Shown here piece after piece: positions 1 through 63,444 of a stretch of 63,444 nt of DNA. This DNA comes from a virus. The position numbers were made by a program, and so were the translations under genes. Below the pieces are notes generated by a model. That model was not told the DNA's origin. It was given only the letters and a program-made list of their open reading frames with translations, and did no database searches. The number at the start of each line of letters is the position of its first letter. Position 1 is the stretch's first letter. The stretch is from the IMG/VR virus record IMGVR_UViG_3300020183_000072, positions 1-63,444 of that record; one strand, given 5' to 3'.

Positions 1-1
1 A

Positions 2-763
2 GAAGTGTACTATCTAAACATTGAAGGTAGATTAAAGAAAAGGGATTTAGAAGGCATCAAAGATCTGGATTTATCAAGATTTCATGTTATAGGAAGCCAA
101 GAGGGTAAAATCTTACACGCAGAAGAATATTTACAAATAGCAGAAAAAATCATTAATGAGATACCGGGGAGTATCCTTATCATAGACTCTTATTCAGCAC
201 TGTGTACTGAAGCAGAAATTACTAGTGAAATGGATAAGATGCAGCGAGCAGATGGTGCAAAATTATTAGCTAAATTCTGTCGTAAAGTAGCTAATGTGAT
301 TCCTGTTAATAAAAATATTGTAATTGGTATTACTCATTTGATGGGTAATCCAACAGGATATGGTGCGGAGTTTAAAGAAAAGAGTGGGCAGGCCATTGCA
401 TATCAAACAGATATCAAATTGAGGGCTAAGAGTTTTAAACCGTGGGTACTTAGTGCTGACAGTAATCAAATAGGACAAGAGATAGAATGGCAAGTTGTAT
501 GTTCTGCTCTTGGGCCACCGGGTGGTAATATTACTAGTTATATTAGATATGGACAAGGTATTGATAAGTATATGGAGGCCATAAACCTTGCTTCAGATAT
601 TGGTATTATACATAAGGGTGGGGCGTGGTATACTCTAACGGCTCTAGAAGATAAACCAAAATTTCAAGGAGCCGAAAAAGTGCGTCATTATCTATTAGAT
701 CATCCAGAAGCATATGAAAATTTGGTGAAAAGCATAAAAGATACAATGGGTATTAAATGTTAA
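2..763 (+). CDS. RecA/UvsX-like recombinase, C-terminal part (cut by window edge)
   Basis: This is a homologous-recombination ATPase of the RecA/UvsX family, which would form filaments on single-stranded DNA and drive strand exchange during phage replication. The reading frame is open to the left edge, and the P-loop (Walker A) that should precede the visible part is missing, so the gene starts outside the window. A Walker B-like strand (ILIIDSYSAL) is near residue 57. The C-terminal segment GGAWYTL followed by an F-x-G-x-E-K-V-R-x-Y-L helix matches the end of the RecA core, where RecA has AGAWYSY and a similar helix. The stop overlaps the next start by seven bases. Family assignment is firm; whether it is closer to RecA or UvsX cannot be decided by eye. 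Confidence 0.85.
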   Translation, partial: EVYYLNIEGRLKKRDLEGIKDLDLSRFHVIGSQEGKILHAEEYLQIAEKIINEIPGSILIIDSYSALCTEAEITSEMDKMQRADGAKLLAKFCRKVANVIPVNKNIVIGITHLMGNPTGYGAEFKEKSGQAIAYQTDIKLRAKSFKPWVLSADSNQIGQEIEWQVVCSALGPPGGNITSYIRYGQGIDKYMEAINLASDIGIIHKGGAWYTLTALEDKPKFQGAEKVRHYLLDHPEAYENLVKSIKDTMGIKC

Positions 764-1164
764 TAGTTGATTTAGATGGTAATTCACATAACTGGTTACT
801 TATTGGTAATATGGCAAAGGGTAGAACCGTAAATAGATCATCTTTGCATTTGCAGGCCAGAGAACTGATATCTAAAACATATCCCACACTCCAAGTTTTG
901 GAAGAAGTACCTATCTCTTTAAGAAAGAGTGAGGTTTTGTACTTAGATTTTTATTTACCCCTAAAAAAAACTTGCATAGAGGTGCATGGAGAACAACACT
1001 ATAAGTTTGTGCAATTCTACCATCATAACTTACTGAATTTTTTAAAATCGCAAAAAAGAGATAGAGAAAAAAAGGAATGGTGTGATCTTAACCAGATAAC
1101 CTATATTGCTTTACCCTATAACGAATCTATAGAGTCATGGTTTGAAAGGATTAACAATGCTTAA
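757..1164 (+). CDS. Vsr-like / PD-(D/E)XK-fold small endonuclease
   Basis: This is a probable small DNA endonuclease with the very-short-patch-repair (Vsr) type fold. The visible signature is a hydrophobic strand D-F-Y-L-P followed by C-I-E-V-H-G-E-Q-H-Y, the spaced Asp and Glu plus His pattern of this superfamily, and then a lysine/arginine-rich helix and the strand ITYIALPY. Such proteins in phages are either repair or recombination nucleases or free-standing homing endonucleases. The ATG at 757 overlaps the recombinase stop; an in-frame ATG at 811 (MAKGRT) is an alternative start, and neither has a strong ribosome site. A second, longer gene of the same fold lies at 14431. The fold is likely; the exact role is unknown. 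Confidence 0.6.
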   Translation: MLIVDLDGNSHNWLLIGNMAKGRTVNRSSLHLQARELISKTYPTLQVLEEVPISLRKSEVLYLDFYLPLKKTCIEVHGEQHYKFVQFYHHNLLNFLKSQKRDREKKEWCDLNQITYIALPYNESIESWFERINNA

Positions 1165-1645
1165 AACATCAAAAGAAGAAATTAAATATTGGGATGATAT
1201 TTTAGACGAATATGAACAATCAATTGGTTTGGCAGAATACAAAGAAGATGTCTTGGGATCTGATGAGCTAAATATTTATCTTACTATGAACAGAGATAGT
1301 ATAGAAAAACTTGGTCCAGAAGACTGCGCTCAAATTTCTTATAGATTAGGTCAGTTTGCTTTTCATATACAAAGAACAGTCAACAGAGAGTTAGCAAGAT
1401 TTAACTGGGCTGATGAAATTATCAAAGAAACGATTGCAGACGAAATAAATAACTACAAAGGATATGGATATCTAGAAAAATCTGGACAGGCAATTAAACA
1501 CAATGATAAAGCCTCATCATTAAATAAAATTAAGGTGTATGCCAAACAACGTAGTGATAGATTATCATATTTAGCTAATGGAATAAAAAATCTTTCTGAT
1601 ATATTATTGTCTATACAAAAAACAAAGGTGAAGCATGGGACTTGA
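1157..1645 (+). CDS. conserved-looking phage protein of unknown function
   Basis: I do not recognise this 162-residue protein. It is soluble, highly charged and predicted to be mostly helical, with no signal peptide or membrane segment. The frame is open from a TTG at 1142, but AAAGGA at 1145-1150 is well placed for the ATG at 1157 (MLKTSKEE), so that start is used. It sits in an unbroken run between recombination genes and the replicative helicase, overlaps the preceding gene by eight bases and overlaps the following gene. A role in replication or recombination is suggested by position only. Confidence 0.7.
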   Translation: MLKTSKEEIKYWDDILDEYEQSIGLAEYKEDVLGSDELNIYLTMNRDSIEKLGPEDCAQISYRLGQFAFHIQRTVNRELARFNWADEIIKETIADEINNYKGYGYLEKSGQAIKHNDKASSLNKIKVYAKQRSDRLSYLANGIKNLSDILLSIQKTKVKHGT

Positions 1646-1997
1646 TAAAGATGATATCAAAGCTTTGATAGCTATTCTGCAAAAAGGATTAACAGACGAC
1701 AACGAAGATGATACTATAGATAAGCCCAGATCTAACAAAACGAAAAAGAGCACATCCACAAAAAAGAAAACTAATCGTATCAATAAGTTTGATCAAATGG
1801 CAGAATTTAATATGTGTAAAGAGGATGTGGAATTTGATAGAAAAATTAGAAAACCACCACCATCCGCCAGAAATAGAGATTTTGATTATATCAATGTTCA
1901 ATGTAGGGTGTGTGGAAAAAAAGATAAAGTTCCTCCGGTCTTGGTAGAGTCTAAAGAAAGATACAAGTGTAACAAATGTTCGACTGGAGCGGGGTGA
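1635..1997 (+). CDS. zinc-ribbon protein with lysine-rich linker
   Basis: This small protein has an N-terminal helix, a Lys/Thr/Ser-rich disordered middle (about residues 30-50) and a C-terminal treble of the type C-R-V-C-G-K about 18 residues before C-N-K-C-S, which would bind one zinc ion. Proteins of this build usually contact DNA, RNA or a partner protein. The ribosome site AAAGGTGAAGC precedes the ATG closely and lies within the end of the upstream gene. The next gene, the DnaB-type helicase, starts three bases after the stop, so a helper role at the replication fork (for example helicase loading) is possible but is only an inference from position. Confidence 0.7.
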   Translation: MGLDKDDIKALIAILQKGLTDDNEDDTIDKPRSNKTKKSTSTKKKTNRINKFDQMAEFNMCKEDVEFDRKIRKPPPSARNRDFDYINVQCRVCGKKDKVPPVLVESKERYKCNKCSTGAG

Positions 1998-2000
1998 TAG

Positions 2001-3455
2001 ATGATCTTATGCGATCCTGCTGCTGAAAGAGCAGTTTTAGCTGGAATCTATAATTATGGAGATGAAGCCTATCTGGATATAGCCGATATTATCCAAGAAT
2101 CATCATTCACTATAGATAGTAATGTTCTAATATTCAAATGTATCAAAAGACTATTTGATAGCAATAACACTAAGCTAGACATAGCTTCTATATACTCTGC
2201 TGCTGAAGAGTTGGGGTTGTCTCATGTTTTATCCAAAAAAGAAGAAACACAACACCTAAAAGCCATAATAGATTTTCCTGTAGAACTAGATAATGTTAGA
2301 AAATTTGCCGCTAAGATAAGAAAGCTAGAAATAGCTAGATTACTACGTAAACAACTAGAACTAGTTCAAGACAAGCTCCTTGATGTTAACGGCACGGAAC
2401 CTGTCTCATCGATTATTGGCATGGCAGAAGACGGTATTTTTAATTTTACATCTTTATTGAATGATGCCGATGACAAACCTGCTAAGATAGGCGAAGGACT
2501 AGATAATTATATACAGAATCTCATAGATAATCCTATAGATCAAGTCGGCATACCTACAGGTTTTCCTATTTATGATAAAGCTATAGGTGGTGGTTTACGA
2601 AGAGGAACAGTGAATATTATAGCGGCTAGACCCAAAACAGGTAAAACATTACTATCAGATAATATTGGTTTTTATATTGCTAATAAACTGAATATACCAG
2701 TTTTAAATATGGATACGGAAATGGCAAAAGAAGATCATATCAATAGAGTTTTAGCAATGATGACCGAGGTTGAGATAAACGATATCGAAACAGGCAGATT
2801 TGTCGAATCACCAGAAAAACAAAACAAGATATCCGAAGCGGTAGAGTCATTGAAGAAAACCAAACTATTTTATAAAAGCATTGCTGGTAAACCATTTGAA
2901 GATCAATTATCTATCATGAGAAGATGGTTGGTTAAAGAAGTGGGACTCAACGACGATGGTACTGCGAAAGATTGTGTTATTTTTTATGATTATCTAAAAC
3001 TAATGGATAGCGCTGGTATTAGTCAGGATCTGAAAGAATATCAGTTATTGGGCTTTATGATGACCAGTTTACATAATTTTGCTGTGAGATATAAAGTACC
3101 AATCGTTGGTTTTATACAATTAAATAGAGATGGCATCACCAAAGAAAGCACAGACACCGCTAGTGGTTCAGACAGAATCGTATGGCTATGTAGTAATTTC
3201 ACAATATTTAAAAGGAAAAGTGACGAAGAAATCGCTGAGGATGGTTCAGATAATGGGAATAGAAAATTAGTACCATTGATCAGTCGTCATGGTGGTGGAT
3301 TAGACGATAATGATTATATAAATTGTAATATGAAGGGTTGGTGTGCAAAAATTACAGAAGGTAAAACTAGACTAGAAATTATTCATAATAACAAATCAGA
3401 TGAAAAGGGTTTCATGGTTGATGACAACAATGATACGACAATCCCATTTGAATGA
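2001..3455 (+). CDS. dnaB: DnaB-type replicative DNA helicase
   Basis: This is a hexameric replicative helicase that would unwind DNA 5' to 3' at the phage fork. At 484 residues it has the normal DnaB length. The N-terminal domain begins with the DnaB-like pattern P-A-A-E-R-A-V-L-A-G. The RecA-like motor domain has Walker A (ARPKTGKT, about residues 209-216), an MDTEMAK helicase motif near 237, Walker B (CVIFYDYLKLM, about 325-335) and a FIQLNRD segment near 371 corresponding to the DnaB QLnR motif. It is directly followed by the primase gene, the usual helicase-primase pairing. Confidence 0.92.
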   Translation: MILCDPAAERAVLAGIYNYGDEAYLDIADIIQESSFTIDSNVLIFKCIKRLFDSNNTKLDIASIYSAAEELGLSHVLSKKEETQHLKAIIDFPVELDNVRKFAAKIRKLEIARLLRKQLELVQDKLLDVNGTEPVSSIIGMAEDGIFNFTSLLNDADDKPAKIGEGLDNYIQNLIDNPIDQVGIPTGFPIYDKAIGGGLRRGTVNIIAARPKTGKTLLSDNIGFYIANKLNIPVLNMDTEMAKEDHINRVLAMMTEVEINDIETGRFVESPEKQNKISEAVESLKKTKLFYKSIAGKPFEDQLSIMRRWLVKEVGLNDDGTAKDCVIFYDYLKLMDSAGISQDLKEYQLLGFMMTSLHNFAVRYKVPIVGFIQLNRDGITKESTDTASGSDRIVWLCSNFTIFKRKSDEEIAEDGSDNGNRKLVPLISRHGGGLDDNDYINCNMKGWCAKITEGKTRLEIIHNNKSDEKGFMVDDNNDTTIPFE

Positions 3456-4578
3456 TCAAGCTAAGCTAAAAATAGTTTGTGATGAGGTTTGTGATGATAT
3501 TGAACTATTATTAGACTCCTTTGGTCTTGATTATAAGTTCAATAATAAGATGATTACTATGAGTTGTCCTATTCATGGTGGAGATAACCAGTCCGCATTA
3601 AATCTCTATCCTACTGGAGACAACTACAGAGGTAATTGGAAGTGTAGAACACATAATTGTGAAAATATTTTTAAAGCATCAGTATTGGGTTTTATTCGTG
3701 GTGTTATTTCTCACCAAAAATATGGATGGACCAAGAATGGAGATAATAGTTGCTCATTTAAAGAGGCTGTAGAATATGCAACATCTATTATTAATAAAGA
3801 TCTGTCTGATATTAAAATAAATAGAAAAGATAAAGAAAAAAAACAGTTCACCAGCGTGATGGGTTATCTCAATAGTTCTGATAATGACAATACCACAAAA
3901 AAAATTATCAGATCACAGATAGTTAGATCTTTAATCATACCATCACAATATTATCTCGATAGAAAATATTCTGCTGAAATACTCAGCAAATACGATGTTG
4001 GTTTATGTGACAAACCAGACAAAGAAATGTATAAAAGAATTGTTGTACCCGTATATGATAATGATTATAAGTATATGATTGGTTGTTCTGGTCGTAGTAT
4101 TTTTGAAAAATGCGGCTTATGTAAATCACATCACGATACAAATACAAATTGTCCAAACAATGATGATGGCTGGAAATATTCAAAATGGAAACACAGCAGC
4201 GGCTTCAAAAGTCAAAACCATCTCTATAATTTCTGGTTTGCTAAACAACATATTCTAAGCACAGCAACAGTTATTATTGTGGAAAGCCCAGGTAATGTTT
4301 GGAGATTAGAAGAAAACGGTATTCATAATAGTGTTGCTATATTTGGTTCCTCATTAAGTGATCGACAAAAAATATTATTAGATTCGTCTGGAGCTATGAA
4401 TATTATTATATTAACAGATAATGATGAGGCTGGTCGCAAGGCGGCAGATCAAATTAAAATTAAGTGTCAAAACACCTATAGGATTTTTAGTCCTCAGATT
4501 TCTAAAAATGATATTGGAGAAATGACATCATCAGAAATAGATATAGAAATTAAGGAATATATCAATAAAATTATATGA
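3421..4578 (+). CDS. DnaG-like primase with zinc finger and TOPRIM domain
   Basis: This is a DNA primase that makes RNA primers for lagging-strand synthesis. The N-terminal zinc-binding domain reads CPIHGG, then W-K-C-R-T-H-N-C. The TOPRIM catalytic core shows the conserved Glu in VIIVESPGNV and the Asp pair in ILTDNDEAGRKA. Between the two there is an unusual extra Cys/His-rich insert (CGLCKSHHDTNTNC). The frame is open from 3400 inside the helicase gene; the ATG at 3421 is preferred because AAAAGGG lies 12 bases upstream, though 3400 and 3430 are also possible. The overlap with the helicase and the ATGA overlap with the kinase suggest coupled translation. Confidence 0.85.
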   Translation: MTTMIRQSHLNDQAKLKIVCDEVCDDIELLLDSFGLDYKFNNKMITMSCPIHGGDNQSALNLYPTGDNYRGNWKCRTHNCENIFKASVLGFIRGVISHQKYGWTKNGDNSCSFKEAVEYATSIINKDLSDIKINRKDKEKKQFTSVMGYLNSSDNDNTTKKIIRSQIVRSLIIPSQYYLDRKYSAEILSKYDVGLCDKPDKEMYKRIVVPVYDNDYKYMIGCSGRSIFEKCGLCKSHHDTNTNCPNNDDGWKYSKWKHSSGFKSQNHLYNFWFAKQHILSTATVIIVESPGNVWRLEENGIHNSVAIFGSSLSDRQKILLDSSGAMNIIILTDNDEAGRKAADQIKIKCQNTYRIFSPQISKNDIGEMTSSEIDIEIKEYINKII

Positions 4579-5168
4579 CAAAAATAATAGCATTCGCTGG
4601 TCGTAAACAGTCCGGAAAAACCACCTGTTCAGAATTTGTGGCAAAATACCATAATGGTACTACTGAGTCATTTAATAGTTCTAAGATTTATAACTTTGCC
4701 GATCCTCTAAAACAAGATATTTGTATGAATATTCTTGGACTATCATATAGTCAGTGCTACGGAGAAGATATCGACAAAAACACTCCAACACAGTTAGTAT
4801 GGGATGGCAAACAATTAACCGCCAGAGAAGTCATGCAGTTTGTGGGGACGGATCTGTTTAGAAAAATGAAACACGATGTTTGGGCGAATGCTACTATTCA
4901 AAAAATAAATAATGATAAGCCTGCTCTAGCTATCATTGCCGATTGTAGATTTCCTAATGAGGTAGAGGCAGTAAAAGAGGTTGGGGGCATAGTAATCAAA
5001 CTAAATAGAAATCCACATAATTCTAATCATGCTAGCGAAACAGCTTTGGATGAAGAAAATTACTCTATTAAGAATTTTGACTTGGTTATATACAATGAGA
5101 ACATTTCTATTGATGAGCAAAACAACATGGTCATTAGCTTCCTAAAGAAGAAAAAGGTGCTGACATAA
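4575..5168 (+). CDS. deoxynucleoside monophosphate kinase
   Basis: This enzyme would phosphorylate dNMPs to dNDPs, feeding precursors to the phage polymerase. The P-loop GRKQSGKTT is at about residues 8-16, followed by ADPLKQDI and by the segment REVMQFVGTDLFR and the DCRFPNEVEAV strand-helix typical of phage dNMP kinases (T4 gp1 type). The length of 197 residues is usual. The ATG overlaps the primase stop as ATGA. The 3' end contains an A-rich stretch (AAGAAGAAAAAGG) that doubles as the ribosome site for the next gene. Confidence 0.8.
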   Translation: MTKIIAFAGRKQSGKTTCSEFVAKYHNGTTESFNSSKIYNFADPLKQDICMNILGLSYSQCYGEDIDKNTPTQLVWDGKQLTAREVMQFVGTDLFRKMKHDVWANATIQKINNDKPALAIIADCRFPNEVEAVKEVGGIVIKLNRNPHNSNHASETALDEENYSIKNFDLVIYNENISIDEQNNMVISFLKKKKVLT

Positions 5169-6202
5169 TTATTACATATCTTAGAAGTAGTTCATACGGC
5201 ACACACAGTATGTGTCCTATGCAATATTTTATCGAATATAATTTAGGACTTAAAAGCCCATCTAATAAGAAGGCCGATAAAGGCACCATTTGTCACAAAG
5301 TTCTAGAAATATTAGCGCATATTAAATTATGTCAACAAAATAATTTATCCATATATATTGATGATATTTTAGGTTCAATATCTATAGATTCTTATAATTT
5401 GACCACTATTATAGAAAGAGTTTACAAGTACTATTCGTCTCAGTTTAAACATCATGAATGGGAAGCTAAAGACTATAAAGACTGCCACGCCTGGGTTCAC
5501 AAAGCGATTACAGACCACAATGGATCGTTTGATCCTCGCTCCAGAGACATTGTGCAACCAGAGCAAAGATTCGATATAGAGATTAAAAGGAAATGGGCCT
5601 ATTATAAATATGATAGAGATAATTTAGAGGGGTATTTAGCCATTAAAGGAACCATAGATCTTATCACAAGAGTTAACGATAATACATTAGAAATCATAGA
5701 TTGGAAAACTGGTAAAAGATTGGATTGGGCCACGGGTCAGGAAAAAACCTTAGCAAAATTACAAGACGATCCTCAACTAAGAATATATCATTATGCTGTT
5801 AGCTCACTATATCCTGAGTATGATCATGTTATGGTTAGTATTAACTTCATTAATGATGGTGGTGCTTTCACCATTTGTTATGATAAAAAAGATCTTATCA
5901 AAACAGAAGAAATGCTACGATCTAAATTCGAGACGATAAAACACACTAAAATTCCGCAACTGAATAAAACCTGGAAATGTAATAAATTATGTCACTTTGG
6001 TAAAAGTACTTTTGACAATAGTAGTATTCTACCAATAGTGGAATATAGACCCAATCAAGTGTGTGCTATAGATAGTACCATGACAAAATGCGAACAAATC
6101 AAACACGATATTGAAATCAAGGGTGTCAACAAGGTACTTGACGAATATACAACACCAGGGTATACTGTAGGTAAGTACAAAGCACCCGGCAGCACAGAAT
6201 GA
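5168..6202 (+). CDS. RecB/Cas4-like exonuclease, probable AUU start
   Basis: This is a PD-(D/E)XK nuclease of the RecB/Cas4 type. Its core shows GTICHKVLE (the metal-binding His), then the strand IKGTIDLI and EIIDWKTGKR, which give the Asp, Asp and Lys of the active site. A C-terminal KCNKLCHFG and the cysteine of the N-terminal SMCPMQYF may hold an iron-sulfur cluster as in Cas4/AddB. The first in-frame ATG is at 5210, but the conserved N-terminal pattern (ITYLRSSSYGTHSMCP) lies upstream of it in the same frame with no stop. The best start is ATT at 5168, overlapping the previous stop as TAATT, with AAAAAGGTG eight bases upstream. A frameshift from the kinase gene is the alternative. Confidence 0.75.
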   Translation: MITYLRSSSYGTHSMCPMQYFIEYNLGLKSPSNKKADKGTICHKVLEILAHIKLCQQNNLSIYIDDILGSISIDSYNLTTIIERVYKYYSSQFKHHEWEAKDYKDCHAWVHKAITDHNGSFDPRSRDIVQPEQRFDIEIKRKWAYYKYDRDNLEGYLAIKGTIDLITRVNDNTLEIIDWKTGKRLDWATGQEKTLAKLQDDPQLRIYHYAVSSLYPEYDHVMVSINFINDGGAFTICYDKKDLIKTEEMLRSKFETIKHTKIPQLNKTWKCNKLCHFGKSTFDNSSILPIVEYRPNQVCAIDSTMTKCEQIKHDIEIKGVNKVLDEYTTPGYTVGKYKAPGSTE

Positions 6203-8073
6203 ACTATATACCATTACATTGCCATTCCATGTATAGTTTATTGGATGGTTTATCTCAGCCAAAATCAATGGCAGAAAGATGTAAAGAAATTGGAGCATCT
6301 GCTTGTGCTCTTACTGATCATGGTAATATTGCTGGTGCAATAAAGTTTTACACTGCTATGAAGGCAGCTGGTATTAAGCCCATTTTGGGGTGTGAACTAT
6401 ACATATGTGATCAAGACCCATCATTTAAGGATAAAGAAAATAGATCTCTATCTCATTTTATTGTGCTTGCTCGTAACTATAACGGATGGAAAGACCTAAT
6501 TAGAATAGTATCAGAATCTAATAAACCAGAATATTATTATCATAAACCCAGATTAGATCTGCAAACTTTAGCCAAACTCAACAATGGTCATTTAGTAGCG
6601 ATCACAGGGCATTTGGGCTCAACTTTAGCCGATCTAATTTTGGATAACTATAATCTAAAAGACAATTGGTTATCTCTAGGAATAGAACATGTGAGATATC
6701 TTAAAAAGATATTCAATAATGATGTGTTTTTAGAAGCACAATTAATTGATAAAGATAATCTTCCAGTACAAATTCTATTAACTGATGCTATTAGGACCAT
6801 AGGTAAAGAAACCGACACTAAGGTTATTTGCACCCCGGATGCTCACTACTGTAAAAAAGAAGACGCTGTTGATCAACGTATATTATTATGCAATAATTTA
6901 AAAACAACATTTCCAGAAATTAGTCGCAAACTCAGCAACGACGAACAGGTTCCAATGGGGTGTTTCTTTATTTCTGAAAATTACCATATTCCATCTCAAG
7001 AAGAAATTAACGATCTGCATACACTAGAGGAAATCAGTAATACAAATTATGTAGCAAATTTAATAGAGGATTATGATATTTTGAGCAAACCTAGGTTGCC
7101 ACCATTTCAGTGTCCAACAGGATATGATGATGCTGAATATTTAAGAGAGCTTTGTAGAAAGGGCTGGAAAGATAAAATTGCCAATAATATACCAAAAGAA
7201 CATCAGCAGCAATATGTGGATCGCATAAAATATGAGTTAGATGTTTTACAGGGTGCTGATCTCAGTAGCTATTTTTTAATAGTTCAAGATATTGTAAAAT
7301 ATGTGAAGGACAATAGTTGGTTGCCCGGTCCTGGTAGGGGTTCTGCGGCTGGTTGTTTAGTATCTTATCTTATTGGTATTACAAATATAGATCCTATCAA
7401 ATATAACTTATTTTTTGATAGATTTTATAATTCTGGTAGGAATACGAAGGATAGAATAAGTATGCCAGATATTGATGTGGATGTGCCTATAGATAAAAGA
7501 GAATATATCATAGAATACATAAAAAATAAATATGGTGTGGATAAAGTTGCACAGATGATTACCTTCAATACTATAAAGGGTAGGGGTGCTCTTAAGGATG
7601 TTTTAAGAGTATATGGTAATATTGGTTTCGAAGAAATGAATCGTATAACTAAAAATATTCCGGACGAAGCTAAAATAGCTGATGATCTTCAGGAAATGAA
7701 AGAAGAGACAGGTGAGGCATCAATTATTAGATGGGCATTGGAAAATAATGGAGATAAACTTAGAGAATGGTGTTACATCGACGATAATGGCGAGCTTCAG
7801 GGACCACTGGCCAAAAGATTCGAACAGGCTATAAGATTAGAAGGAACAAAGTCGAATCAATCAAAACACGCCGCTGGTATCGCTATTAGCTCGGAGCCTT
7901 TGCATCAAATATGTCCAATGATTTATGCCACCAAGAACGAACAAATGATTGCTGGTATGGAAATGCAAGATCTAGAAAATATTGGTATAATTAAATTCGA
8001 TATTCTCGGTGTTGCAATGTTAGATAAGATTATGACTATTCAAAATTTACTTAGTAAAGGAGTTAATATATGA
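6199..8073 (+). CDS. dnaE: DNA polymerase III alpha subunit, N-terminal half (PHP + palm)
   Basis: This is the first half of a DnaE-type replicative polymerase. The N-terminal PHP domain looks intact: HCHSMYSLLDG, ALTDHGNI, ILGCELYI and CTPDAHY carry the metal ligands that are often lost in cellular DnaE. The palm follows, with PGRGSAAGCLVSYLIGI, the catalytic pair in MPDIDVDV and the third carboxylate in IKFDILGV near the end. The protein stops at residue 624, exactly after the palm, where a normal DnaE of about 1100 residues continues into the fingers. The missing half is the gene at 8937. The ATG overlaps the upstream stop (ATGA). No intein motif is visible at the break. Confidence 0.9.
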   Translation: MNYIPLHCHSMYSLLDGLSQPKSMAERCKEIGASACALTDHGNIAGAIKFYTAMKAAGIKPILGCELYICDQDPSFKDKENRSLSHFIVLARNYNGWKDLIRIVSESNKPEYYYHKPRLDLQTLAKLNNGHLVAITGHLGSTLADLILDNYNLKDNWLSLGIEHVRYLKKIFNNDVFLEAQLIDKDNLPVQILLTDAIRTIGKETDTKVICTPDAHYCKKEDAVDQRILLCNNLKTTFPEISRKLSNDEQVPMGCFFISENYHIPSQEEINDLHTLEEISNTNYVANLIEDYDILSKPRLPPFQCPTGYDDAEYLRELCRKGWKDKIANNIPKEHQQQYVDRIKYELDVLQGADLSSYFLIVQDIVKYVKDNSWLPGPGRGSAAGCLVSYLIGITNIDPIKYNLFFDRFYNSGRNTKDRISMPDIDVDVPIDKREYIIEYIKNKYGVDKVAQMITFNTIKGRGALKDVLRVYGNIGFEEMNRITKNIPDEAKIADDLQEMKEETGEASIIRWALENNGDKLREWCYIDDNGELQGPLAKRFEQAIRLEGTKSNQSKHAAGIAISSEPLHQICPMIYATKNEQMIAGMEMQDLENIGIIKFDILGVAMLDKIMTIQNLLSKGVNI

Positions 8074-8249
8074 ATAAGCAGTTTCAAGAAGTATCCGTTG
8101 GTTCGGTATTTACTCTAAACGAAACACAATATAAAAAGGTCGATACTGCAAAGGTTAGTTGTTGCAAATCTATAAATGCAATAGCTGTACAGAATGTGCA
8201 GAATAGAATTTTTGTACAACCAACTCAAGAGGTGGTGGTCTCTGAATGA
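8070..8249 (+). CDS. 59-residue protein with SCCKSINA motif between polymerase halves
   Basis: This small gene fills the gap between the two polymerase halves. It has a strong ribosome site (AAAGGAG at 8056-8062, seven bases before the ATG), overlaps the end of the upstream gene by four bases and ends in an ATGA overlap with the exonuclease gene, so it is almost certainly translated. The protein shows GSVFTLNETQYKKVD, then VSCCKSINAIAVQN and NRIFVQP, and looks like a compact beta-rich domain. I recall similar short phage proteins with a paired-cysteine CC-x-SINA motif but no function for them. Its position suggests contact with the polymerase, which is inference. Confidence 0.8.
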   Translation: MNKQFQEVSVGSVFTLNETQYKKVDTAKVSCCKSINAIAVQNVQNRIFVQPTQEVVVSE

Positions 8250-8944
8250 TTAACTATAACAAAATTTGTGTTTTTGATTTTGAAACAGATGGCTCTGATC
8301 CATCGGTATGCAGTCCCGTGCAACTGGCTGCTATTATTATAGATCCTATGAGTTTAGAAGTAATAGATGATTCAGAATTAAATATCCACTTTAAGCCAGA
8401 GGTTCTAGAAAATACAGAGAACTACACTTATGAAACCGATATTCTGGACTTTCATTCAAAGATTAAGGGGTGTTCCAAAGAAGAGGTCCTAAAGTCATGG
8501 TATAAATATCCTAAACAGGATCACTCTTGGAAGATATTTGTAAATTATTTAGAAAAATATCATACTAGATCATCCAAAAAAAGTCAATTTACAGCACCAA
8601 TAGCTGCTGGATATAATATTAATCGGTTTGATTTACATATTATTGATAGATTAAGCCGTAAATATGGTAACCTAAATAAAGAACATAGGACCAATTTATT
8701 CTATCCACGAGATGTTGTTGATGGTATGAATTTGATGTTTTATTGGTTTGAAAACAATAACGATTTAAAAAACTACACACTAGATAATGTGAGAGATTAT
8801 TTTGGGTTATCCAAGGATAATGCTCATGATGCTTTGCAAGATGTAAAGGATACCGCTCAAATTATTGTGCGTTTTCTTAAGTTACATAGAAATCTAGGAC
8901 AGAAAGTTAAATTTAGAAACGCATTCTCAAGCAGTAATGTCTAA
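8246..8944 (+). CDS. DnaQ-like 3'-5' exonuclease (polymerase epsilon-type proofreader)
   Basis: This is a DEDD-family 3'-5' exonuclease that would remove misincorporated bases. Exo I is VFDFETDG near residue 9, an Exo II-like segment is GYNINRFDLHII, and the C-terminal HDALQDVKDTAQII gives the DEDDh-type His and Asp of Exo III. The length of 232 residues suits a stand-alone proofreading subunit like E. coli epsilon. It lies between the two halves of the split DnaE, overlaps the small gene before it (ATGA) and overlaps the polymerase C-half start by eight bases, so all four products are probably made together. Confidence 0.88.
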   Translation: MINYNKICVFDFETDGSDPSVCSPVQLAAIIIDPMSLEVIDDSELNIHFKPEVLENTENYTYETDILDFHSKIKGCSKEEVLKSWYKYPKQDHSWKIFVNYLEKYHTRSSKKSQFTAPIAAGYNINRFDLHIIDRLSRKYGNLNKEHRTNLFYPRDVVDGMNLMFYWFENNNDLKNYTLDNVRDYFGLSKDNAHDALQDVKDTAQIIVRFLKLHRNLGQKVKFRNAFSSSNV

Positions 8945-10562
8945 ACATTTTTCATATTCGTGTGGGTGTAAGTTTCCTATTGTAGAAAACAATGGTTCTA
9001 CACAGATCACTTTTGATCCTTCTATAGATCATATGACCCTAGACTGTCAAAGAACCTGGGATCTTATATCAGATGGAAACACAAAAGGGTGCTTTCAATT
9101 AGAGAGTCGCCTTGGTAGATCTATGGCTAAGAAATTGAAACCATCTAATATAGAACAACTATCAGCGCTCATAAGCATTATGCGTCCTGGTTGTTTGGAA
9201 GCTATTAGAGATGGTAAAAGTGTTAGTCATCATTATATAGATAAAAAAAATGGACTAGAATCAGTAGATTATTTTCATCCTTGCTTGAAAGAAGTATTAG
9301 AGAATACATATGGAGAGATGGTTTATCAAGAACAAGCAATGGAGATTGTTAAGGTAGTCGCCGGCTTCAATCTTCAAGAAGCAGATATGTTGCGCAAAGC
9401 TATTGGTAAAAAGAAACCAGAAGAAATGGCCAAAGTTAAATCCAAATTTATGGATGGCGCTAGTGCTATGAGCCTAGTTACTCAAGAACAGGCTGAACAA
9501 ATTTTTGGATGGATCGAAAAAAGTCAGAGATATTCTTTTAATAAAAGCCATGCTGTAAGTTATGCTGTTAATGCTTATTTATCGGCATATGCTAAAGCAC
9601 ACTTTCCGAAAATATTCTTTGCTTCGTATCTGCGATTTGCTAAAGATAAAATAGACCCTCAATCAGAAATTAAGGAGTTAATACTTAATGCCAGCGAGAT
9701 GGATATTTCTGTACATAATCCGGATTTGAGATTAAAAAACGAATTTTTCATTCTGCATGATAATAAAATTTATTTTGGTTTAACTGATATCAAGGGTGTT
9801 GGATCTTCTGTGTTTGATAAGATTACTAAATTATCTACACAAATAGATTTTAACTCTATGTGTTGGTTTGAGTGTTTATTATTTGTCTTAATTAATATTA
9901 ATAGTACAGCATCGAAAGCATTAATTCAAAGTGGGTCTCTTGGATTTTTTAAAATATCCAGAAACAAAATGTTGTTCGAATACAACACCGTGAGTGGTTT
10001 GACAAAAAAGGAGTTAGAAATTTTAAGTAGTTATGTGAAAGAATTTAAAGATAAACACAAGCTCAGTGAACTATTATCATTAGTTCTTAGTCAGTCTAAA
10101 ATTAATAAAAATAGAAAAAATGCTATACAAGATATGATCAATTCATTAAAAAATCCCCCGTATTCTTTACAAGATAATCCTGAATGGATATCTGACTGTG
10201 AAGATTCCTTACTAGGATACTCAATCTCTTGCTCAAAAATAGACATGTATGATATTAGTATGACAAATATTACATGTAAAGAGTTTAAAACAACTACTAT
10301 GAAAGATAATTTAATTATCGGTGGAGAAATAGATTTTATTAGTGTAACAAAAACAAAATCAGGAAAAAACCCAGGATCAGAGATGGCATTTCTTACAATA
10401 ATTGATAGCACAGGCTCTTTGGATTCGGTTATAATGTTTCCAGAAAAGTATAAAGAATATAAGAATATATTATTCATTGGTAATGTTATCATATTAAAGG
10501 GCAATAAATCAAAAACTGGTGATGGCCTAATTGTGGAAAAGGCTTATATTCCAAGGGCTTGA
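8937..10562 (+). CDS. dnaE: DNA polymerase III alpha subunit, C-terminal half (fingers + OB fold)
   Basis: This is the second half of the split DnaE polymerase. After a short new N-terminus with a C-G-C motif it begins in the fingers: TWDLISDGNTKGCFQLES matches the DnaE segment with GdT-x-GvFQlES, followed by LSALISIMRPG, YQEQAMEIVKVVAGF, ADMLRKAIGKKK and YSFNKSHAVSYA. A helix-hairpin-helix region (GLTDIKGVG) and a C-terminal OB fold (GGEIDFISVTKTK, then AFLTIIDSTGSLDSVIMFP) follow. It has no palm, so it can only work with the 6199 product. The stop codon lies inside the -35 element of the SSB promoter. Confidence 0.9.
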   Translation: MSKHFSYSCGCKFPIVENNGSTQITFDPSIDHMTLDCQRTWDLISDGNTKGCFQLESRLGRSMAKKLKPSNIEQLSALISIMRPGCLEAIRDGKSVSHHYIDKKNGLESVDYFHPCLKEVLENTYGEMVYQEQAMEIVKVVAGFNLQEADMLRKAIGKKKPEEMAKVKSKFMDGASAMSLVTQEQAEQIFGWIEKSQRYSFNKSHAVSYAVNAYLSAYAKAHFPKIFFASYLRFAKDKIDPQSEIKELILNASEMDISVHNPDLRLKNEFFILHDNKIYFGLTDIKGVGSSVFDKITKLSTQIDFNSMCWFECLLFVLININSTASKALIQSGSLGFFKISRNKMLFEYNTVSGLTKKELEILSSYVKEFKDKHKLSELLSLVLSQSKINKNRKNAIQDMINSLKNPPYSLQDNPEWISDCEDSLLGYSISCSKIDMYDISMTNITCKEFKTTTMKDNLIIGGEIDFISVTKTKSGKNPGSEMAFLTIIDSTGSLDSVIMFPEKYKEYKNILFIGNVIILKGNKSKTGDGLIVEKAYIPRA

Positions 10563-10586
10563 CTTGTGTCCCGTCGAGCTTACAAT
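10559..10586 (+). promoter_or_regulatory. sigma70-like promoter for SSB
   Basis: TTGACT (10559-10564) and TACAAT (10581-10586) are separated by 16 bases, each one mismatch from the bacterial consensus. The promoter sits just upstream of the SSB gene and overlaps the polymerase stop codon. It would let SSB be made more strongly than the replication operon in front of it. Confidence 0.7.
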
Positions 10587-10623
10587 ATGTCAGGTTTGGT
10601 TTTAAATTAACAAGGAGATGTAT

Positions 10624-10995
10624 ATGAATATGAATATTGTTATGATTAAAGGTAATTTAGCTAGGGATCCGGAACTCAGAGTTATTACAACTGGTGATAA
10701 ACAAACTTATGTGGTTAATTTTACTGTTGCCACATCAAGAGAATTCACCAAGGCTAATGGTACACAAGATAAAATTACCTCATTTATTCAGTGTGAAGCA
10801 TGGGATAGTGGCGCCGAGGCCATTTCATCTTCGTTGAAGAAGGGCGATCTAGTAATTATTGAAGGATCATTACGTAATGACAGTTGGGAAAAGGATGGAG
10901 TAAAACATTATACTCTAAAGGTCAGAGTTAATAATTTTGGTAAAATCTCAACAACCAAAAGATCAGAAAAAACAGCCGACGCTGTTGCGTTCTGA
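10624..10995 (+). CDS. ssb: single-stranded DNA-binding protein
   Basis: This is an OB-fold SSB of the bacterial type, coating single-stranded DNA at the fork and during recombination. The N-terminus MNIVMIKGNLARDPELR, the FTVATSREF strand, the FIQCEAWDSGAEAI segment and the LKKGDLVIIEGSLR loop are all canonical. The C-terminus is short and ends in AVAF, without the acidic tail of cellular SSB but keeping the terminal Phe, so recruitment of host proteins through the tail may be reduced. CAAGGAG at 10611-10617 is best spaced for the ATG at 10624; the ATG at 10618 directly abuts it. It has its own promoter. Confidence 0.92.
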   Translation: MNMNIVMIKGNLARDPELRVITTGDKQTYVVNFTVATSREFTKANGTQDKITSFIQCEAWDSGAEAISSSLKKGDLVIIEGSLRNDSWEKDGVKHYTLKVRVNNFGKISTTKRSEKTADAVAF

Positions 10996-11015
10996 TTTTA
11001 AGTATCTCTAATATA

Positions 11016-11046
11016 GATCCCTGGCATCTCAATGGTGCCAGGGGTC
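11016..11046 (+). terminator. hairpin after SSB, possible terminator
   Basis: GATCCCTGGCA (11016-11026) pairs with TGCCAGGGGTC (11036-11046) over 11 positions with one G-U pair and a nine-base loop. No uridine run follows, so it may be a weak terminator, a processing site or an RNA-stabilising 3' hairpin between SSB and the glycosyltransferase module. Confidence 0.4.
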
Positions 11047-11059
11047 TGTATTCTATAAC

Positions 11060-12679
11060 ATGAAAAAAACAAAAATTTTACTATGTAACGATGCTAGTTT
11101 TTTAGATACCGGTTATGGTATTTATGGTAAGGAAATTCTCTCACGACTACATAAAAACGAAGAGTATGAAGTAGCAGAATTAGGTTGTTTTGTTGATCAT
11201 TTAAATACCAGAATTAAAGATATTCCCTGGCGGTTCTATGCTAATGCTGTGCCTGTTAATGACAAAAGATACAACACTTATAGAAGTAACAACCTTAATC
11301 AGTTTGGTCTTTGGAGATTTAATAGGGTTTTAGCAGATTTTAATCCTGATATAGTTTTTGATGTTAGAGACTATTGGATGAGCGCGTATCAAGAAACCAG
11401 CCCATATCGTAGATTTTATAATTGGGTAATAATGCCAACAGTAGATTCTGCTCCTCAACGCATAGATTGGAAAATTACATTTAAAAATAGTGATTTAGTA
11501 GTTCCATATACTCAATGGGCCAAAGACACCCTAATACAAGAGTGTGGGGATACTATTAATCTATTCCCACAAATCGCTAATGCTGGAGTAGATTACAATA
11601 TATTTAAACCAATATATAATAAAGATGAACACAAAACCAAATATTTAGGTACAAACAAAATTAATGTGATTGGCACAGTAATGCGTAATCAAAAGCGTAA
11701 ATTACTAGCTGATCTTATATTAGTATTAAATGAATTTATTAAGAAGCCTAGTAATTCAACAAATACAGTATTATATCTTCATACTAGTTATCCAGAAGAG
11801 GCTGGGTGGGATATTCCCTCGCTTCTTTTAGAATATGGTGTTGCTGATAGGGTTTATTTTACCTATTTGTGTAAATCATGTAATAGTTTTTTCCCTTCTA
11901 AGTTTAATGGGATTACGACAAAGTGTACAAGTTGTGGATCTTATAATGCACGATTTACTAGTACAGCTAATTCGGTATCTACTTCACAATTGAGTGAGAT
12001 ATATAATCTGTTCGATGTTTATCTACAATATGCTATATGTGAAGGATTTGGTATTCCACAAATAGAGGCTGCATCTTGTGGCATTCCTATTATGGTTGTG
12101 GATTATAGTGCTATGTCCAAAATTGCTGATAATTTATTAGGGTATAAAATACCGTGTTCCCTATTTAGGGAAATGGAAAGTAATGCTTTAAGAGCACTTC
12201 CAGATAACAACTATACTATCAATTTACTAACTCAATTCTTTAATAAGACTATTACTATTCCTAATAGTGATCATATCAGAGAGAAATGTATTGAAAAATA
12301 TTCTTGGGATAATGTTTATCAAACATGGAATGCTGCCTTTGATCATATAAAAAATAATCAGAAAACAAATTGGGATACATCAGAAAAATATACAACAAAC
12401 CATACGAATGTATCGATTCCATCCACAATATCAAAAAAAGAATTTGTTGAATTCATGTGTTCTCATGTAATTAATGAACCATACTTAATTAATACAGCAC
12501 CAATACAAATGTTAATCAAGGATTTTATTAATAGTGTAATAGTTCAGAATGGTCATTTTAAAACCTTTGGTCATCAAGATGTTATTGCTATTCTAGAATC
12601 ATTCCTAAATAATAAAATTGTTTGTGAACAGATGAGAACAAACAAAAATTCTATAGCCAAAGAGGATTTTATTCCATGA
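11060..12679 (+). CDS. GT4-type glycosyltransferase with zinc-ribbon insert
   Basis: This is a glycosyltransferase with the GT-B fold. The N-terminal half starts KILLCNDASFLDTGYGIYGK, like the glycine-rich donor/acceptor loop of GT4 enzymes, and the C-terminal half has CEGFGIPQIEAASCGIPIMV, the E-x7-E signature that binds the nucleotide sugar. Between them lies an unusual insert with CKSCNSFFPSK and CTSCGSYNA, a zinc ribbon. The last 100 residues are helical with no known domain. Substrate is unknown; phage enzymes of this kind modify DNA bases, virion proteins or host surface sugars. It starts a run of genes coupled by ATGA overlaps. Confidence 0.82.
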   Translation: MKKTKILLCNDASFLDTGYGIYGKEILSRLHKNEEYEVAELGCFVDHLNTRIKDIPWRFYANAVPVNDKRYNTYRSNNLNQFGLWRFNRVLADFNPDIVFDVRDYWMSAYQETSPYRRFYNWVIMPTVDSAPQRIDWKITFKNSDLVVPYTQWAKDTLIQECGDTINLFPQIANAGVDYNIFKPIYNKDEHKTKYLGTNKINVIGTVMRNQKRKLLADLILVLNEFIKKPSNSTNTVLYLHTSYPEEAGWDIPSLLLEYGVADRVYFTYLCKSCNSFFPSKFNGITTKCTSCGSYNARFTSTANSVSTSQLSEIYNLFDVYLQYAICEGFGIPQIEAASCGIPIMVVDYSAMSKIADNLLGYKIPCSLFREMESNALRALPDNNYTINLLTQFFNKTITIPNSDHIREKCIEKYSWDNVYQTWNAAFDHIKNNQKTNWDTSEKYTTNHTNVSIPSTISKKEFVEFMCSHVINEPYLINTAPIQMLIKDFINSVIVQNGHFKTFGHQDVIAILESFLNNKIVCEQMRTNKNSIAKEDFIP

Positions 12680-13434
12680 CAACCATCAGCGCTATTCATA
12701 CTTCATGCAAAAATTGTGTATTCGCCAAATATGATGAAAACACACAAACAAACTGCTCATTAGATTTTATTAATAAATTACAACAGAATAATGTTGAAAT
12801 TATTGAAGCATATGATAATGAGAAAGAATTTTATATTATCAATAATAAAAAATGTATTGGATATAGGGAAAACAAGTGGTTTGAACAATTTGGTCTAGCA
12901 GATGCGTGCTTGGATGATAAAATCACTAAATTTACAGAGACAAATAGATTACATTATACTGTGATTATTAGTTTACGTGGATTTGAGAACCCATCAGACT
13001 TAAAAACTTTATGCTCCAACCTTACGGATAATACGGTCGGTCCTCCACAAAAAATCATTTTCTTACGTCGTAAATCACAATCATTAATTTATACCTTTGA
13101 TATGATGAATAGTCTGATAGATGAATGTAATATATCTTGTGGTTGGCGCATACAGAGTATTTTAGATGAAGATGTTACTGATGAGTCAATTATTAATAGT
13201 GTTCTATACAAAGATACTAAATCTAGGTTTGTTGTTCAGATAAGTGGTCCTGTGAGTAATCTCAATCCAATTATTAAAACAAATGAGATTGTACATAAAG
13301 ATATGGGACAGATAATGGTGGTTTCAGATAAAAATAAGACATGTATAGTATATAGTGCATCAGTATATCGATATGTTGGGAAAATAGAAAATACCAATCT
13401 ACTAAATGATGATACTAAATATATGTTTGTATGA
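12676..13434 (+). CDS. cysteine-cluster protein in glycosyltransferase module, unknown function
   Basis: I do not recognise this 252-residue protein. The N-terminus has four spaced cysteines (SCKNCVFAKY, TNCSLDF and KKCIGYREN, at about residues 11, 14, 27 and 60), suggesting a metal or iron-sulfur site. From about residue 95 the sequence HYTVIISLRGFENPSDL resembles the first strand and helix of a GT-A nucleotide-sugar fold, but no DxD motif is clear. The ATG overlaps the upstream glycosyltransferase stop (ATGA), and the next gene overlaps it in the same way. A role in the same glycosylation pathway is inferred from position. Confidence 0.7.
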   Translation: MTTISAIHTSCKNCVFAKYDENTQTNCSLDFINKLQQNNVEIIEAYDNEKEFYIINNKKCIGYRENKWFEQFGLADACLDDKITKFTETNRLHYTVIISLRGFENPSDLKTLCSNLTDNTVGPPQKIIFLRRKSQSLIYTFDMMNSLIDECNISCGWRIQSILDEDVTDESIINSVLYKDTKSRFVVQISGPVSNLNPIIKTNEIVHKDMGQIMVVSDKNKTCIVYSASVYRYVGKIENTNLLNDDTKYMFV

Positions 13435-14075
13435 ATATTATTATACTGGGAGATAAATTTCAAAAGCGAATGAAATCCAAGGGATGTGTGGGTTTATTAA
13501 AAACCTCCAACCATCAAACTATTTTACAAAATCAGCTAGGAATTATTAATACAGTATTCGACAACCCCACTATAGCATATGTATACGGATTTGATAATAA
13601 AAAATTTCTGAGTTTTATCTCTAAGCATGATCACTTATTAAAAAACGTCAATTTAATTTATAATTCTGAATATGATCAATATAATTATGCTCATAGTTTA
13701 TATTTGGCTAAAGATTATTTAGATAGTGATTGTTTGATATTGTTTGGTGATAGTAATTTGAGCGTTAGGCTATTTAATAAATTTGATACATCTGATGGTA
13801 CTCAGATTTTTATTAATAAGCACACTAAGAATAAATTAGGTTGTATTATTAACAACAAAATTATTGAGAATATTAGTTATGATTTAGATAATTACCTATA
13901 TGACATCTATTACTTGTCTAAAGATCATGCCTCATATATAAAAACAGTATTAGAAACCAATATCGTACACAACTATTTTATTTTTGAACTAATTAATAAA
14001 CTTATAGTGTCTAATAATTGTATAGTCAAACCATTCAATGTTAATCTTAAACCAACAACATATCAAAGAATATGA
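13431..14075 (+). CDS. unknown protein in glycosyltransferase module
   Basis: This 214-residue protein is not recognised. It begins MNIIILGDKFQKRMKSKG and contains alternating strands and helices with LILFGDSNLSVRLF in the middle, which fits an alpha/beta fold such as a small nucleotidyl- or glycosyltransferase, but no catalytic motif is certain. It is coupled to both neighbours by ATGA overlaps, so it probably belongs to the same pathway as the GT4 enzyme at 11060. Confidence 0.7.
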   Translation: MNIIILGDKFQKRMKSKGCVGLLKTSNHQTILQNQLGIINTVFDNPTIAYVYGFDNKKFLSFISKHDHLLKNVNLIYNSEYDQYNYAHSLYLAKDYLDSDCLILFGDSNLSVRLFNKFDTSDGTQIFINKHTKNKLGCIINNKIIENISYDLDNYLYDIYYLSKDHASYIKTVLETNIVHNYFIFELINKLIVSNNCIVKPFNVNLKPTTYQRI

Positions 14076-14434
14076 AACATAAAATATCTATTTTTACTAA
14101 TAGTTTTCTCGAAAATGCTTCTATTATAGAATTAATTAAAGTATTTTTTACACAAAAATATAGTTTGATTGATTTCAATATATTTACGAATAGTGACGGA
14201 TGGGAAAATCAAAAATATGCTGTTTTTCTAGACTACTATATGCATAATTATGATGGCACTGTAGTTTTTTTAAATTATCAAGATCTTATACAACACGACA
14301 ATCTCTTATCAAAAGATATATATCTGTATGTTGATATTAATGATTGTGTTTCACAAAAACTTGATAGAAAAACATTGAATCAATATAAACTATTAACTAA
14401 TAACAACGCAAAGATAGAAGAGATTCAACTATGA
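14072..14434 (+). CDS. unknown small protein in glycosyltransferase module
   Basis: This 120-residue protein begins MKHKISIFTNSFLENAS and reads as a small alpha/beta domain without a recognisable motif. It is coupled to the genes on either side by ATGA overlaps. It could be a broken-off part of a larger glycosyltransferase, since it follows two other short proteins of similar composition, but nothing in the sequence proves this. Confidence 0.65.
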   Translation: MKHKISIFTNSFLENASIIELIKVFFTQKYSLIDFNIFTNSDGWENQKYAVFLDYYMHNYDGTVVFLNYQDLIQHDNLLSKDIYLYVDINDCVSQKLDRKTLNQYKLLTNNNAKIEEIQL

Positions 14435-15222
14435 AATATGATAAGCTATCTGATAATGACAAAAAAAACTTCTTAATAAAAGAATACGAAAAAAATAATA
14501 AAAGTTTTCAAGATATAGCTAGTGAATGCGGGACTTATGCTAATAAATTACGCAGAGATGCTATGAAGTATAAGATTAAAATTCGTAATAAAAGCGAAGC
14601 ACAAAAGAATGCTTTGGCTTTGGGTAAAACTCAGCACCCGACACAAGGCAAACAAAGATCTAATGAAACCAAATCCAAGATAGGATTATCTGTTTTACAG
14701 GTTTGGGAGGGAATGAATGATAAAGAAATTAAAGACAGAAAAACTAAAGCTCGTTTGAATTGGGAAAAGAAAAGCGATGATGAAAAACAGTATATGTTAA
14801 AACAAGCTAATGATGCTGTGAGACAAAGTAGCAAAACAGGATCCAAATTAGAAAAATTTTTACATACTAAGTTATTATCAAAGGGATTTTCTGTTGAATT
14901 CCACAAAGAGCAAAGCATACTAAATACAAAGTTGCAAATTGATCTGTTTCTACCTAAACTAAATGCGGCCATTGAAGTTGATGGTCCATCGCATTTTGAA
15001 CCAGTGTGGGGCGATGATGCTCTAAAACGTAATAAAAAGTATGATGATAAAAAAACAGGATTAATTCTAGGTAAAGGTCTATATTTAATCAGAATCAAAC
15101 AAACAAAAGACTTTTCTCCATCAAGAGGACTTATTATATTTAACCAATTACTAGAGATATTAGATAGTATCAAAGGAAAAAACATGCCCAATAGTAAAAT
15201 TATTAATCTAGGAGACGAATAA
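14431..15222 (+). CDS. Vsr-like endonuclease with N-terminal helix-turn-helix
   Basis: This is a probable site-specific endonuclease. Residues 1-60 look like a helix-turn-helix (SFQDIASECGTYANKLRRDA), the middle is a basic helical linker of the NUMOD kind (QHPTQGKQRS), and the C-terminal 110 residues form a Vsr/EDxHD-type nuclease: SKLEKFLHTKLL, then LQIDLFLPKLNAAIEVDGPS with the Asp, Glu and following HFEPVWG. This architecture is common in free-standing phage homing endonucleases. It overlaps both neighbours (ATGA, then TAATG), so it is embedded in the operon rather than dropped in a spacer. Host repair or replication roles remain possible. Confidence 0.7.
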   Translation: MKYDKLSDNDKKNFLIKEYEKNNKSFQDIASECGTYANKLRRDAMKYKIKIRNKSEAQKNALALGKTQHPTQGKQRSNETKSKIGLSVLQVWEGMNDKEIKDRKTKARLNWEKKSDDEKQYMLKQANDAVRQSSKTGSKLEKFLHTKLLSKGFSVEFHKEQSILNTKLQIDLFLPKLNAAIEVDGPSHFEPVWGDDALKRNKKYDDKKTGLILGKGLYLIRIKQTKDFSPSRGLIIFNQLLEILDSIKGKNMPNSKIINLGDE

Positions 15223-15956
15223 TGGCTAGACCAAAAAAGGAAACCATGACAGAAACTATCAATGCTACTGTGAGTGTTGAAATTACAAATGCTAATCCCA
15301 CAACAAATGATTTAGAGTGGACAGACTATGTGCTGAGTTTACTATCAGAAGATGAAAAAATAATGGGCAATCCAACAACAGATGGATTACGAAGAATTTT
15401 TGAGATAGCCCTTAACTGTACAATTCTTGATTCTAATTCGGAGGTGGTTCAGAGTCCGTCTCCAGATAACGAAAAAAGAGCCACGGTGGTTCACAAACTG
15501 AGCTACTATTTAAATAGGGATGAGTCCAAGGACCATAATTTAAATCATCGCTCTGTTAGTGGCGCTGCGGACGTTTATTGGGGTAATTGTGACAAGGTTT
15601 ATCGCAATCATCCCGTTGCTGTGGCCGAAACACGAGCAGAAGGACGAGCATTAAGGCGAGCACTAAAACTACGAAAAGTTGTGGCCGCTGAAGAATTGGC
15701 CAAAGATATTGAGGATCATCCTGATCATAATACTGTGGACAAAATTACGAATAATCAGATTAATTTTATAGATGTGTTAGCTAAACGTATTAATATTAAT
15801 GTGACTAAATTACTGGAATCTCTTGCTATAGACTCCAAAAATATCTATCATATATCGCATGACGATGCTGTAAAAATTGTAACATCGTTGTCTAGTTACC
15901 AACAAACAAACTCCATACCGGATAATATACTTGGATATGATAATAACTGGAAATAG
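15222..15956 (+). CDS. conserved phage protein with AETRAEGRALRRAL motif, possible recombination role
   Basis: The protein has a disordered N-terminus (MARPKKETMTE), then a folded domain ending in HPVAVAETRAEGRALRRALK and VVAAEELA, and a C-terminal helical part with a helix-turn-helix look (NQINFIDVLAKRININ). The Ala-Glu-Thr-Arg-Ala-x-x-R-A-L-R motif recurs in phage proteins found next to recombination genes, and I suspect a single-strand annealing or DNA-binding role, with low confidence. The start overlaps the nuclease stop as TAATG. A zinc-ribbon protein follows after nine bases. Confidence 0.65.
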   Translation: MARPKKETMTETINATVSVEITNANPTTNDLEWTDYVLSLLSEDEKIMGNPTTDGLRRIFEIALNCTILDSNSEVVQSPSPDNEKRATVVHKLSYYLNRDESKDHNLNHRSVSGAADVYWGNCDKVYRNHPVAVAETRAEGRALRRALKLRKVVAAEELAKDIEDHPDHNTVDKITNNQINFIDVLAKRININVTKLLESLAIDSKNIYHISHDDAVKIVTSLSSYQQTNSIPDNILGYDNNWK

Positions 15957-15965
15957 AGGTGATTT

Positions 15966-16292
15966 ATGAAAGTTAAGTATAAGGTCAGTGATAGATTAGA
16001 GTTCGAGGTTGAAGGATCGGGTCAAAAAGAAATCTTCAAAGAACTGGCTATTATACAAGAAATCTTTGGAGAAGAAAAGTGCGGATTATGTGGTAGTACC
16101 AATCTAAAATTTATAGTAAGAAATGTTGAAGGCAACGATTACTATGAATTAAGGTGTGGTGATTGTGGAGCAATACTGGCTTTTGGTCAACATAAAAAAG
16201 GTGGAACATTATTTCCAAAACGCAAAGATGATGAAGGAAACTATTTGCCCAATAAAGGATGGCATAAATGGAGTAAAGAAAAGGATAAATAG
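15966..16292 (+). CDS. zinc-ribbon protein
   Basis: This 108-residue protein has a single zinc ribbon: EKCGLCGSTNLKF and ELRCGDCGAIL. It ends with a conserved-looking basic tail (GGTLFPKRKDD, then NKGWHKWSK). AGAGGTGA lies seven bases before the ATG. I have seen this type beside annealing or recombination genes in other phages, which fits the gene before it, but no function is known to me. The stop codon overlaps the GTG start of the next gene by one base. Confidence 0.72.
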   Translation: MKVKYKVSDRLEFEVEGSGQKEIFKELAIIQEIFGEEKCGLCGSTNLKFIVRNVEGNDYYELRCGDCGAILAFGQHKKGGTLFPKRKDDEGNYLPNKGWHKWSKEKDK

Positions 16293-16744
16293 TGGCTCCA
16301 CTAATCTCATATAATGGTAAATTATTAACCGTAAATGGTAAATTAGCTAGTGACCTTTCGTGTTGTTCTCCATGCACCGGGACCCCCCGCTGCCCCTGTC
16401 CTCAGCATGTGTCGTGGGGAAATAACACACAAGAGCTGACCTTCACACTGAATAACAATATAGTGTGCTCAAAATGTATGAGCAACAGCGTATTTAATTA
16501 TCTAAACAGACTTGATATATCGAATGATCCTAATAATCCTTGTCTTTATGAGGCAGAATATGATTTGTATTTTGAGAACTGCTATCCGCAGTCCTGTAAA
16601 GTAATGGTAACTTTTTTTCTAAGTAATTTTCCCGATTGTGATTGTCAAGGTACCGGAGACCATTGTGATTATTCCATAGTTTCATGGCGCGTAACCCTTG
16701 GAACATGTCAAGTTATAGATATTACTGCGGGGAATTTTTGTTAA
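16292..16744 (+). CDS. cysteine-rich small protein, possibly virion or surface protein
   Basis: The 150-residue product has about 18 cysteines, many in clusters (CCSPCTGTPRCPCP, CSKCMS, CDCQGTGDHC), and begins with the repeat-like LISYNGKLLTVNGKLA. The start is a GTG overlapping the previous stop, with AAAGG upstream. Composition and cysteine spacing resemble the extracellular-looking parts of the virion proteins at 44358 and 48612, not the cytoplasmic enzymes around it. No signal peptide is present. It may be a small virion-associated or disulfide-stabilised protein; this is inference. Confidence 0.65.
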   Translation: MAPLISYNGKLLTVNGKLASDLSCCSPCTGTPRCPCPQHVSWGNNTQELTFTLNNNIVCSKCMSNSVFNYLNRLDISNDPNNPCLYEAEYDLYFENCYPQSCKVMVTFFLSNFPDCDCQGTGDHCDYSIVSWRVTLGTCQVIDITAGNFC

Positions 16745-16745
16745 A

Positions 16746-16868
16746 ATGATAAATACTCAAATATCTTTTGTAACAGGAATATGGGATGGTGTTTCAGGAG
16801 ATATAGCAAATAATACAATTAATATTATCACTGGTCCATATGATACATGTGAAGAGTGTAATCTATAA
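16746..16868 (+). CDS. 40-residue protein coupled to glycosyltransferase
   Basis: A short frame starts at ATG 16746 one base after the previous stop and ends in a TAATG overlap with the next glycosyltransferase. The product contains GIWDGVSGDIANNTINIITG and ends TCEECNL. It looks like the tail of a beta-rich domain related in style to the cysteine-rich protein before it. The tight spacing on both sides supports translation, but no function can be given. Confidence 0.5.
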   Translation: MINTQISFVTGIWDGVSGDIANNTINIITGPYDTCEECNL

Positions 16869-17896
16869 TGATAAAAGAATTGTGTGTAATAGGACATCCG
16901 TCTAAGTTAGGTGGTGCCGATACGGAGTTGGACCATCAAATAAGATTATGGAGAGAGATGGGTATTGATGTATATATTTGTCATACGGGTGGGTTTGATG
17001 ATAATTTGAATAAAATGAAAAAATCCATGCTAGATATTGGATGTAAATATATTGATAGCAGATCATGGAGGGATTGTGCTGGTTTTCATACTATATCTTT
17101 TTGTAACGGTGAATTCCTAAAAAATATAGAAGAAATAAAAAAGTATGCTAAAAGTACCACATTTGTAAATTGCATGACATGGAATTTTCCAAAAGAAATA
17201 GAGGCTCAAAGCAGAGGACTGTTAGACTTTCACCTATATCAAACCAAGCACCAATATAGTAGAGTAAGTCCTAGATTAATAGAGACTGGTAAACCATATA
17301 GACCATTATTTTTTAATCCGTATTTCGACACCGATCCATTTCCATTTGTCGAAAGAAAAACCTCAGAAACATTCAATTTTGGTAGAATCTCTAGAGGTGA
17401 TGCTGACAAATATGGTGGTTTACAATTGTGGATCTATGAAACTATGACCTCTCCCATATTAAAAAGAGGTATGATATTAGGTTGGGATCAAAGAGCAGAA
17501 AAAAAATTAGGTAAATTACCTTCATATATCCTGGGTCTACATGAAGGACAAATAACGCAACAAGAATTATATGCATTTTGTGATGTTATTATTATGACCA
17601 CAGATACATTTGAGAACTTACCACGAGTAGGTTTTGAGGCGATGAGTTCTGGTTCACTATTAATTGTTGATAAAAAAGGAGGATGGGAAGTTTTAGTGGA
17701 TGATGGTAAAACAGGTTGGTTATGCGCCGATCATCGTGAATTTGTTTATAAGGCATCAAGATCAGCTTTCGAAAGTACAGAAACTCAAGAGTTGAGAATT
17801 AATGCTAGAAATAAGATAGACCAACAATGGGGAAAAGAAAATAGTTCCAAATGTTGGGAAAATATTTTCAATAGTTGGGAACTGAGCAATCTCTGA
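16868..17896 (+). CDS. GT4-type glycosyltransferase
   Basis: This is a GT-B fold glycosyltransferase. The C-terminal half shows FNFGRISRGDADKYGG, the pattern that opens the nucleotide-sugar domain, then ENLPRVGFEAMSSGSLLIVD, the E-x7-E signature, and a loop WEVLVDDGKTGWL. The N-terminal half starts CVIGHPSKLGGADTELDHQI, with the GGA loop of this family. Length (342 residues) is typical. It is the last gene of the rightward block, and its stop codon touches the stop codon of the leftward block directly. Confidence 0.82.
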   Translation: MIKELCVIGHPSKLGGADTELDHQIRLWREMGIDVYICHTGGFDDNLNKMKKSMLDIGCKYIDSRSWRDCAGFHTISFCNGEFLKNIEEIKKYAKSTTFVNCMTWNFPKEIEAQSRGLLDFHLYQTKHQYSRVSPRLIETGKPYRPLFFNPYFDTDPFPFVERKTSETFNFGRISRGDADKYGGLQLWIYETMTSPILKRGMILGWDQRAEKKLGKLPSYILGLHEGQITQQELYAFCDVIIMTTDTFENLPRVGFEAMSSGSLLIVDKKGGWEVLVDDGKTGWLCADHREFVYKASRSAFESTETQELRINARNKIDQQWGKENSSKCWENIFNSWELSNL

Positions 17897-20245
17897 TTAG
17901 TTCTGTAACACTATATATTTAGCTGTTGTGGTATCATAATAAGCATAAACATAACATCCAGCTTTGTGTCTATGTCCTATACGATCCACAATTTCTATTA
18001 GATTCATATCAGTAGATTCTGTGCAACTAGACGATGATGATGATGGCGAAGATGAACAATCCACAGTAAAACAATCACAATTTGAATTTTCACCCGTACT
18101 ACTGCTACATGATTCGGTTGGTATTATATCAGTACAGCAGTCATCATACTCGGCATCTAATACTCTAACCTTGACTTTTTTAACAACCAGTCCTGATGGC
18201 GTTAAGCAAACATTTGTTACTACATCTATCCAATTACCAAAACATGTTCCATTTGGTGCTAGAGTTTCACAGCACGCATTATTTTCTGTGCCAGGACCAG
18301 CATTTATTTCATTACCATCAGCATCATATAGTTTATTACCATAATTTACTAACACACCTAAACCTTGGCCGAAAGCAGGAACCTCTTTAACGATTTTAGC
18401 AACAATAATCTTATAAGGTTGTGGGCTTACCCATACTCCACGCTTACGATCAAATCTTAGATCCACTGGTGCTGCTGGCCAAGAAAATGGTTTTTGTAAC
18501 CAGTCTTTCATAAAACGATCTTTAAGATGATCAACCTTAAAATTACCCATTTTAGTCTCTTCGACAGTATCAGCTTCATTAGGAATTGGTTTACCATCCA
18601 GATCATAGCCCCAACTATGAAGCATTAGAGGACCTCTAAGAGCTAAGAATCGATAATCCTCACTATATCTTTTATTATCAGTTGTTTTAAATAAATTAGT
18701 AATAAGTCCTTCTGTATATACTTCTTCTTGTCTTCCTAATAAATCAACAACGTGACCAGCACCAGCACCATAATGATAAGTATGAGTTTCAAACTTATTA
18801 GTTAAAGGATCAAAATAATTTTGGCTTAAATCTAAATTATATACAGTATACGTTAAATTTGTATCACTACATCCACCGTTTTTTATAAATGGGGGCTGAG
18901 GAGATATGGGAGAAGCTTTATGAGAACTAGTTATATAACCATCATCCCCATAGCCAGCATATTGAGGTAAACGAAAATTACCACCACTATCAGTACCACC
19001 GCCATTTTTGGAAATGGGTCCAAATAAGCCATCCAAACTCATATATGCTTTTCTCTCATAGTCATAAGTCATCTCAGCAACAGATTTTGCTAGAGTTGAT
19101 ATGCCAACAACTGTTCTTTGTCCTAATTGGTTTACATCCTGTGTTTCCAAGGAAAAATTATAGATTTCTCCAACCAAAACTCGTTGTAATGATGCTTGTT
19201 GATTAACACGAGCATGTCTTAAAGCATCCATATTGTGTTGATTACGAATTCTATTTAGTTTTTGATTAATACGATATTGATTAATTTGATCGCTTTTTAG
19301 TAATCTCAGTTGTTGTTGTCTAGCTTCTCTTAATTCTTTGAATCTCTCAACACCCATACGAGCTAATCCACCAGCTTTGGGATTAAAAGTTCTAAACTCA
19401 TAGGTGGTAGTAATACCCGAAGAACCAAAACTAATACTAACATTACTTAGTAGTGGTCCGTTGTTTATAGCAGCTCCTAGTCTGGCTAGTGTTGGCAATC
19501 CTGGAACTGTTACTGACCCTGTTTCCGCTTTGCGTAATCCTGTAGCAAGATTGCTTACTAGTTGATTACCAGCCTGACCCATTTTATCGAAACTACCAAA
19601 ATTCCAGGGTGATAAATCAGTATTAATAATTATATCAGCAGCACCTTTGATATTATCAAAATTATTACTTTTATACGGACCATATCTTTGAGTATTATCT
19701 TTTAATGGAATATTAAATTTATTAGGAAAAATTGCTGCTGGTTGAAAACCATGAATATTGGTTTCTGCTGAATCAACACTTTTTGTTGCTGCCAATAATC
19801 TTTCAGGATTTATTCCACAAATGCTGGGTGGTGTTGATCTTTTTTCAGCGCAACTGCTATCGCTGGTTCTAGAATTAGTTGGAGGGTTATTATTGGCATT
19901 CTTAATTAAATTTGGTGCTGTTTCTGGAGTAGGTACACTACCGTCCTCCGACTTAGCTGCGGTATCTAGTAAGTTTGATAATAATGATAATGCTGGATTA
20001 TAATCAGCAGAATCTTTACAAAGATCGGCAAAACATCCCTCATTAAATTTAATTACAGCATAAACACCAGCAGGAACATCTCCGCTTCTACCTGGTAATA
20101 CAACTACTAAATTTTCATCAACTTCGCACCTAATATATGCAGTACCAGAAGTGGTATCTCCATTAAATGTAACATCTGTTATTAGTTCATCAGAAGATAT
20201 TTTTGTAAGATCAATTTTTCCACAATTTCTATCTGCTGGCATCAT
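17897..20245 (-). CDS. distal tail / baseplate protein with Ser-rich linker
   Basis: This 782-residue protein is the last gene of the virion block and lies beyond the tail hub gene, where tail-tip or receptor-binding proteins are found. The N-terminal 90 residues form a beta domain, the middle has a charged amphipathic helix (about residues 300-340, EARQQQLRLLKSDQ), and the C-terminal part has a cysteine-rich section with serine runs (CSSSPSSSSSSC) before a final beta domain (KAGCYVYAYYD). The first ATG is at 20245; a second at 20242 is slightly better spaced from GGAG. No enzymatic motif was seen. Role is inferred from position and composition. Confidence 0.65.
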   Translation of the reverse strand: MMPADRNCGKIDLTKISSDELITDVTFNGDTTSGTAYIRCEVDENLVVVLPGRSGDVPAGVYAVIKFNEGCFADLCKDSADYNPALSLLSNLLDTAAKSEDGSVPTPETAPNLIKNANNNPPTNSRTSDSSCAEKRSTPPSICGINPERLLAATKSVDSAETNIHGFQPAAIFPNKFNIPLKDNTQRYGPYKSNNFDNIKGAADIIINTDLSPWNFGSFDKMGQAGNQLVSNLATGLRKAETGSVTVPGLPTLARLGAAINNGPLLSNVSISFGSSGITTTYEFRTFNPKAGGLARMGVERFKELREARQQQLRLLKSDQINQYRINQKLNRIRNQHNMDALRHARVNQQASLQRVLVGEIYNFSLETQDVNQLGQRTVVGISTLAKSVAEMTYDYERKAYMSLDGLFGPISKNGGGTDSGGNFRLPQYAGYGDDGYITSSHKASPISPQPPFIKNGGCSDTNLTYTVYNLDLSQNYFDPLTNKFETHTYHYGAGAGHVVDLLGRQEEVYTEGLITNLFKTTDNKRYSEDYRFLALRGPLMLHSWGYDLDGKPIPNEADTVEETKMGNFKVDHLKDRFMKDWLQKPFSWPAAPVDLRFDRKRGVWVSPQPYKIIVAKIVKEVPAFGQGLGVLVNYGNKLYDADGNEINAGPGTENNACCETLAPNGTCFGNWIDVVTNVCLTPSGLVVKKVKVRVLDAEYDDCCTDIIPTESCSSSTGENSNCDCFTVDCSSSPSSSSSSCTESTDMNLIEIVDRIGHRHKAGCYVYAYYDTTTAKYIVLQN

Positions 20246-20255
20246 ATATCTCCAT

Positions 20256-21962
20256 TTAATTTGCTAAACTATCGTTACAACCAGCTTCTTTATTTATTTC
20301 TATAGGAAATGAAGCAAAACTACTAACCCTCCCATCATCTTGCTTAAAAAACTGTAATGCTGGATCGCTTAGTCCTAGCACAGTAACTTTACCATTAATA
20401 GGATCGGTCCAACCACCAGCATTGGTGGGAACTTTAGTAAACATAAATTGTGACTGCTCTGGATTTGGCATAGTGGTAACATTGTCATCTTCTAAATAAT
20501 AACTAATATTTTTCATTGGTACTAAAAACTGACGACCATAATAAGTATCAGCAAGCTGTTTGATCCAGGCATAAACCTTTTCTACATCTTGTGTTTCTTC
20601 ATTGAAACGAGTAATATTTTGATCTGATTTAGTTGGCTGTACAGCAGCGTCTGGGAGTGCTCTACCTACTGTGGCTGCGGTTGCTGCCCCCTCTAAACCA
20701 TTAATAGTATCTCTCACACTATCTTCATAAATAGGATATGTATTTCTAACTGCTCTATTAAAACTACCTGGAATATCTTTTGAAAAAGTTCTATTTTTCC
20801 AAACTTTAAATCCACTCATAGCAGCTCTTAGGTCTAGTTCGCTTATAGAATATGGTCCATTTTTTTGTCCACCAGCTAATGGGGCGATAGGTTTATGAAG
20901 TGTTGCATTAAGTTCTGTTATACTTTTAAATATCCAAAATCCACATCCATCATCTCCAGCTTTTTGTGGTACTATGTGTCTCAGTATTTGATTTGCATTT
21001 GGAGCTGTTTCATAAAGTTCAGCACCAAAATAAAAATAACAATCTTGATATTCTTCGTTTGTATGATAATTTTCTCCAAATATTGCAGTTTTAATTTTAT
21101 CATGACGCAATTCTTGACCATAAGATAAGTCTGTAGCGCAACCCTTGAATTGGGTAACTATGCCATTAAATGTTCCTGGCTCTTGCGTTAAATCAATAAG
21201 ACCTATTTTTATAGTATGTTTTACGCCTACTTCTTCTAAATAAACATAAAATTCTTGACCTAAAATATCACATATGTTTTGTAATAGTTGTAGTAGTGTG
21301 GTAGGTCCTTGTATTCTATAAAAATCAGGAACTAGAGCTTTGGCGGGAAAAGTTGTGAAATCAACACTGTATTCATAACCAGTATTACTATACACAGAAG
21401 GATTTTTACATTCTAAAGCATCTATTATTTGACGGTATTTCATACCTCTTTCACTGCTTTGTGCTCTACCGAATTGACCCTTTTTTGGATCATTAATATT
21501 GTCTTTTTGCACATTAAACTGTGGATAATCATCGCACTCATTACCAACTTTTCTTGTGGCAATAGTACCTTGGTCGGAATCTGCTTGTGTTGTACTATCC
21601 CAATAACCCCAGATATCAAATACATTATTTTCTCCTACTCCTGCACCTATCTCAGTATCCACCAATATTGTAAAATTATCTAATAATTGCCTAGGATCTG
21701 ATGCTCTAACACTAAAAGTTTTACCAGATTGACTAATATTTTCAGTCCATCCTGTTAGAATACCTCCAAATATAAATGATCCACAGTTAAAATAAATAGG
21801 AGCACCAACTTCTGATGGTAAAAATTGATCATTAGCATCACAGTCTTCTACTAGTTCTACAGATAGGGTGCTCTCGCTGGATGATCCGTAACCTATACTA
21901 GTACTAGTTGATAAAACTGTAGCGCCTAAAAACTTAATTGGTGCGTTGATAATATCTGCCAT
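20256..21962 (-). CDS. tail hub / baseplate hub-like protein
   Basis: This 568-residue protein is a likely hub at the tail tip. Its N-terminal region has the pattern of phage hub proteins: APIYFNCGSFIFGGILTGW, then SGKTFSVRASDPRQLLDN, in which a beta-rich domain is followed by dP-x-x-L-L. A later segment (QLLQNICDILGQEFYVYLEE) resembles the insertion seen in T4 gp27-like hubs. TTAGGA precedes the ATG. It lies between two paralogous tail proteins upstream and the last tail gene downstream. Assignment is by pattern and position. Confidence 0.6.
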   Translation of the reverse strand: MADIINAPIKFLGATVLSTSTSIGYGSSSESTLSVELVEDCDANDQFLPSEVGAPIYFNCGSFIFGGILTGWTENISQSGKTFSVRASDPRQLLDNFTILVDTEIGAGVGENNVFDIWGYWDSTTQADSDQGTIATRKVGNECDDYPQFNVQKDNINDPKKGQFGRAQSSERGMKYRQIIDALECKNPSVYSNTGYEYSVDFTTFPAKALVPDFYRIQGPTTLLQLLQNICDILGQEFYVYLEEVGVKHTIKIGLIDLTQEPGTFNGIVTQFKGCATDLSYGQELRHDKIKTAIFGENYHTNEEYQDCYFYFGAELYETAPNANQILRHIVPQKAGDDGCGFWIFKSITELNATLHKPIAPLAGGQKNGPYSISELDLRAAMSGFKVWKNRTFSKDIPGSFNRAVRNTYPIYEDSVRDTINGLEGAATAATVGRALPDAAVQPTKSDQNITRFNEETQDVEKVYAWIKQLADTYYGRQFLVPMKNISYYLEDDNVTTMPNPEQSQFMFTKVPTNAGGWTDPINGKVTVLGLSDPALQFFKQDDGRVSSFASFPIEINKEAGCNDSLAN

Positions 21963-21971
21963 AATAGTTTC

Positions 21972-23807
21972 CTAAGATATTAAACATCCATTATTATCAC
22001 AAATATATGATAAATTAATAGTATACGACCCATCTAGAATATTTCTAGTATATTCTTGATTAGTTTTTATACCATTAATATTAGGTAGAGTAATGGGTAA
22101 ATAATTAGCATTACAATTTAATTCACTCAATAAATCCATTGGTCTTGGTTTTCCTTGTGCTGATAGATCCGAACCGTTGATAGTTACTGTTACAGTTTTT
22201 GCTGTTTGTGTTCCTAATTCTTGTATTAATGGGCCTTTATCACTTAATGGTATATTAAATGGAGCTATAACTTTGACCGGATTATTAGTTTGAATACTAA
22301 TTTCTTGGTATTTACGACCACACGCCAAAGTATCACTACTATACTCTACCGTATAATTTATAGTACCAGTATTATAGTCATGTGTCAAGTTAAATGATAT
22401 TGGGTGAGGAGGATCACTAACAGGATCATCGGGAGCAGGACTTAGACCCAGAGCTGTTAGTGTTACACCGAGACTATCTTTAAATGCTTTGATCAAATCT
22501 TTTTTACCACTAGCACCAAAACCTGCATTATATTCTGTTTCTTTAAATATTTTATCTAGAAGTACTTTAGCATTATCATATTTAGTATCATTATTATTTT
22601 TATATATTAGAATAGAACCACTATCAGGCAACTCAATGGGTGATGAGCTATTAATAATACCACCCTCTAGTAGACCCTCTATAGTACCACTAATAGTTAG
22701 TCCAACAGCTTTAGTATTATTTTGATTAGTAATATTGAATGATTTTTTAACTGTGTGTTTAGTTTCTGCGGTACTATAATCTGATACGGTGTTATTTTTA
22801 ATAGTTGCACTATATGTTGCAGAAAAGGATCCGTCTGATTCTGAAACATCACACGATATATTCTCATTAAATATTTTATATTTACTATCTCCTATATTTT
22901 TTAATAATCCATTATTACCTACGGCTGATCCTGGAACATGCGCTGTGCTGGGGGTGGATGTAGAGTCACAACCATCATTAGCAGTATTCTTTAGTATTTT
23001 ATCTAATAGATTAGTGACCTGATTATATAATCTATACTGAACAAAATTTTTAGCTTGTTCCCATGCTGGTAATAATTTAGATGCATTGGTGGTTTCATTA
23101 CTATAAACAAAATGGTGTTTACCAACAGCAGAAATAGTATACTCAATATCAAAACCATGATTATCAATATTTAACATAGTAGAAGCATCGTCTCTTTTCT
23201 TCACCCTATTAAAAGCTGCGTTTTCATCAAAATTAATTGACCAACTATCAGTATAGCTTTTGATTTTAAATTTTTGAATATTAACTGTACCATCGTCATT
23301 ATTATCTGGATATGATCCATCCTTAAGATGTATACTACCACAATCTTCTGTTGTATAAGTTTGCCATGAAGCACCCAGAAATTCTACTGAACTAAATTCG
23401 ATAGATGCTGTATAGTTGGCAAAGTGGATCCAGTTATTATTTGATTCATCAATATTAAATGATCTTAATATACCTCCCTTTGCTTTGAGCATAATATTAC
23501 TACTACTATCTACTACTACTAGAATATTACCATTTTGACTCAGGATTTTGCGTAATTTATGAATATGATCAACAACACTTCCCGTATTATACGGTAAAGA
23601 ATTGGGGTCGTATGGGCCATTATTATTCCTTAAGTCCAGTGAGGTAGCATAACCTGTAAAGTCTATAGTGTATGTAAATCCTATAATTGTATCGTTACTA
23701 TATATATTTTCTTTATTGATACTAATCATTGGGGCTGGAACTAATCTATGATCAGCATCTTGTGGACCATAGAACATTTTAGTTTCAGGACTATATATAT
23801 AACTCAT
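21972..23807 (-). CDS. tail-tip structural protein, paralogue of the next gene upstream
   Basis: This 611-residue protein is clearly related to the 586-residue product at 23817. Shared landmarks in the same order are RLVPAPM / RIVPAPM, IIGFTYTI / VIGYTYNI, AKGGILRSFN / AKGGTVKSIN, LPAWEQAKNFVQ / VPAWEQAKLFVQ, CDVSESDGSFSATY / CETSESDGSFSITY and GPLIQELGTQT / GPIIQKLRMFT. It is rich in beta strands with no transmembrane or signal segment. Located just after the tape measure in the operon, the pair probably forms a tail-tip ring or distal tail structure. Confidence 0.65.
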   Translation of the reverse strand: MSYIYSPETKMFYGPQDADHRLVPAPMISINKENIYSNDTIIGFTYTIDFTGYATSLDLRNNNGPYDPNSLPYNTGSVVDHIHKLRKILSQNGNILVVVDSSSNIMLKAKGGILRSFNIDESNNNWIHFANYTASIEFSSVEFLGASWQTYTTEDCGSIHLKDGSYPDNNDDGTVNIQKFKIKSYTDSWSINFDENAAFNRVKKRDDASTMLNIDNHGFDIEYTISAVGKHHFVYSNETTNASKLLPAWEQAKNFVQYRLYNQVTNLLDKILKNTANDGCDSTSTPSTAHVPGSAVGNNGLLKNIGDSKYKIFNENISCDVSESDGSFSATYSATIKNNTVSDYSTAETKHTVKKSFNITNQNNTKAVGLTISGTIEGLLEGGIINSSSPIELPDSGSILIYKNNNDTKYDNAKVLLDKIFKETEYNAGFGASGKKDLIKAFKDSLGVTLTALGLSPAPDDPVSDPPHPISFNLTHDYNTGTINYTVEYSSDTLACGRKYQEISIQTNNPVKVIAPFNIPLSDKGPLIQELGTQTAKTVTVTINGSDLSAQGKPRPMDLLSELNCNANYLPITLPNINGIKTNQEYTRNILDGSYTINLSYICDNNGCLIS

Positions 23808-23816
23808 AATATATCA

Positions 23817-25577
23817 CTAACATAGAGGTTGATTATTTTTGCACATATACTCTAAATTAATACTAAAAGATCCATCGATAGAATTAACAGTTGTATCATC
23901 TTTAGTTTTGATCCAAGTATCTCCTGTGAGTGTTCTTAGTGATGCAATATTAGCAATAGTATTAATAGGATCAGCATTACACCATCCAGTACCACAACTT
24001 TTATTGCTAGGATGAGCACCATCTATATTAATAGAAATTGTGAGTGGTGTAAACATTCTTAATTTTTGAATAATAGGACCACTAACCCTACCAGGTATAA
24101 TAAATTCTTGGGTCATTTGAACAGGATCTTTTCTTACTATACTAATATTTGTATAACCCATATCATTACTTTCCGTTGATTTAGTATCATAAACAGCAGT
24201 ATATGTTATTGATCCTTCATGATAATCATGATCTAGTGTAAAGCTTTGAGCAACTGGATAGCCAGTGGTTGGGTTACTTATAAGCAAAGCACTTTTAGTA
24301 ATATTGAGTGTTTGTTTTAAGCTATCCATTAGATCTCCACCAATAATTCCTATCCTAGAATTATAAAAAGCTAAAGCATTGCTATATTTGGTTTCTTCTC
24401 CATCGTGTCTCGTAATGAAAGTGCCGTTTTTAGGTAGAGTAAATTCAACATCTTTTTCATATATAAATCCACCTTGTACTAATCCTTGTAAAGTACCCTG
24501 AATATTAATAGTAACCTGATTAGAAGCATCATAACTAATACTTTTTGTATAAGTATGTATGCATGAATTTTGAGATTTACTAAATGATGGATTATGTCTT
24601 TTTAAAATAGCATTATATGTAATAGAAAAAGATCCATCGGATTCTGATGTTTCACAAGTTATAATCTCATTATGAACCTGATATTTATTACCTCCGTTTT
24701 TAGGAGTATCAAAAGCATCCATAATGCCACCATCTGTTGACACAGCATGAATTTCAGAGAGCTTTTTACCTGGAAGACACCCATCGTAATTAGGATTAGA
24801 TTGACCGGTCATTACTAGTATACCGTTAATTAATCCATTAACTTGAGTATAGAGCCTATCCTGAACAAATAATTTAGCTTGTTCCCAAGCTGGCACAAAC
24901 TGATCGTTATTATAGTAATTTTTACCAGTAGCAGATAGTGTGTATGTTACTCTGAAATTACTATTATAAAAGTCCTGGTAGTTATCATAGATTTGATCAT
25001 CAATAGATATTGACCATTTATCAGAAAACTCTTTGATCTTAAATTTTTTCATATCCACTAAATTATCGGATGTATATTCATTACTTGATTGATTTGGGGT
25101 ATGAAAAAAACTACTGTTACATGCTATAGCTGGATTATTAGAACAACCAGTCATATCAATTTCATTAAATTCAATCTCTATGGTGAATTGAGAATAATTT
25201 ACCCAAAAATTGTCTGACTGATCAAAATTTATACTTTTAACAGTACCACCCTTAGCTAATAATACTGTGGAAGATCCACTCTTAACATGCAAATTTCCAC
25301 CATTAAAATTAAAAATATTTCTGATATCATCCATGTGACCTATGGTTTGATTAGCACCATAATTAGGTTGTCCAACTGGTCTAGAATTATCTTCTAATCT
25401 TAAAGCATTAGCATATCCTTTAAGAGTAATATTATAAGTATATCCTATAACACTATCATTAGCATAATAAATTTCAGGATTAATAGTAAGCATAGGAGCC
25501 GGAACAATTCTATTAGAATCGCTCGGACTACTAGACTGAGCACAGTAGTATACTTTAAGATTGCTTTCGTATGCCAT
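23817..25577 (-). CDS. tail-tip structural protein, paralogue of the gene at 21972
   Basis: This is the second copy of the tandem pair (586 residues). It opens MAYESNLKVYYCAQ and shows the same succession of motifs as its neighbour, with divergence between them well over half of positions by eye, so the duplication is old. Its ATG overlaps the tape measure stop as TAATG, so it is translationally coupled to that gene, the usual place for a distal tail protein. No catalytic motif is visible. Confidence 0.65.
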   Translation of the reverse strand: MAYESNLKVYYCAQSSSPSDSNRIVPAPMLTINPEIYYANDSVIGYTYNITLKGYANALRLEDNSRPVGQPNYGANQTIGHMDDIRNIFNFNGGNLHVKSGSSTVLLAKGGTVKSINFDQSDNFWVNYSQFTIEIEFNEIDMTGCSNNPAIACNSSFFHTPNQSSNEYTSDNLVDMKKFKIKEFSDKWSISIDDQIYDNYQDFYNSNFRVTYTLSATGKNYYNNDQFVPAWEQAKLFVQDRLYTQVNGLINGILVMTGQSNPNYDGCLPGKKLSEIHAVSTDGGIMDAFDTPKNGGNKYQVHNEIITCETSESDGSFSITYNAILKRHNPSFSKSQNSCIHTYTKSISYDASNQVTINIQGTLQGLVQGGFIYEKDVEFTLPKNGTFITRHDGEETKYSNALAFYNSRIGIIGGDLMDSLKQTLNITKSALLISNPTTGYPVAQSFTLDHDYHEGSITYTAVYDTKSTESNDMGYTNISIVRKDPVQMTQEFIIPGRVSGPIIQKLRMFTPLTISINIDGAHPSNKSCGTGWCNADPINTIANIASLRTLTGDTWIKTKDDTTVNSIDGSFSINLEYMCKNNQPLC

Positions 25578-28500
25578 TATGTTTTCTGTCCTTCTGCTTC
25601 TCCATACTGACCATTAGATTGAACCCATATTTTATTCATCTTTTTACTAATTTCAGCTTGAATCATATTGCCAAAATCTTTCTTTAACCCCTCAAAAGCT
25701 GCTGCTCCAGTGATACGAACATCCACCACATGATTGCCTCGCATCTCTATTTTTTCTGGAATTTTAGGAATATTAATAGTAGCTAGTTTATCCACATAAG
25801 TTCCAAAATTATTAAGTATAGTACCAAAACTCTCTAAAAATTGTCTTGATTGATCATCTAATGTTAATACATTAGCCATCATTTGTTGAGTATCACCCTG
25901 TTGAGTTCCGGCGGATGCTGTTGCTGTTCTGGCTACTGGCGTGGTTCCTAGTGGTGCTGGTATTGGTCCTTGTGGTGCGACAACTGATGGGGCACGCCCT
26001 CCCATAACACGTACCATTTCGGCATCTCCTCTTTCTGCTCGTGCTCTTTCTTCTGGAGTCATTCTTTCTCTTGTGCCACGATTAGCGTATCTCGCAGCAT
26101 TACGAGGAGCACTATCACTGCTCGCATCCGCGATCATAAAGTTTCTTTCAAGATTTCTGCCAGCCGGAGTAGCCGCTGATGTTTCCACTGGTTTAGCGAC
26201 TGGCCTCATAGCACTAGATGCTCTGTCTTGAGCAGCCTTTAGCTGTTTGCGTTTTTCTTCCATCTCAGCATTAATAGTTTCAATATCAGCTTTGGCGGAT
26301 GCTGCGGCCGCTTCGGAAGTTGTTGGCACACCCTTTTTATATGTACCAGCACCCATTTTGGCGCGTCTTTCGTATACGGCCTTCTTTTCAAAACCCGATA
26401 TTTCACTTTGTTTACCACTAATTGAAGCTTCCATTCTACTCATTTCTTCTTGTAATGCTTTAGCTTCTGCTTCTGCTCTTTTTCTTACAAAAATATCTGG
26501 TTCCATTCCTGGTGCGGCCGGAGTTGATGGGGCACTATCGGGGAGTGGCTCTGTTGGCATACCCCAACCTTCAAGATATGCGGCTCGTTCCTCGAATCTT
26601 TTACGGGCCATATCCGTACCATTAGGCTGGGTTGTTGTGGCGGATGGAGAAGGTGTTGATGATGATGGTGGTAGAGTTCCTGTTAATGGCTCTTGGTATG
26701 GTGCCATTAAAGATGCTGCTCTATTATCTGTGGGTTGTGCGGGACCGATTTGTTGATTTGTTGCTGCTTGTTCTTGTTGTGTGGATATGGCTCTGGTTAA
26801 AGCTTCTGTATTCGCACCGGATTCAACAGCTTCTCTTATGGTCACATCGTGTTGTTGGCCCATCTCATCCTGATAGCTTGCAATAATTTGTGAAGTATCA
26901 ATATTTTTAGACTCTAATTGTTTAATCAATTCGTCTGCTGATCCGCCTGTGGTTGTTGCTTCGGCCACGGCTGGTGATGCGCTCTTGTTGCAAACACAAT
27001 TAATTAATGCTTCTGTATTAGCTTTTGTCGCTTCTGTATTAGCTGTTAATGTATCTCCAATAGAAAGTAATTCTTTGGTTTTGCCTAGTGCTCCTCCAGC
27101 AAAATCTTTAACTTTACCAGCAGCATATTGACCAACCTTAGCTGTTCCTACAGCGGCTAATCCTGCGGGACCAGCCGCAGCACCAGCCAACCACGGCCAC
27201 CACGAACCCTTTTTCTTTTTGGCTGTTGGTGGTTTTTCTTGTGTTGTTGGTGTTGCGGTCTGCTCTTGTTGAGACTCCATTAAACTAGTTCTGGCTTCAG
27301 CTGAACCTTTTTCGGCAGAAGCGGTAAGAATATCCAGTGTTGGTTCTGTTGGGGTAGTACCCATTACTGCTGCTGTTTTTACTCGTTTTTCTACGGCTTT
27401 GGAACGAGCTGTGGTTGATGGTTTTTGTTTACCACCACCAGTATATTGTTTGTATCCCTCCAAACCAGCTCCTATTAAACCACCCACACCGGCTCCTATA
27501 GCAGTACCTATAACGGGAATGAACGAACCAATCGTGGCCCCTGTAGCGGCTCCTGATAATGCGGCTCCACCAATAGCACCAGCTTTATCCAGAGTGCTTC
27601 CTTGTTTCGCTCCTAACATACGACCAATCATACTTTGTTGAGAAGAATCTTGTCCCCCAGTGAACATACCCAATAAGCCCTTTTCGATCATTCCTCGTTG
27701 CTTACCATCTTTTTTAACTTCTCCTTTTTCTGCCATAGCGCTTCCTGCACCTAATACTAGGCCAAGAGGACCCAATATTTTACTAGCGCCTTTTAATGCG
27801 GTACCAACCAGAGGATTTTTGGCCACACCAGAGAGCATAGATCCAGCACTTCCTAATAATTTACCTCCTTGTTTAGCAGTTCCAGATAAGAGTCCGCCTA
27901 ATCCACCAGCATCTTTTGCTTTGCCTACTAATCCAGCAACATATTTGCCTGCTCCTGTTTTTTTAGCCGCATCTACTGCTCCTGTTACACCACCCTTAGC
28001 AACATCATATAAACCGGTTGCTGCTTTACCAACGGTGCTAGATTTAGCTGTTTGTACCACATCTGATCCGAATTTAAGAGCTTGTTGAGCTGCTGGTGTT
28101 TGAGCCGCTCCTCTAACAGCACCTAATCCCATATCTTTTAAGCCACCAAACAAACCTTTAACTGTTTTAACTGTTTTTGCCGCATATTCTCCTCCTTTTG
28201 ATGCTGCTTTACCAGTTCTACCACCAAAAACGACGGAAGCCTCATCCGCCATTTCAGCAGCATAACTTCCTTTAGCTGTGGACAACATATCTTTCGCTAT
28301 TCCGGCATATTTAGATACTGTTCCTGATGCTGCGCCTCGAACCATTCCAGACACTTTTTTACCTTTATTTAGCACGCCCGAAACCAAAGCATCTCCTCTA
28401 CTTCCAGCTGCTGCACCCGCTCGAATATCTCGTGGTAGTGTGCCCAAACCATAAACAGTACTAGCTTGACTGGTGGTATCAACAGCACTCTTAACTGCTC

Positions 28501-31500
28501 CACCCACAGGACTATCGGGTGTACGAGTGGTTGGCTTAGTTGCTTCTGCTGTTTTTTTCTCTGCTTCTAATTGTTTAGGTCCAGCTTCCTGAATTCTTCT
28601 TTGAAAATCGCCAGATAAAGCTGCTGTATTATCATTAAGAGCTTGTGTAAGTCTATCAGCAGCAGCACCAAATAGTTTACCCATTTCTTGATTAGCTGCT
28701 GCTTGTTTATCCACAGCTTCTCTATACGCTTTTACTGTTGGATCTTCTTCTGGTTTTTCCATTTTTCTTAAAAGATCTTCAATACTTAATTTAACTAATT
28801 TACCATTTTCATCTGTATAACTTGCTAAAGTTTGATTAAGATCAGTACCTCCTGCTTGTAAAGATTGTCTCATGGCGCTAGCTTTAACTTTACCTCTTAT
28901 ACTTTCTGGTAATAAACCAGTTAGTTCATTAAGACCAGCAAATCCTTGTTGTCTAAATTGTGTACTTTGTAATTCTTCTTGAGTAGCGGTGCCAGCTGCT
29001 AATTTTTGAGCTGCTGCAAATTGACCCTGCATATCAAATAGTTGTTCCGGATCAGATGTAAGTATTTTTTCTAGCATATTAGCACCAGCTGTGGTTGCTA
29101 CTGCTCTACGATTCATTACTTCTAGAGCATTAGATGCTGCTTGGCCACTATCAGCCATCAGTTTTAATGCTTTAGTTGCTTCTGCTTGTGCTAATTTATT
29201 TTTTTGTAAACTAGCAGTGCTATCATTAACTTGTCTAAGATATTTATCTATATCAGCTTGTTCTCCTGATTCTGGTCCTTGAGCCATCAGAGATGCTAAT
29301 CTAGCTTCATCAGCAGCCATAGTAGCTTGATTGCTTCTAATAGCTTCACCTAGTTGTCTTGGATCAAGTGTGCCACCGGGAATAATACCAGATGTCATAC
29401 TGCGAATAGTTTGATTTTCTGGCGCATTCATTTGATCTAACGATAATTCTTTACCTAGAGTTCTAGCTAATTGTAACTCACCATTTAATCTAATATCATT
29501 GGCTTTTCTTTGATAATCTAAACTTTGTTGTATTAAATTATTTTGTTGATCAATATAATCAATACTCTTTTGTAAAGTATCATTAAATTGTTTAAGAATA
29601 TTTTTAGCTGTCTCTAAACCCTGTGCTGCTGAGTCTCCTGCTATCCTTAAAGCATCCATACTAGAAATTTCTGCGAAACTAGTTCCACTCTCAGCTTCAC
29701 TTTCTAATTTCTTTCTTAACTCATCAATAATTGGCTTGGCTGTGTCACCACTAATATTCATTTTACTAAATGTATCTTCTACTCGTGAGATTATATCCTC
29801 AGCTCCAGCGCCAGAAGCGGTACTCCTTAAAATATCTGGTAGCTCATCTTGTAGAACTTTAGCCGCAACAGCGCTCTGCTCTACTCGTTTACCCGCCTCT
29901 CCACCCCCAGCTAATCTTGCTGCTGTTGCAGCAGCTGCTTGTACTTCTTGTGTGGAGTAGCCACTAATATTACCTAATACCTGTTCTTGAGTTCTGTTAA
30001 CTTTACCCATACTAACATTACCAGTCAAATCTCCTATTTCTGTTTGCAATACATTATCCATATTTTGCATATCATCGCTAAATCTTTGTAGTGCTGCATT
30101 AATTTTTCTGAAAGTTTGTGTCAAGGCTTCTGCTGCTATTTGTACTGCTTTAGTAGCTCTTGCTAATGCTATTTGTTTAAGAATTTGTGCCTGTTGTTCC
30201 GCAACAAGTTTTTTACCTTCTTCGATAGCTTTGGCTCTATTTCCACTGATTTCTTTTTCTATCTCAGAACTACTTTTACCTAGTCTAGCTTGTTCTGCCC
30301 TATAAGATGTTAAATATGCCTCTGATGCATCTCTACCCTGTTTTTTGTATTCTTCTACCATAAATGAAGACTCAGCCGCTGCTGCTATATCAGCTTGACT
30401 AGCACCTGTTTCTCCACCCCTGATCCCTTGCTCATATATTTTATTAAAATCAGCATCAGACATAGTTCTATATTGTGCTGATGCCATTCTACCAATATTA
30501 GCTACATCTGCTTGGGTTTTACCTCTGAGTGCTTCTTGAGCTTCAGCTTTTTGTTTTGAGCCTGTGGCTCCTGGTAAATAGGATAAAGGATTAAACCATG
30601 AAGTATTGGCTGTTGCCATGCCTTCTAAATCACTGGTCACTTTTAAGCTTTTCCCAAATTCTTGGCTAACTTTATCAAAATCTGCTTTAGTAAAATTACC
30701 TTCTAATTTTTGGAATGCTTTTTCTAAATCACCAGATGTTGTTTTGAGAGCATCTAATGTATTTTCTAATCGTTTATTTGCTATAGACTCTCTGGCTCCA
30801 TTAATAGCGCCTACAAGTGCTCCTAGAGCAGCACCAACAGCCGCTCCCGGAGGACCAAAAACGGATCCAATGGTTGCACCAGTAGCCAATCCTTGACCGG
30901 CTCCTCCTATAGCTCCGGCCACCCCAGCAGCAGCGGTACTCTTTCCTAGTTTTGTACCAAAAGTACTATCTAAACTATTATATAAATCTGGTAATTTATC
31001 TCCAACTAAACTTAATGCCATACCAGCAGCAGTGGCTGGACCACCTAATTTACTAACCAATCCGCCAAACTGTTTACCTACAATACCAGCTAAGCCTTTA
31101 GTGCCTCCTGCAAACCCTATTTTATCTAATAATTTACCACCACCAACTTTATTAAATAAGGATGTTAATCCACCCTCTAATTTTTTCTGTACATTAGCAG
31201 TTTCAAACATTTTACCAAATTCAGCTAAACGATTAGCAGTACCACTTTCATTGAATTTTCTCGCCATGCCGGGGAAAAATTTAGCTATTTCAGCTCCACC
31301 CTTACCAAATCTTTCCCCGATCTGTCTGCTAACAATATCTCTGTTTTCTGCTCTAGCTGCCTTGCGAGTAAAGTCTTTTTTAGAACCAAATTGTTCTTCT
31401 GTTAATGCTTTACCAAGAGTTTCTACTAATTTATCATATTCTTTGGCTGCTCTTGATTTTGCAGATTCGACTGTTTTTGATGCTTCTACAATATTGGTGT

Positions 31501-34500
31501 TACTTTCGATGATAGTATCAAATGATTGAGATGTATTTTTTAACTTATCAATAACATCTTTAACTGCTTGGTCTAATGCGTCTCTTTCTAAGCCAGTAGC
31601 CGCTCCTATATCTTGTTTGAGTGTTGATGTTAATTTTTTCTCTTGTGATTTATCTCCACTACGGGCCATTGTTCTATATTCTTGTTCATTAGATAAACCA
31701 GCACCTAAAAATTCTTCAAATCTATCTTCTTTTGCTCTGGCTGATCCACTAGCAACACCACTTAAAGCAGCAGCTTCACTTTCTGCTATAAAATCTTCAT
31801 AAGATATATTTCTACGCTTAGCTCTTCTCTCTGCTCTTCTTCTTTGTTGCTCTATGCCATCAACTGGAGGCGCTGGGGACGACGAGGACGAGGACGACGA
31901 CCCGGGGGGCACTGGAGGAGGACCGCCACCACCCCTAGGGGGTAAAGGAGGAGGAGCACCACCAGTGCCACCAGGAGCGCCAACTTGTGGTATTGGTGTT
32001 CCAGGACCCACTTGTGGAACAATATCTGATGCTTGTAATCCAGCATATGTTGATCCTGTTCTTGCTAACTCTTCTGCTAGCATTTTCATGCCTTGTTCAC
32101 TATCAATAGTGGACGTCAAAATATTTCTTACTGCTGGACTAGCTTTAGCAAAAAACTCTGCAAACAATTCTTTATTACTAGCTAAATATTTAGCTATCCA
32201 TTCTGCGCTATAACCAGCATTTAAAAAAGCTTTTTCCATTACTGGTTTAACTTTTTCTACAACATCAAATTGAAATGTACCTTTGGTTTCACTAGCAAAA
32301 GTATTCATTCCGGCTTGACTAGAAACGGCGGCATCAGCTAAATGTCCAGTTTCATGAGCCACAGTTTCCGTAGTAGCAGCATCCTTTGTTTTAATACCAA
32401 AAAGACCCTTGATAGAAGACAATATTCCCTTCCCTATTTTTAGTCCTATAGCAGTACTACCAGCCTCTGAGGTGACAGCTACTCCTCTCTGGCCTTCTCT
32501 AAATTCTGGACCACTTCCTCCTTGTAAAGATAATCTTTGTCCTGGTCTTAAACTTTCTATTTGAGTATTCTTCAAAGCTTGCTGTATATGTGCTGGTAGT
32601 GATGAGATGATTTCAGACACAGTTTCCAGAGCGTGACTAACATCTTTTATTACTTCTCCCTGCGCTCTTTCCACATCTTTTTCTGCTTTTCCACCTTCAA
32701 AAAATCTACGAATATTACCAACAGCACCACCCTTATTAAATCCTTGTATTTTATCCGCCTTATTCATCTTATTTAATTTAGAGTATCCAATTTTTTGAGC
32801 AGCTTGTTTGTTAATAACAAACTCACCTGGGGTTAGGAGTGCTGGTACGGTATCTTTTGCCGAGCCCCCTTTAGCAAACGGCTCTAAACTTATTGGTCGT
32901 AAAGCTGACTCACCAATATATTTTAATACCAGACCCATTGGCTTTTCAAATAATTTGCTTTCAAAAGCATCTACTAATTCTGGGTCTGCGGTTCGAAGCC
33001 TACTGATTATCTGACTAATAATAGCTCCTTCTGTAATATTAGATGGGGAACCGGCATATATTTCTTTGAGTCCTTGTGATGCGGTTTTAGTAACTATACC
33101 AGATGACATTATACCTTGAGATCTATTTTCAGTTATAATATCGACTATACCACCTAAATCTTTGGTGGGATTAAGTTTATCCTTAATCTGATCATAATTA
33201 CTAGTTAACCATTTTATAATTAAACCCTTTTCTAATTCATAGTCTAGATCAAAGTTTTTTGGATCTAATATTTCTGAAAAAGTAACTACCATTGGACGAC
33301 CAGAGGTGTCTCCGCTAGTAACAGTACCGAATCCACCTCCAGATACTCTCATTTGTGCTTGTTTAACTGCTCTGTCTCTATCTGTGTACAAAAATAGGCC
33401 AGCACCTTGACCATAGCCTTGTGCAATACCTGACATGCCGCCCTGCTCTTGAAAACTTTTAAGAATAGAATCATTTGTTCCTGTAGTTGTACCATGATAG
33501 AGTTTTACCGCTCCTCCCACAGCAAATCCTTGAGCTTTCATGAATTCTTGTAGAGCAGCCTCCTCTTGTGTTCGTATGGTATCTGATGCCATTAATTCTG
33601 CTTGGGTATCTAATAATCCAAATTTAATATCCTTACCTTTTTGTTTACGAGCAGCGGCTCTTTGAACTTGTTGCTCTAGTCCAGCTTGATCTAATCCCAT
33701 TGCGCTAGCTAACTTTTGTACTTGCTCGAATTCTTTTTGACTTAATCCATATTTTTTAGCTAGAGGATTAACTTTACCACCAAAAAAGAAAGTTTTAACA
33801 ATACCATCAATAGCATCTGTTATACTATCACTAGTAACAGTGAGTTTAGCTTGAGTGGGTATTCCAGCAGGAATTCCAAAAACATCAGCAGCTAATGGAC
33901 TTAATCCAGAAGCAAAGTCTATAGCATCTTGTGATGATCGTTTACCGCCGGTGGATCCAAGCGCTGCTAATATCATTTCAACATCATATCCTTGAGCATT
34001 AGCAATGCCAAAGGTTTTACGGTCTACTTCAGAAATAGACATTGCTGATTGTCCTCTTCTAGAAGCTATATTTCCTGCTGCTTTCATTTGTGATTCATAA
34101 TATTCTCTCCATAGTTGCTCAACATCAGCATAATCGGTTGGTTGTAAAATTCCTGTATAAACCCTCATCGGATTTTTACCTTTACGTTTTCTATAATACG
34201 GCATCAGATCTTTAAGATTTGACCTAAATCCAACTATACCAACTGGTCTGGCTGATGCTATTTCTTCCGGAGAGAGTCTGAAATCGTCCTCTCTCTTAAC
34301 TTTTGCATCTTCTATTAATGCTAGATCTAATAGTTTATCAATTGTTGGTATAAATGGTGTTACTTTATCAGATTTGAGAAAATCTAAATCTAGAATACGT
34401 TTGGGTAGGACACCTCTGACTCCCACAGCACTAGCTTCTTGAATTATTTTTCCAATACCTATGAGAGACTTGATTCTTGAAGATGTACCCAACTCTTGAA

Positions 34501-37500
34501 CAAGCTTAATAATTTCTGTTATAGATCGCGGTGTGCTAATAGGCTCGGGTTCTCCTCCGTCCACAAATTTTTGTACTAATCCTCCATTGGCAAATTCAGC
34601 AGAGCCTGGGACGGCTTGTCTCATTGCCCAGGCAAAATGAGAAGCTCTACCAGCATTTTTAGGTAATGCTCCACCAATATAATTATCAAAATCACTTAAT
34701 GCCGTTGTAACTTTTCTTAGTTGATCAGTTAAACTTTTTTGTATTTTTGCGTCTGTTGTTCTGGATAGTTCTGTTTGTATTGATGATTGTAGTTGTTCTA
34801 ATTGAGATTTTGCTTGTGGAAATTTCTCAAGAAGTGCTTTAGGGCTTAGGAATTGTTCAGTTTTTGCTGCTTTTTCAAATTGCTGTAAAAATGGTATTTT
34901 CGCAGCATCTAAGCCCATTTCTTTACGATATTCTGGGTCTTGCTCATATTCAGCTAATTTTAGGGCAGCTTGTCCAGCTGGCGCCCTAGGACCTCTTTGT
35001 AATCCAGCAGCACTAAATGTTAGTGCTCCTTCTGTTTTTTTTAATCCTCTGGTAGTAGATTGTTGTGATGACTTAGTTTTTTTCTCTTTGAGTAGAAATC
35101 TAGCAATTTTATCTTTATAAAAACCCATTTGAGTAGGATCTGTTGGATCTGGAATCAAATCTTTTTTAAGTTCGTCGGTAATTTTATCTGCTGGAACCCT
35201 AACAAACTCTTTGCCAACCCTCAGTCCTGCTCCACCTGTTTCTAAAGCATATTGTGCTAATAAATAATCTGCTAAAGCTATTTCTGGTGGCATGCTAATA
35301 CCCATATATGATGCTTTAACTAAAGATGGATCAGCATCATATTCAGCATATATTTGTTTTGCCCAATCTAGATATTTTTCTATTCCTGGAAGCCCTCCTT
35401 CAGTTGGAGAAATAAATCTATCTCTACGTCCTAGCTTACCTTTTCTACCACGACCTTTACCACTAGGTAACCTAATTCCACCAGGAGAACCCTCTGCAAA
35501 TTTTTGAATTAAGCCACCAATGTTTTTCTTTTGTGACCATGTTGTATTATACCATTTTTGAAATTGATCCTTAGCATTGGATGCCATTTCAAAAACATCT
35601 ATAGAACCAATACCAACATCCGGATCAAATTTTGATGTAAATGGATATTTACTTAAAGATTGTTGTTGAATATGATGTCTAACTAATTTACTTAAATAGG
35701 TATTATCATCATGAATTTTTTTTGTAAATTTTACTTCTGCAACTTTATTACCACTAATAATATCTATAGGATAGTCAGCGCCATAATTTGCTATATCAGC
35801 TGTTCTTTTAGCTTCTCTACCTAATAGATTAACTATACTTTCTTCAAATGCGTGTCCTTGAGCTCTAAAATAACTTTCACCACCTTGATATCTTTCTTCA
35901 ATTCTTTTAGCTAGAGTTTTCCAGTTAATGGGTGAGGTTTGATTAGCATCAAAATTAAATTGTTTTCTATTGATAGAAGCACTGACTTGATCATTTGATT
36001 GTATCTTATTATTATATCCTGATTCTATAGAACTATCTTCTCTTGCTAATTCTTTTAATTTAACTGGTCCTCCTTTAGCGTATTTATTCATTTTATGTAG
36101 TCTATTGGCACCAATAGTTTCTACTGCTTTTTTGCGTATAACAAATTCTCCTGGTTGAAGCATAGCGGGTACGGTATCTCTATTACCCTGACCAGGAACC
36201 ACACCACCACGAGCAAATGCCAATATTTTACCTCCACCATTTTTAGTGGTTGGTGGAGCGGTATAAATGTCTAGTATAGAGAATTCTAAACTCTCTATAG
36301 CACTAGTTAAGCTTTTAATAGCATCTGTATTTGATCTTATTGCATCAGCGGCTTTAGATGTTGCTTCTGTTCTTTCTTTTTCTTTAGCACCGCTAATACT
36401 TTCACCATAGCTTTGACCAACTTGTTTTGCGCCACCACCCTTACTAACACCACCAAAAAATCCACTAGCGAACTGGGTCAAAGCACTAGCACCCTTAACA
36501 ACGCCCATCAAACCCAAAATTGGTAGAATGGGTTTGAATGCACCAGCTAAACTAATGAAACCACTAGTCAATGAAGTTACTATTTTAAATAGTCCTTGAA
36601 ATACGCTACTTTGACCAATATCTCTAATCAAAGCTAAAAATTGCTCTCTAACTCTAGCTAATTGATTTGCTAAACTTTGTTGAGCTTTGATCTGAGCTTC
36701 TGTTAAACTACCCTGACCTCTTTGAGCAACACCCAAAGCTTTTTGAGCTTCTCCAAATTGCTGAATTAATGGAATAACTTTACCAATCTGTCGAAAACCA
36801 CCAAGCTCTTCTACTATTTGACTAAATCTCAAATCTCTAGGACTTAAGCTTTTAAGTCCTTCACTTAATCTTTTAATAGCTTCGTATGGTCCAACGAATT
36901 TACCTTCTAAATCAGTTAATTCTATACCAAATTGTTTGAGTTGCTTAATAGTACTACCTCGTTGAATACGAGTAAAAATAGTACGCAAACCAGTAGCAAT
37001 AGTTTCAGCGCTTTCACGAGTAGTAGCACGAACACTGGTAAACACAGCAATAAATTCATTAAGAGCATCTGCCCCTTCTGAAACTCCTTTACTAGCACTA
37101 GCAAAAACACCACCAGTACGCTGAATAGCACTAATAATATCTCTAGATTCCACAGCAAAAGCAGCCGCAACAGCATTAATACTACCCAATACTGCCTCAA
37201 GATCACTAGTCTCTAAACCAAACTGTCTTATAGCAGCAATAGCGCCTTCTGTGGTTTCGGTAATATCGTCGAATGAAGGAGCCAAATCTGTTTTAGCAAG
37301 AGCAGCTAGGGCTATTCTTGTGTCATCAGCTGTTAATCCTGCCTGAGCTAGAGTACTAGCGACCTCGATCAAGCCCTCACTACTAACACCAAGATTGATA
37401 GATAAATTAGTAATTGTTTTTTCAAGATCTTTAATACCGATAGCGCCCTGACCAGTAACTTGTTGAAGCTTTACTAGTTGTTTATCGAAACTAATAAATG

Positions 37501-37972
37501 CTTTAAACGCACTATTAACAGCATTAATAAGTGCATATATTGGCCCAGCAGTTAGACTAAATGCAGCAAATCGTTTTACTGCTAAAGCTGATTGTTTACC
37601 AAACTCTTCCATTCTAGAGCTAGCAACTTTAATAGTGTTAGAGGTTGCTTTTACACTGCTAGCAGTATTTGCTACTGAACTTTGAGTTTTACTAGAATTA
37701 GAATTAAGATTTTGAAAACTACTAGATAATGAAGATAGTGCTGAGCTAAGATTGTTAGCATTAAGTTGTGCTTCTGAAAGCACCCCATTCATTGCTTGCA
37801 ATTTTTTAGTAACAGCATCTATGGACGCTGCTGCTTTGGGTGGTATTTTGATCTTAACATCTACAGTAGCAGAACCAAGCTGCCTTTTAATATCAGCCAC
37901 AATTGGCTTAATAGCAGCCGCTGACGGCCCCTGTAAATTGATCTGAGCTGTTAGATTAAAAGCTTGAGCCAT
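25577..37972 (-). CDS. giant tape measure protein (4131 residues) with embedded enzyme-like domains
   Basis: This protein sets tail length and lies inside the tail tube. The N-terminal 400 residues are a TP901-type tape measure core (FDKQLVKLQQVTGQGAI, then LAQAGLTADDTRIALAAL). Two copies of a module with DTVPAMLQPGEFVI / DTVPALLTPGEFVI lie near residues 600 and 1710. Between and after them are segments that resemble a nuclease (about 680-800), an ADP-ribosyltransferase (about 1490-1600) and a metallopeptidase (HETGH, 1873-1877). A Pro/Gly/Ser linker near 2020, long coiled-coil stretches and two glycine-zipper hydrophobic segments (ATGATIGS, coded near 27540 and 30870) follow. GAAGGAG precedes the ATG. 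It is far longer than the usual 700-2000 residues. Confidence 0.93.
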   Translation of the reverse strand: MAQAFNLTAQINLQGPSAAAIKPIVADIKRQLGSATVDVKIKIPPKAAASIDAVTKKLQAMNGVLSEAQLNANNLSSALSSLSSSFQNLNSNSSKTQSSVANTASSVKATSNTIKVASSRMEEFGKQSALAVKRFAAFSLTAGPIYALINAVNSAFKAFISFDKQLVKLQQVTGQGAIGIKDLEKTITNLSINLGVSSEGLIEVASTLAQAGLTADDTRIALAALAKTDLAPSFDDITETTEGAIAAIRQFGLETSDLEAVLGSINAVAAAFAVESRDIISAIQRTGGVFASASKGVSEGADALNEFIAVFTSVRATTRESAETIATGLRTIFTRIQRGSTIKQLKQFGIELTDLEGKFVGPYEAIKRLSEGLKSLSPRDLRFSQIVEELGGFRQIGKVIPLIQQFGEAQKALGVAQRGQGSLTEAQIKAQQSLANQLARVREQFLALIRDIGQSSVFQGLFKIVTSLTSGFISLAGAFKPILPILGLMGVVKGASALTQFASGFFGGVSKGGGAKQVGQSYGESISGAKEKERTEATSKAADAIRSNTDAIKSLTSAIESLEFSILDIYTAPPTTKNGGGKILAFARGGVVPGQGNRDTVPAMLQPGEFVIRKKAVETIGANRLHKMNKYAKGGPVKLKELAREDSSIESGYNNKIQSNDQVSASINRKQFNFDANQTSPINWKTLAKRIEERYQGGESYFRAQGHAFEESIVNLLGREAKRTADIANYGADYPIDIISGNKVAEVKFTKKIHDDNTYLSKLVRHHIQQQSLSKYPFTSKFDPDVGIGSIDVFEMASNAKDQFQKWYNTTWSQKKNIGGLIQKFAEGSPGGIRLPSGKGRGRKGKLGRRDRFISPTEGGLPGIEKYLDWAKQIYAEYDADPSLVKASYMGISMPPEIALADYLLAQYALETGGAGLRVGKEFVRVPADKITDELKKDLIPDPTDPTQMGFYKDKIARFLLKEKKTKSSQQSTTRGLKKTEGALTFSAAGLQRGPRAPAGQAALKLAEYEQDPEYRKEMGLDAAKIPFLQQFEKAAKTEQFLSPKALLEKFPQAKSQLEQLQSSIQTELSRTTDAKIQKSLTDQLRKVTTALSDFDNYIGGALPKNAGRASHFAWAMRQAVPGSAEFANGGLVQKFVDGGEPEPISTPRSITEIIKLVQELGTSSRIKSLIGIGKIIQEASAVGVRGVLPKRILDLDFLKSDKVTPFIPTIDKLLDLALIEDAKVKREDDFRLSPEEIASARPVGIVGFRSNLKDLMPYYRKRKGKNPMRVYTGILQPTDYADVEQLWREYYESQMKAAGNIASRRGQSAMSISEVDRKTFGIANAQGYDVEMILAALGSTGGKRSSQDAIDFASGLSPLAADVFGIPAGIPTQAKLTVTSDSITDAIDGIVKTFFFGGKVNPLAKKYGLSQKEFEQVQKLASAMGLDQAGLEQQVQRAAARKQKGKDIKFGLLDTQAELMASDTIRTQEEAALQEFMKAQGFAVGGAVKLYHGTTTGTNDSILKSFQEQGGMSGIAQGYGQGAGLFLYTDRDRAVKQAQMRVSGGGFGTVTSGDTSGRPMVVTFSEILDPKNFDLDYELEKGLIIKWLTSNYDQIKDKLNPTKDLGGIVDIITENRSQGIMSSGIVTKTASQGLKEIYAGSPSNITEGAIISQIISRLRTADPELVDAFESKLFEKPMGLVLKYIGESALRPISLEPFAKGGSAKDTVPALLTPGEFVINKQAAQKIGYSKLNKMNKADKIQGFNKGGAVGNIRRFFEGGKAEKDVERAQGEVIKDVSHALETVSEIISSLPAHIQQALKNTQIESLRPGQRLSLQGGSGPEFREGQRGVAVTSEAGSTAIGLKIGKGILSSIKGLFGIKTKDAATTETVAHETGHLADAAVSSQAGMNTFASETKGTFQFDVVEKVKPVMEKAFLNAGYSAEWIAKYLASNKELFAEFFAKASPAVRNILTSTIDSEQGMKMLAEELARTGSTYAGLQASDIVPQVGPGTPIPQVGAPGGTGGAPPPLPPRGGGGPPPVPPGSSSSSSSSPAPPVDGIEQQRRRAERRAKRRNISYEDFIAESEAAALSGVASGSARAKEDRFEEFLGAGLSNEQEYRTMARSGDKSQEKKLTSTLKQDIGAATGLERDALDQAVKDVIDKLKNTSQSFDTIIESNTNIVEASKTVESAKSRAAKEYDKLVETLGKALTEEQFGSKKDFTRKAARAENRDIVSRQIGERFGKGGAEIAKFFPGMARKFNESGTANRLAEFGKMFETANVQKKLEGGLTSLFNKVGGGKLLDKIGFAGGTKGLAGIVGKQFGGLVSKLGGPATAAGMALSLVGDKLPDLYNSLDSTFGTKLGKSTAAAGVAGAIGGAGQGLATGATIGSVFGPPGAAVGAALGALVGAINGARESIANKRLENTLDALKTTSGDLEKAFQKLEGNFTKADFDKVSQEFGKSLKVTSDLEGMATANTSWFNPLSYLPGATGSKQKAEAQEALRGKTQADVANIGRMASAQYRTMSDADFNKIYEQGIRGGETGASQADIAAAAESSFMVEEYKKQGRDASEAYLTSYRAEQARLGKSSSEIEKEISGNRAKAIEEGKKLVAEQQAQILKQIALARATKAVQIAAEALTQTFRKINAALQRFSDDMQNMDNVLQTEIGDLTGNVSMGKVNRTQEQVLGNISGYSTQEVQAAAATAARLAGGGEAGKRVEQSAVAAKVLQDELPDILRSTASGAGAEDIISRVEDTFSKMNISGDTAKPIIDELRKKLESEAESGTSFAEISSMDALRIAGDSAAQGLETAKNILKQFNDTLQKSIDYIDQQNNLIQQSLDYQRKANDIRLNGELQLARTLGKELSLDQMNAPENQTIRSMTSGIIPGGTLDPRQLGEAIRSNQATMAADEARLASLMAQGPESGEQADIDKYLRQVNDSTASLQKNKLAQAEATKALKLMADSGQAASNALEVMNRRAVATTAGANMLEKILTSDPEQLFDMQGQFAAAQKLAAGTATQEELQSTQFRQQGFAGLNELTGLLPESIRGKVKASAMRQSLQAGGTDLNQTLASYTDENGKLVKLSIEDLLRKMEKPEEDPTVKAYREAVDKQAAANQEMGKLFGAAADRLTQALNDNTAALSGDFQRRIQEAGPKQLEAEKKTAEATKPTTRTPDSPVGGAVKSAVDTTSQASTVYGLGTLPRDIRAGAAAGSRGDALVSGVLNKGKKVSGMVRGAASGTVSKYAGIAKDMLSTAKGSYAAEMADEASVVFGGRTGKAASKGGEYAAKTVKTVKGLFGGLKDMGLGAVRGAAQTPAAQQALKFGSDVVQTAKSSTVGKAATGLYDVAKGGVTGAVDAAKKTGAGKYVAGLVGKAKDAGGLGGLLSGTAKQGGKLLGSAGSMLSGVAKNPLVGTALKGASKILGPLGLVLGAGSAMAEKGEVKKDGKQRGMIEKGLLGMFTGGQDSSQQSMIGRMLGAKQGSTLDKAGAIGGAALSGAATGATIGSFIPVIGTAIGAGVGGLIGAGLEGYKQYTGGGKQKPSTTARSKAVEKRVKTAAVMGTTPTEPTLDILTASAEKGSAEARTSLMESQQEQTATPTTQEKPPTAKKKKGSWWPWLAGAAAGPAGLAAVGTAKVGQYAAGKVKDFAGGALGKTKELLSIGDTLTANTEATKANTEALINCVCNKSASPAVAEATTTGGSADELIKQLESKNIDTSQIIASYQDEMGQQHDVTIREAVESGANTEALTRAISTQQEQAATNQQIGPAQPTDNRAASLMAPYQEPLTGTLPPSSSTPSPSATTTQPNGTDMARKRFEERAAYLEGWGMPTEPLPDSAPSTPAAPGMEPDIFVRKRAEAEAKALQEEMSRMEASISGKQSEISGFEKKAVYERRAKMGAGTYKKGVPTTSEAAAASAKADIETINAEMEEKRKQLKAAQDRASSAMRPVAKPVETSAATPAGRNLERNFMIADASSDSAPRNAARYANRGTRERMTPEERARAERGDAEMVRVMGGRAPSVVAPQGPIPAPLGTTPVARTATASAGTQQGDTQQMMANVLTLDDQSRQFLESFGTILNNFGTYVDKLATINIPKIPEKIEMRGNHVVDVRITGAAAFEGLKKDFGNMIQAEISKKMNKIWVQSNGQYGEAEGQKT
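32158..32356 (-). other. HExxH metallopeptidase-like segment in the tape measure
   Basis: The segment contains TVAHETGHLADAAV (His 1873, Glu 1874, His 1877) followed 66 residues after the first His by KELFAEFFAK, whose Glu could be the third zinc ligand, as in gluzincin-type peptidases. The two helices have the spacing of toxin-like peptidases found in polymorphic effectors. It is a domain within the tape measure, not a separate gene. Confidence 0.55.
33150..33515 (-). other. ADP-ribosyltransferase-like segment in the tape measure
   Basis: The segment begins VKLYHGTTTGTNDSIL, the opening strand and His-Gly-Thr turn used by PARP-like ADP-ribosyltransferases, and continues with GYGQGAGLFLYTDRDRAVKQ, matching their second motif (G-x-G-x-Y/F-x-T followed by an A-x-x-A helix). 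It lies at about residues 1488-1607 of the tape measure. The catalytic acidic residue is not certain by eye. Confidence 0.5.
35580..35940 (-). other. PD-(D/E)XK nuclease-like segment in the tape measure
   Basis: At about residues 680-800 of the tape measure the sequence GHAFEESIVNLLG is followed by ADYPIDIISGNKVAEVKFTK. This gives the helix Glu, the Asp after a short strand and the E-V-K that form a PD-(D/E)XK active site in restriction-type endonucleases. It follows the first DTVPAMLQPGEFVI module. This is a domain inside the protein, not a gene of its own. Confidence 0.5.
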
Positions 37973-38007
37973 ATCACACTCCTTCTAAACGGAGTAATGA
38001 TACGATA

Positions 38008-38892
38008 TTATTCTGGACTAACAACCGAAGATGACGAAGCTGATTCGGATGGATTATCTTTTGTTGATTGGTTATCATTTTTTTCCTCAGAAGATGTTTC
38101 CACAATAATGGGTTTTCCATCATCGTCCAAAAACGGCTTAAATTCAACAATATAATCTCCATCTGCATTTACTAAATTTCCATCTTTATCAACAAACTCA
38201 CCCTTTTCATTAATAAATCTACCATTTTCATCAACCAACCTACCATCAGTATCAACTAATTTACCTTCTTTATTAATCAGTCTTAGTTTATCGTCCACAA
38301 ACTTGTACTGGCGTAAAAATTTATTTTCTGGTAGTTTTTCTTCATAATCATTATCTAAGCCATATAACATACCAGCCAAATTCTGAGCTGCTGCTATAGC
38401 AACAGGGTCAGATGCCTTATTTGTATAATCTTCGTAGTTATTAAAATAAGGTTTATTATTCTCTTTATACACCGTACAAGCTGAAACTAAATAATTAAAT
38501 CTGGCATTATCAGCTTGACCTTCTGCTGTATGAGTATCTAAATTAGTTTTTACAGCGATCAGATCCCTAAGCTCTTCTCTATGTTTTTTCATGGCTAAAG
38601 CCACAGTTTTAGCTTCTGATAGTGATATACCACCTTTAGCCAATTTTCTTTCACCCTCTAGAATTTGAGATTGTAGTTCTGTAAATTTAGCCTGTTTAAT
38701 AGCATCCCACAATCCTTGATCTACTAATAGATCATCTAGTTTAGCTCTAACAACAGCTTTAGCCTTTAGTGCTTCACTAAAACTTAAGTTGTATACTTTT
38801 GTGGCCTCTCTTTGATCTTGTAGCGATGGAGACCTGATTAAGAAAGAGGTATCCTTGCCATCTATGGTAACATTAAAATTTCTAGTTTTCAT
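38008..38892 (-). CDS. tail assembly protein candidate with acidic DxDG repeats
   Basis: This 294-residue protein sits directly before the tape measure, where tail assembly chaperones are encoded. The N-terminal 200 residues are helical (TKVYNLSFSEALKAKAVVRA). The C-terminal part has about six eight-residue repeats of the form D-x-D/N-G-x-L/F-V-D (DTDGRLVD, DENGRFIN, DKDGNLVN, DDDGKPII) and ends in a Ser/Glu-rich tail. The repeats could bind calcium or form a short solenoid. Its ATG overlaps the end of the 98-residue gene by 11 bases and AAAGG lies upstream. The chaperone role is inferred from gene order. Confidence 0.6.
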   Translation of the reverse strand: MKTRNFNVTIDGKDTSFLIRSPSLQDQREATKVYNLSFSEALKAKAVVRAKLDDLLVDQGLWDAIKQAKFTELQSQILEGERKLAKGGISLSEAKTVALAMKKHREELRDLIAVKTNLDTHTAEGQADNARFNYLVSACTVYKENNKPYFNNYEDYTNKASDPVAIAAAQNLAGMLYGLDNDYEEKLPENKFLRQYKFVDDKLRLINKEGKLVDTDGRLVDENGRFINEKGEFVDKDGNLVNADGDYIVEFKPFLDDDGKPIIVETSSEEKNDNQSTKDNPSESASSSSVVSPE

Positions 38893-39178
38893 CTGTTGAG
38901 CCTTTCCTATTATTAAAATAATATGTATATTTGTATGATGTTTTTGTTTTTTCCAAATCGGCTAGTGCTTTACGCAGTTGTCCGTTTCCGTTATTTAGGA
39001 TTTGATTTCTAACCTGATCCCATTTGTCTTGAAAATAAGCTTCTTGTTCTGTAAGATCTTCGTCTTCCGTTTTAAATTGTCCCCACAAGTATCCAAAAGT
39101 TTTTTCAAATTCAAATAATGCGCCGATCATGGTGGTCTGGAATCTTTTAGTGAGTATTTTTTTTACATTTTCATCCAT
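38882..39178 (-). CDS. small conserved tail-region protein, possible assembly chaperone
   Basis: The 98-residue protein begins MDENVKKILTKRFQTTMIGA and contains LFEFEKTFGYLWGQFK and ILNNGNGQLRKALADLEK. I have seen proteins of this pattern in other large phages near the tape measure, with no function assigned. It is soluble and helical. It overlaps the start of the next gene by 11 bases. A role in tail assembly is suggested by position. Confidence 0.65.
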   Translation of the reverse strand: MDENVKKILTKRFQTTMIGALFEFEKTFGYLWGQFKTEDEDLTEQEAYFQDKWDQVRNQILNNGNGQLRKALADLEKTKTSYKYTYYFNNRKGSTDEN

Positions 39179-39183
39179 TATTA

Positions 39184-40233
39184 TTATTTCCTACTATTAA
39201 CTAGTAATTGATTTCTTTGTACTGTCAAGTTTCTTTGAACGTCCGGAAGATCCGCATCACTAATTTCACTTCCTGATCTTTTAAGAGCATTTTCTCTTTC
39301 TTTAATAATATGTCGAGAATTAGCATTGTTCAAGCCATAAATATTATATGCTTCTTCTTGAGAATTAGCTTTAACGAATATCTCTCCAGCTTTACCTAAT
39401 TTTTTACCTTCAAGTAGTTTTTCTGTACGATTTTTATTCTTAATTTTATCGTTTTCTCGTCGTTGATAGATCATCCACCCATCGAACATATCATCATCTT
39501 CAATTACATTATCGGGGGGGCATTCTGGATGCTGATAAGCACCATCATACATTTTACTCATAACAACTAGTGTTTTTTGCTCATCTGTCCAATTAATGGT
39601 TGGTTTATCAAATAATCTATCGTTATTTGCTGACCAATAATTTTTCCACACATCACTTTTTGCTAATGATCTGTATGTGGGAATATCTATAGAATTTTCT
39701 GATATAGCGGATGAGAGACGGGTGAGAAGTCCATAGTCTACATTGTTAATATTATCAAAGATTAAATTATTATTATGATTGTATAAACTATGTATTAAGA
39801 TATACTGATGTTTAAGTACCTGACTATATCCTTGTGCTGTTATATGATCTAGCGAATGCCTAATCTCATATTGTCTATTATATGCTAATTTAATATTAGA
39901 TAGTGTTTTACGTATACTTTTTAAAGAATTAGGATTAAGAAAATTATTATACAATTCAACCTTTTTATCTTCTATTTGATTTTCTAGACTCTTTAAGTTT
40001 TCATCACCATTATGTGTCCAAACCCCCATATCAATCAAAGAATAGATAATATCCTCATCTTTTAACCAATCATTAAATTTATTTTCTTCGTATGCTTGAT
40101 CAGCATATAATTCAGCTTCATATTTAATGCTAATATCTGGATATACTAACTTATATTTCTGGTTTCCACATACAAATATATAGAAACCAGATAGAATACG
40201 AGACAAATATATTCCAGTTGTTCTTTGATCCAT
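39184..40233 (-). CDS. unknown tail-region protein
   Basis: The 349-residue product is not recognised. It begins MDQRTTGIYLSRILSGFYIF, is mostly helical and charged, contains MFDGWMIYQRREND near residue 250 and has a basic C-terminus (NAL KRSGSE region, then QRNLTVQRNQ). It lies between the tail tube gene and the two assembly candidates before the tape measure, so a tail assembly or tail-initiator role is plausible. No ribosome site stands out beyond CGGA upstream. Confidence 0.6.
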   Translation of the reverse strand: MDQRTTGIYLSRILSGFYIFVCGNQKYKLVYPDISIKYEAELYADQAYEENKFNDWLKDEDIIYSLIDMGVWTHNGDENLKSLENQIEDKKVELYNNFLNPNSLKSIRKTLSNIKLAYNRQYEIRHSLDHITAQGYSQVLKHQYILIHSLYNHNNNLIFDNINNVDYGLLTRLSSAISENSIDIPTYRSLAKSDVWKNYWSANNDRLFDKPTINWTDEQKTLVVMSKMYDGAYQHPECPPDNVIEDDDMFDGWMIYQRRENDKIKNKNRTEKLLEGKKLGKAGEIFVKANSQEEAYNIYGLNNANSRHIIKERENALKRSGSEISDADLPDVQRNLTVQRNQLLVNSRK

Positions 40234-40272
40234 AATCCGAAAAATTAATCCAGTATCTTTATACTAATCTGC

Positions 40273-41376
40273 TCAAGGAGTATAGGTACTATTAGCTAAT
40301 TGAGTATAGAAACTACCTCCGGAATGAGCAACTACGAAATCATTGAATGTAGAGTAACTATATGTTACACTAACATTGCCACCACCAGTATCACCACCAG
40401 TATAGTTAACACTAGTAAGTTTATTCTTGGTGCCAAGATAGATTCTGGTGCCTTCGCAAGTTTCTAGGAAGATCGTTTGATCTAGTAGATTATGACGAGC
40501 TACGCAACCAGTGTCACTTGCTGTGGCAACTGTAGTTCCAGTTAGACCAGCATAGTAACCACTTTCACTAGCTTGGATCCAGTCACCACTGATAGCAACA
40601 ACTTCGAACTCACTTGTTACTTCTACTGGGAATGTAACGAAACGATGATAAGGAGCAAATGTACCTAGTTCTTGAATAGCTTCACGACCAAAATCGCAAC
40701 TCACAGTGATATTTTGAAAATGCGCACCATAACCACTACCATTACCAATTAAACTATTCACACCACCAGCACTAATTCCTGGGATTTGGCTTGGAAATCT
40801 GCAAGCTCCCATATTAAGATATTGTCTACGACCCACACCAGTTGTTGATAGTGGAGCATCATTATTGCCACTAAAATCTCCGGTGACTACAGTTGTTGAC
40901 CAAACCTTATTATTTCCTACTAGAGTCACATCTTCTGTGAAATTACCATCAACGGGGAAGGTATAACTAACACTACTAACATACATACCAGAGCATACTA
41001 CTGCATTAATCGAATTACCACTAGCGCAAACATTAGTATCAGGATATATCGATAGTCTCATATCTGTACGAGCATTCTGACGACCAGGGATAGTGGGGTT
41101 AACGGCCGTCAAACCTGTAGCAACACTCGATCCTGTTTCTGTTGCTAGAGTATAAATAAGAGGATAACCATCTAGTACTTTATTGAGTGTAACTTCAATA
41201 TCTGGTACTTCTTCTACGTTTTGGTAGATGGCTAATTGGCCCATCTCGAAAACTTGTTCGAGATTAAAGTTGGTTGTTATACCAACAGTTTGTAGACCGT
41301 GAATATGGGTTGGGGAACCAGCAGCTGGGCCTAGTTCAACTTGTTGAATTGCATAGTAAATACGATTATTGGCCAT
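40273..41376 (-). CDS. major tail (tube) protein
   Basis: This is the likely tail tube subunit: a 367-residue, all-beta, threonine- and glycine-rich protein with no sheath gene beside it. It has QQVELGPAAGSPTHIHGLQT near the start and PDIEVTLNKVLDGYPLI, a pattern common in tube proteins of long-tailed phages. GGAG lies seven bases before ATG 41376 (MANNRIYY); the upstream GTG at 41388 overlaps that site and is not the start. Codon usage is more regular than in neighbours, as expected for an abundant protein. The 105-base spacer upstream (41377-41481) is AT-rich with a TATAGT (41423-41428, minus strand) that could be part of a promoter. Confidence 0.72.
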   Translation of the reverse strand: MANNRIYYAIQQVELGPAAGSPTHIHGLQTVGITTNFNLEQVFEMGQLAIYQNVEEVPDIEVTLNKVLDGYPLIYTLATETGSSVATGLTAVNPTIPGRQNARTDMRLSIYPDTNVCASGNSINAVVCSGMYVSSVSYTFPVDGNFTEDVTLVGNNKVWSTTVVTGDFSGNNDAPLSTTGVGRRQYLNMGACRFPSQIPGISAGGVNSLIGNGSGYGAHFQNITVSCDFGREAIQELGTFAPYHRFVTFPVEVTSEFEVVAISGDWIQASESGYYAGLTGTTVATASDTGCVARHNLLDQTIFLETCEGTRIYLGTKNKLTSVNYTGGDTGGGNVSVTYSYSTFNDFVVAHSGGSFYTQLANSTYTP

Positions 41377-41481
41377 AATTATCTCCACACGTTATTAGGA
41401 AAATTGCAGTAGTTTTGACCTTACTATAAGATACACACAAAGAATAAAAACTATATGTATTTTTTGATAAAAATGGCTAAA

Positions 41482-42441
41482 TTATTCATAAATAATTTCT
41501 ATTGTAGCTCTAACCGAACCTTGATGTAATCTATGATGAGGAGATGCTACCTCCATTAAAACCACATTTTTCCACCAACATTTTCTCCATTTATATTGTT
41601 CTAGAATTTGTGGATAAGTTAATGGATTAGCTTTTAAATCACCATTATAATCTAGTGGATATTTATCGTCTTCAGCTAGTTTATTAGTATTATAAAGCCA
41701 ATGATTCAAATCTTGTTGTAGGCGTAAAATATCTAATAGTTTATTTCTATCATTTTTATTATCAGAAACTATATGAAATAAAACATCTTGCTCTAATATT
41801 AAGCCTTGACTACCAATTTCTCTTGGTCGAGAACGAGACCTAGATAATGATTCTATAATAATACATGGCATTTGTACCCTATGATTACCTCCAATAGCCC
41901 ATTCTCCATCCGAAATTTGTTGTAAATCTGGATTATTAGTATCATAACTCATATATTGTAGAATTTGGAACCACGGAGCATCATTAGCCCTATATACTTG
42001 TACTGTTCTATAACTATAGTCTAAATATACTACAGATGTTGTTGCAATGGGTGAATTGAAGATGATTCTTCCAAGAGGATAATTAATAATAAAATCACCC
42101 AAAGAATAAGGTATCCATGAACCATTGATATAAACTGCTGTTATCCTAGTGGGAGACAGGCTGTTATGAGTTACCCAATGCTCGTAGACCCAGTCTTTTT
42201 TAAATGCTTGCCATACCTGACCATCCGTATAAGAGGGGTCCTCAACGCTCATTAATTGATATGGGGGCCAACCACCATATAAACTACCATTTCCCTGTGA
42301 GACATCCATCCATGCACCAATTCGTAAAAAAGACCAATCTAAGAAACTTTTAAAGTTAGTTTCTATAATATTTAGTAGTAAATCTTCTGTGATATTAGAA
42401 ATACTTTTAAATTGACTATTAAATTCACAAGGATAACTCAT
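41482..42441 (-). CDS. neck / tail completion protein
   Basis: The 319-residue protein is placed between the HK97 gp10-like neck gene and the tube protein. It begins MSYPCEFNSQFKSISN and includes GRIIFNSPIATTSVVYLDYS (a beta hairpin) and an arginine/serine cluster ESLSRSRSRPREIGSQG. A beta-rich middle and the position fit a tail completion or terminator protein that joins tail to head. Its ATG overlaps the previous stop (ATGA). Assignment rests on position and fold impression. Confidence 0.55.
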   Translation of the reverse strand: MSYPCEFNSQFKSISNITEDLLLNIIETNFKSFLDWSFLRIGAWMDVSQGNGSLYGGWPPYQLMSVEDPSYTDGQVWQAFKKDWVYEHWVTHNSLSPTRITAVYINGSWIPYSLGDFIINYPLGRIIFNSPIATTSVVYLDYSYRTVQVYRANDAPWFQILQYMSYDTNNPDLQQISDGEWAIGGNHRVQMPCIIIESLSRSRSRPREIGSQGLILEQDVLFHIVSDNKNDRNKLLDILRLQQDLNHWLYNTNKLAEDDKYPLDYNGDLKANPLTYPQILEQYKWRKCWWKNVVLMEVASPHHRLHQGSVRATIEIIYE

Positions 42442-43076
42442 AGTGAAAAAATCTTTCTTAATAAGTTGTTAATATCTGTTTCTGATGTTTGTATGGCTCT
42501 TGTTATCCAGTTATCTGTTATAGTACCAGCAAATTCTGATGGAACAGACCAACTACCCGAAGCTGGTTTCATTATAGCATACCCCGTTCTAGAATATTTA
42601 TTAGGACCAATAACTATTTCATAGTTGTTTACTAAATTTTGAGTACCATCTAATAGTAACCATTCTAACCAGGGTAAACTATAGCCCCTATAAGTATCAA
42701 TCATATGAGCATATTCTGAATATAATACATCGGATAGGTCTGCTCTAATTAAATTAGCACTAAATTTACTACTAATTTTATTATTACTAATAAACGGCGG
42801 ACTATAATTATATTCTATATTATTTATCCATATATTAATTAATCCATCTATTTTAGAGCCAGCATCAACTAAACCTAAATGATATCTAAGCGTACCTCGA
42901 ATTAAAGAGTTATATTCTGGAGCACTAGTTATAGCTGTGGTAATAATGTTTGGTAAATATTGTTTTAATTCATTAAAAGCATCATTCATAAAAGTCGATA
43001 CTTGAGACAGTAAAGCCTTATTGATAGCGCTAGTAATGTCCTGATTAGATTCTAAAATTTTTATAGAGTATCTCAT
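42438..43076 (-). CDS. HK97 gp10-like head-tail joining protein
   Basis: This 212-residue protein has an N-terminal helix (LLSQVSTFMNDAFNELKQYL), a beta region and a C-terminus with SGSWSVPSEFAGTITDNWIT. The G-x-W-x-V-P-x-x-F-A-G-T-x-x-x-N-W-I-T-R segment is typical of phage neck proteins that follow the connector. ATGA overlaps couple it to the glycosyltransferase gene before it and to the neck gene after it. Confidence 0.65.
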   Translation of the reverse strand: MRYSIKILESNQDITSAINKALLSQVSTFMNDAFNELKQYLPNIITTAITSAPEYNSLIRGTLRYHLGLVDAGSKIDGLINIWINNIEYNYSPPFISNNKISSKFSANLIRADLSDVLYSEYAHMIDTYRGYSLPWLEWLLLDGTQNLVNNYEIVIGPNKYSRTGYAIMKPASGSWSVPSEFAGTITDNWITRAIQTSETDINNLLRKIFSL

Positions 43077-44365
43077 AATTTATTAAGAATAATTTGACAT
43101 TGCTCATATAAATTCCATTTGCCATTAAATGTTTTGAGAGTGCTATCTGTGGGTTTGGCAAAAAACATAGCAACTTCTGAATCTTTATGTCCTCCACCGA
43201 TTACAACTATACATGGACTATTATTAATAATTCTAACACACCATCTCCTTTCGCATCCTGCGGCTCCTTCGCTTATAATACCGTTGTCACTTAATACTAT
43301 TGTTCGTGAACCCAGTCCTACTCGCTCATAATAAAAACTACCCAAATATTTTTTAGCGAATTCTTTTTCTATCTCATTCATCTCATGCCAAGAATATATA
43401 TTTCCTGACCATTTTTTAGATCTAATATTTTTAGCCTCATACACTAAATGACAATTAATTAGACTATTCAAATTATCTCCAGCAACAATTCTTTCTTTTC
43501 CTTGACATGCGTGTTGAAATAATAATAATCGATTAAGATCATATTGTAGAATAGCCACATCCTTCCATCCAGGACCTCTTTCTGGCATAGCATATGCAGT
43601 ACCGCATTTTTTCCATGCTAGATGAAAAGTAGATTTATCTCCGTATACAAATTTATAAAACCAGTCTGAATGTTCATTCATCCACATTGCTATATTTAAC
43701 TCTTTGTAGCATTGTTTTTTATTAATAAGAAATTGCCCGGTTTCGAAATCTATACTATTATCATAATTTAATCCAACATTTTCCCAACAAATCGGAGGTA
43801 ACCAATCTGATCTATCAGATGGTCTTAGATCTGGCCAAAAAATTGAACCATGTTTTTTATACAAGGGTTCGTCAAACAAGAAACTAGGATCTCTTGTAGG
43901 TATATTGTCAGCATCAAGATATAAAACTTCTTCAAATTTTGAGTGTAATACAGAAAACGGTTTGAGTTCCCAACCAGATAGAATCCTGGGATTTAGATTA
44001 TTTTCTTCGCAAAATTGTTTAGCATTAACTGTGTGAATACCAAAAAACGCTGCCAACTCAATCATTTTATTATCCATTTCATAATCATCTAGATACCAAA
44101 ATTCAAATGGTAAAACACACCCTAGTTTACGTAAAGTATAAAAACAAGCAAAAGCACAAGCAAAAAACTTAGCCCCACCAGCCCCTATAACAATACCTCG
44201 TTTTTGTGAAAACTCAGGAGTATGATAAGTCTTTGCTACAAGTTCATTTAGAATGGTCACATGAGCTGTTTGTACCTCGGGTAGTGCTTGCCATTTATCT
44301 GGCATATTACTCAAATCATTGCTATTTAGTTTATTTATCCACCATTCAACACTATAGTTATTCAT
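43073..44365 (-). CDS. GT71-like (mannosyltransferase MNN2-type) glycosyltransferase
   Basis: This is a GT-A fold glycosyltransferase resembling fungal alpha-1,2-mannosyltransferases (family GT71). The nucleotide-sugar domain starts GIVIGAGGAKFFACAFACFY, and the metal-binding DxD is in VLYLDADNIPTRDPSFLFD. Downstream DFETGQFLINKKQCYK and HLAWKKCGTAYAM are also typical. The length of 430 residues is normal. It is embedded between virion genes and coupled to both by short overlaps, so it may decorate virion proteins such as the Ser/Thr-rich stalks encoded just upstream. That target is inference. Confidence 0.78.
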   Translation of the reverse strand: MNNYSVEWWINKLNSNDLSNMPDKWQALPEVQTAHVTILNELVAKTYHTPEFSQKRGIVIGAGGAKFFACAFACFYTLRKLGCVLPFEFWYLDDYEMDNKMIELAAFFGIHTVNAKQFCEENNLNPRILSGWELKPFSVLHSKFEEVLYLDADNIPTRDPSFLFDEPLYKKHGSIFWPDLRPSDRSDWLPPICWENVGLNYDNSIDFETGQFLINKKQCYKELNIAMWMNEHSDWFYKFVYGDKSTFHLAWKKCGTAYAMPERGPGWKDVAILQYDLNRLLLFQHACQGKERIVAGDNLNSLINCHLVYEAKNIRSKKWSGNIYSWHEMNEIEKEFAKKYLGSFYYERVGLGSRTIVLSDNGIISEGAAGCERRWCVRIINNSPCIVVIGGGHKDSEVAMFFAKPTDSTLKTFNGKWNLYEQCQIILNKL

Positions 44366-47300
44366 TAATATTTCCTATATAGGTTCCTGTTGGTTGGGCG
44401 TGGTGCTCGCATCCACAATCTAGTTTAACTGTTAGAAAATCGTTTGTAATTTCAGAAGATGTTTCTGCTGATGGTGCTAAAAGAGGAATATTTTGATATC
44501 CGGGCAAAGCATTATAGCCGGAGTCCACGAAATATTGTATAGTTAATGCCGTTATCTGCCTTAATGGACTCCTTCTAAAAAATCCTACCATCAAATCAAA
44601 ATCGCATGAAGGAAAATTCAAACCTCCAGAATTTGGATAACTTGATGATCTATTTTCAGCTTCCCAATGACTTCCAAGAGTTCCTGCTCCACCAGAATCT
44701 TCAACTGGAACTTTAGTTCTTGATACATTATTTAATGTATTATAAGCAATACTAGTTAATGGGTAGGTTGTATTATTAATAAAATTTGTTTGTAGCAATA
44801 CGACGGGATCTCTCCAGTATATACCCAAACCTAAAGCGTGTCCTAATTCATGTATTAGCACATTCACCCACTCGGTAGCAGTAAAACCCGATCCGGCTGG
44901 TGTTGCTCCAAGGTAATATAAATTCACAATTAAATTAAAACGTATTGGAGTATAATAAATGATAGAAGAATTATTATTTATAATCCATTCCGCAGTATTA
45001 GTCGGACCGGTATCTATACTAACGCTTGCTATCCTACTAGATACTTCATTTACAAAATTAAATCTATCTAATAAAATTCCATTAAAATTAGGAACATTAA
45101 GAACTGTATTAGTTCTAATAATATTAACGACTTCAGGTTTGATAGCAAGTCTAATATTCCAATAATCAGCTGCTGCATTTAAATATGTTCTAAAAGGTTC
45201 AGTAATTTTACTAGTCCATGAGGTTTTATCGAATAGTATAGAATCAGAAGAAGATGAACTGCTACTACTGCTGCTACTACATTCTAAACAAGATGCATAA
45301 TATATTGTATTTAAATCACAAGATATAGCAGTAAATGAGTTATTGTAGGTTGGGGAACAATCTCCAGCGGATAAACAATAGTTATCACAACAACCGTTAT
45401 CTATAGCATTACAATTTTCACCCTCATCCAGATCGATAACCACACACTTGTTTTGATTACAACAAGTAATACATGAACCGTCGTCACAAGTAGCTTCTGG
45501 ATCGTAGTTTGGAGAGTGGGGATTAGTACATCCTGGAATACAAGTTGCTTTGGTGAGTCTAAACTTTAATATACAAGCATTAAATATTGGTGGTACTGGT
45601 CTAGAAGTTGAGGATGAACTACTGCTAGAAATATTTTCACAACAATCAGTATCTGCTATTGGTTTATAATTACTTGAAGCTAATATTACAGCCTCAATCC
45701 AGCTTTCACCAGAGAAATTGCTTTCTATTAAATCAATATTATTATTACTACAATCTGTACGCAATTGATTCATACACAATGTAACATCATTAAGTAAACT
45801 ACCAGAAGTATCCCTATATAAATAAATTTTGGTTGGTGCGCATTGATTCAATCCTATTATTGAGAACCAATTTGGAATATCATCAACTCCACTCTTTGGA
45901 TCTCTATCTACTCTAATATATCGAGTTTTAGGATCGCTCATAAAATTACTAGGTATCTTTAGTAATTCGGGTTGAGCTACTGATTGAGGTTGTAATAATA
46001 CAAATAAGGTATTGGGATACGAAAGCCTAAAGGTATTCCAGAAATCATAATTTTTTTGTACAGTTACAAGAGGATCTATACTTTCATCAATTACAGATAT
46101 AATAACATAACATGGTGTGCTACTTGATGAACTAGAACTAGAACTAGAACTAGAACTAGAACTAGAACTAGAACTCTCTGAACTGCTACTAGATGAAGGC
46201 TCCGGAGGCGGGGGAGGATCTACAATAAAACATGGCTCTCTACCACTACCCTCGTATGATGCTGGACAACCATAATATGATGTTTCTGGAACAGAGTTGG
46301 TGTTGACTGGGTCTGTCCATGTTCCAATCCAGTCCAGTCTTTTTTGCTCATATGGTTGATTGAATTTATCATAAACTATACCATTGGCTAGTGCTGGATC
46401 TAAACTATCAATAAAACTTAAATCATAATTAATATTATTTGCTTGACATTGTTTAATAAATAAGATTAAAGTACCAGCCACTTTACATTGTTGAAGCACT
46501 AATTCATATTCTGTGGGTATACCAGTAAATATATTCTGAGAACATAGAGTTGTTGTATCAAAATATCCATTTGTACATGGGTGTCCTTGAGTAGTCCACG
46601 ATGTTGCTGTTTTAAGATCATCTAAACCAGATAGGTGCAAATAAATTTTATTAAAAGATTGTAATTTTGGTCTTGCTTTACCTTGCGGATCAAATCCACC
46701 ATTAAAACCAAAAGTTTGAAATAAATCAAATGTAGCACTAGGACCGTATTTACCAGTATTAACATTATTGTTGTAAAAATCTGTAGTTGCGGCTCGGTAA
46801 AAACTAAATAGAGGATCATTCAGTATTATAGTAGGAATTGCTAGATCATCATATTCATATAGTGGGCCTGATAAACATGTAGCATCTCCTCCAGGATTAT
46901 AATAGTTTTTAGTAATATAGAGAGGCATTTGAACTAAGCAAAATCTTACGTGTGGAAATTTTTCCCTAAATTTAATCCATTTAGATTCTAATTCTCCGGA
47001 ACTCAGAGCATTTTTAGCTATTATGCTTACTACAACATCACAACAGATACTATCTGATACTGTGTATAATTCACTTGGAATAATAAATTCTTGACTATTA
47101 GATTGTAGTTGTCCTAATGATGTCCAATCAATAATTTGATGACCAGTAGTATGAAATGAACTAACCTCTAAATTAGTGTGAGTGTATGCTACTGGAGTCT
47201 CTATTAAAACTTTGGTATGAGCATCGTTTTGTTCTATAATGGAAGTTTCAAATATTTTTAAATTTTTACTATCACAAATGGAAGCCTTATTATAAGTAAC

Positions 47301-48596
47301 ATAAACACTCTTAATATCGTTATTAATTTTTCTAGTTCCAACTTGCCAATATTTAAGATTATCTTCATATATATTAATATCAGATAATAATCCATCTTTA
47401 AAAATATATGACCAATCTGTTGATAGACTATATTTAGTATTGGATGCATTCCAAAAGTCTATATTGAGTTCAGCAGCTATTCTATCTATTCTTATTCCAT
47501 ATCCAAAGTATGGACCATTAGAGGTTTCAGAAGTAACAGCAAATAGCATGCCAATAATATAGGGTTTAAACACACCATTATCTTTAATCCAGCCGATAAT
47601 AAAGCTTCCAGAATCCCCTACTATGGCGATAGAACGATTATACGGATCTGTAAAAAAATTAAATTCAAAAATATCAGAAAATGTCAATGTAGTAGTTTGA
47701 TTTTGAATTCTATAATTTGATACATTAGCAGTTATATTCAGTCTGTTAACAAATATGGGACAGTCTGATGAAACTGTATCTGGGGGAGTTCCTCTGGTTC
47801 CTGTTACTCTACTACTTATAGTTATTCTACCATTACCTTGGTTTCTTAGAGTAGAGTTTGTGCGTACTGCTACAGAATCAACTAGAAATTGAGTTATTTG
47901 AGCTGTTGTTGCGAATGGGATAGGGTCTGGGTGTTGTAGTCCGAGTTGTTTGAATGATTCTGTTTGATCTATACTATTAACTGTGGTTATAGCAGCATCT
48001 ACATAATTTATTGCTGGTTGTTTTTTTAATGGAACATATCTTTTAATGGAACCAATAGTGTCAACCCCTGGGAGACCCCTGTCTGGTAGAGATGGTTGAA
48101 CATTATCTTTATCTTCAATATCATATTGCATATCGATAGATAAGCTTTTTGATGTATTGAGAGATGGATCTAGAACAATTACGTGGGATGCTGTCATTCC
48201 ACATGTAGTATTATCATCTTTATCTAAAATTAATCCACCTATAGTGCCACTACTATTTTGATTCTCTGGGCCAATAGATATACCACCAATAATTGGTCTA
48301 TATCTATTTTTATGAACATATGCGTTAGCATCATCACATCCTGGTTGTGCTGAGGCTGATATAATCTCAGCTTGTACAACATCTGTTACATAACTGGTAC
48401 CATCTATTACTATAGATTTTGGTAATACTTCATCCTCTGGTATTTGTTCTTCTGGTTTCTTTTCAAGTACATTGAAAATAATACTTAATTGATCTGTTTG
48501 TTGATTATTAGTAGTTTTTAATCCTAAACCAATACTATGTACATAATCTGGAGTTTCTTGATATAGCTGTTGAATAGTTGATAATATGTTTTCCAT
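44358..48596 (-). CDS. virion protein joining a trypsin-like protease to a leishmanolysin-like metalloprotease
   Basis: This 1412-residue protein has two protease domains. The N-terminal one is chymotrypsin-like with a complete triad: His 138 (CGMTASHVIV), Asp 200 (INYVDAAITT) and Ser 329 (VGDSGSFIIG). The C-terminal one is M8-like: NVLIHELGHALGLGIYW near residue 1245, then GSHWEAEN and a D-L-M segment, and a helix ending in VDSGYNALP, as in leishmanolysin-type enzymes. Between them are beta domains, poly-serine linkers (PEPSSSSSSESSSSS) and a TCIPGCTNPHSPNYDPEATC repeat-like motif seen in secreted bacterial proteins. Encoded among neck genes, it is probably displayed on the virion. Confidence 0.75.
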   Translation of the reverse strand: MENILSTIQQLYQETPDYVHSIGLGLKTTNNQQTDQLSIIFNVLEKKPEEQIPEDEVLPKSIVIDGTSYVTDVVQAEIISASAQPGCDDANAYVHKNRYRPIIGGISIGPENQNSSGTIGGLILDKDDNTTCGMTASHVIVLDPSLNTSKSLSIDMQYDIEDKDNVQPSLPDRGLPGVDTIGSIKRYVPLKKQPAINYVDAAITTVNSIDQTESFKQLGLQHPDPIPFATTAQITQFLVDSVAVRTNSTLRNQGNGRITISSRVTGTRGTPPDTVSSDCPIFVNRLNITANVSNYRIQNQTTTLTFSDIFEFNFFTDPYNRSIAIVGDSGSFIIGWIKDNGVFKPYIIGMLFAVTSETSNGPYFGYGIRIDRIAAELNIDFWNASNTKYSLSTDWSYIFKDGLLSDINIYEDNLKYWQVGTRKINNDIKSVYVTYNKASICDSKNLKIFETSIIEQNDAHTKVLIETPVAYTHTNLEVSSFHTTGHQIIDWTSLGQLQSNSQEFIIPSELYTVSDSICCDVVVSIIAKNALSSGELESKWIKFREKFPHVRFCLVQMPLYITKNYYNPGGDATCLSGPLYEYDDLAIPTIILNDPLFSFYRAATTDFYNNNVNTGKYGPSATFDLFQTFGFNGGFDPQGKARPKLQSFNKIYLHLSGLDDLKTATSWTTQGHPCTNGYFDTTTLCSQNIFTGIPTEYELVLQQCKVAGTLILFIKQCQANNINYDLSFIDSLDPALANGIVYDKFNQPYEQKRLDWIGTWTDPVNTNSVPETSYYGCPASYEGSGREPCFIVDPPPPPEPSSSSSSESSSSSSSSSSSSSSSSSSSTPCYVIISVIDESIDPLVTVQKNYDFWNTFRLSYPNTLFVLLQPQSVAQPELLKIPSNFMSDPKTRYIRVDRDPKSGVDDIPNWFSIIGLNQCAPTKIYLYRDTSGSLLNDVTLCMNQLRTDCSNNNIDLIESNFSGESWIEAVILASSNYKPIADTDCCENISSSSSSSTSRPVPPIFNACILKFRLTKATCIPGCTNPHSPNYDPEATCDDGSCITCCNQNKCVVIDLDEGENCNAIDNGCCDNYCLSAGDCSPTYNNSFTAISCDLNTIYYASCLECSSSSSSSSSSSDSILFDKTSWTSKITEPFRTYLNAAADYWNIRLAIKPEVVNIIRTNTVLNVPNFNGILLDRFNFVNEVSSRIASVSIDTGPTNTAEWIINNNSSIIYYTPIRFNLIVNLYYLGATPAGSGFTATEWVNVLIHELGHALGLGIYWRDPVVLLQTNFINNTTYPLTSIAYNTLNNVSRTKVPVEDSGGAGTLGSHWEAENRSSSYPNSGGLNFPSCDFDLMVGFFRRSPLRQITALTIQYFVDSGYNALPGYQNIPLLAPSAETSSEITNDFLTVKLDCGCEHHAQPTGTYIGNINE
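46127..46185 (-). repeat. hexanucleotide repeat coding poly-serine (protease gene)
   Basis: Nearly perfect tandem copies of the six-base unit GAACTA (plus strand) encode an uninterrupted run of serines in the linker between the two protease domains. The repeat is prone to slippage and may vary in length between isolates. Confidence 0.8.
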
Positions 48597-48611
48597 AAAA
48601 ATAAACCCTAA

Positions 48612-52223
<3,612 letters not shown>

Positions 52224-52239
52224 CGATAATTGATCCTAA

Positions 52240-52764
52240 TCATGAATAAAAGTCGTTATTACCTAAACTTCTGAATGGTCCACTATGTAAGTATCTAGGA
52301 TCAAATCTGTTACCGACAAATGGGGATAGTACAGCTGCCCAAGCAGTAGCATTTCGAACATCCCAGTGTTCGGTAAGTTGATCATATAAAGCACAAGCGC
52401 CATGATCTATTATAGATTTCCAACCTTGTAGTGTACCAGATAAATTCAGCACTGCGGGTCCAAGTTTAGTACTAATACCTTCTAATGCCGCTTTAGTTCT
52501 AAATGTTCCTTGATCAATAATACAAGAGGCTTTTAAACAAACAATACTATTAAATATATCGTCTTTATTGTCTACGGGGTCTGGACTAAATGTTTTGTTA
52601 ATAATATCAATTTCATATTTCGTATATAAATTAACATCAAATTGAACATATTGAGCAGCGACAACTAGCACTTGTTCTATTCTACTATCGCTAAATTCAT
52701 ATGGTGTGTTCACATCATTAATTAGATTTCTAACAATTAGAGTAAGGGTCTGTTGCCATGCCAT
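52240..52764 (-). CDS. head-tail connector (adaptor) protein
   Basis: This 174-residue protein begins MAWQQTLTLIVRNLINDVNT, then SDSRIEQVLVVAAQYVQFDV and FNSIVCLKASCII, an N-terminal helical pattern typical of HK97 gp6-like connectors that attach to the portal. It follows the capsid gene and precedes the neck protein. AAAAAGGAC is eight bases before the ATG. Confidence is moderate because recognition is by pattern and place. Confidence 0.68.
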   Translation of the reverse strand: MAWQQTLTLIVRNLINDVNTPYEFSDSRIEQVLVVAAQYVQFDVNLYTKYEIDIINKTFSPDPVDNKDDIFNSIVCLKASCIIDQGTFRTKAALEGISTKLGPAVLNLSGTLQGWKSIIDHGACALYDQLTEHWDVRNATAWAAVLSPFVGNRFDPRYLHSGPFRSLGNNDFYS

Positions 52765-52806
52765 AAAATGTCCTTTTTAAAAAAGATGATACTTGTATAT
52801 ACACCT

Positions 52807-52841
52807 AAAAAAAAAGGCCGGCACAAGGCCAGCCTTTTTTT
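52807..52841 (-). terminator. rho-independent terminator after the major capsid gene
   Basis: On the minus strand AGGCTGGC (52835-52828) pairs with GCCGGCCT (52822-52815) around a five-base loop, with one G-U pair, followed by nine uridines (52815-52807). It begins 27 bases after the capsid stop. The other strand also ends in a T run (52835-52841), so the hairpin could work in both directions. It probably lowers expression of downstream neck and tail genes relative to capsid. Confidence 0.85.
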
Positions 52842-52861
52842 AGAAACAACATTAATAATGA

Positions 52862-53890
52862 TCAGAGAGCGCCAAGTAGAACTCTACGATTATCGAGAAC
52901 AGCAAAACCTTGTTCAGCCCAACCATAGAAACCAGCTCGTTTTTGACGATGTAGTGTATCGTCTTCGAAGATTTGTACTTCTTGACGAACTGGCATAATA
53001 AAGCTATCTCTCTTACGAAGATCAAGACCAACAACAAGTTCAACCTTGTCATTATTACTATCACCACCAGCATTCTGTGGTAGTGTGCCACTAAGCACAT
53101 TACTATAGAATAATTGGTACTGTTGACCTTCACCTAGTTCATCACGATCATGGAGATTAACACCAAAAACGCGATTGATAGCACCATCAGTAGCAGTATA
53201 GATCTCACGACGAGTTACTTCGTCAATTTGATCTAGACCCCAATTACGAATATCTTCCATAGCTTCTGGACTAACATAAAGATCTGTTAACATACCACGA
53301 TTATTACTAGCACTATTACCACCACCGTTACGACGCATAACGGTCTTCATTAGAGAAACTAGTCTCTTGCTGAAAACGCCTGGATCAGAATCGGCATCAT
53401 AAACTATGATGTTACGATCAACACCAGCAGCTAGTAGAGTGTGCCAACCATCATCATTCATTTTCTTAACAAATTGAGCTTCGAGAACTTCCATAGCACG
53501 ACCAACAACGTCCCAGCGGGCGTCACGAGCATACTTTAGAAGATAATCGATACTAGCACCAATGTCATAGGTTGGAACCATGACATAATCGCCCTCAACA
53601 TGCTTTTGTGGAATATAACCATGATTTGGGATGGTATAAGCCACAAAATCTTTTTCTGTGCCAGGAGCTAAGAAATCTAGTGGAAATTCTGGAGTAGCAC
53701 TTTGAGCTAGTTGGATTGGCTCAAAAATGTTATCTAGGATATTACCACTAAGAACACCTTGACGCAGAGGAAGTTCGAGAGCTTTTGCAAATTCATGATT
53801 TGCTGCTAAAGCCTCTTCTTTCTGAAAAGAACCAGAACGAACTAGAAGATCAGTTAGTTCTGATGTTGGTTCAAACTTTTTATTGGCCAT
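52862..53890 (-). CDS. major capsid protein (HK97 fold)
   Basis: This is the shell protein of the head. Its 342 residues follow the HK97 plan: a helical N-terminal arm, then the E-loop and spine-helix region (YLLKYARDARWDVVGRAMEV), a P-domain with GMLTDLYVSPEAMEDIRN, and the A-domain near GVNLHDRDELGEG ending with FAVLDNRRVLLG. It follows the protease, scaffold and decoration genes in the order expected. GGGAG lies six bases before ATG 53890 (MANKKF); the longer frame from 53908 would cover that site and is rejected. Terminator and codon choice indicate high expression. Confidence 0.88.
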   Translation of the reverse strand: MANKKFEPTSELTDLLVRSGSFQKEEALAANHEFAKALELPLRQGVLSGNILDNIFEPIQLAQSATPEFPLDFLAPGTEKDFVAYTIPNHGYIPQKHVEGDYVMVPTYDIGASIDYLLKYARDARWDVVGRAMEVLEAQFVKKMNDDGWHTLLAAGVDRNIIVYDADSDPGVFSKRLVSLMKTVMRRNGGGNSASNNRGMLTDLYVSPEAMEDIRNWGLDQIDEVTRREIYTATDGAINRVFGVNLHDRDELGEGQQYQLFYSNVLSGTLPQNAGGDSNNDKVELVVGLDLRKRDSFIMPVRQEVQIFEDDTLHRQKRAGFYGWAEQGFAVLDNRRVLLGAL

Positions 53891-53904
53891 ATTTTTCTCC
53901 CTTA

Positions 53905-54369
53905 TCATGTTAGATTAATGTCAACTTTTGCATAACCATCTGCATCTTTGGCACTTAAGAATCTACCTACTTGTACACTGTTTGTTGATACAGTGGTTAG
54001 GTTGCCATTAGCGCCAACATAAGCACCAGAACCAGGACCGACTGTTACACCCGATACGATACTATTGGTTGTAACTTGACCCTGACGTAATAGTGTTACT
54101 TTACTACCTGTTTGGACTTCATCTTTATGCCAGTTAATGTGTTGTCTTGTTAGATCAAGATTAACAACATCGTTTAGTAGTAAACCAGCTGGAACTCTGC
54201 CAGAGGCGGTAGCAGCATAGGTTACAACAGCATCAGGATGATCCATAGCAACGCCCGAACCGGCAACACCTGTAGCGTGTACCATAATACCGCCACGTTC
54301 TGCTGTGGTGTCGTTGCAAAAAAATGATATATCAGTGTATGCTTCAACGCGATCTGATTTTAAAGCCAT
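53905..54369 (-). CDS. head decoration-like protein
   Basis: This 154-residue all-beta protein lies between scaffold and capsid genes, where capsid decoration or stabilisation proteins of the lambda gpD type are encoded. Runs such as HATGVAGSGVAMDHPDAV, ATASGRVPAGLLLND and VTVGPGSGAYVGANGNL suggest a compact beta fold similar to those proteins. GGGAGAG lies seven bases before ATG 54369; the GTG at 54375 is too close. The function is inferred from position and composition. Confidence 0.65.
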   Translation of the reverse strand: MALKSDRVEAYTDISFFCNDTTAERGGIMVHATGVAGSGVAMDHPDAVVTYAATASGRVPAGLLLNDVVNLDLTRQHINWHKDEVQTGSKVTLLRQGQVTTNSIVSGVTVGPGSGAYVGANGNLTTVSTNSVQVGRFLSAKDADGYAKVDINLT

Positions 54370-54371
54370 GT

Positions 54372-54992
54372 TCACTCTCCCTTATTAAGTTTTGTGCCTA
54401 ATCTATTACAAACAAAATCAACTAAAGCTGCTCTTGTATTCTGAATTTCATTTACTAGATTGATATCTGTACCAACACTCAAAACCACATCTTCAGAAGC
54501 TTCAGCTGTTTCAAGAATTGATTCTTCCGGAGCTACTTCTGATGCTTTTGGTTTATCTTGCTCTTTTTTCTTCATTAGCCAATCTGGCATCTTACCAGCA
54601 ATAAGAGAGGTCATGCTCTCAAATGCTTCGTCATCAATATTTTCTAATTTATCGACTGTTGCACTTGCTAAATCAGAGTCAATACCTTTTTCAACTAGAG
54701 CAGCCATACGTTTCATATTTTTGGTCTTTTTCATCATTTCTGCTTCTTTTGTTTTATAAGCAGCAATGACCTCTTGAGCAGCGACAATTTCTGCTTTCAT
54801 TTTTTCCATTTCGTCTTCTTTATTTTTCATGTCTTCGGCCATCTTTTTAGCTGCTTCTTCATGAAGTACTTTTAGAGCTTCTAGTTCAGCAACTATTTGA
54901 GTATCAGAAACTGGTGCCTCAACAACTGTTGTGGCCTCTGCTACTGGATTTTCTGTTACTTCAGTTTCTGCGGGTTGTGTTTCAACACTCAT
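54372..54992 (-). CDS. nested scaffold protein (internal in-frame start)
   Basis: Inside the protease gene AAAGGAG lies six bases before ATG 54992 (MSVETQPAE), in the same frame. A 206-residue coiled-coil scaffold would be produced in excess over the fusion, as with lambda C/Nu3. An ATG at 54998 is two codons upstream but overlaps the end of the ribosome site. Confidence 0.6.
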   Translation of the reverse strand: MSVETQPAETEVTENPVAEATTVVEAPVSDTQIVAELEALKVLHEEAAKKMAEDMKNKEDEMEKMKAEIVAAQEVIAAYKTKEAEMMKKTKNMKRMAALVEKGIDSDLASATVDKLENIDDEAFESMTSLIAGKMPDWLMKKKEQDKPKASEVAPEESILETAEASEDVVLSVGTDINLVNEIQNTRAALVDFVCNRLGTKLNKGE

Positions 54993-55847
54993 AGTCATCT
55001 CCTTTAAATTGGCTTGAATTGAAAATACACCTATATTCGAAGAATTGTCATTTTTTTGATTATTAATTTGTAGTTCTGCTTTTTCTTTCTCTAATTTTAA
55101 GTCATCAACTGTAAAAATAATACTTTCTGGATTTGCTGGTCTACTAACAAATCCTTTACCAGAGAAGGTTATGGATCTTAATACTCTACCTAATTTATAG
55201 TTTTGGTGTTCTCCCACACCCCCATATGCTCTAAGATGCTGGGTTAAGAATGCGGTTTCAGCATTTCTTGGTAAAACATAATATTTACCAGTGCTTTTAT
55301 CTATTAAGCCATAATCAAAGCCCTTAAAAAAACATTCCATACTAACATATTTATCGCCACTTTCGATTTCTGATATTAATTTATATGATCTTTCTTTGAG
55401 AGATGGTTCAGTAAATCCAGCATAAATAACAGAACCAGTTAATATATGAAATTTTTCTGGTAAATTATTTACATCTGTATTTTCATCTATAATCTGACCA
55501 TCTTCTCCTATGGGCCAATTGGATGTTATATGGCCAACAATAGTACCCTCGTCATGTTCCAAATTAGTCGGTTTATGGGTTGGAGTATCTTTAGCCATCC
55601 AAACTTCTTTTGGATCAAAAATATCATCATTTTTATTCCATGATGTGGTGACTAAAATAGATTGAGTGTAGTATAAATCACTATCTTGAAGACCAGCATA
55701 TGCTTTAATAATTTGATCAATTTCTTGTTTAATTTTAGTATTACAAGCTTGATTTGATCTTTCTACTTGAGAAGCATATACTATCGACGATTTAGTCGAT
55801 AATTGTTCTGATAGTCCAGCATCGATTTCAGATTGATATATATTCAT
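54372..55847 (-). CDS. prohead maturation protease fused to scaffold
   Basis: The N-terminal half resembles prohead core proteases of the T4 gp21/S78 group: the probable catalytic His is in NLEHDEGTIVGHI and the Ser in KYVSMECFFKGFDYG, followed by SFSGKGFVSRPANPE-like segments (ITFSGKGFVSRP). The C-terminal half (from about residue 286) is a charged coiled coil (AAKKMAEDMKNKEDEMEKMK), a scaffold. Its product would shape the prohead, then cleave the scaffold and capsid arms. The ATG at 55847 has no clear ribosome site, while a strong internal one exists (see 54992). Confidence 0.78.
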   Translation of the reverse strand: MNIYQSEIDAGLSEQLSTKSSIVYASQVERSNQACNTKIKQEIDQIIKAYAGLQDSDLYYTQSILVTTSWNKNDDIFDPKEVWMAKDTPTHKPTNLEHDEGTIVGHITSNWPIGEDGQIIDENTDVNNLPEKFHILTGSVIYAGFTEPSLKERSYKLISEIESGDKYVSMECFFKGFDYGLIDKSTGKYYVLPRNAETAFLTQHLRAYGGVGEHQNYKLGRVLRSITFSGKGFVSRPANPESIIFTVDDLKLEKEKAELQINNQKNDNSSNIGVFSIQANLKEMTMSVETQPAETEVTENPVAEATTVVEAPVSDTQIVAELEALKVLHEEAAKKMAEDMKNKEDEMEKMKAEIVAAQEVIAAYKTKEAEMMKKTKNMKRMAALVEKGIDSDLASATVDKLENIDDEAFESMTSLIAGKMPDWLMKKKEQDKPKASEVAPEESILETAEASEDVVLSVGTDINLVNEIQNTRAALVDFVCNRLGTKLNKGE

Positions 55848-55874
55848 ATTAGTTAATATTAAGGGGATTTGGTA

Positions 55875-58067
55875 CTAAGAGGAATACACCGTTTGGTAAA
55901 AATATGCTTTCGTATGCTTTAATTCGTCTATTGTCAGTGGTCTATCCATTTGTGATGACACACTGTTTAACAGATTTCTATATGATTGATTTAACTTATG
56001 AATTTGTTTATCATTAATGGTGTTTAATTTTTCCATAATATTATTAGCTTTAATATTTTCTAATGGATTTAATGATAAGAAAATTTTTGTTTTAGTATCT
56101 TCTGCTTCATCATATTCTGATTTTGATAAGCTTCTCATATTTTTCTTCTGATAGAATTCTAGTAAAAGAGGATTCAAAATCTCAGAAATTTTATCTTGAG
56201 CTTCTATAGCCCAGAGTTGTAATGATGCCCCTGTTTGAGGAGCAAACTTTTTCGTTTTTCTTTTCTCTGAGTCTTTACTATTCCTAGGACGACCCTGACC
56301 AGAAACTCCTGCTGGTTTACTATCTATATTAGTATTACCACCTTGAGGTGGAATTTTAGGAATTTTCATTTCCATACTGGTCTGCTCACTAGGTTTCTTT
56401 TTTAATAATTCTAGACCAACTTGGCTAGGTGTGACTATACCAGTTTGCAAAGCAATCTTTTTAAGATTATCTTCTAGTTGCGGATTAAAATATGGACCAG
56501 CTTTTTCTGTCATTCTATTATTAGTTCTATCTCTATCTTCTCTATTAATTCTACTCTTCTCCATATCTGGATCAAAACCAAATATTCTTTGTAATAATTC
56601 ATCACTAATAATATTTCTATCTGCTAATTGAATTAGTAATGCTTTTTCAGCATCTTCATTGCTCAGGTCCATTCTATCAAATTCTATTTTAGCAGGAAAT
56701 CTGAATCCCATCGCCTTCTGTACGACTGCTATTTCTTTTTTCCAAAAACTCATTAATACTTTGCGTCCGTATTGTAGTCTTTGCGTTAGGGTTTTTAAAC
56801 TTATAAAATTGTTTGTAGTTCCAGCGGCACCATATGTTCCTGTGAGAGTGGGTGGAATACCTAGCCCAGCATATATAGCATTTAAATGAGGAGTATATTT
56901 ACCCTCGCCTAAAAATTGATGAACACTTGTCTTGCTTTCCAGTAGTTCAATATCTGGACCCCATACTAGGTCCATTGTGCCACCACCCATATTATTTTGT
57001 AGTATACTACTAAGTTTACTAGCAGCAGCTTGAGTTGGAGCTATTCTATGTTCTAAACTACCTAATTTAAAAATACGAATATTGCTAATAGCACCATCCA
57101 GAGCAGCAAGGTCAGCTAACTTTAATTTTTCTACAATATTAATATCATCTAATATAGCATATATCATAGGATATGCCCAAGTTTTCCAATCGTCTTTCTT
57201 ATAGTGGAAAACAGATGTTTTTTCGGGATCTAATGGGAATGGTTTTTTACTTTTTGCTGCTTCAACTAGAGCCGGTGGTAACTGATTGATAATTGCTCTT
57301 TCAGCATCGTCTTTCGGAGCATTGATCAATTTGCGCAATCCTGCTGGCATAGTGATTGAATATGACTTATCACTTACAAAAGAAGATAAAGAAGCACCAA
57401 TAACATCAACATATTGAGGATCTATAAATGTATATCTCCAAGGAATTTCTCTTTTTTCTATTTGTATATCATCATTATTAATGATAAAATCTGGAGAAGC
57501 TTTAGCTCTATACATTTCATCAGCAACTTTAATACTAATTTTAGCTGTTTGACGATTAATTACAACATTCCCTATGCGATAGAGATTATTTAAAAATCTT
57601 TCGCTTCGTTCCTCTCCTTTGATTTTATCAAACCAATTGCGATAAAATCTTTCTATTCTTTTGTTGGGATGAACTAATCTAATACCTTGACTAGCAAAAT
57701 CTCCCATAAGATCAATAACATTTTTTACTAAGCCAACTCTATTGTAAACAGCATCACAATTAGCAAAAATTTCTTTTAGTCTAGTCGGTACAGCCTCATC
57801 GGGTCTGAAATAATCATAATCTGCTCTATTAAATCCTGGACGACCAGAGGTATTACCATCTAGATTGATAAAACTACGAAATCTACTAGTGGTAGCAGCA
57901 GTAGCTTTATCAGCTATTCCGAATTCGTCTAATCCTTTGCTAGCTTCCCTTAGTGCTTCTCTTTTATCGGCTAAATTATCGTCTGACCATGTAACATAAG
58001 CATTATCAGGAATAATTCGGGAAGATTGTTCCATTGCTTCGCTTTTAGGATATTTTTTTCTAGGCAT
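55875..58067 (-). CDS. portal protein
   Basis: This 730-residue protein forms the ring through which DNA enters the head. The N-terminal region has RADYDYFRPDEAVPTRLKEI and NVIDLMGDFASQGIRLVHPN, the wing segments of portals that begin with a DNA-gripping arm; the middle has VFHYKKDDWKTWAYPMIYA, and the clip/crown region has GIPPTLTGTYGAAGTTNNFI. The C-terminus has a charged linker (GRPRNSKDSEKRKTK) followed by a helical domain beyond the usual length. It lies directly after the large terminase. The ATG lacks an obvious ribosome site. Confidence 0.85.
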   Translation of the reverse strand: MPRKKYPKSEAMEQSSRIIPDNAYVTWSDDNLADKREALREASKGLDEFGIADKATAATTSRFRSFINLDGNTSGRPGFNRADYDYFRPDEAVPTRLKEIFANCDAVYNRVGLVKNVIDLMGDFASQGIRLVHPNKRIERFYRNWFDKIKGEERSERFLNNLYRIGNVVINRQTAKISIKVADEMYRAKASPDFIINNDDIQIEKREIPWRYTFIDPQYVDVIGASLSSFVSDKSYSITMPAGLRKLINAPKDDAERAIINQLPPALVEAAKSKKPFPLDPEKTSVFHYKKDDWKTWAYPMIYAILDDINIVEKLKLADLAALDGAISNIRIFKLGSLEHRIAPTQAAASKLSSILQNNMGGGTMDLVWGPDIELLESKTSVHQFLGEGKYTPHLNAIYAGLGIPPTLTGTYGAAGTTNNFISLKTLTQRLQYGRKVLMSFWKKEIAVVQKAMGFRFPAKIEFDRMDLSNEDAEKALLIQLADRNIISDELLQRIFGFDPDMEKSRINREDRDRTNNRMTEKAGPYFNPQLEDNLKKIALQTGIVTPSQVGLELLKKKPSEQTSMEMKIPKIPPQGGNTNIDSKPAGVSGQGRPRNSKDSEKRKTKKFAPQTGASLQLWAIEAQDKISEILNPLLLEFYQKKNMRSLSKSEYDEAEDTKTKIFLSLNPLENIKANNIMEKLNTINDKQIHKLNQSYRNLLNSVSSQMDRPLTIDELKHTKAYFYQTVYSS

Positions 58068-58115
58068 AATAGAATTACAATAGTATTGTTATAGGATTAA
58101 TATTAATTACACTGT

Positions 58116-60146
58116 TTAACGATAAATCCCTGTATATATATTAGTATTAGCTCCGTCTGTAAACCAATTTGGTCCTTTATACATTTGACCTTCTTTTTTC
58201 TCCATGAAGCGTAAATCATTTCCTATAACATCATAATTGACCATATCTAAAGTTCTACTAATTTGTCTTGCTAACATATTTGCTATTAATAGCGCGCTAT
58301 ATCGGTCTTTTCTCAATTTACCCTTTTTCCCATTAGGAAGTTTAACTTCTGGAGTATCCCATCTATCTCTAGCATTTGGTCCGGTGCTAGTCTGACTCAT
58401 CACTATCGTTGTTAGTTCATTTTTTAATTCTTCTATTTCTAAAATACATTCACTTTCGCAGTCATATAGATTGTCCAATCCTTCTTTCATAATATCCTTT
58501 CCTTCTCTGTCAAGAGCTAGGGCTAAACTCACCTGATCAAATCGTGGAAATAATAATACTTTATCTTCTAGATCTTTTCGTAGGCCATGATTTGCTTGCG
58601 CTGTCCAGTCTGCTCTAGCGAATTGTATAAGTTCAAGAATATGTAATCCGGCTTGATCATCGGTGTCTTTAGGTTTAGATAAATCTATAGCGGGCCAAAT
58701 TAATATTTCTCCATCTTCTATTTTTCCTGGGTCGTGTAAAGCCTCTTCTATCGCTACGCCTCCACCTTGAGCATCCATACCTATTCTGTGACACGGAAAA
58801 ACTTTCATCAAATTACGTATTTTACGAGCACAAAAACTATAAAAATCAAATTCATTAATTAAACCTGTTTGTTGTCTGTCTTTAAAATTGTTACGGTTTG
58901 TGGTCCAGGTATATACTATACGACTATGAGTTGGATGTAATTCTAAAACTACTATACTAAAGTTGTCTTTTTCTGATGCAGGATCGACGCCATAGATATA
59001 TTTGAGATTTGGGTCTCCTTTTAATCTAACATCAAAAAGTATATTTTGTTCATTGATAGATATGGGTTTTGTTTCATTAACCACGCAACTTTCTATAAGG
59101 CTTCTTCTAAAGAATCCATCACTATCTTCTGTAAAACATGCGGCATATTCCATATTGTAAATACCAGTATGAATTGTGGCTTTAGCTCTACTAACTTGCT
59201 TATCATCCATAAATCCTTTAGGAATGAGTTCATATGGGATTCTAACTATACTATAGTCTTTCCAATTAAAGCTTTCTGGCACTTCTCCTTTAAAAATTTC
59301 TTCAAGCTTTTTTTTATCTCCGCGACTATTGATAATTTGTTTATATCGTTTCCAATAACTAGCAAAATGTTTAAAACTATAATCTGCTGTACCAGATATT
59401 ATAGCTTGGTTACCTTTTTTAATTTGTATAGCTTCTAGCTCATCGTTCCATAATCCTGCTTGTTTCATAGCCGCTTTTTTAGCTTCTTCTTTAACATTTT
59501 GGATAGGACTAGCCGACACAGCAGCGAACCCCGAAACAACGGTTTCATAGATATCTGGAGATATTGATGCGAACTCGTCCGCGATGATAATATGCGCTCT
59601 TAAACCTCTAATTTTACTACCATCACCCATAGGAATAGCCACTGCCCAACTATCTCCTAATCTTATAGTGCATCTATCAACATCTCGACGCGGACCATCA
59701 TCGTTTCCATTAAATAGGTTTCTCAGAATCTGGCTGCTGCGCCATGTAGTTTCCATATATTCAAAAATGATTTTACTTTGTCGGAAAGCAGCTCCCACTA
59801 TCACAATTTTAGTACCAGGACAAAATACCATGCGTAATATACAGTACAGTGCTAATAGAAAACTTTTACCAAAACCACGACTAGCCACAAACATTGGAAA
59901 AGGACGAATCCACAACTCTCGCAATATGGCCACCTGAATAGGATGAAGCTCTATACCAAATAATAACTTGCACGATGATCCAAAATATTTAGGATCTCTA
60001 AGAAGACGCAACAAATGAAGATCAGGATTTTCTATATCTTCTTTGCTTCGTCCTATCATAGGATTTTTAGCGATTTGCAAAGAGGCAAGATCACCAAGAC
60101 CTAGCCACGCATCATCAAATGTTGATATTGTTTCCATATTTTTCAT
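58116..60146 (-). CDS. large terminase subunit (ATPase-nuclease)
   Basis: This motor packages DNA into the prohead and cuts the concatemer. ATPase: Walker A VASRGFGKS near residues 87-95 and Walker B AHIIIADEFAS near 185-194, with coupling residues after. Nuclease: IYGVDPASEKDNFSIVVLE gives the first Asp, and RIGMDAQGGG the second. The 676 residues are slightly longer than usual. The ATG at 60146 overlaps the ERCC4-type nuclease gene by 32 bases; ATG 60137 is an alternative start. Confidence 0.93.
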   Translation of the reverse strand: MKNMETISTFDDAWLGLGDLASLQIAKNPMIGRSKEDIENPDLHLLRLLRDPKYFGSSCKLLFGIELHPIQVAILRELWIRPFPMFVASRGFGKSFLLALYCILRMVFCPGTKIVIVGAAFRQSKIIFEYMETTWRSSQILRNLFNGNDDGPRRDVDRCTIRLGDSWAVAIPMGDGSKIRGLRAHIIIADEFASISPDIYETVVSGFAAVSASPIQNVKEEAKKAAMKQAGLWNDELEAIQIKKGNQAIISGTADYSFKHFASYWKRYKQIINSRGDKKKLEEIFKGEVPESFNWKDYSIVRIPYELIPKGFMDDKQVSRAKATIHTGIYNMEYAACFTEDSDGFFRRSLIESCVVNETKPISINEQNILFDVRLKGDPNLKYIYGVDPASEKDNFSIVVLELHPTHSRIVYTWTTNRNNFKDRQQTGLINEFDFYSFCARKIRNLMKVFPCHRIGMDAQGGGVAIEEALHDPGKIEDGEILIWPAIDLSKPKDTDDQAGLHILELIQFARADWTAQANHGLRKDLEDKVLLFPRFDQVSLALALDREGKDIMKEGLDNLYDCESECILEIEELKNELTTIVMSQTSTGPNARDRWDTPEVKLPNGKKGKLRKDRYSALLIANMLARQISRTLDMVNYDVIGNDLRFMEKKEGQMYKGPNWFTDGANTNIYTGIYR

Positions 60147-60588
60147 ATATTCGTTTCATTATGCCTACTGCGACTCGTTCTGCGGTTGATGGAGATCCAC
60201 AGTATAATATGTGAATATTATGATTTAATTGTAATTCTACCATTATTTTCATAATATAATTACCACTTATTTTAAGTTTGTCCCACATTTTTTTAGGAAT
60301 ATCGCTACCCACAGGATAGTTATATATATCCATAATATCAAATTCACACAAAATAAAACTATGAGGAATAGTATTTAATCTTTGAATCACATCAGAAAAT
60401 CTATTTTCTGTAATATTTGTGGCTATTTCGCTAACGCTACTTTTGCGTTCTATGGCTAACAAGTGTTCGTATCCTTTGATGCTATAATCACCAGTATCTA
60501 GTTTCTCACGACTAGTAACATGCAAACCAAATTCCCACGGAGTTTGTTCGCGCGTATCAATTATTATGGTAAAAGGATCTTTAATCAT
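60115..60588 (-). CDS. ERCC4 (XPF-type) nuclease
   Basis: This 157-residue protein is an XPF/ERCC4-family nuclease domain acting on branched DNA. FTIIIDTREQTPWEF gives the first motif (D-x-R-E) and LDTGDYSIKGYEHLLAIERK gives the GDY and ERK motifs that bind the metal. No helix-hairpin-helix follows. It lies between HNH and large terminase genes, so it may trim branches in replicating DNA before packaging, which is inferred. Confidence 0.82.
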   Translation of the reverse strand: MIKDPFTIIIDTREQTPWEFGLHVTSREKLDTGDYSIKGYEHLLAIERKSSVSEIATNITENRFSDVIQRLNTIPHSFILCEFDIMDIYNYPVGSDIPKKMWDKLKISGNYIMKIMVELQLNHNIHILYCGSPSTAERVAVGIMKRIYEKYGNNINI

Positions 60589-60856
60589 GGTGTTTTAATT
60601 TGTTAAGAATTATAGTCTGGAAAAAACTAGCATAATTTTCTTCGTTATTTTTAATTTGGTCATGATGAGTTTTGCAGAGAAGAATTCCATTATTTGGGTG
60701 GTATCTTAAGCCGGGGAAATCGGCCCATTTATTAATGTGGTGAGCATGAATTTTCTTTGTGTTATTACAGTGGGGCCACTGACAGGTGTTATTATCTCTG
60801 GTGTGAATAATTTGTCTCCATTTTTTATAGAGAGGATCTTTGTAATTTCTATTCAT
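60581..60856 (-). CDS. HNH endonuclease
   Basis: A 91-residue HNH nuclease with CQWPHC, KIHAHHINKW and GILLCKTHHD, the beta-beta-alpha metal core with its zinc cysteines. Phage HNH proteins next to terminase genes assist the terminase cut at the packaging site. The start is ATG 60856 (MNRNYKDPLY), overlapping the small terminase stop by eight bases; the longer frame from 60895 lies inside that gene. Confidence 0.8.
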   Translation of the reverse strand: MNRNYKDPLYKKWRQIIHTRDNNTCQWPHCNNTKKIHAHHINKWADFPGLRYHPNNGILLCKTHHDQIKNNEENYASFFQTIILNKLKHHD

Positions 60857-61658
60857 GGTGATCGTGGGTTTCTGGACATAATATGGGTGAATCAACAGAG
60901 TTATCAGTATAATTATGGTAATCGTATAATTGTTGTTTAGCTTTTTCTGTGGCCATAGCTAGTATTTCCATTTCTCGTCCTTCTTTCTCTCTTATTAATT
61001 CGTCTTCTAACATACGAATCAAACCGACCCAACTACTCTTACCATCTTCTATTCTTTTAATGCGTTGCTCACGAGTGGCTTTTAAATCTTTACTTATCTT
61101 TTGCTGTTCATTTAAAAGCTTAGTATATTCGTTGGTATAACTAGCAATACTATTACGAGCAAAACTGAGCTGAGTTTCAAGATTGGCTAGTCGTGGAATA
61201 TCTCTTTGATCTTCAGTTTTTTCATATTCTTTATCTACTAATTTTTGTAGTTTCTCAGTTTCTGCAATATGACGTTTACGCTCTTTCATACTACGATTAA
61301 TCAAAATATCTATAGTAATAAATTGTTTGATTTGTAATTCTTCTGCGGGTAACACATCCTCTTTGAACTGTTTAATTAGGCCAACCCACGTATTCTCAAA
61401 GTATTCTAATTCGCCACTATCCTCATCAAACTGTCTAACAATTTCGTTCCAGAATGTTTTGCTTCTGAGTTTTCTTTTTAGAATCTCGTTTTCACTTTTA
61501 TTTTCTAGATTGTATAGTTGATTTTCGTCCACATATCTTTTGATAGGATCAGTATTACGATTAAGTTGATAAGCTATTTGATCTATACTTAATGAGGATA
61601 TATTATCGGTGATAAATTTTTCCTCATCTAAACTCAATTGTCCGCGTTTTTTAGCCAT
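60849..61658 (-). CDS. probable small terminase subunit
   Basis: The 269-residue protein begins with a helix-turn-helix (ISSLSIDQIAYQLNRNTD, about residues 20-40) and continues as a long coiled coil with repeated VGLI motifs (NTWVGLIKQFKED and SSWVGLIRMLEDE). This is the build of small terminases that recognise the packaging site. It precedes HNH and large terminase genes in the operon. The start overlaps the sigma-like gene by eight bases. Confidence 0.6.
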   Translation of the reverse strand: MAKKRGQLSLDEEKFITDNISSLSIDQIAYQLNRNTDPIKRYVDENQLYNLENKSENEILKRKLRSKTFWNEIVRQFDEDSGELEYFENTWVGLIKQFKEDVLPAEELQIKQFITIDILINRSMKERKRHIAETEKLQKLVDKEYEKTEDQRDIPRLANLETQLSFARNSIASYTNEYTKLLNEQQKISKDLKATREQRIKRIEDGKSSWVGLIRMLEDELIREKEGREMEILAMATEKAKQQLYDYHNYTDNSVDSPILCPETHDHHE

Positions 61659-62289
61659 GATTTTTAATAATCTCTTTAAGTTTGATGCTAAGTTTAGTCA
61701 TATCAGCTTTGGGTATTTTGGATCCGGCTTTTAACTTTAGGTAAATGGTTCGTTCTTCGCCCACCAAATGTTGATCTATAAGTTTTATAATTTCTGATGT
61801 GCTAATTTGATCCATAAAAGAATCATCATCACTCACAAATGCTGATCCATAATTTTTAACCTCGTCTATAGTATTAAGATACATTAGATTTTTTTTGGTG
61901 CTATTACGATCCAACCAACTACTATATAGTTCGCAATCGTTTTTATTGGAATATTCTAAACAACCACTAGCGCTTTGTTTGCATCCTTTGTCATATAATG
62001 GACATGTTAAGCAGGGTTTGTCTGGGCGTTGATAGTTGTCTCGTTTGTAATTAAACAATCGATTTCTAACGTGGGTCCATAGAAAGTTTTCTAGGGGCCT
62101 TTTGTGATCATAATTTTTTAGTCCTTCTAGTGCAAATATGCTGATTTGCTGTTTCATATCATTGTAGTCATGGTATCCAAATTTAAATTTATACGCTAAT
62201 TTCTTTGATATAATATCAACAATTTTAAGAAACTCATTTTCATCCACCGATATTGTCTTCGTTTTCTTGGTTCTTTTTTTCTTCGTCAT
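61651..62289 (-). CDS. sigma-factor-like protein (late transcription)
   Basis: The N-terminal part resembles sigma70 region 2: IISKKLAYKFKFGYHDYNDM, then QQISIFALEGLKNYD and RPLENFLWTHVRNRLFNYKR. A cysteine cluster (CLTCPLYDKGC, then CLEYSNKNDC) could bind zinc. A C-terminal helical part (LIDQHLVGEERTIYLKLKAG) could be region 4-like. Phage late sigma factors of the T4 gp55 type look similar and direct host RNA polymerase to virion genes. It sits near the head of the virion block. Confidence 0.65.
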   Translation of the reverse strand: MTKKKRTKKTKTISVDENEFLKIVDIISKKLAYKFKFGYHDYNDMKQQISIFALEGLKNYDHKRPLENFLWTHVRNRLFNYKRDNYQRPDKPCLTCPLYDKGCKQSASGCLEYSNKNDCELYSSWLDRNSTKKNLMYLNTIDEVKNYGSAFVSDDDSFMDQISTSEIIKLIDQHLVGEERTIYLKLKAGSKIPKADMTKLSIKLKEIIKNHG

Positions 62290-62401
62290 TTATTAGTTCC
62301 ACTAGGGATTTGTTTGGAGTGCTATTAAGGTCTTGGTCCACTGAAACATTATCTTTAGCGGTTACGTGTAAGATTAGTGGGGTAATATTGTCAATATGCA
62401 T
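62240..62401 (-). CDS. small acidic protein at the head of the virion block
   Basis: The frame from ATG 62401 (MHIDNITPLILHV) to 62240 encodes 53 residues, rich in Asp, Glu and Asn towards the end. AAGAGGC lies upstream at a suitable distance, and a TTGACA promoter element lies 60 bases upstream. It overlaps the start of the sigma-like gene by 50 bases in another frame. No motif is recognised. Confidence 0.5.
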   Translation of the reverse strand: MHIDNITPLILHVTAKDNVSVDQDLNSTPNKSLVELINDEEKKNQENEDNIGG

Positions 62402-62439
62402 ATTTAGCCTCTTGCGCTTAAAAGTACAAAACCTAGTAT

Positions 62440-62467
62440 ATATTATGATTCGTACACTTTTTGTCAA
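62440..62467 (-). promoter_or_regulatory. promoter for the leftward virion block
   Basis: On the minus strand a perfect TTGACA (62467-62462) is followed after 16 bases by TAATAT (62445-62440). It lies upstream of the first gene of the block and of the sigma-like gene, in the 80-base divergent spacer. A host-type promoter here fits early synthesis of the phage sigma-like protein. Confidence 0.65.
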
Positions 62468-62482
62468 AAAAGGAAAGATTTT

Positions 62483-62686
62483 ATGGCCACATATAAAAAA
62501 TGGACAGATGCTGAAATAGACTTTATTCGTAATAATCTAGGATCTTTTAGCGATGTTGAATTAGCGGCTAAATTAAGCGAAATGACTAGCGAAACTGTTA
62601 CATATGGTATGATTCGTCGTCAGCGTCGCAAAATTGGTGTTAGCAAACCAAGGGGTCGTAGAAAAAAGAATAATATACCAGCATAA
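62483..62686 (+). CDS. small helix-turn-helix DNA-binding protein
   Basis: This 67-residue protein has the opening KKWTDAEIDFIRNNLGSFSD of SANT/Myb-like folds, LAAKLSE and a recognition helix candidate VTYGMIRRQRRKIG, ending in a basic tail (KPRGRRKKN). AAAAGGAAAG precedes the ATG. It is transcribed away from the virion block out of the same spacer and may be a small regulator of phage or host promoters. Confidence 0.75.
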   Translation: MATYKKWTDAEIDFIRNNLGSFSDVELAAKLSEMTSETVTYGMIRRQRRKIGVSKPRGRRKKNNIPA

Positions 62687-62696
62687 AGGAGAAACC

Positions 62697-62822
62697 ATGA
62701 ACAACAAACCATTCGGATATAGCTACTTTTTAGATATGTATAGTTGTTGTTTACCACATACAAGTCTATGGGTTGATAATTTAAAGAATCTAGCGCCTGG
62801 TCGAGCAAATCGAATCTGTTAA
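62697..62822 (+). pseudogene. truncated AdoMet-decarboxylase-like gene (N-terminal stub)
   Basis: The frame has a strong ribosome site (AAAGGAG before ATG 62697) and begins MNNKPFGYSYFLDMYSC, similar to the first residues of short S-adenosylmethionine decarboxylases (F-G-x-x-x-L-L-D-x-Y-x-C). After about residue 17 the likeness ends and the rest is the antisense of another gene stub. The full enzyme would need about 120 residues. The identification is from memory of the family pattern. Confidence 0.45.
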
Positions 62823-62853
62823 GAACAGGAATGCCTAGAAAGATTTTTTGCAT
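62743..62853 (-). pseudogene. truncated GT2 glycosyltransferase (N-terminal stub)
   Basis: Starting at ATG 62853, MQKIFLGIPVLNRFDLLDQA and DSLNYQPIDLYVVNNN match the first strand, helix and second strand of GT2 glycosyltransferases. GAGG precedes the ATG at eight bases. Likeness stops at 62743, where the decarboxylase-like stub on the other strand ends; the frame itself continues to 62620 as antisense of that gene and its neighbour. A complete GT2 enzyme needs about 200 residues more. Confidence 0.6.
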
Positions 62854-62983
62854 GGTTGAGCCTCTGATACTAGATACACTAATAAGGTGGCTATTAAACT
62901 GGCCAATTATTTTATGGTGGTCGAATTGTGTTTGAACCACCGGGCGATTTTGTCGCAAGAAGCCCGCAGTCCTTGGAAAACAG

Positions 62984-63004
62984 AAAAACCCCCCTATCGG
63001 GGGG
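62984..63004 (-). terminator. minus-strand terminator-like hairpin
   Basis: On the minus strand six C, a GATA loop and six G are followed by TTTTTCTG. It would stop a leftward transcript arising in the right-end region before it reaches the GT2 stub. No leftward gene is visible to its right within the window. Confidence 0.6.
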
Positions 63005-63093
63005 ATCCGCGTAAACCCCCGCCATGCAAACATCGTGCCAAACAATCGAATGATGAAGGTTTCCCCACCTATATTTCCTCTATTTTTTTTCGT

Positions 63094-63121
63094 TTGCTTT
63101 GCCGATACCATACTGTAGAAT
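63094..63121 (+). promoter_or_regulatory. promoter candidate for the last gene
   Basis: TTGCTT (63094-63099) and TAGAAT (63116-63121) are separated by 16 bases and lie 41 bases before the start at 63162. Both boxes are imperfect. Confidence 0.45.
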
Positions 63122-63161
63122 AGTGGCACAGTTGACGATACCCCTCGAAGGAGAAACAAAG

Positions 63162-63413
63162 ATGACCAACGGCCCAGTTCAAGTAGGATACGCTTTTGAG
63201 TGTATGAAGAAGAACGGCAAGACATACGGGGGCAGTATTGTAAAAGTCGCCTCTTATCCTCGTGGCACACTAGTCACCGTCAAGTATTTCGAAGACGATG
63301 AGTACGACGACAACTTCAACGGTCGAACTGTAAAAGTTCAGAATCCAGCCTACAGGTCGATCTATTTAGAAGACTGTATTACGTGGACCACAGAGCAGCC
63401 CGCGATATTCTAG
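63162..63413 (+). CDS. small protein of unknown function in GC-richer region
   Basis: The start is ATG 63162 (MTNGPVQVGYAFE), with AAGGAG eight bases upstream; the longer frame from 63099 lacks such a site. The 83-residue product has alternating strands (GGSIVKVASYPRGTLVTVKY and RSIYLEDCITW) that look like a small SH3-type barrel. Codon use is richer in G and C at third positions than in the other genes here. No family is recognised. Confidence 0.65.
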   Translation: MTNGPVQVGYAFECMKKNGKTYGGSIVKVASYPRGTLVTVKYFEDDEYDDNFNGRTVKVQNPAYRSIYLEDCITWTTEQPAIF

Positions 63414-63444
63414 GCTTCCCCGATGGATGGATCGACCACACCCC

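Follow-up and report, generated by a model that had tools for sequence, protein, structure and literature searches.

Replicative polymerases encoded in separate pieces are already known. The DnaE of cyanobacteria is encoded by two genes, and its halves are joined by a split intein (cited in PMC3919608). In phages, the split PolB of Aeromonas phage 25 consists of gp43A and gp43B, which purify together and have polymerase activity (PMC2988022), and the PolB of Pseudomonas jumbo phage MIJ3 is divided by a split intein, with an HNH endonuclease at the break (PMC6892783). Here we describe a DnaE-type locus in a metagenome-derived virus record, the whole analysed stretch of which (63,444 nt) we call the window. 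The best reading of this locus, and one that we hold to be very probable, is that it encodes a C-family replicase made of two chains that must act together without a covalent bond, accompanied by a proofreader of its own.

By open reading frame calls, polN, small, the dnaQ-like gene and polC form four overlapping plus-strand frames at positions 6199-10562 of the window (Table 1). Their overlaps of 4, 4 and 8 bases agree with the range of 4-8 bases given in an initial annotation of this DNA, and the gene for a Cas4-like nuclease overlaps the start of polN, also by 4 bases. Just 3' of the replication genes lies a glycosyltransferase-like gene (11060-12679; PHROG 2170, 1e-25), and one very large minus-strand frame of 4131 aa occupies positions 25577-37972.

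Table 1. Genes of the divided polymerase locus and its neighbours in the window, with the basis for each reading.
Gene	Position	Strand	Reading	Basis
Cas4-like	5210..6202	+	Cas4-like PD-(D/E)XK nuclease; upstream of polN, same operon in relatives	PF12705; synteny
polN	6199..8073	+	First chain of DnaE-type Pol III alpha (PHP, palm with thumb; 624 aa)	Pfam, TIGR00594, invariant residues
small	8070..8249	+	59 aa, predicted SH3-like beta-barrel	Conserved ORF, AlphaFold2, weak fold matches
dnaQ-like	8246..8944	+	DEDDh exonuclease, 232 aa, likely proofreader	RNase_T, PHROG 192, alignment
polC	8937..10562	+	Second chain of this Pol III alpha (fingers, HhH, OB; 541 aa)	PF17657, PF14579, PF01336, TIGR00594, fold match
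SSB	10618..10995	+	Single-strand DNA-binding protein; after polC, same position in most relatives	PF00436; synteny

Judged by sequence, polN and polC together are one complete DnaE-type Pol III alpha, for which polymerase activity is predicted. In Pfam, polN matches PHP (2e-37) and the DNA_pol3_alpha palm (PF07733, 1e-73, reaching residue 604), and polC matches the finger domain (3e-46, from profile position 21 of 166), HHH_6 (4e-8) and OB (8e-5); the OB match alone falls below the curated Pfam cut-off, and its region is covered by NCBIfam TIGR00594 and by the polC fold match. On the TIGR00594 model polN covers positions 1-573 and polC 579-1021, and hence nothing is missing between the halves. 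The C-family domain set of PHP, palm, fingers, HhH and OB is present in full and in order across the two proteins, whose combined length is 1165 aa. The palm aspartates D424, D426 and D601 of polN, which correspond to E. coli D401, D403 and D555, are invariant among the 15 sequences aligned, and all nine expected PHP metal ligands are kept. The initial annotation had polN carrying the PHP domain and three palm carboxylates and then ending, as is indeed the case; it had polC beginning in the fingers and running to the OB fold, which Pfam and TIGR00594 bear out except at the start, where about 25 additional N-terminal residues carry a nearly invariant CGC motif in a segment missing from unsplit enzymes. 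The closest solved structures for both chains are bacterial Pol III alpha subunits. AlphaFold2, applied to single chains, folds polC alone as a Pol III alpha, with low confidence at residues 84-110, for which the missing palm partner may be one possible reason. In place of the single polypeptide usual for a C-family polymerase, two genes encode the enzyme at every readable locus of this viral clade; because homology and residues are retained, we regard the pair as a variant of the C-family polymerase.

The last residue of polN aligns at about residue 576 of E. coli alpha (break 576/577), 21 residues past the third catalytic aspartate; the break was mapped by alignment to the enteric alpha subunit, and in a Salmonella record whose annotation lacks 16 residues the same position is numbered 560. 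It sits in the linker that follows the last palm helix, the length of which is also variable among unsplit enzymes. The earlier placement of the break at a domain border is thus right to within some 20 residues, the break lying by Pfam about that far beyond the palm border and not exactly on it. The polC of one relative (L050) has no CGC segment and starts directly at MFDANI, and its polN and polC set end to end give an unsplit linker.

Searches with polN found 72 viral loci, and further ones came from profiles of polC and dnaQ and from a query taken from a deep branch. The same split in related phages, which the initial annotation had proposed to look for, is present with dnaQ between the halves in 233/233 viral clade loci readable on both sides of the break; this count includes repeated contigs and corresponds to 123 distinct dnaQ sequences and 109 clusters at 95% DNA identity. 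An arrangement that recurs in this way reflects more than chance. Cellular DnaE loci are continuous at the break position in 78/78 cases. Among the relatives, identity to the window falls as low as 49% for polN, 34% for dnaQ and 42% for polC, and the tree gathers the split rows into a single, fully supported branch. The deepest branches lack the small gene, and we therefore take polN-dnaQ-polC to be the core. All four frames are under purifying selection, with dN/dS in close pairs of about 0.03-0.05 for polN, 0.02-0.08 for dnaQ, 0.03-0.07 for polC and 0.03-0.12 for small. The origin of the window in a metagenome-derived record might suggest an error of sequencing or assembly, or a pseudogene in decay, but 109 distinct clusters from many samples, a second contig (L001) with the same structure and about 99% protein identity, and the strong purifying selection make this vanishingly improbable. 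Homologues with one continuous frame, which the annotation had named as grounds against the split, number 0/233 in the clade, and sequencing error is therefore excluded; together with dN/dS, the 233 split loci rule out frameshift and pseudogene as well. With the break kept in about a hundred divergent genomes of these uncultured phages, the product is in all likelihood a genuine two-part enzyme of long standing. In one relative (L042, 6449-6530) an in-frame TAG and a short insertion, an error or real, lie just past the PHP motif HVHS of polN. Bacteroides phage DAC19, brought up by a dnaQ match, was rejected as a relative, having a different neighbourhood and no DnaE match.

A covalent union of polN and polC, through a split intein that escaped detection or through splicing of an intron containing small and dnaQ, would draw its support from inteins and split inteins elsewhere in the polN and polC of relatives, and from the DnaE gene of phage KKP_3916, which contains a group I intron. 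In L053, polN (8001-9416, 10202-11077) is broken at GPGRG|SAAGC by a natural split intein with an IntN of about 90 aa, matched by the intein N-terminal model, and an IntC of about 50 aa ending in HN|S; the ORF between the intein halves may be a homing endonuclease. The polN matches of L058, L060, L064 and L066 are broken at the same place, and a split intein is likely there too. An in-frame cis intein with an HNH-type nuclease interrupts polC at RPG|CLEA in L046 (10736-13003, analysed in detail) and in L064 (3673-6021, from the model); the match points to the same intein in L049, and the near-identical L050 is without it. These inteins would be healed by splicing, whereas the palm-fingers break stays unhealed. 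As the initial annotation had reported, inteins are not evident in the window: its proteins match no intein model in Pfam or NCBIfam, and the same models do match relatives with inteins elsewhere (L053, L046, L064), which provides a positive control. Rfam gives no intron match between positions 5000 and 12000, with E values up to 1 allowed; polN has its own stop and polC its own start, neither with an intein-sized tail. No homing endonuclease was found at the break in the window, which holds small and dnaQ; L007 and L008 alone have an additional 227-aa ORF in the break, HNH-like by eye and without a Pfam nuclease match. In three relatives (L121, L124 and L130) extra genes stand between dnaQ and polC, which makes read-through or splicing very unlikely; in L121 (3371-6001) and L130 (2355-6001) these are several genes, including a ThyX-like and a DUF1559 prepilin-like one. 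Against this evidence we give a joining of the halves a slim chance. DUF1559 is typical of Planctomycetota, and some phages of the clade may thus infect members of this phylum; the DUF1559 gene is absent from 13 other contigs.

Close overlaps of frames in the window might also recall ribosomal frameshifting or bypassing as a means of joining polN to polC. We consider this extremely unlikely: the two genes are separated by about 860 bases with 35 in-frame stops, the frame of polC relative to polN varies among relatives, and the spacing reaches 4.5 kb. The genes often overlap by 4, 8 or 14 bases, and in every locus counted a Shine-Dalgarno-like match for small stands where polN ends, polC often being without one; this pattern suggests coupled translation.

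The dnaQ-like protein matches Pfam RNase_T (5e-11) and PHROG 192, "DNA polymerase exonuclease subunit"; its DEDDh residues D11, E13, D129, H194 and D199 are invariant among the 17 sequences aligned, and it has a conserved C-terminal KFKxSF-like tail. From motif and position, it is likely the proofreader of the polN/polC polymerase. The small protein is confidently predicted by AlphaFold2 as a beta-barrel (pLDDT 95.5), the fold of which weakly resembles eIF5A/EF-P barrels and some small, uncharacterised proteins of phages.

Each of 13 contigs of 75-231 kb, which may themselves be fragments, holds a single palm frame and a single fingers frame; no A-family or B-family polymerase and no beta-clamp is matched, and a second intact polymerase was likewise sought in them and not detected. 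With no clamp match, host parts are probably used. The lack of a clamp match, and the possible incompleteness of the contigs, which leaves room for another polymerase, would also fit phages that rely on host Pol III and keep polN and polC for other roles; we judge this unlikely, as the catalytic residues and both chains are strongly conserved and occur together in every readable clade genome.

We propose, then, that the locus encodes a DnaE-type catalytic subunit permanently divided into two chains. The PHP-palm and fingers-HhH-OB chains would be produced from a single operon, probably through re-initiation coupled at overlaps of 4-8 bases, and would associate non-covalently through the usual palm-fingers interface. 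They would thereby build one active site, with the catalytic aspartates contributed by the first chain and the fingers and template-binding parts by the second, and the DEDDh exonuclease encoded in the break would act as proofreader. Docking at this interface is the simplest reading, and gp43A/gp43B of Aeromonas phage 25 are a direct precedent for it (PMC2988022). The split would have arisen once, before the clade radiated, and would not have been undone since, possibly as the break now encloses a gene that the phage needs. More broadly, we see an even chance that an ancient lineage made its replicase obligately multi-chain, from a PHP-palm chain, a DEDDh proofreader and a fingers-OB chain, with the proofreader gene hindering re-fusion, and that the palm-fingers linker is a natural joint divided at least twice, in this clade and in phage phiT1. 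The locus indicates that a bacterial-type replicase can be divided at its palm-fingers joint and remain so over long evolution. It provides structural and engineering studies with a DnaE that is naturally in two parts, and is a testable case of a core enzyme turning multi-subunit; annotation of such phages will show two seemingly incomplete polymerase genes.

Among described systems, the DnaE-type Pol III alpha of bacteria and phages shares with polN and polC the domain order from PHP to OB, the catalytic residues and the overall length (1165 aa for the two chains together), but is encoded by one gene, where here there are two, with dnaQ and small inside the break and an extra CGC segment on polC. 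Cyanobacterial DnaE is likewise a two-gene enzyme, with its halves joined by an intein; the present one has no detected intein and is broken elsewhere, in the palm-fingers linker. The gp43A/gp43B pairs of Aeromonas phages 25 and 44RR are also phage replicative polymerases in two intein-free chains, but belong to the B family, with an unrelated fold, and have a seg homing endonuclease or an untranslated spacer at the break and not a proofreader gene (PMC2988022). In MIJ3 a phage polymerase gene is again in pieces, but it is of the B family, with a split intein and an HNH endonuclease (PMC6892783), and the NrdA of phage Aeh1 likewise is an essential phage enzyme in separately translated functional parts, though a different enzyme and one divided by a homing endonuclease gene (PMC2988022). 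The DnaE of phages KLEB27-3, KKP_3916, MMB025 and Jayan breaks at other points of the gene: in KLEB27-3 (L078) it is interrupted by an HNH-type endonuclease gene, and in KKP_3916 (L079) at several places, including just past the KMDFLG motif, with the Rfam group I intron at 3715-4048. The cultured Rossellomorea phage phiT1 (gp20-gp19-gp18) has a DnaE divided in this same linker, where a small gene (the 49-aa gp19) separates the two parts, but it has no dnaQ in the break, its small gene is unrelated, the CGC segment is missing and identity is about 30%. On the best tree phiT1 falls outside the split clade, a common origin not being rejected (AU p = 0.41), and a search of viral contigs with its polN found no relatives. 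A literature search, which was not exhaustive, found neither a split phage DnaE nor an intein-free split C-family replicase, and in particular no intein-free DnaE divided around dnaQ. Split polymerases are familiar, and what is new here is that the enzyme is of the C family, that no intein is involved, that dnaQ lies inside the break, and that the arrangement is fixed in a large clade.
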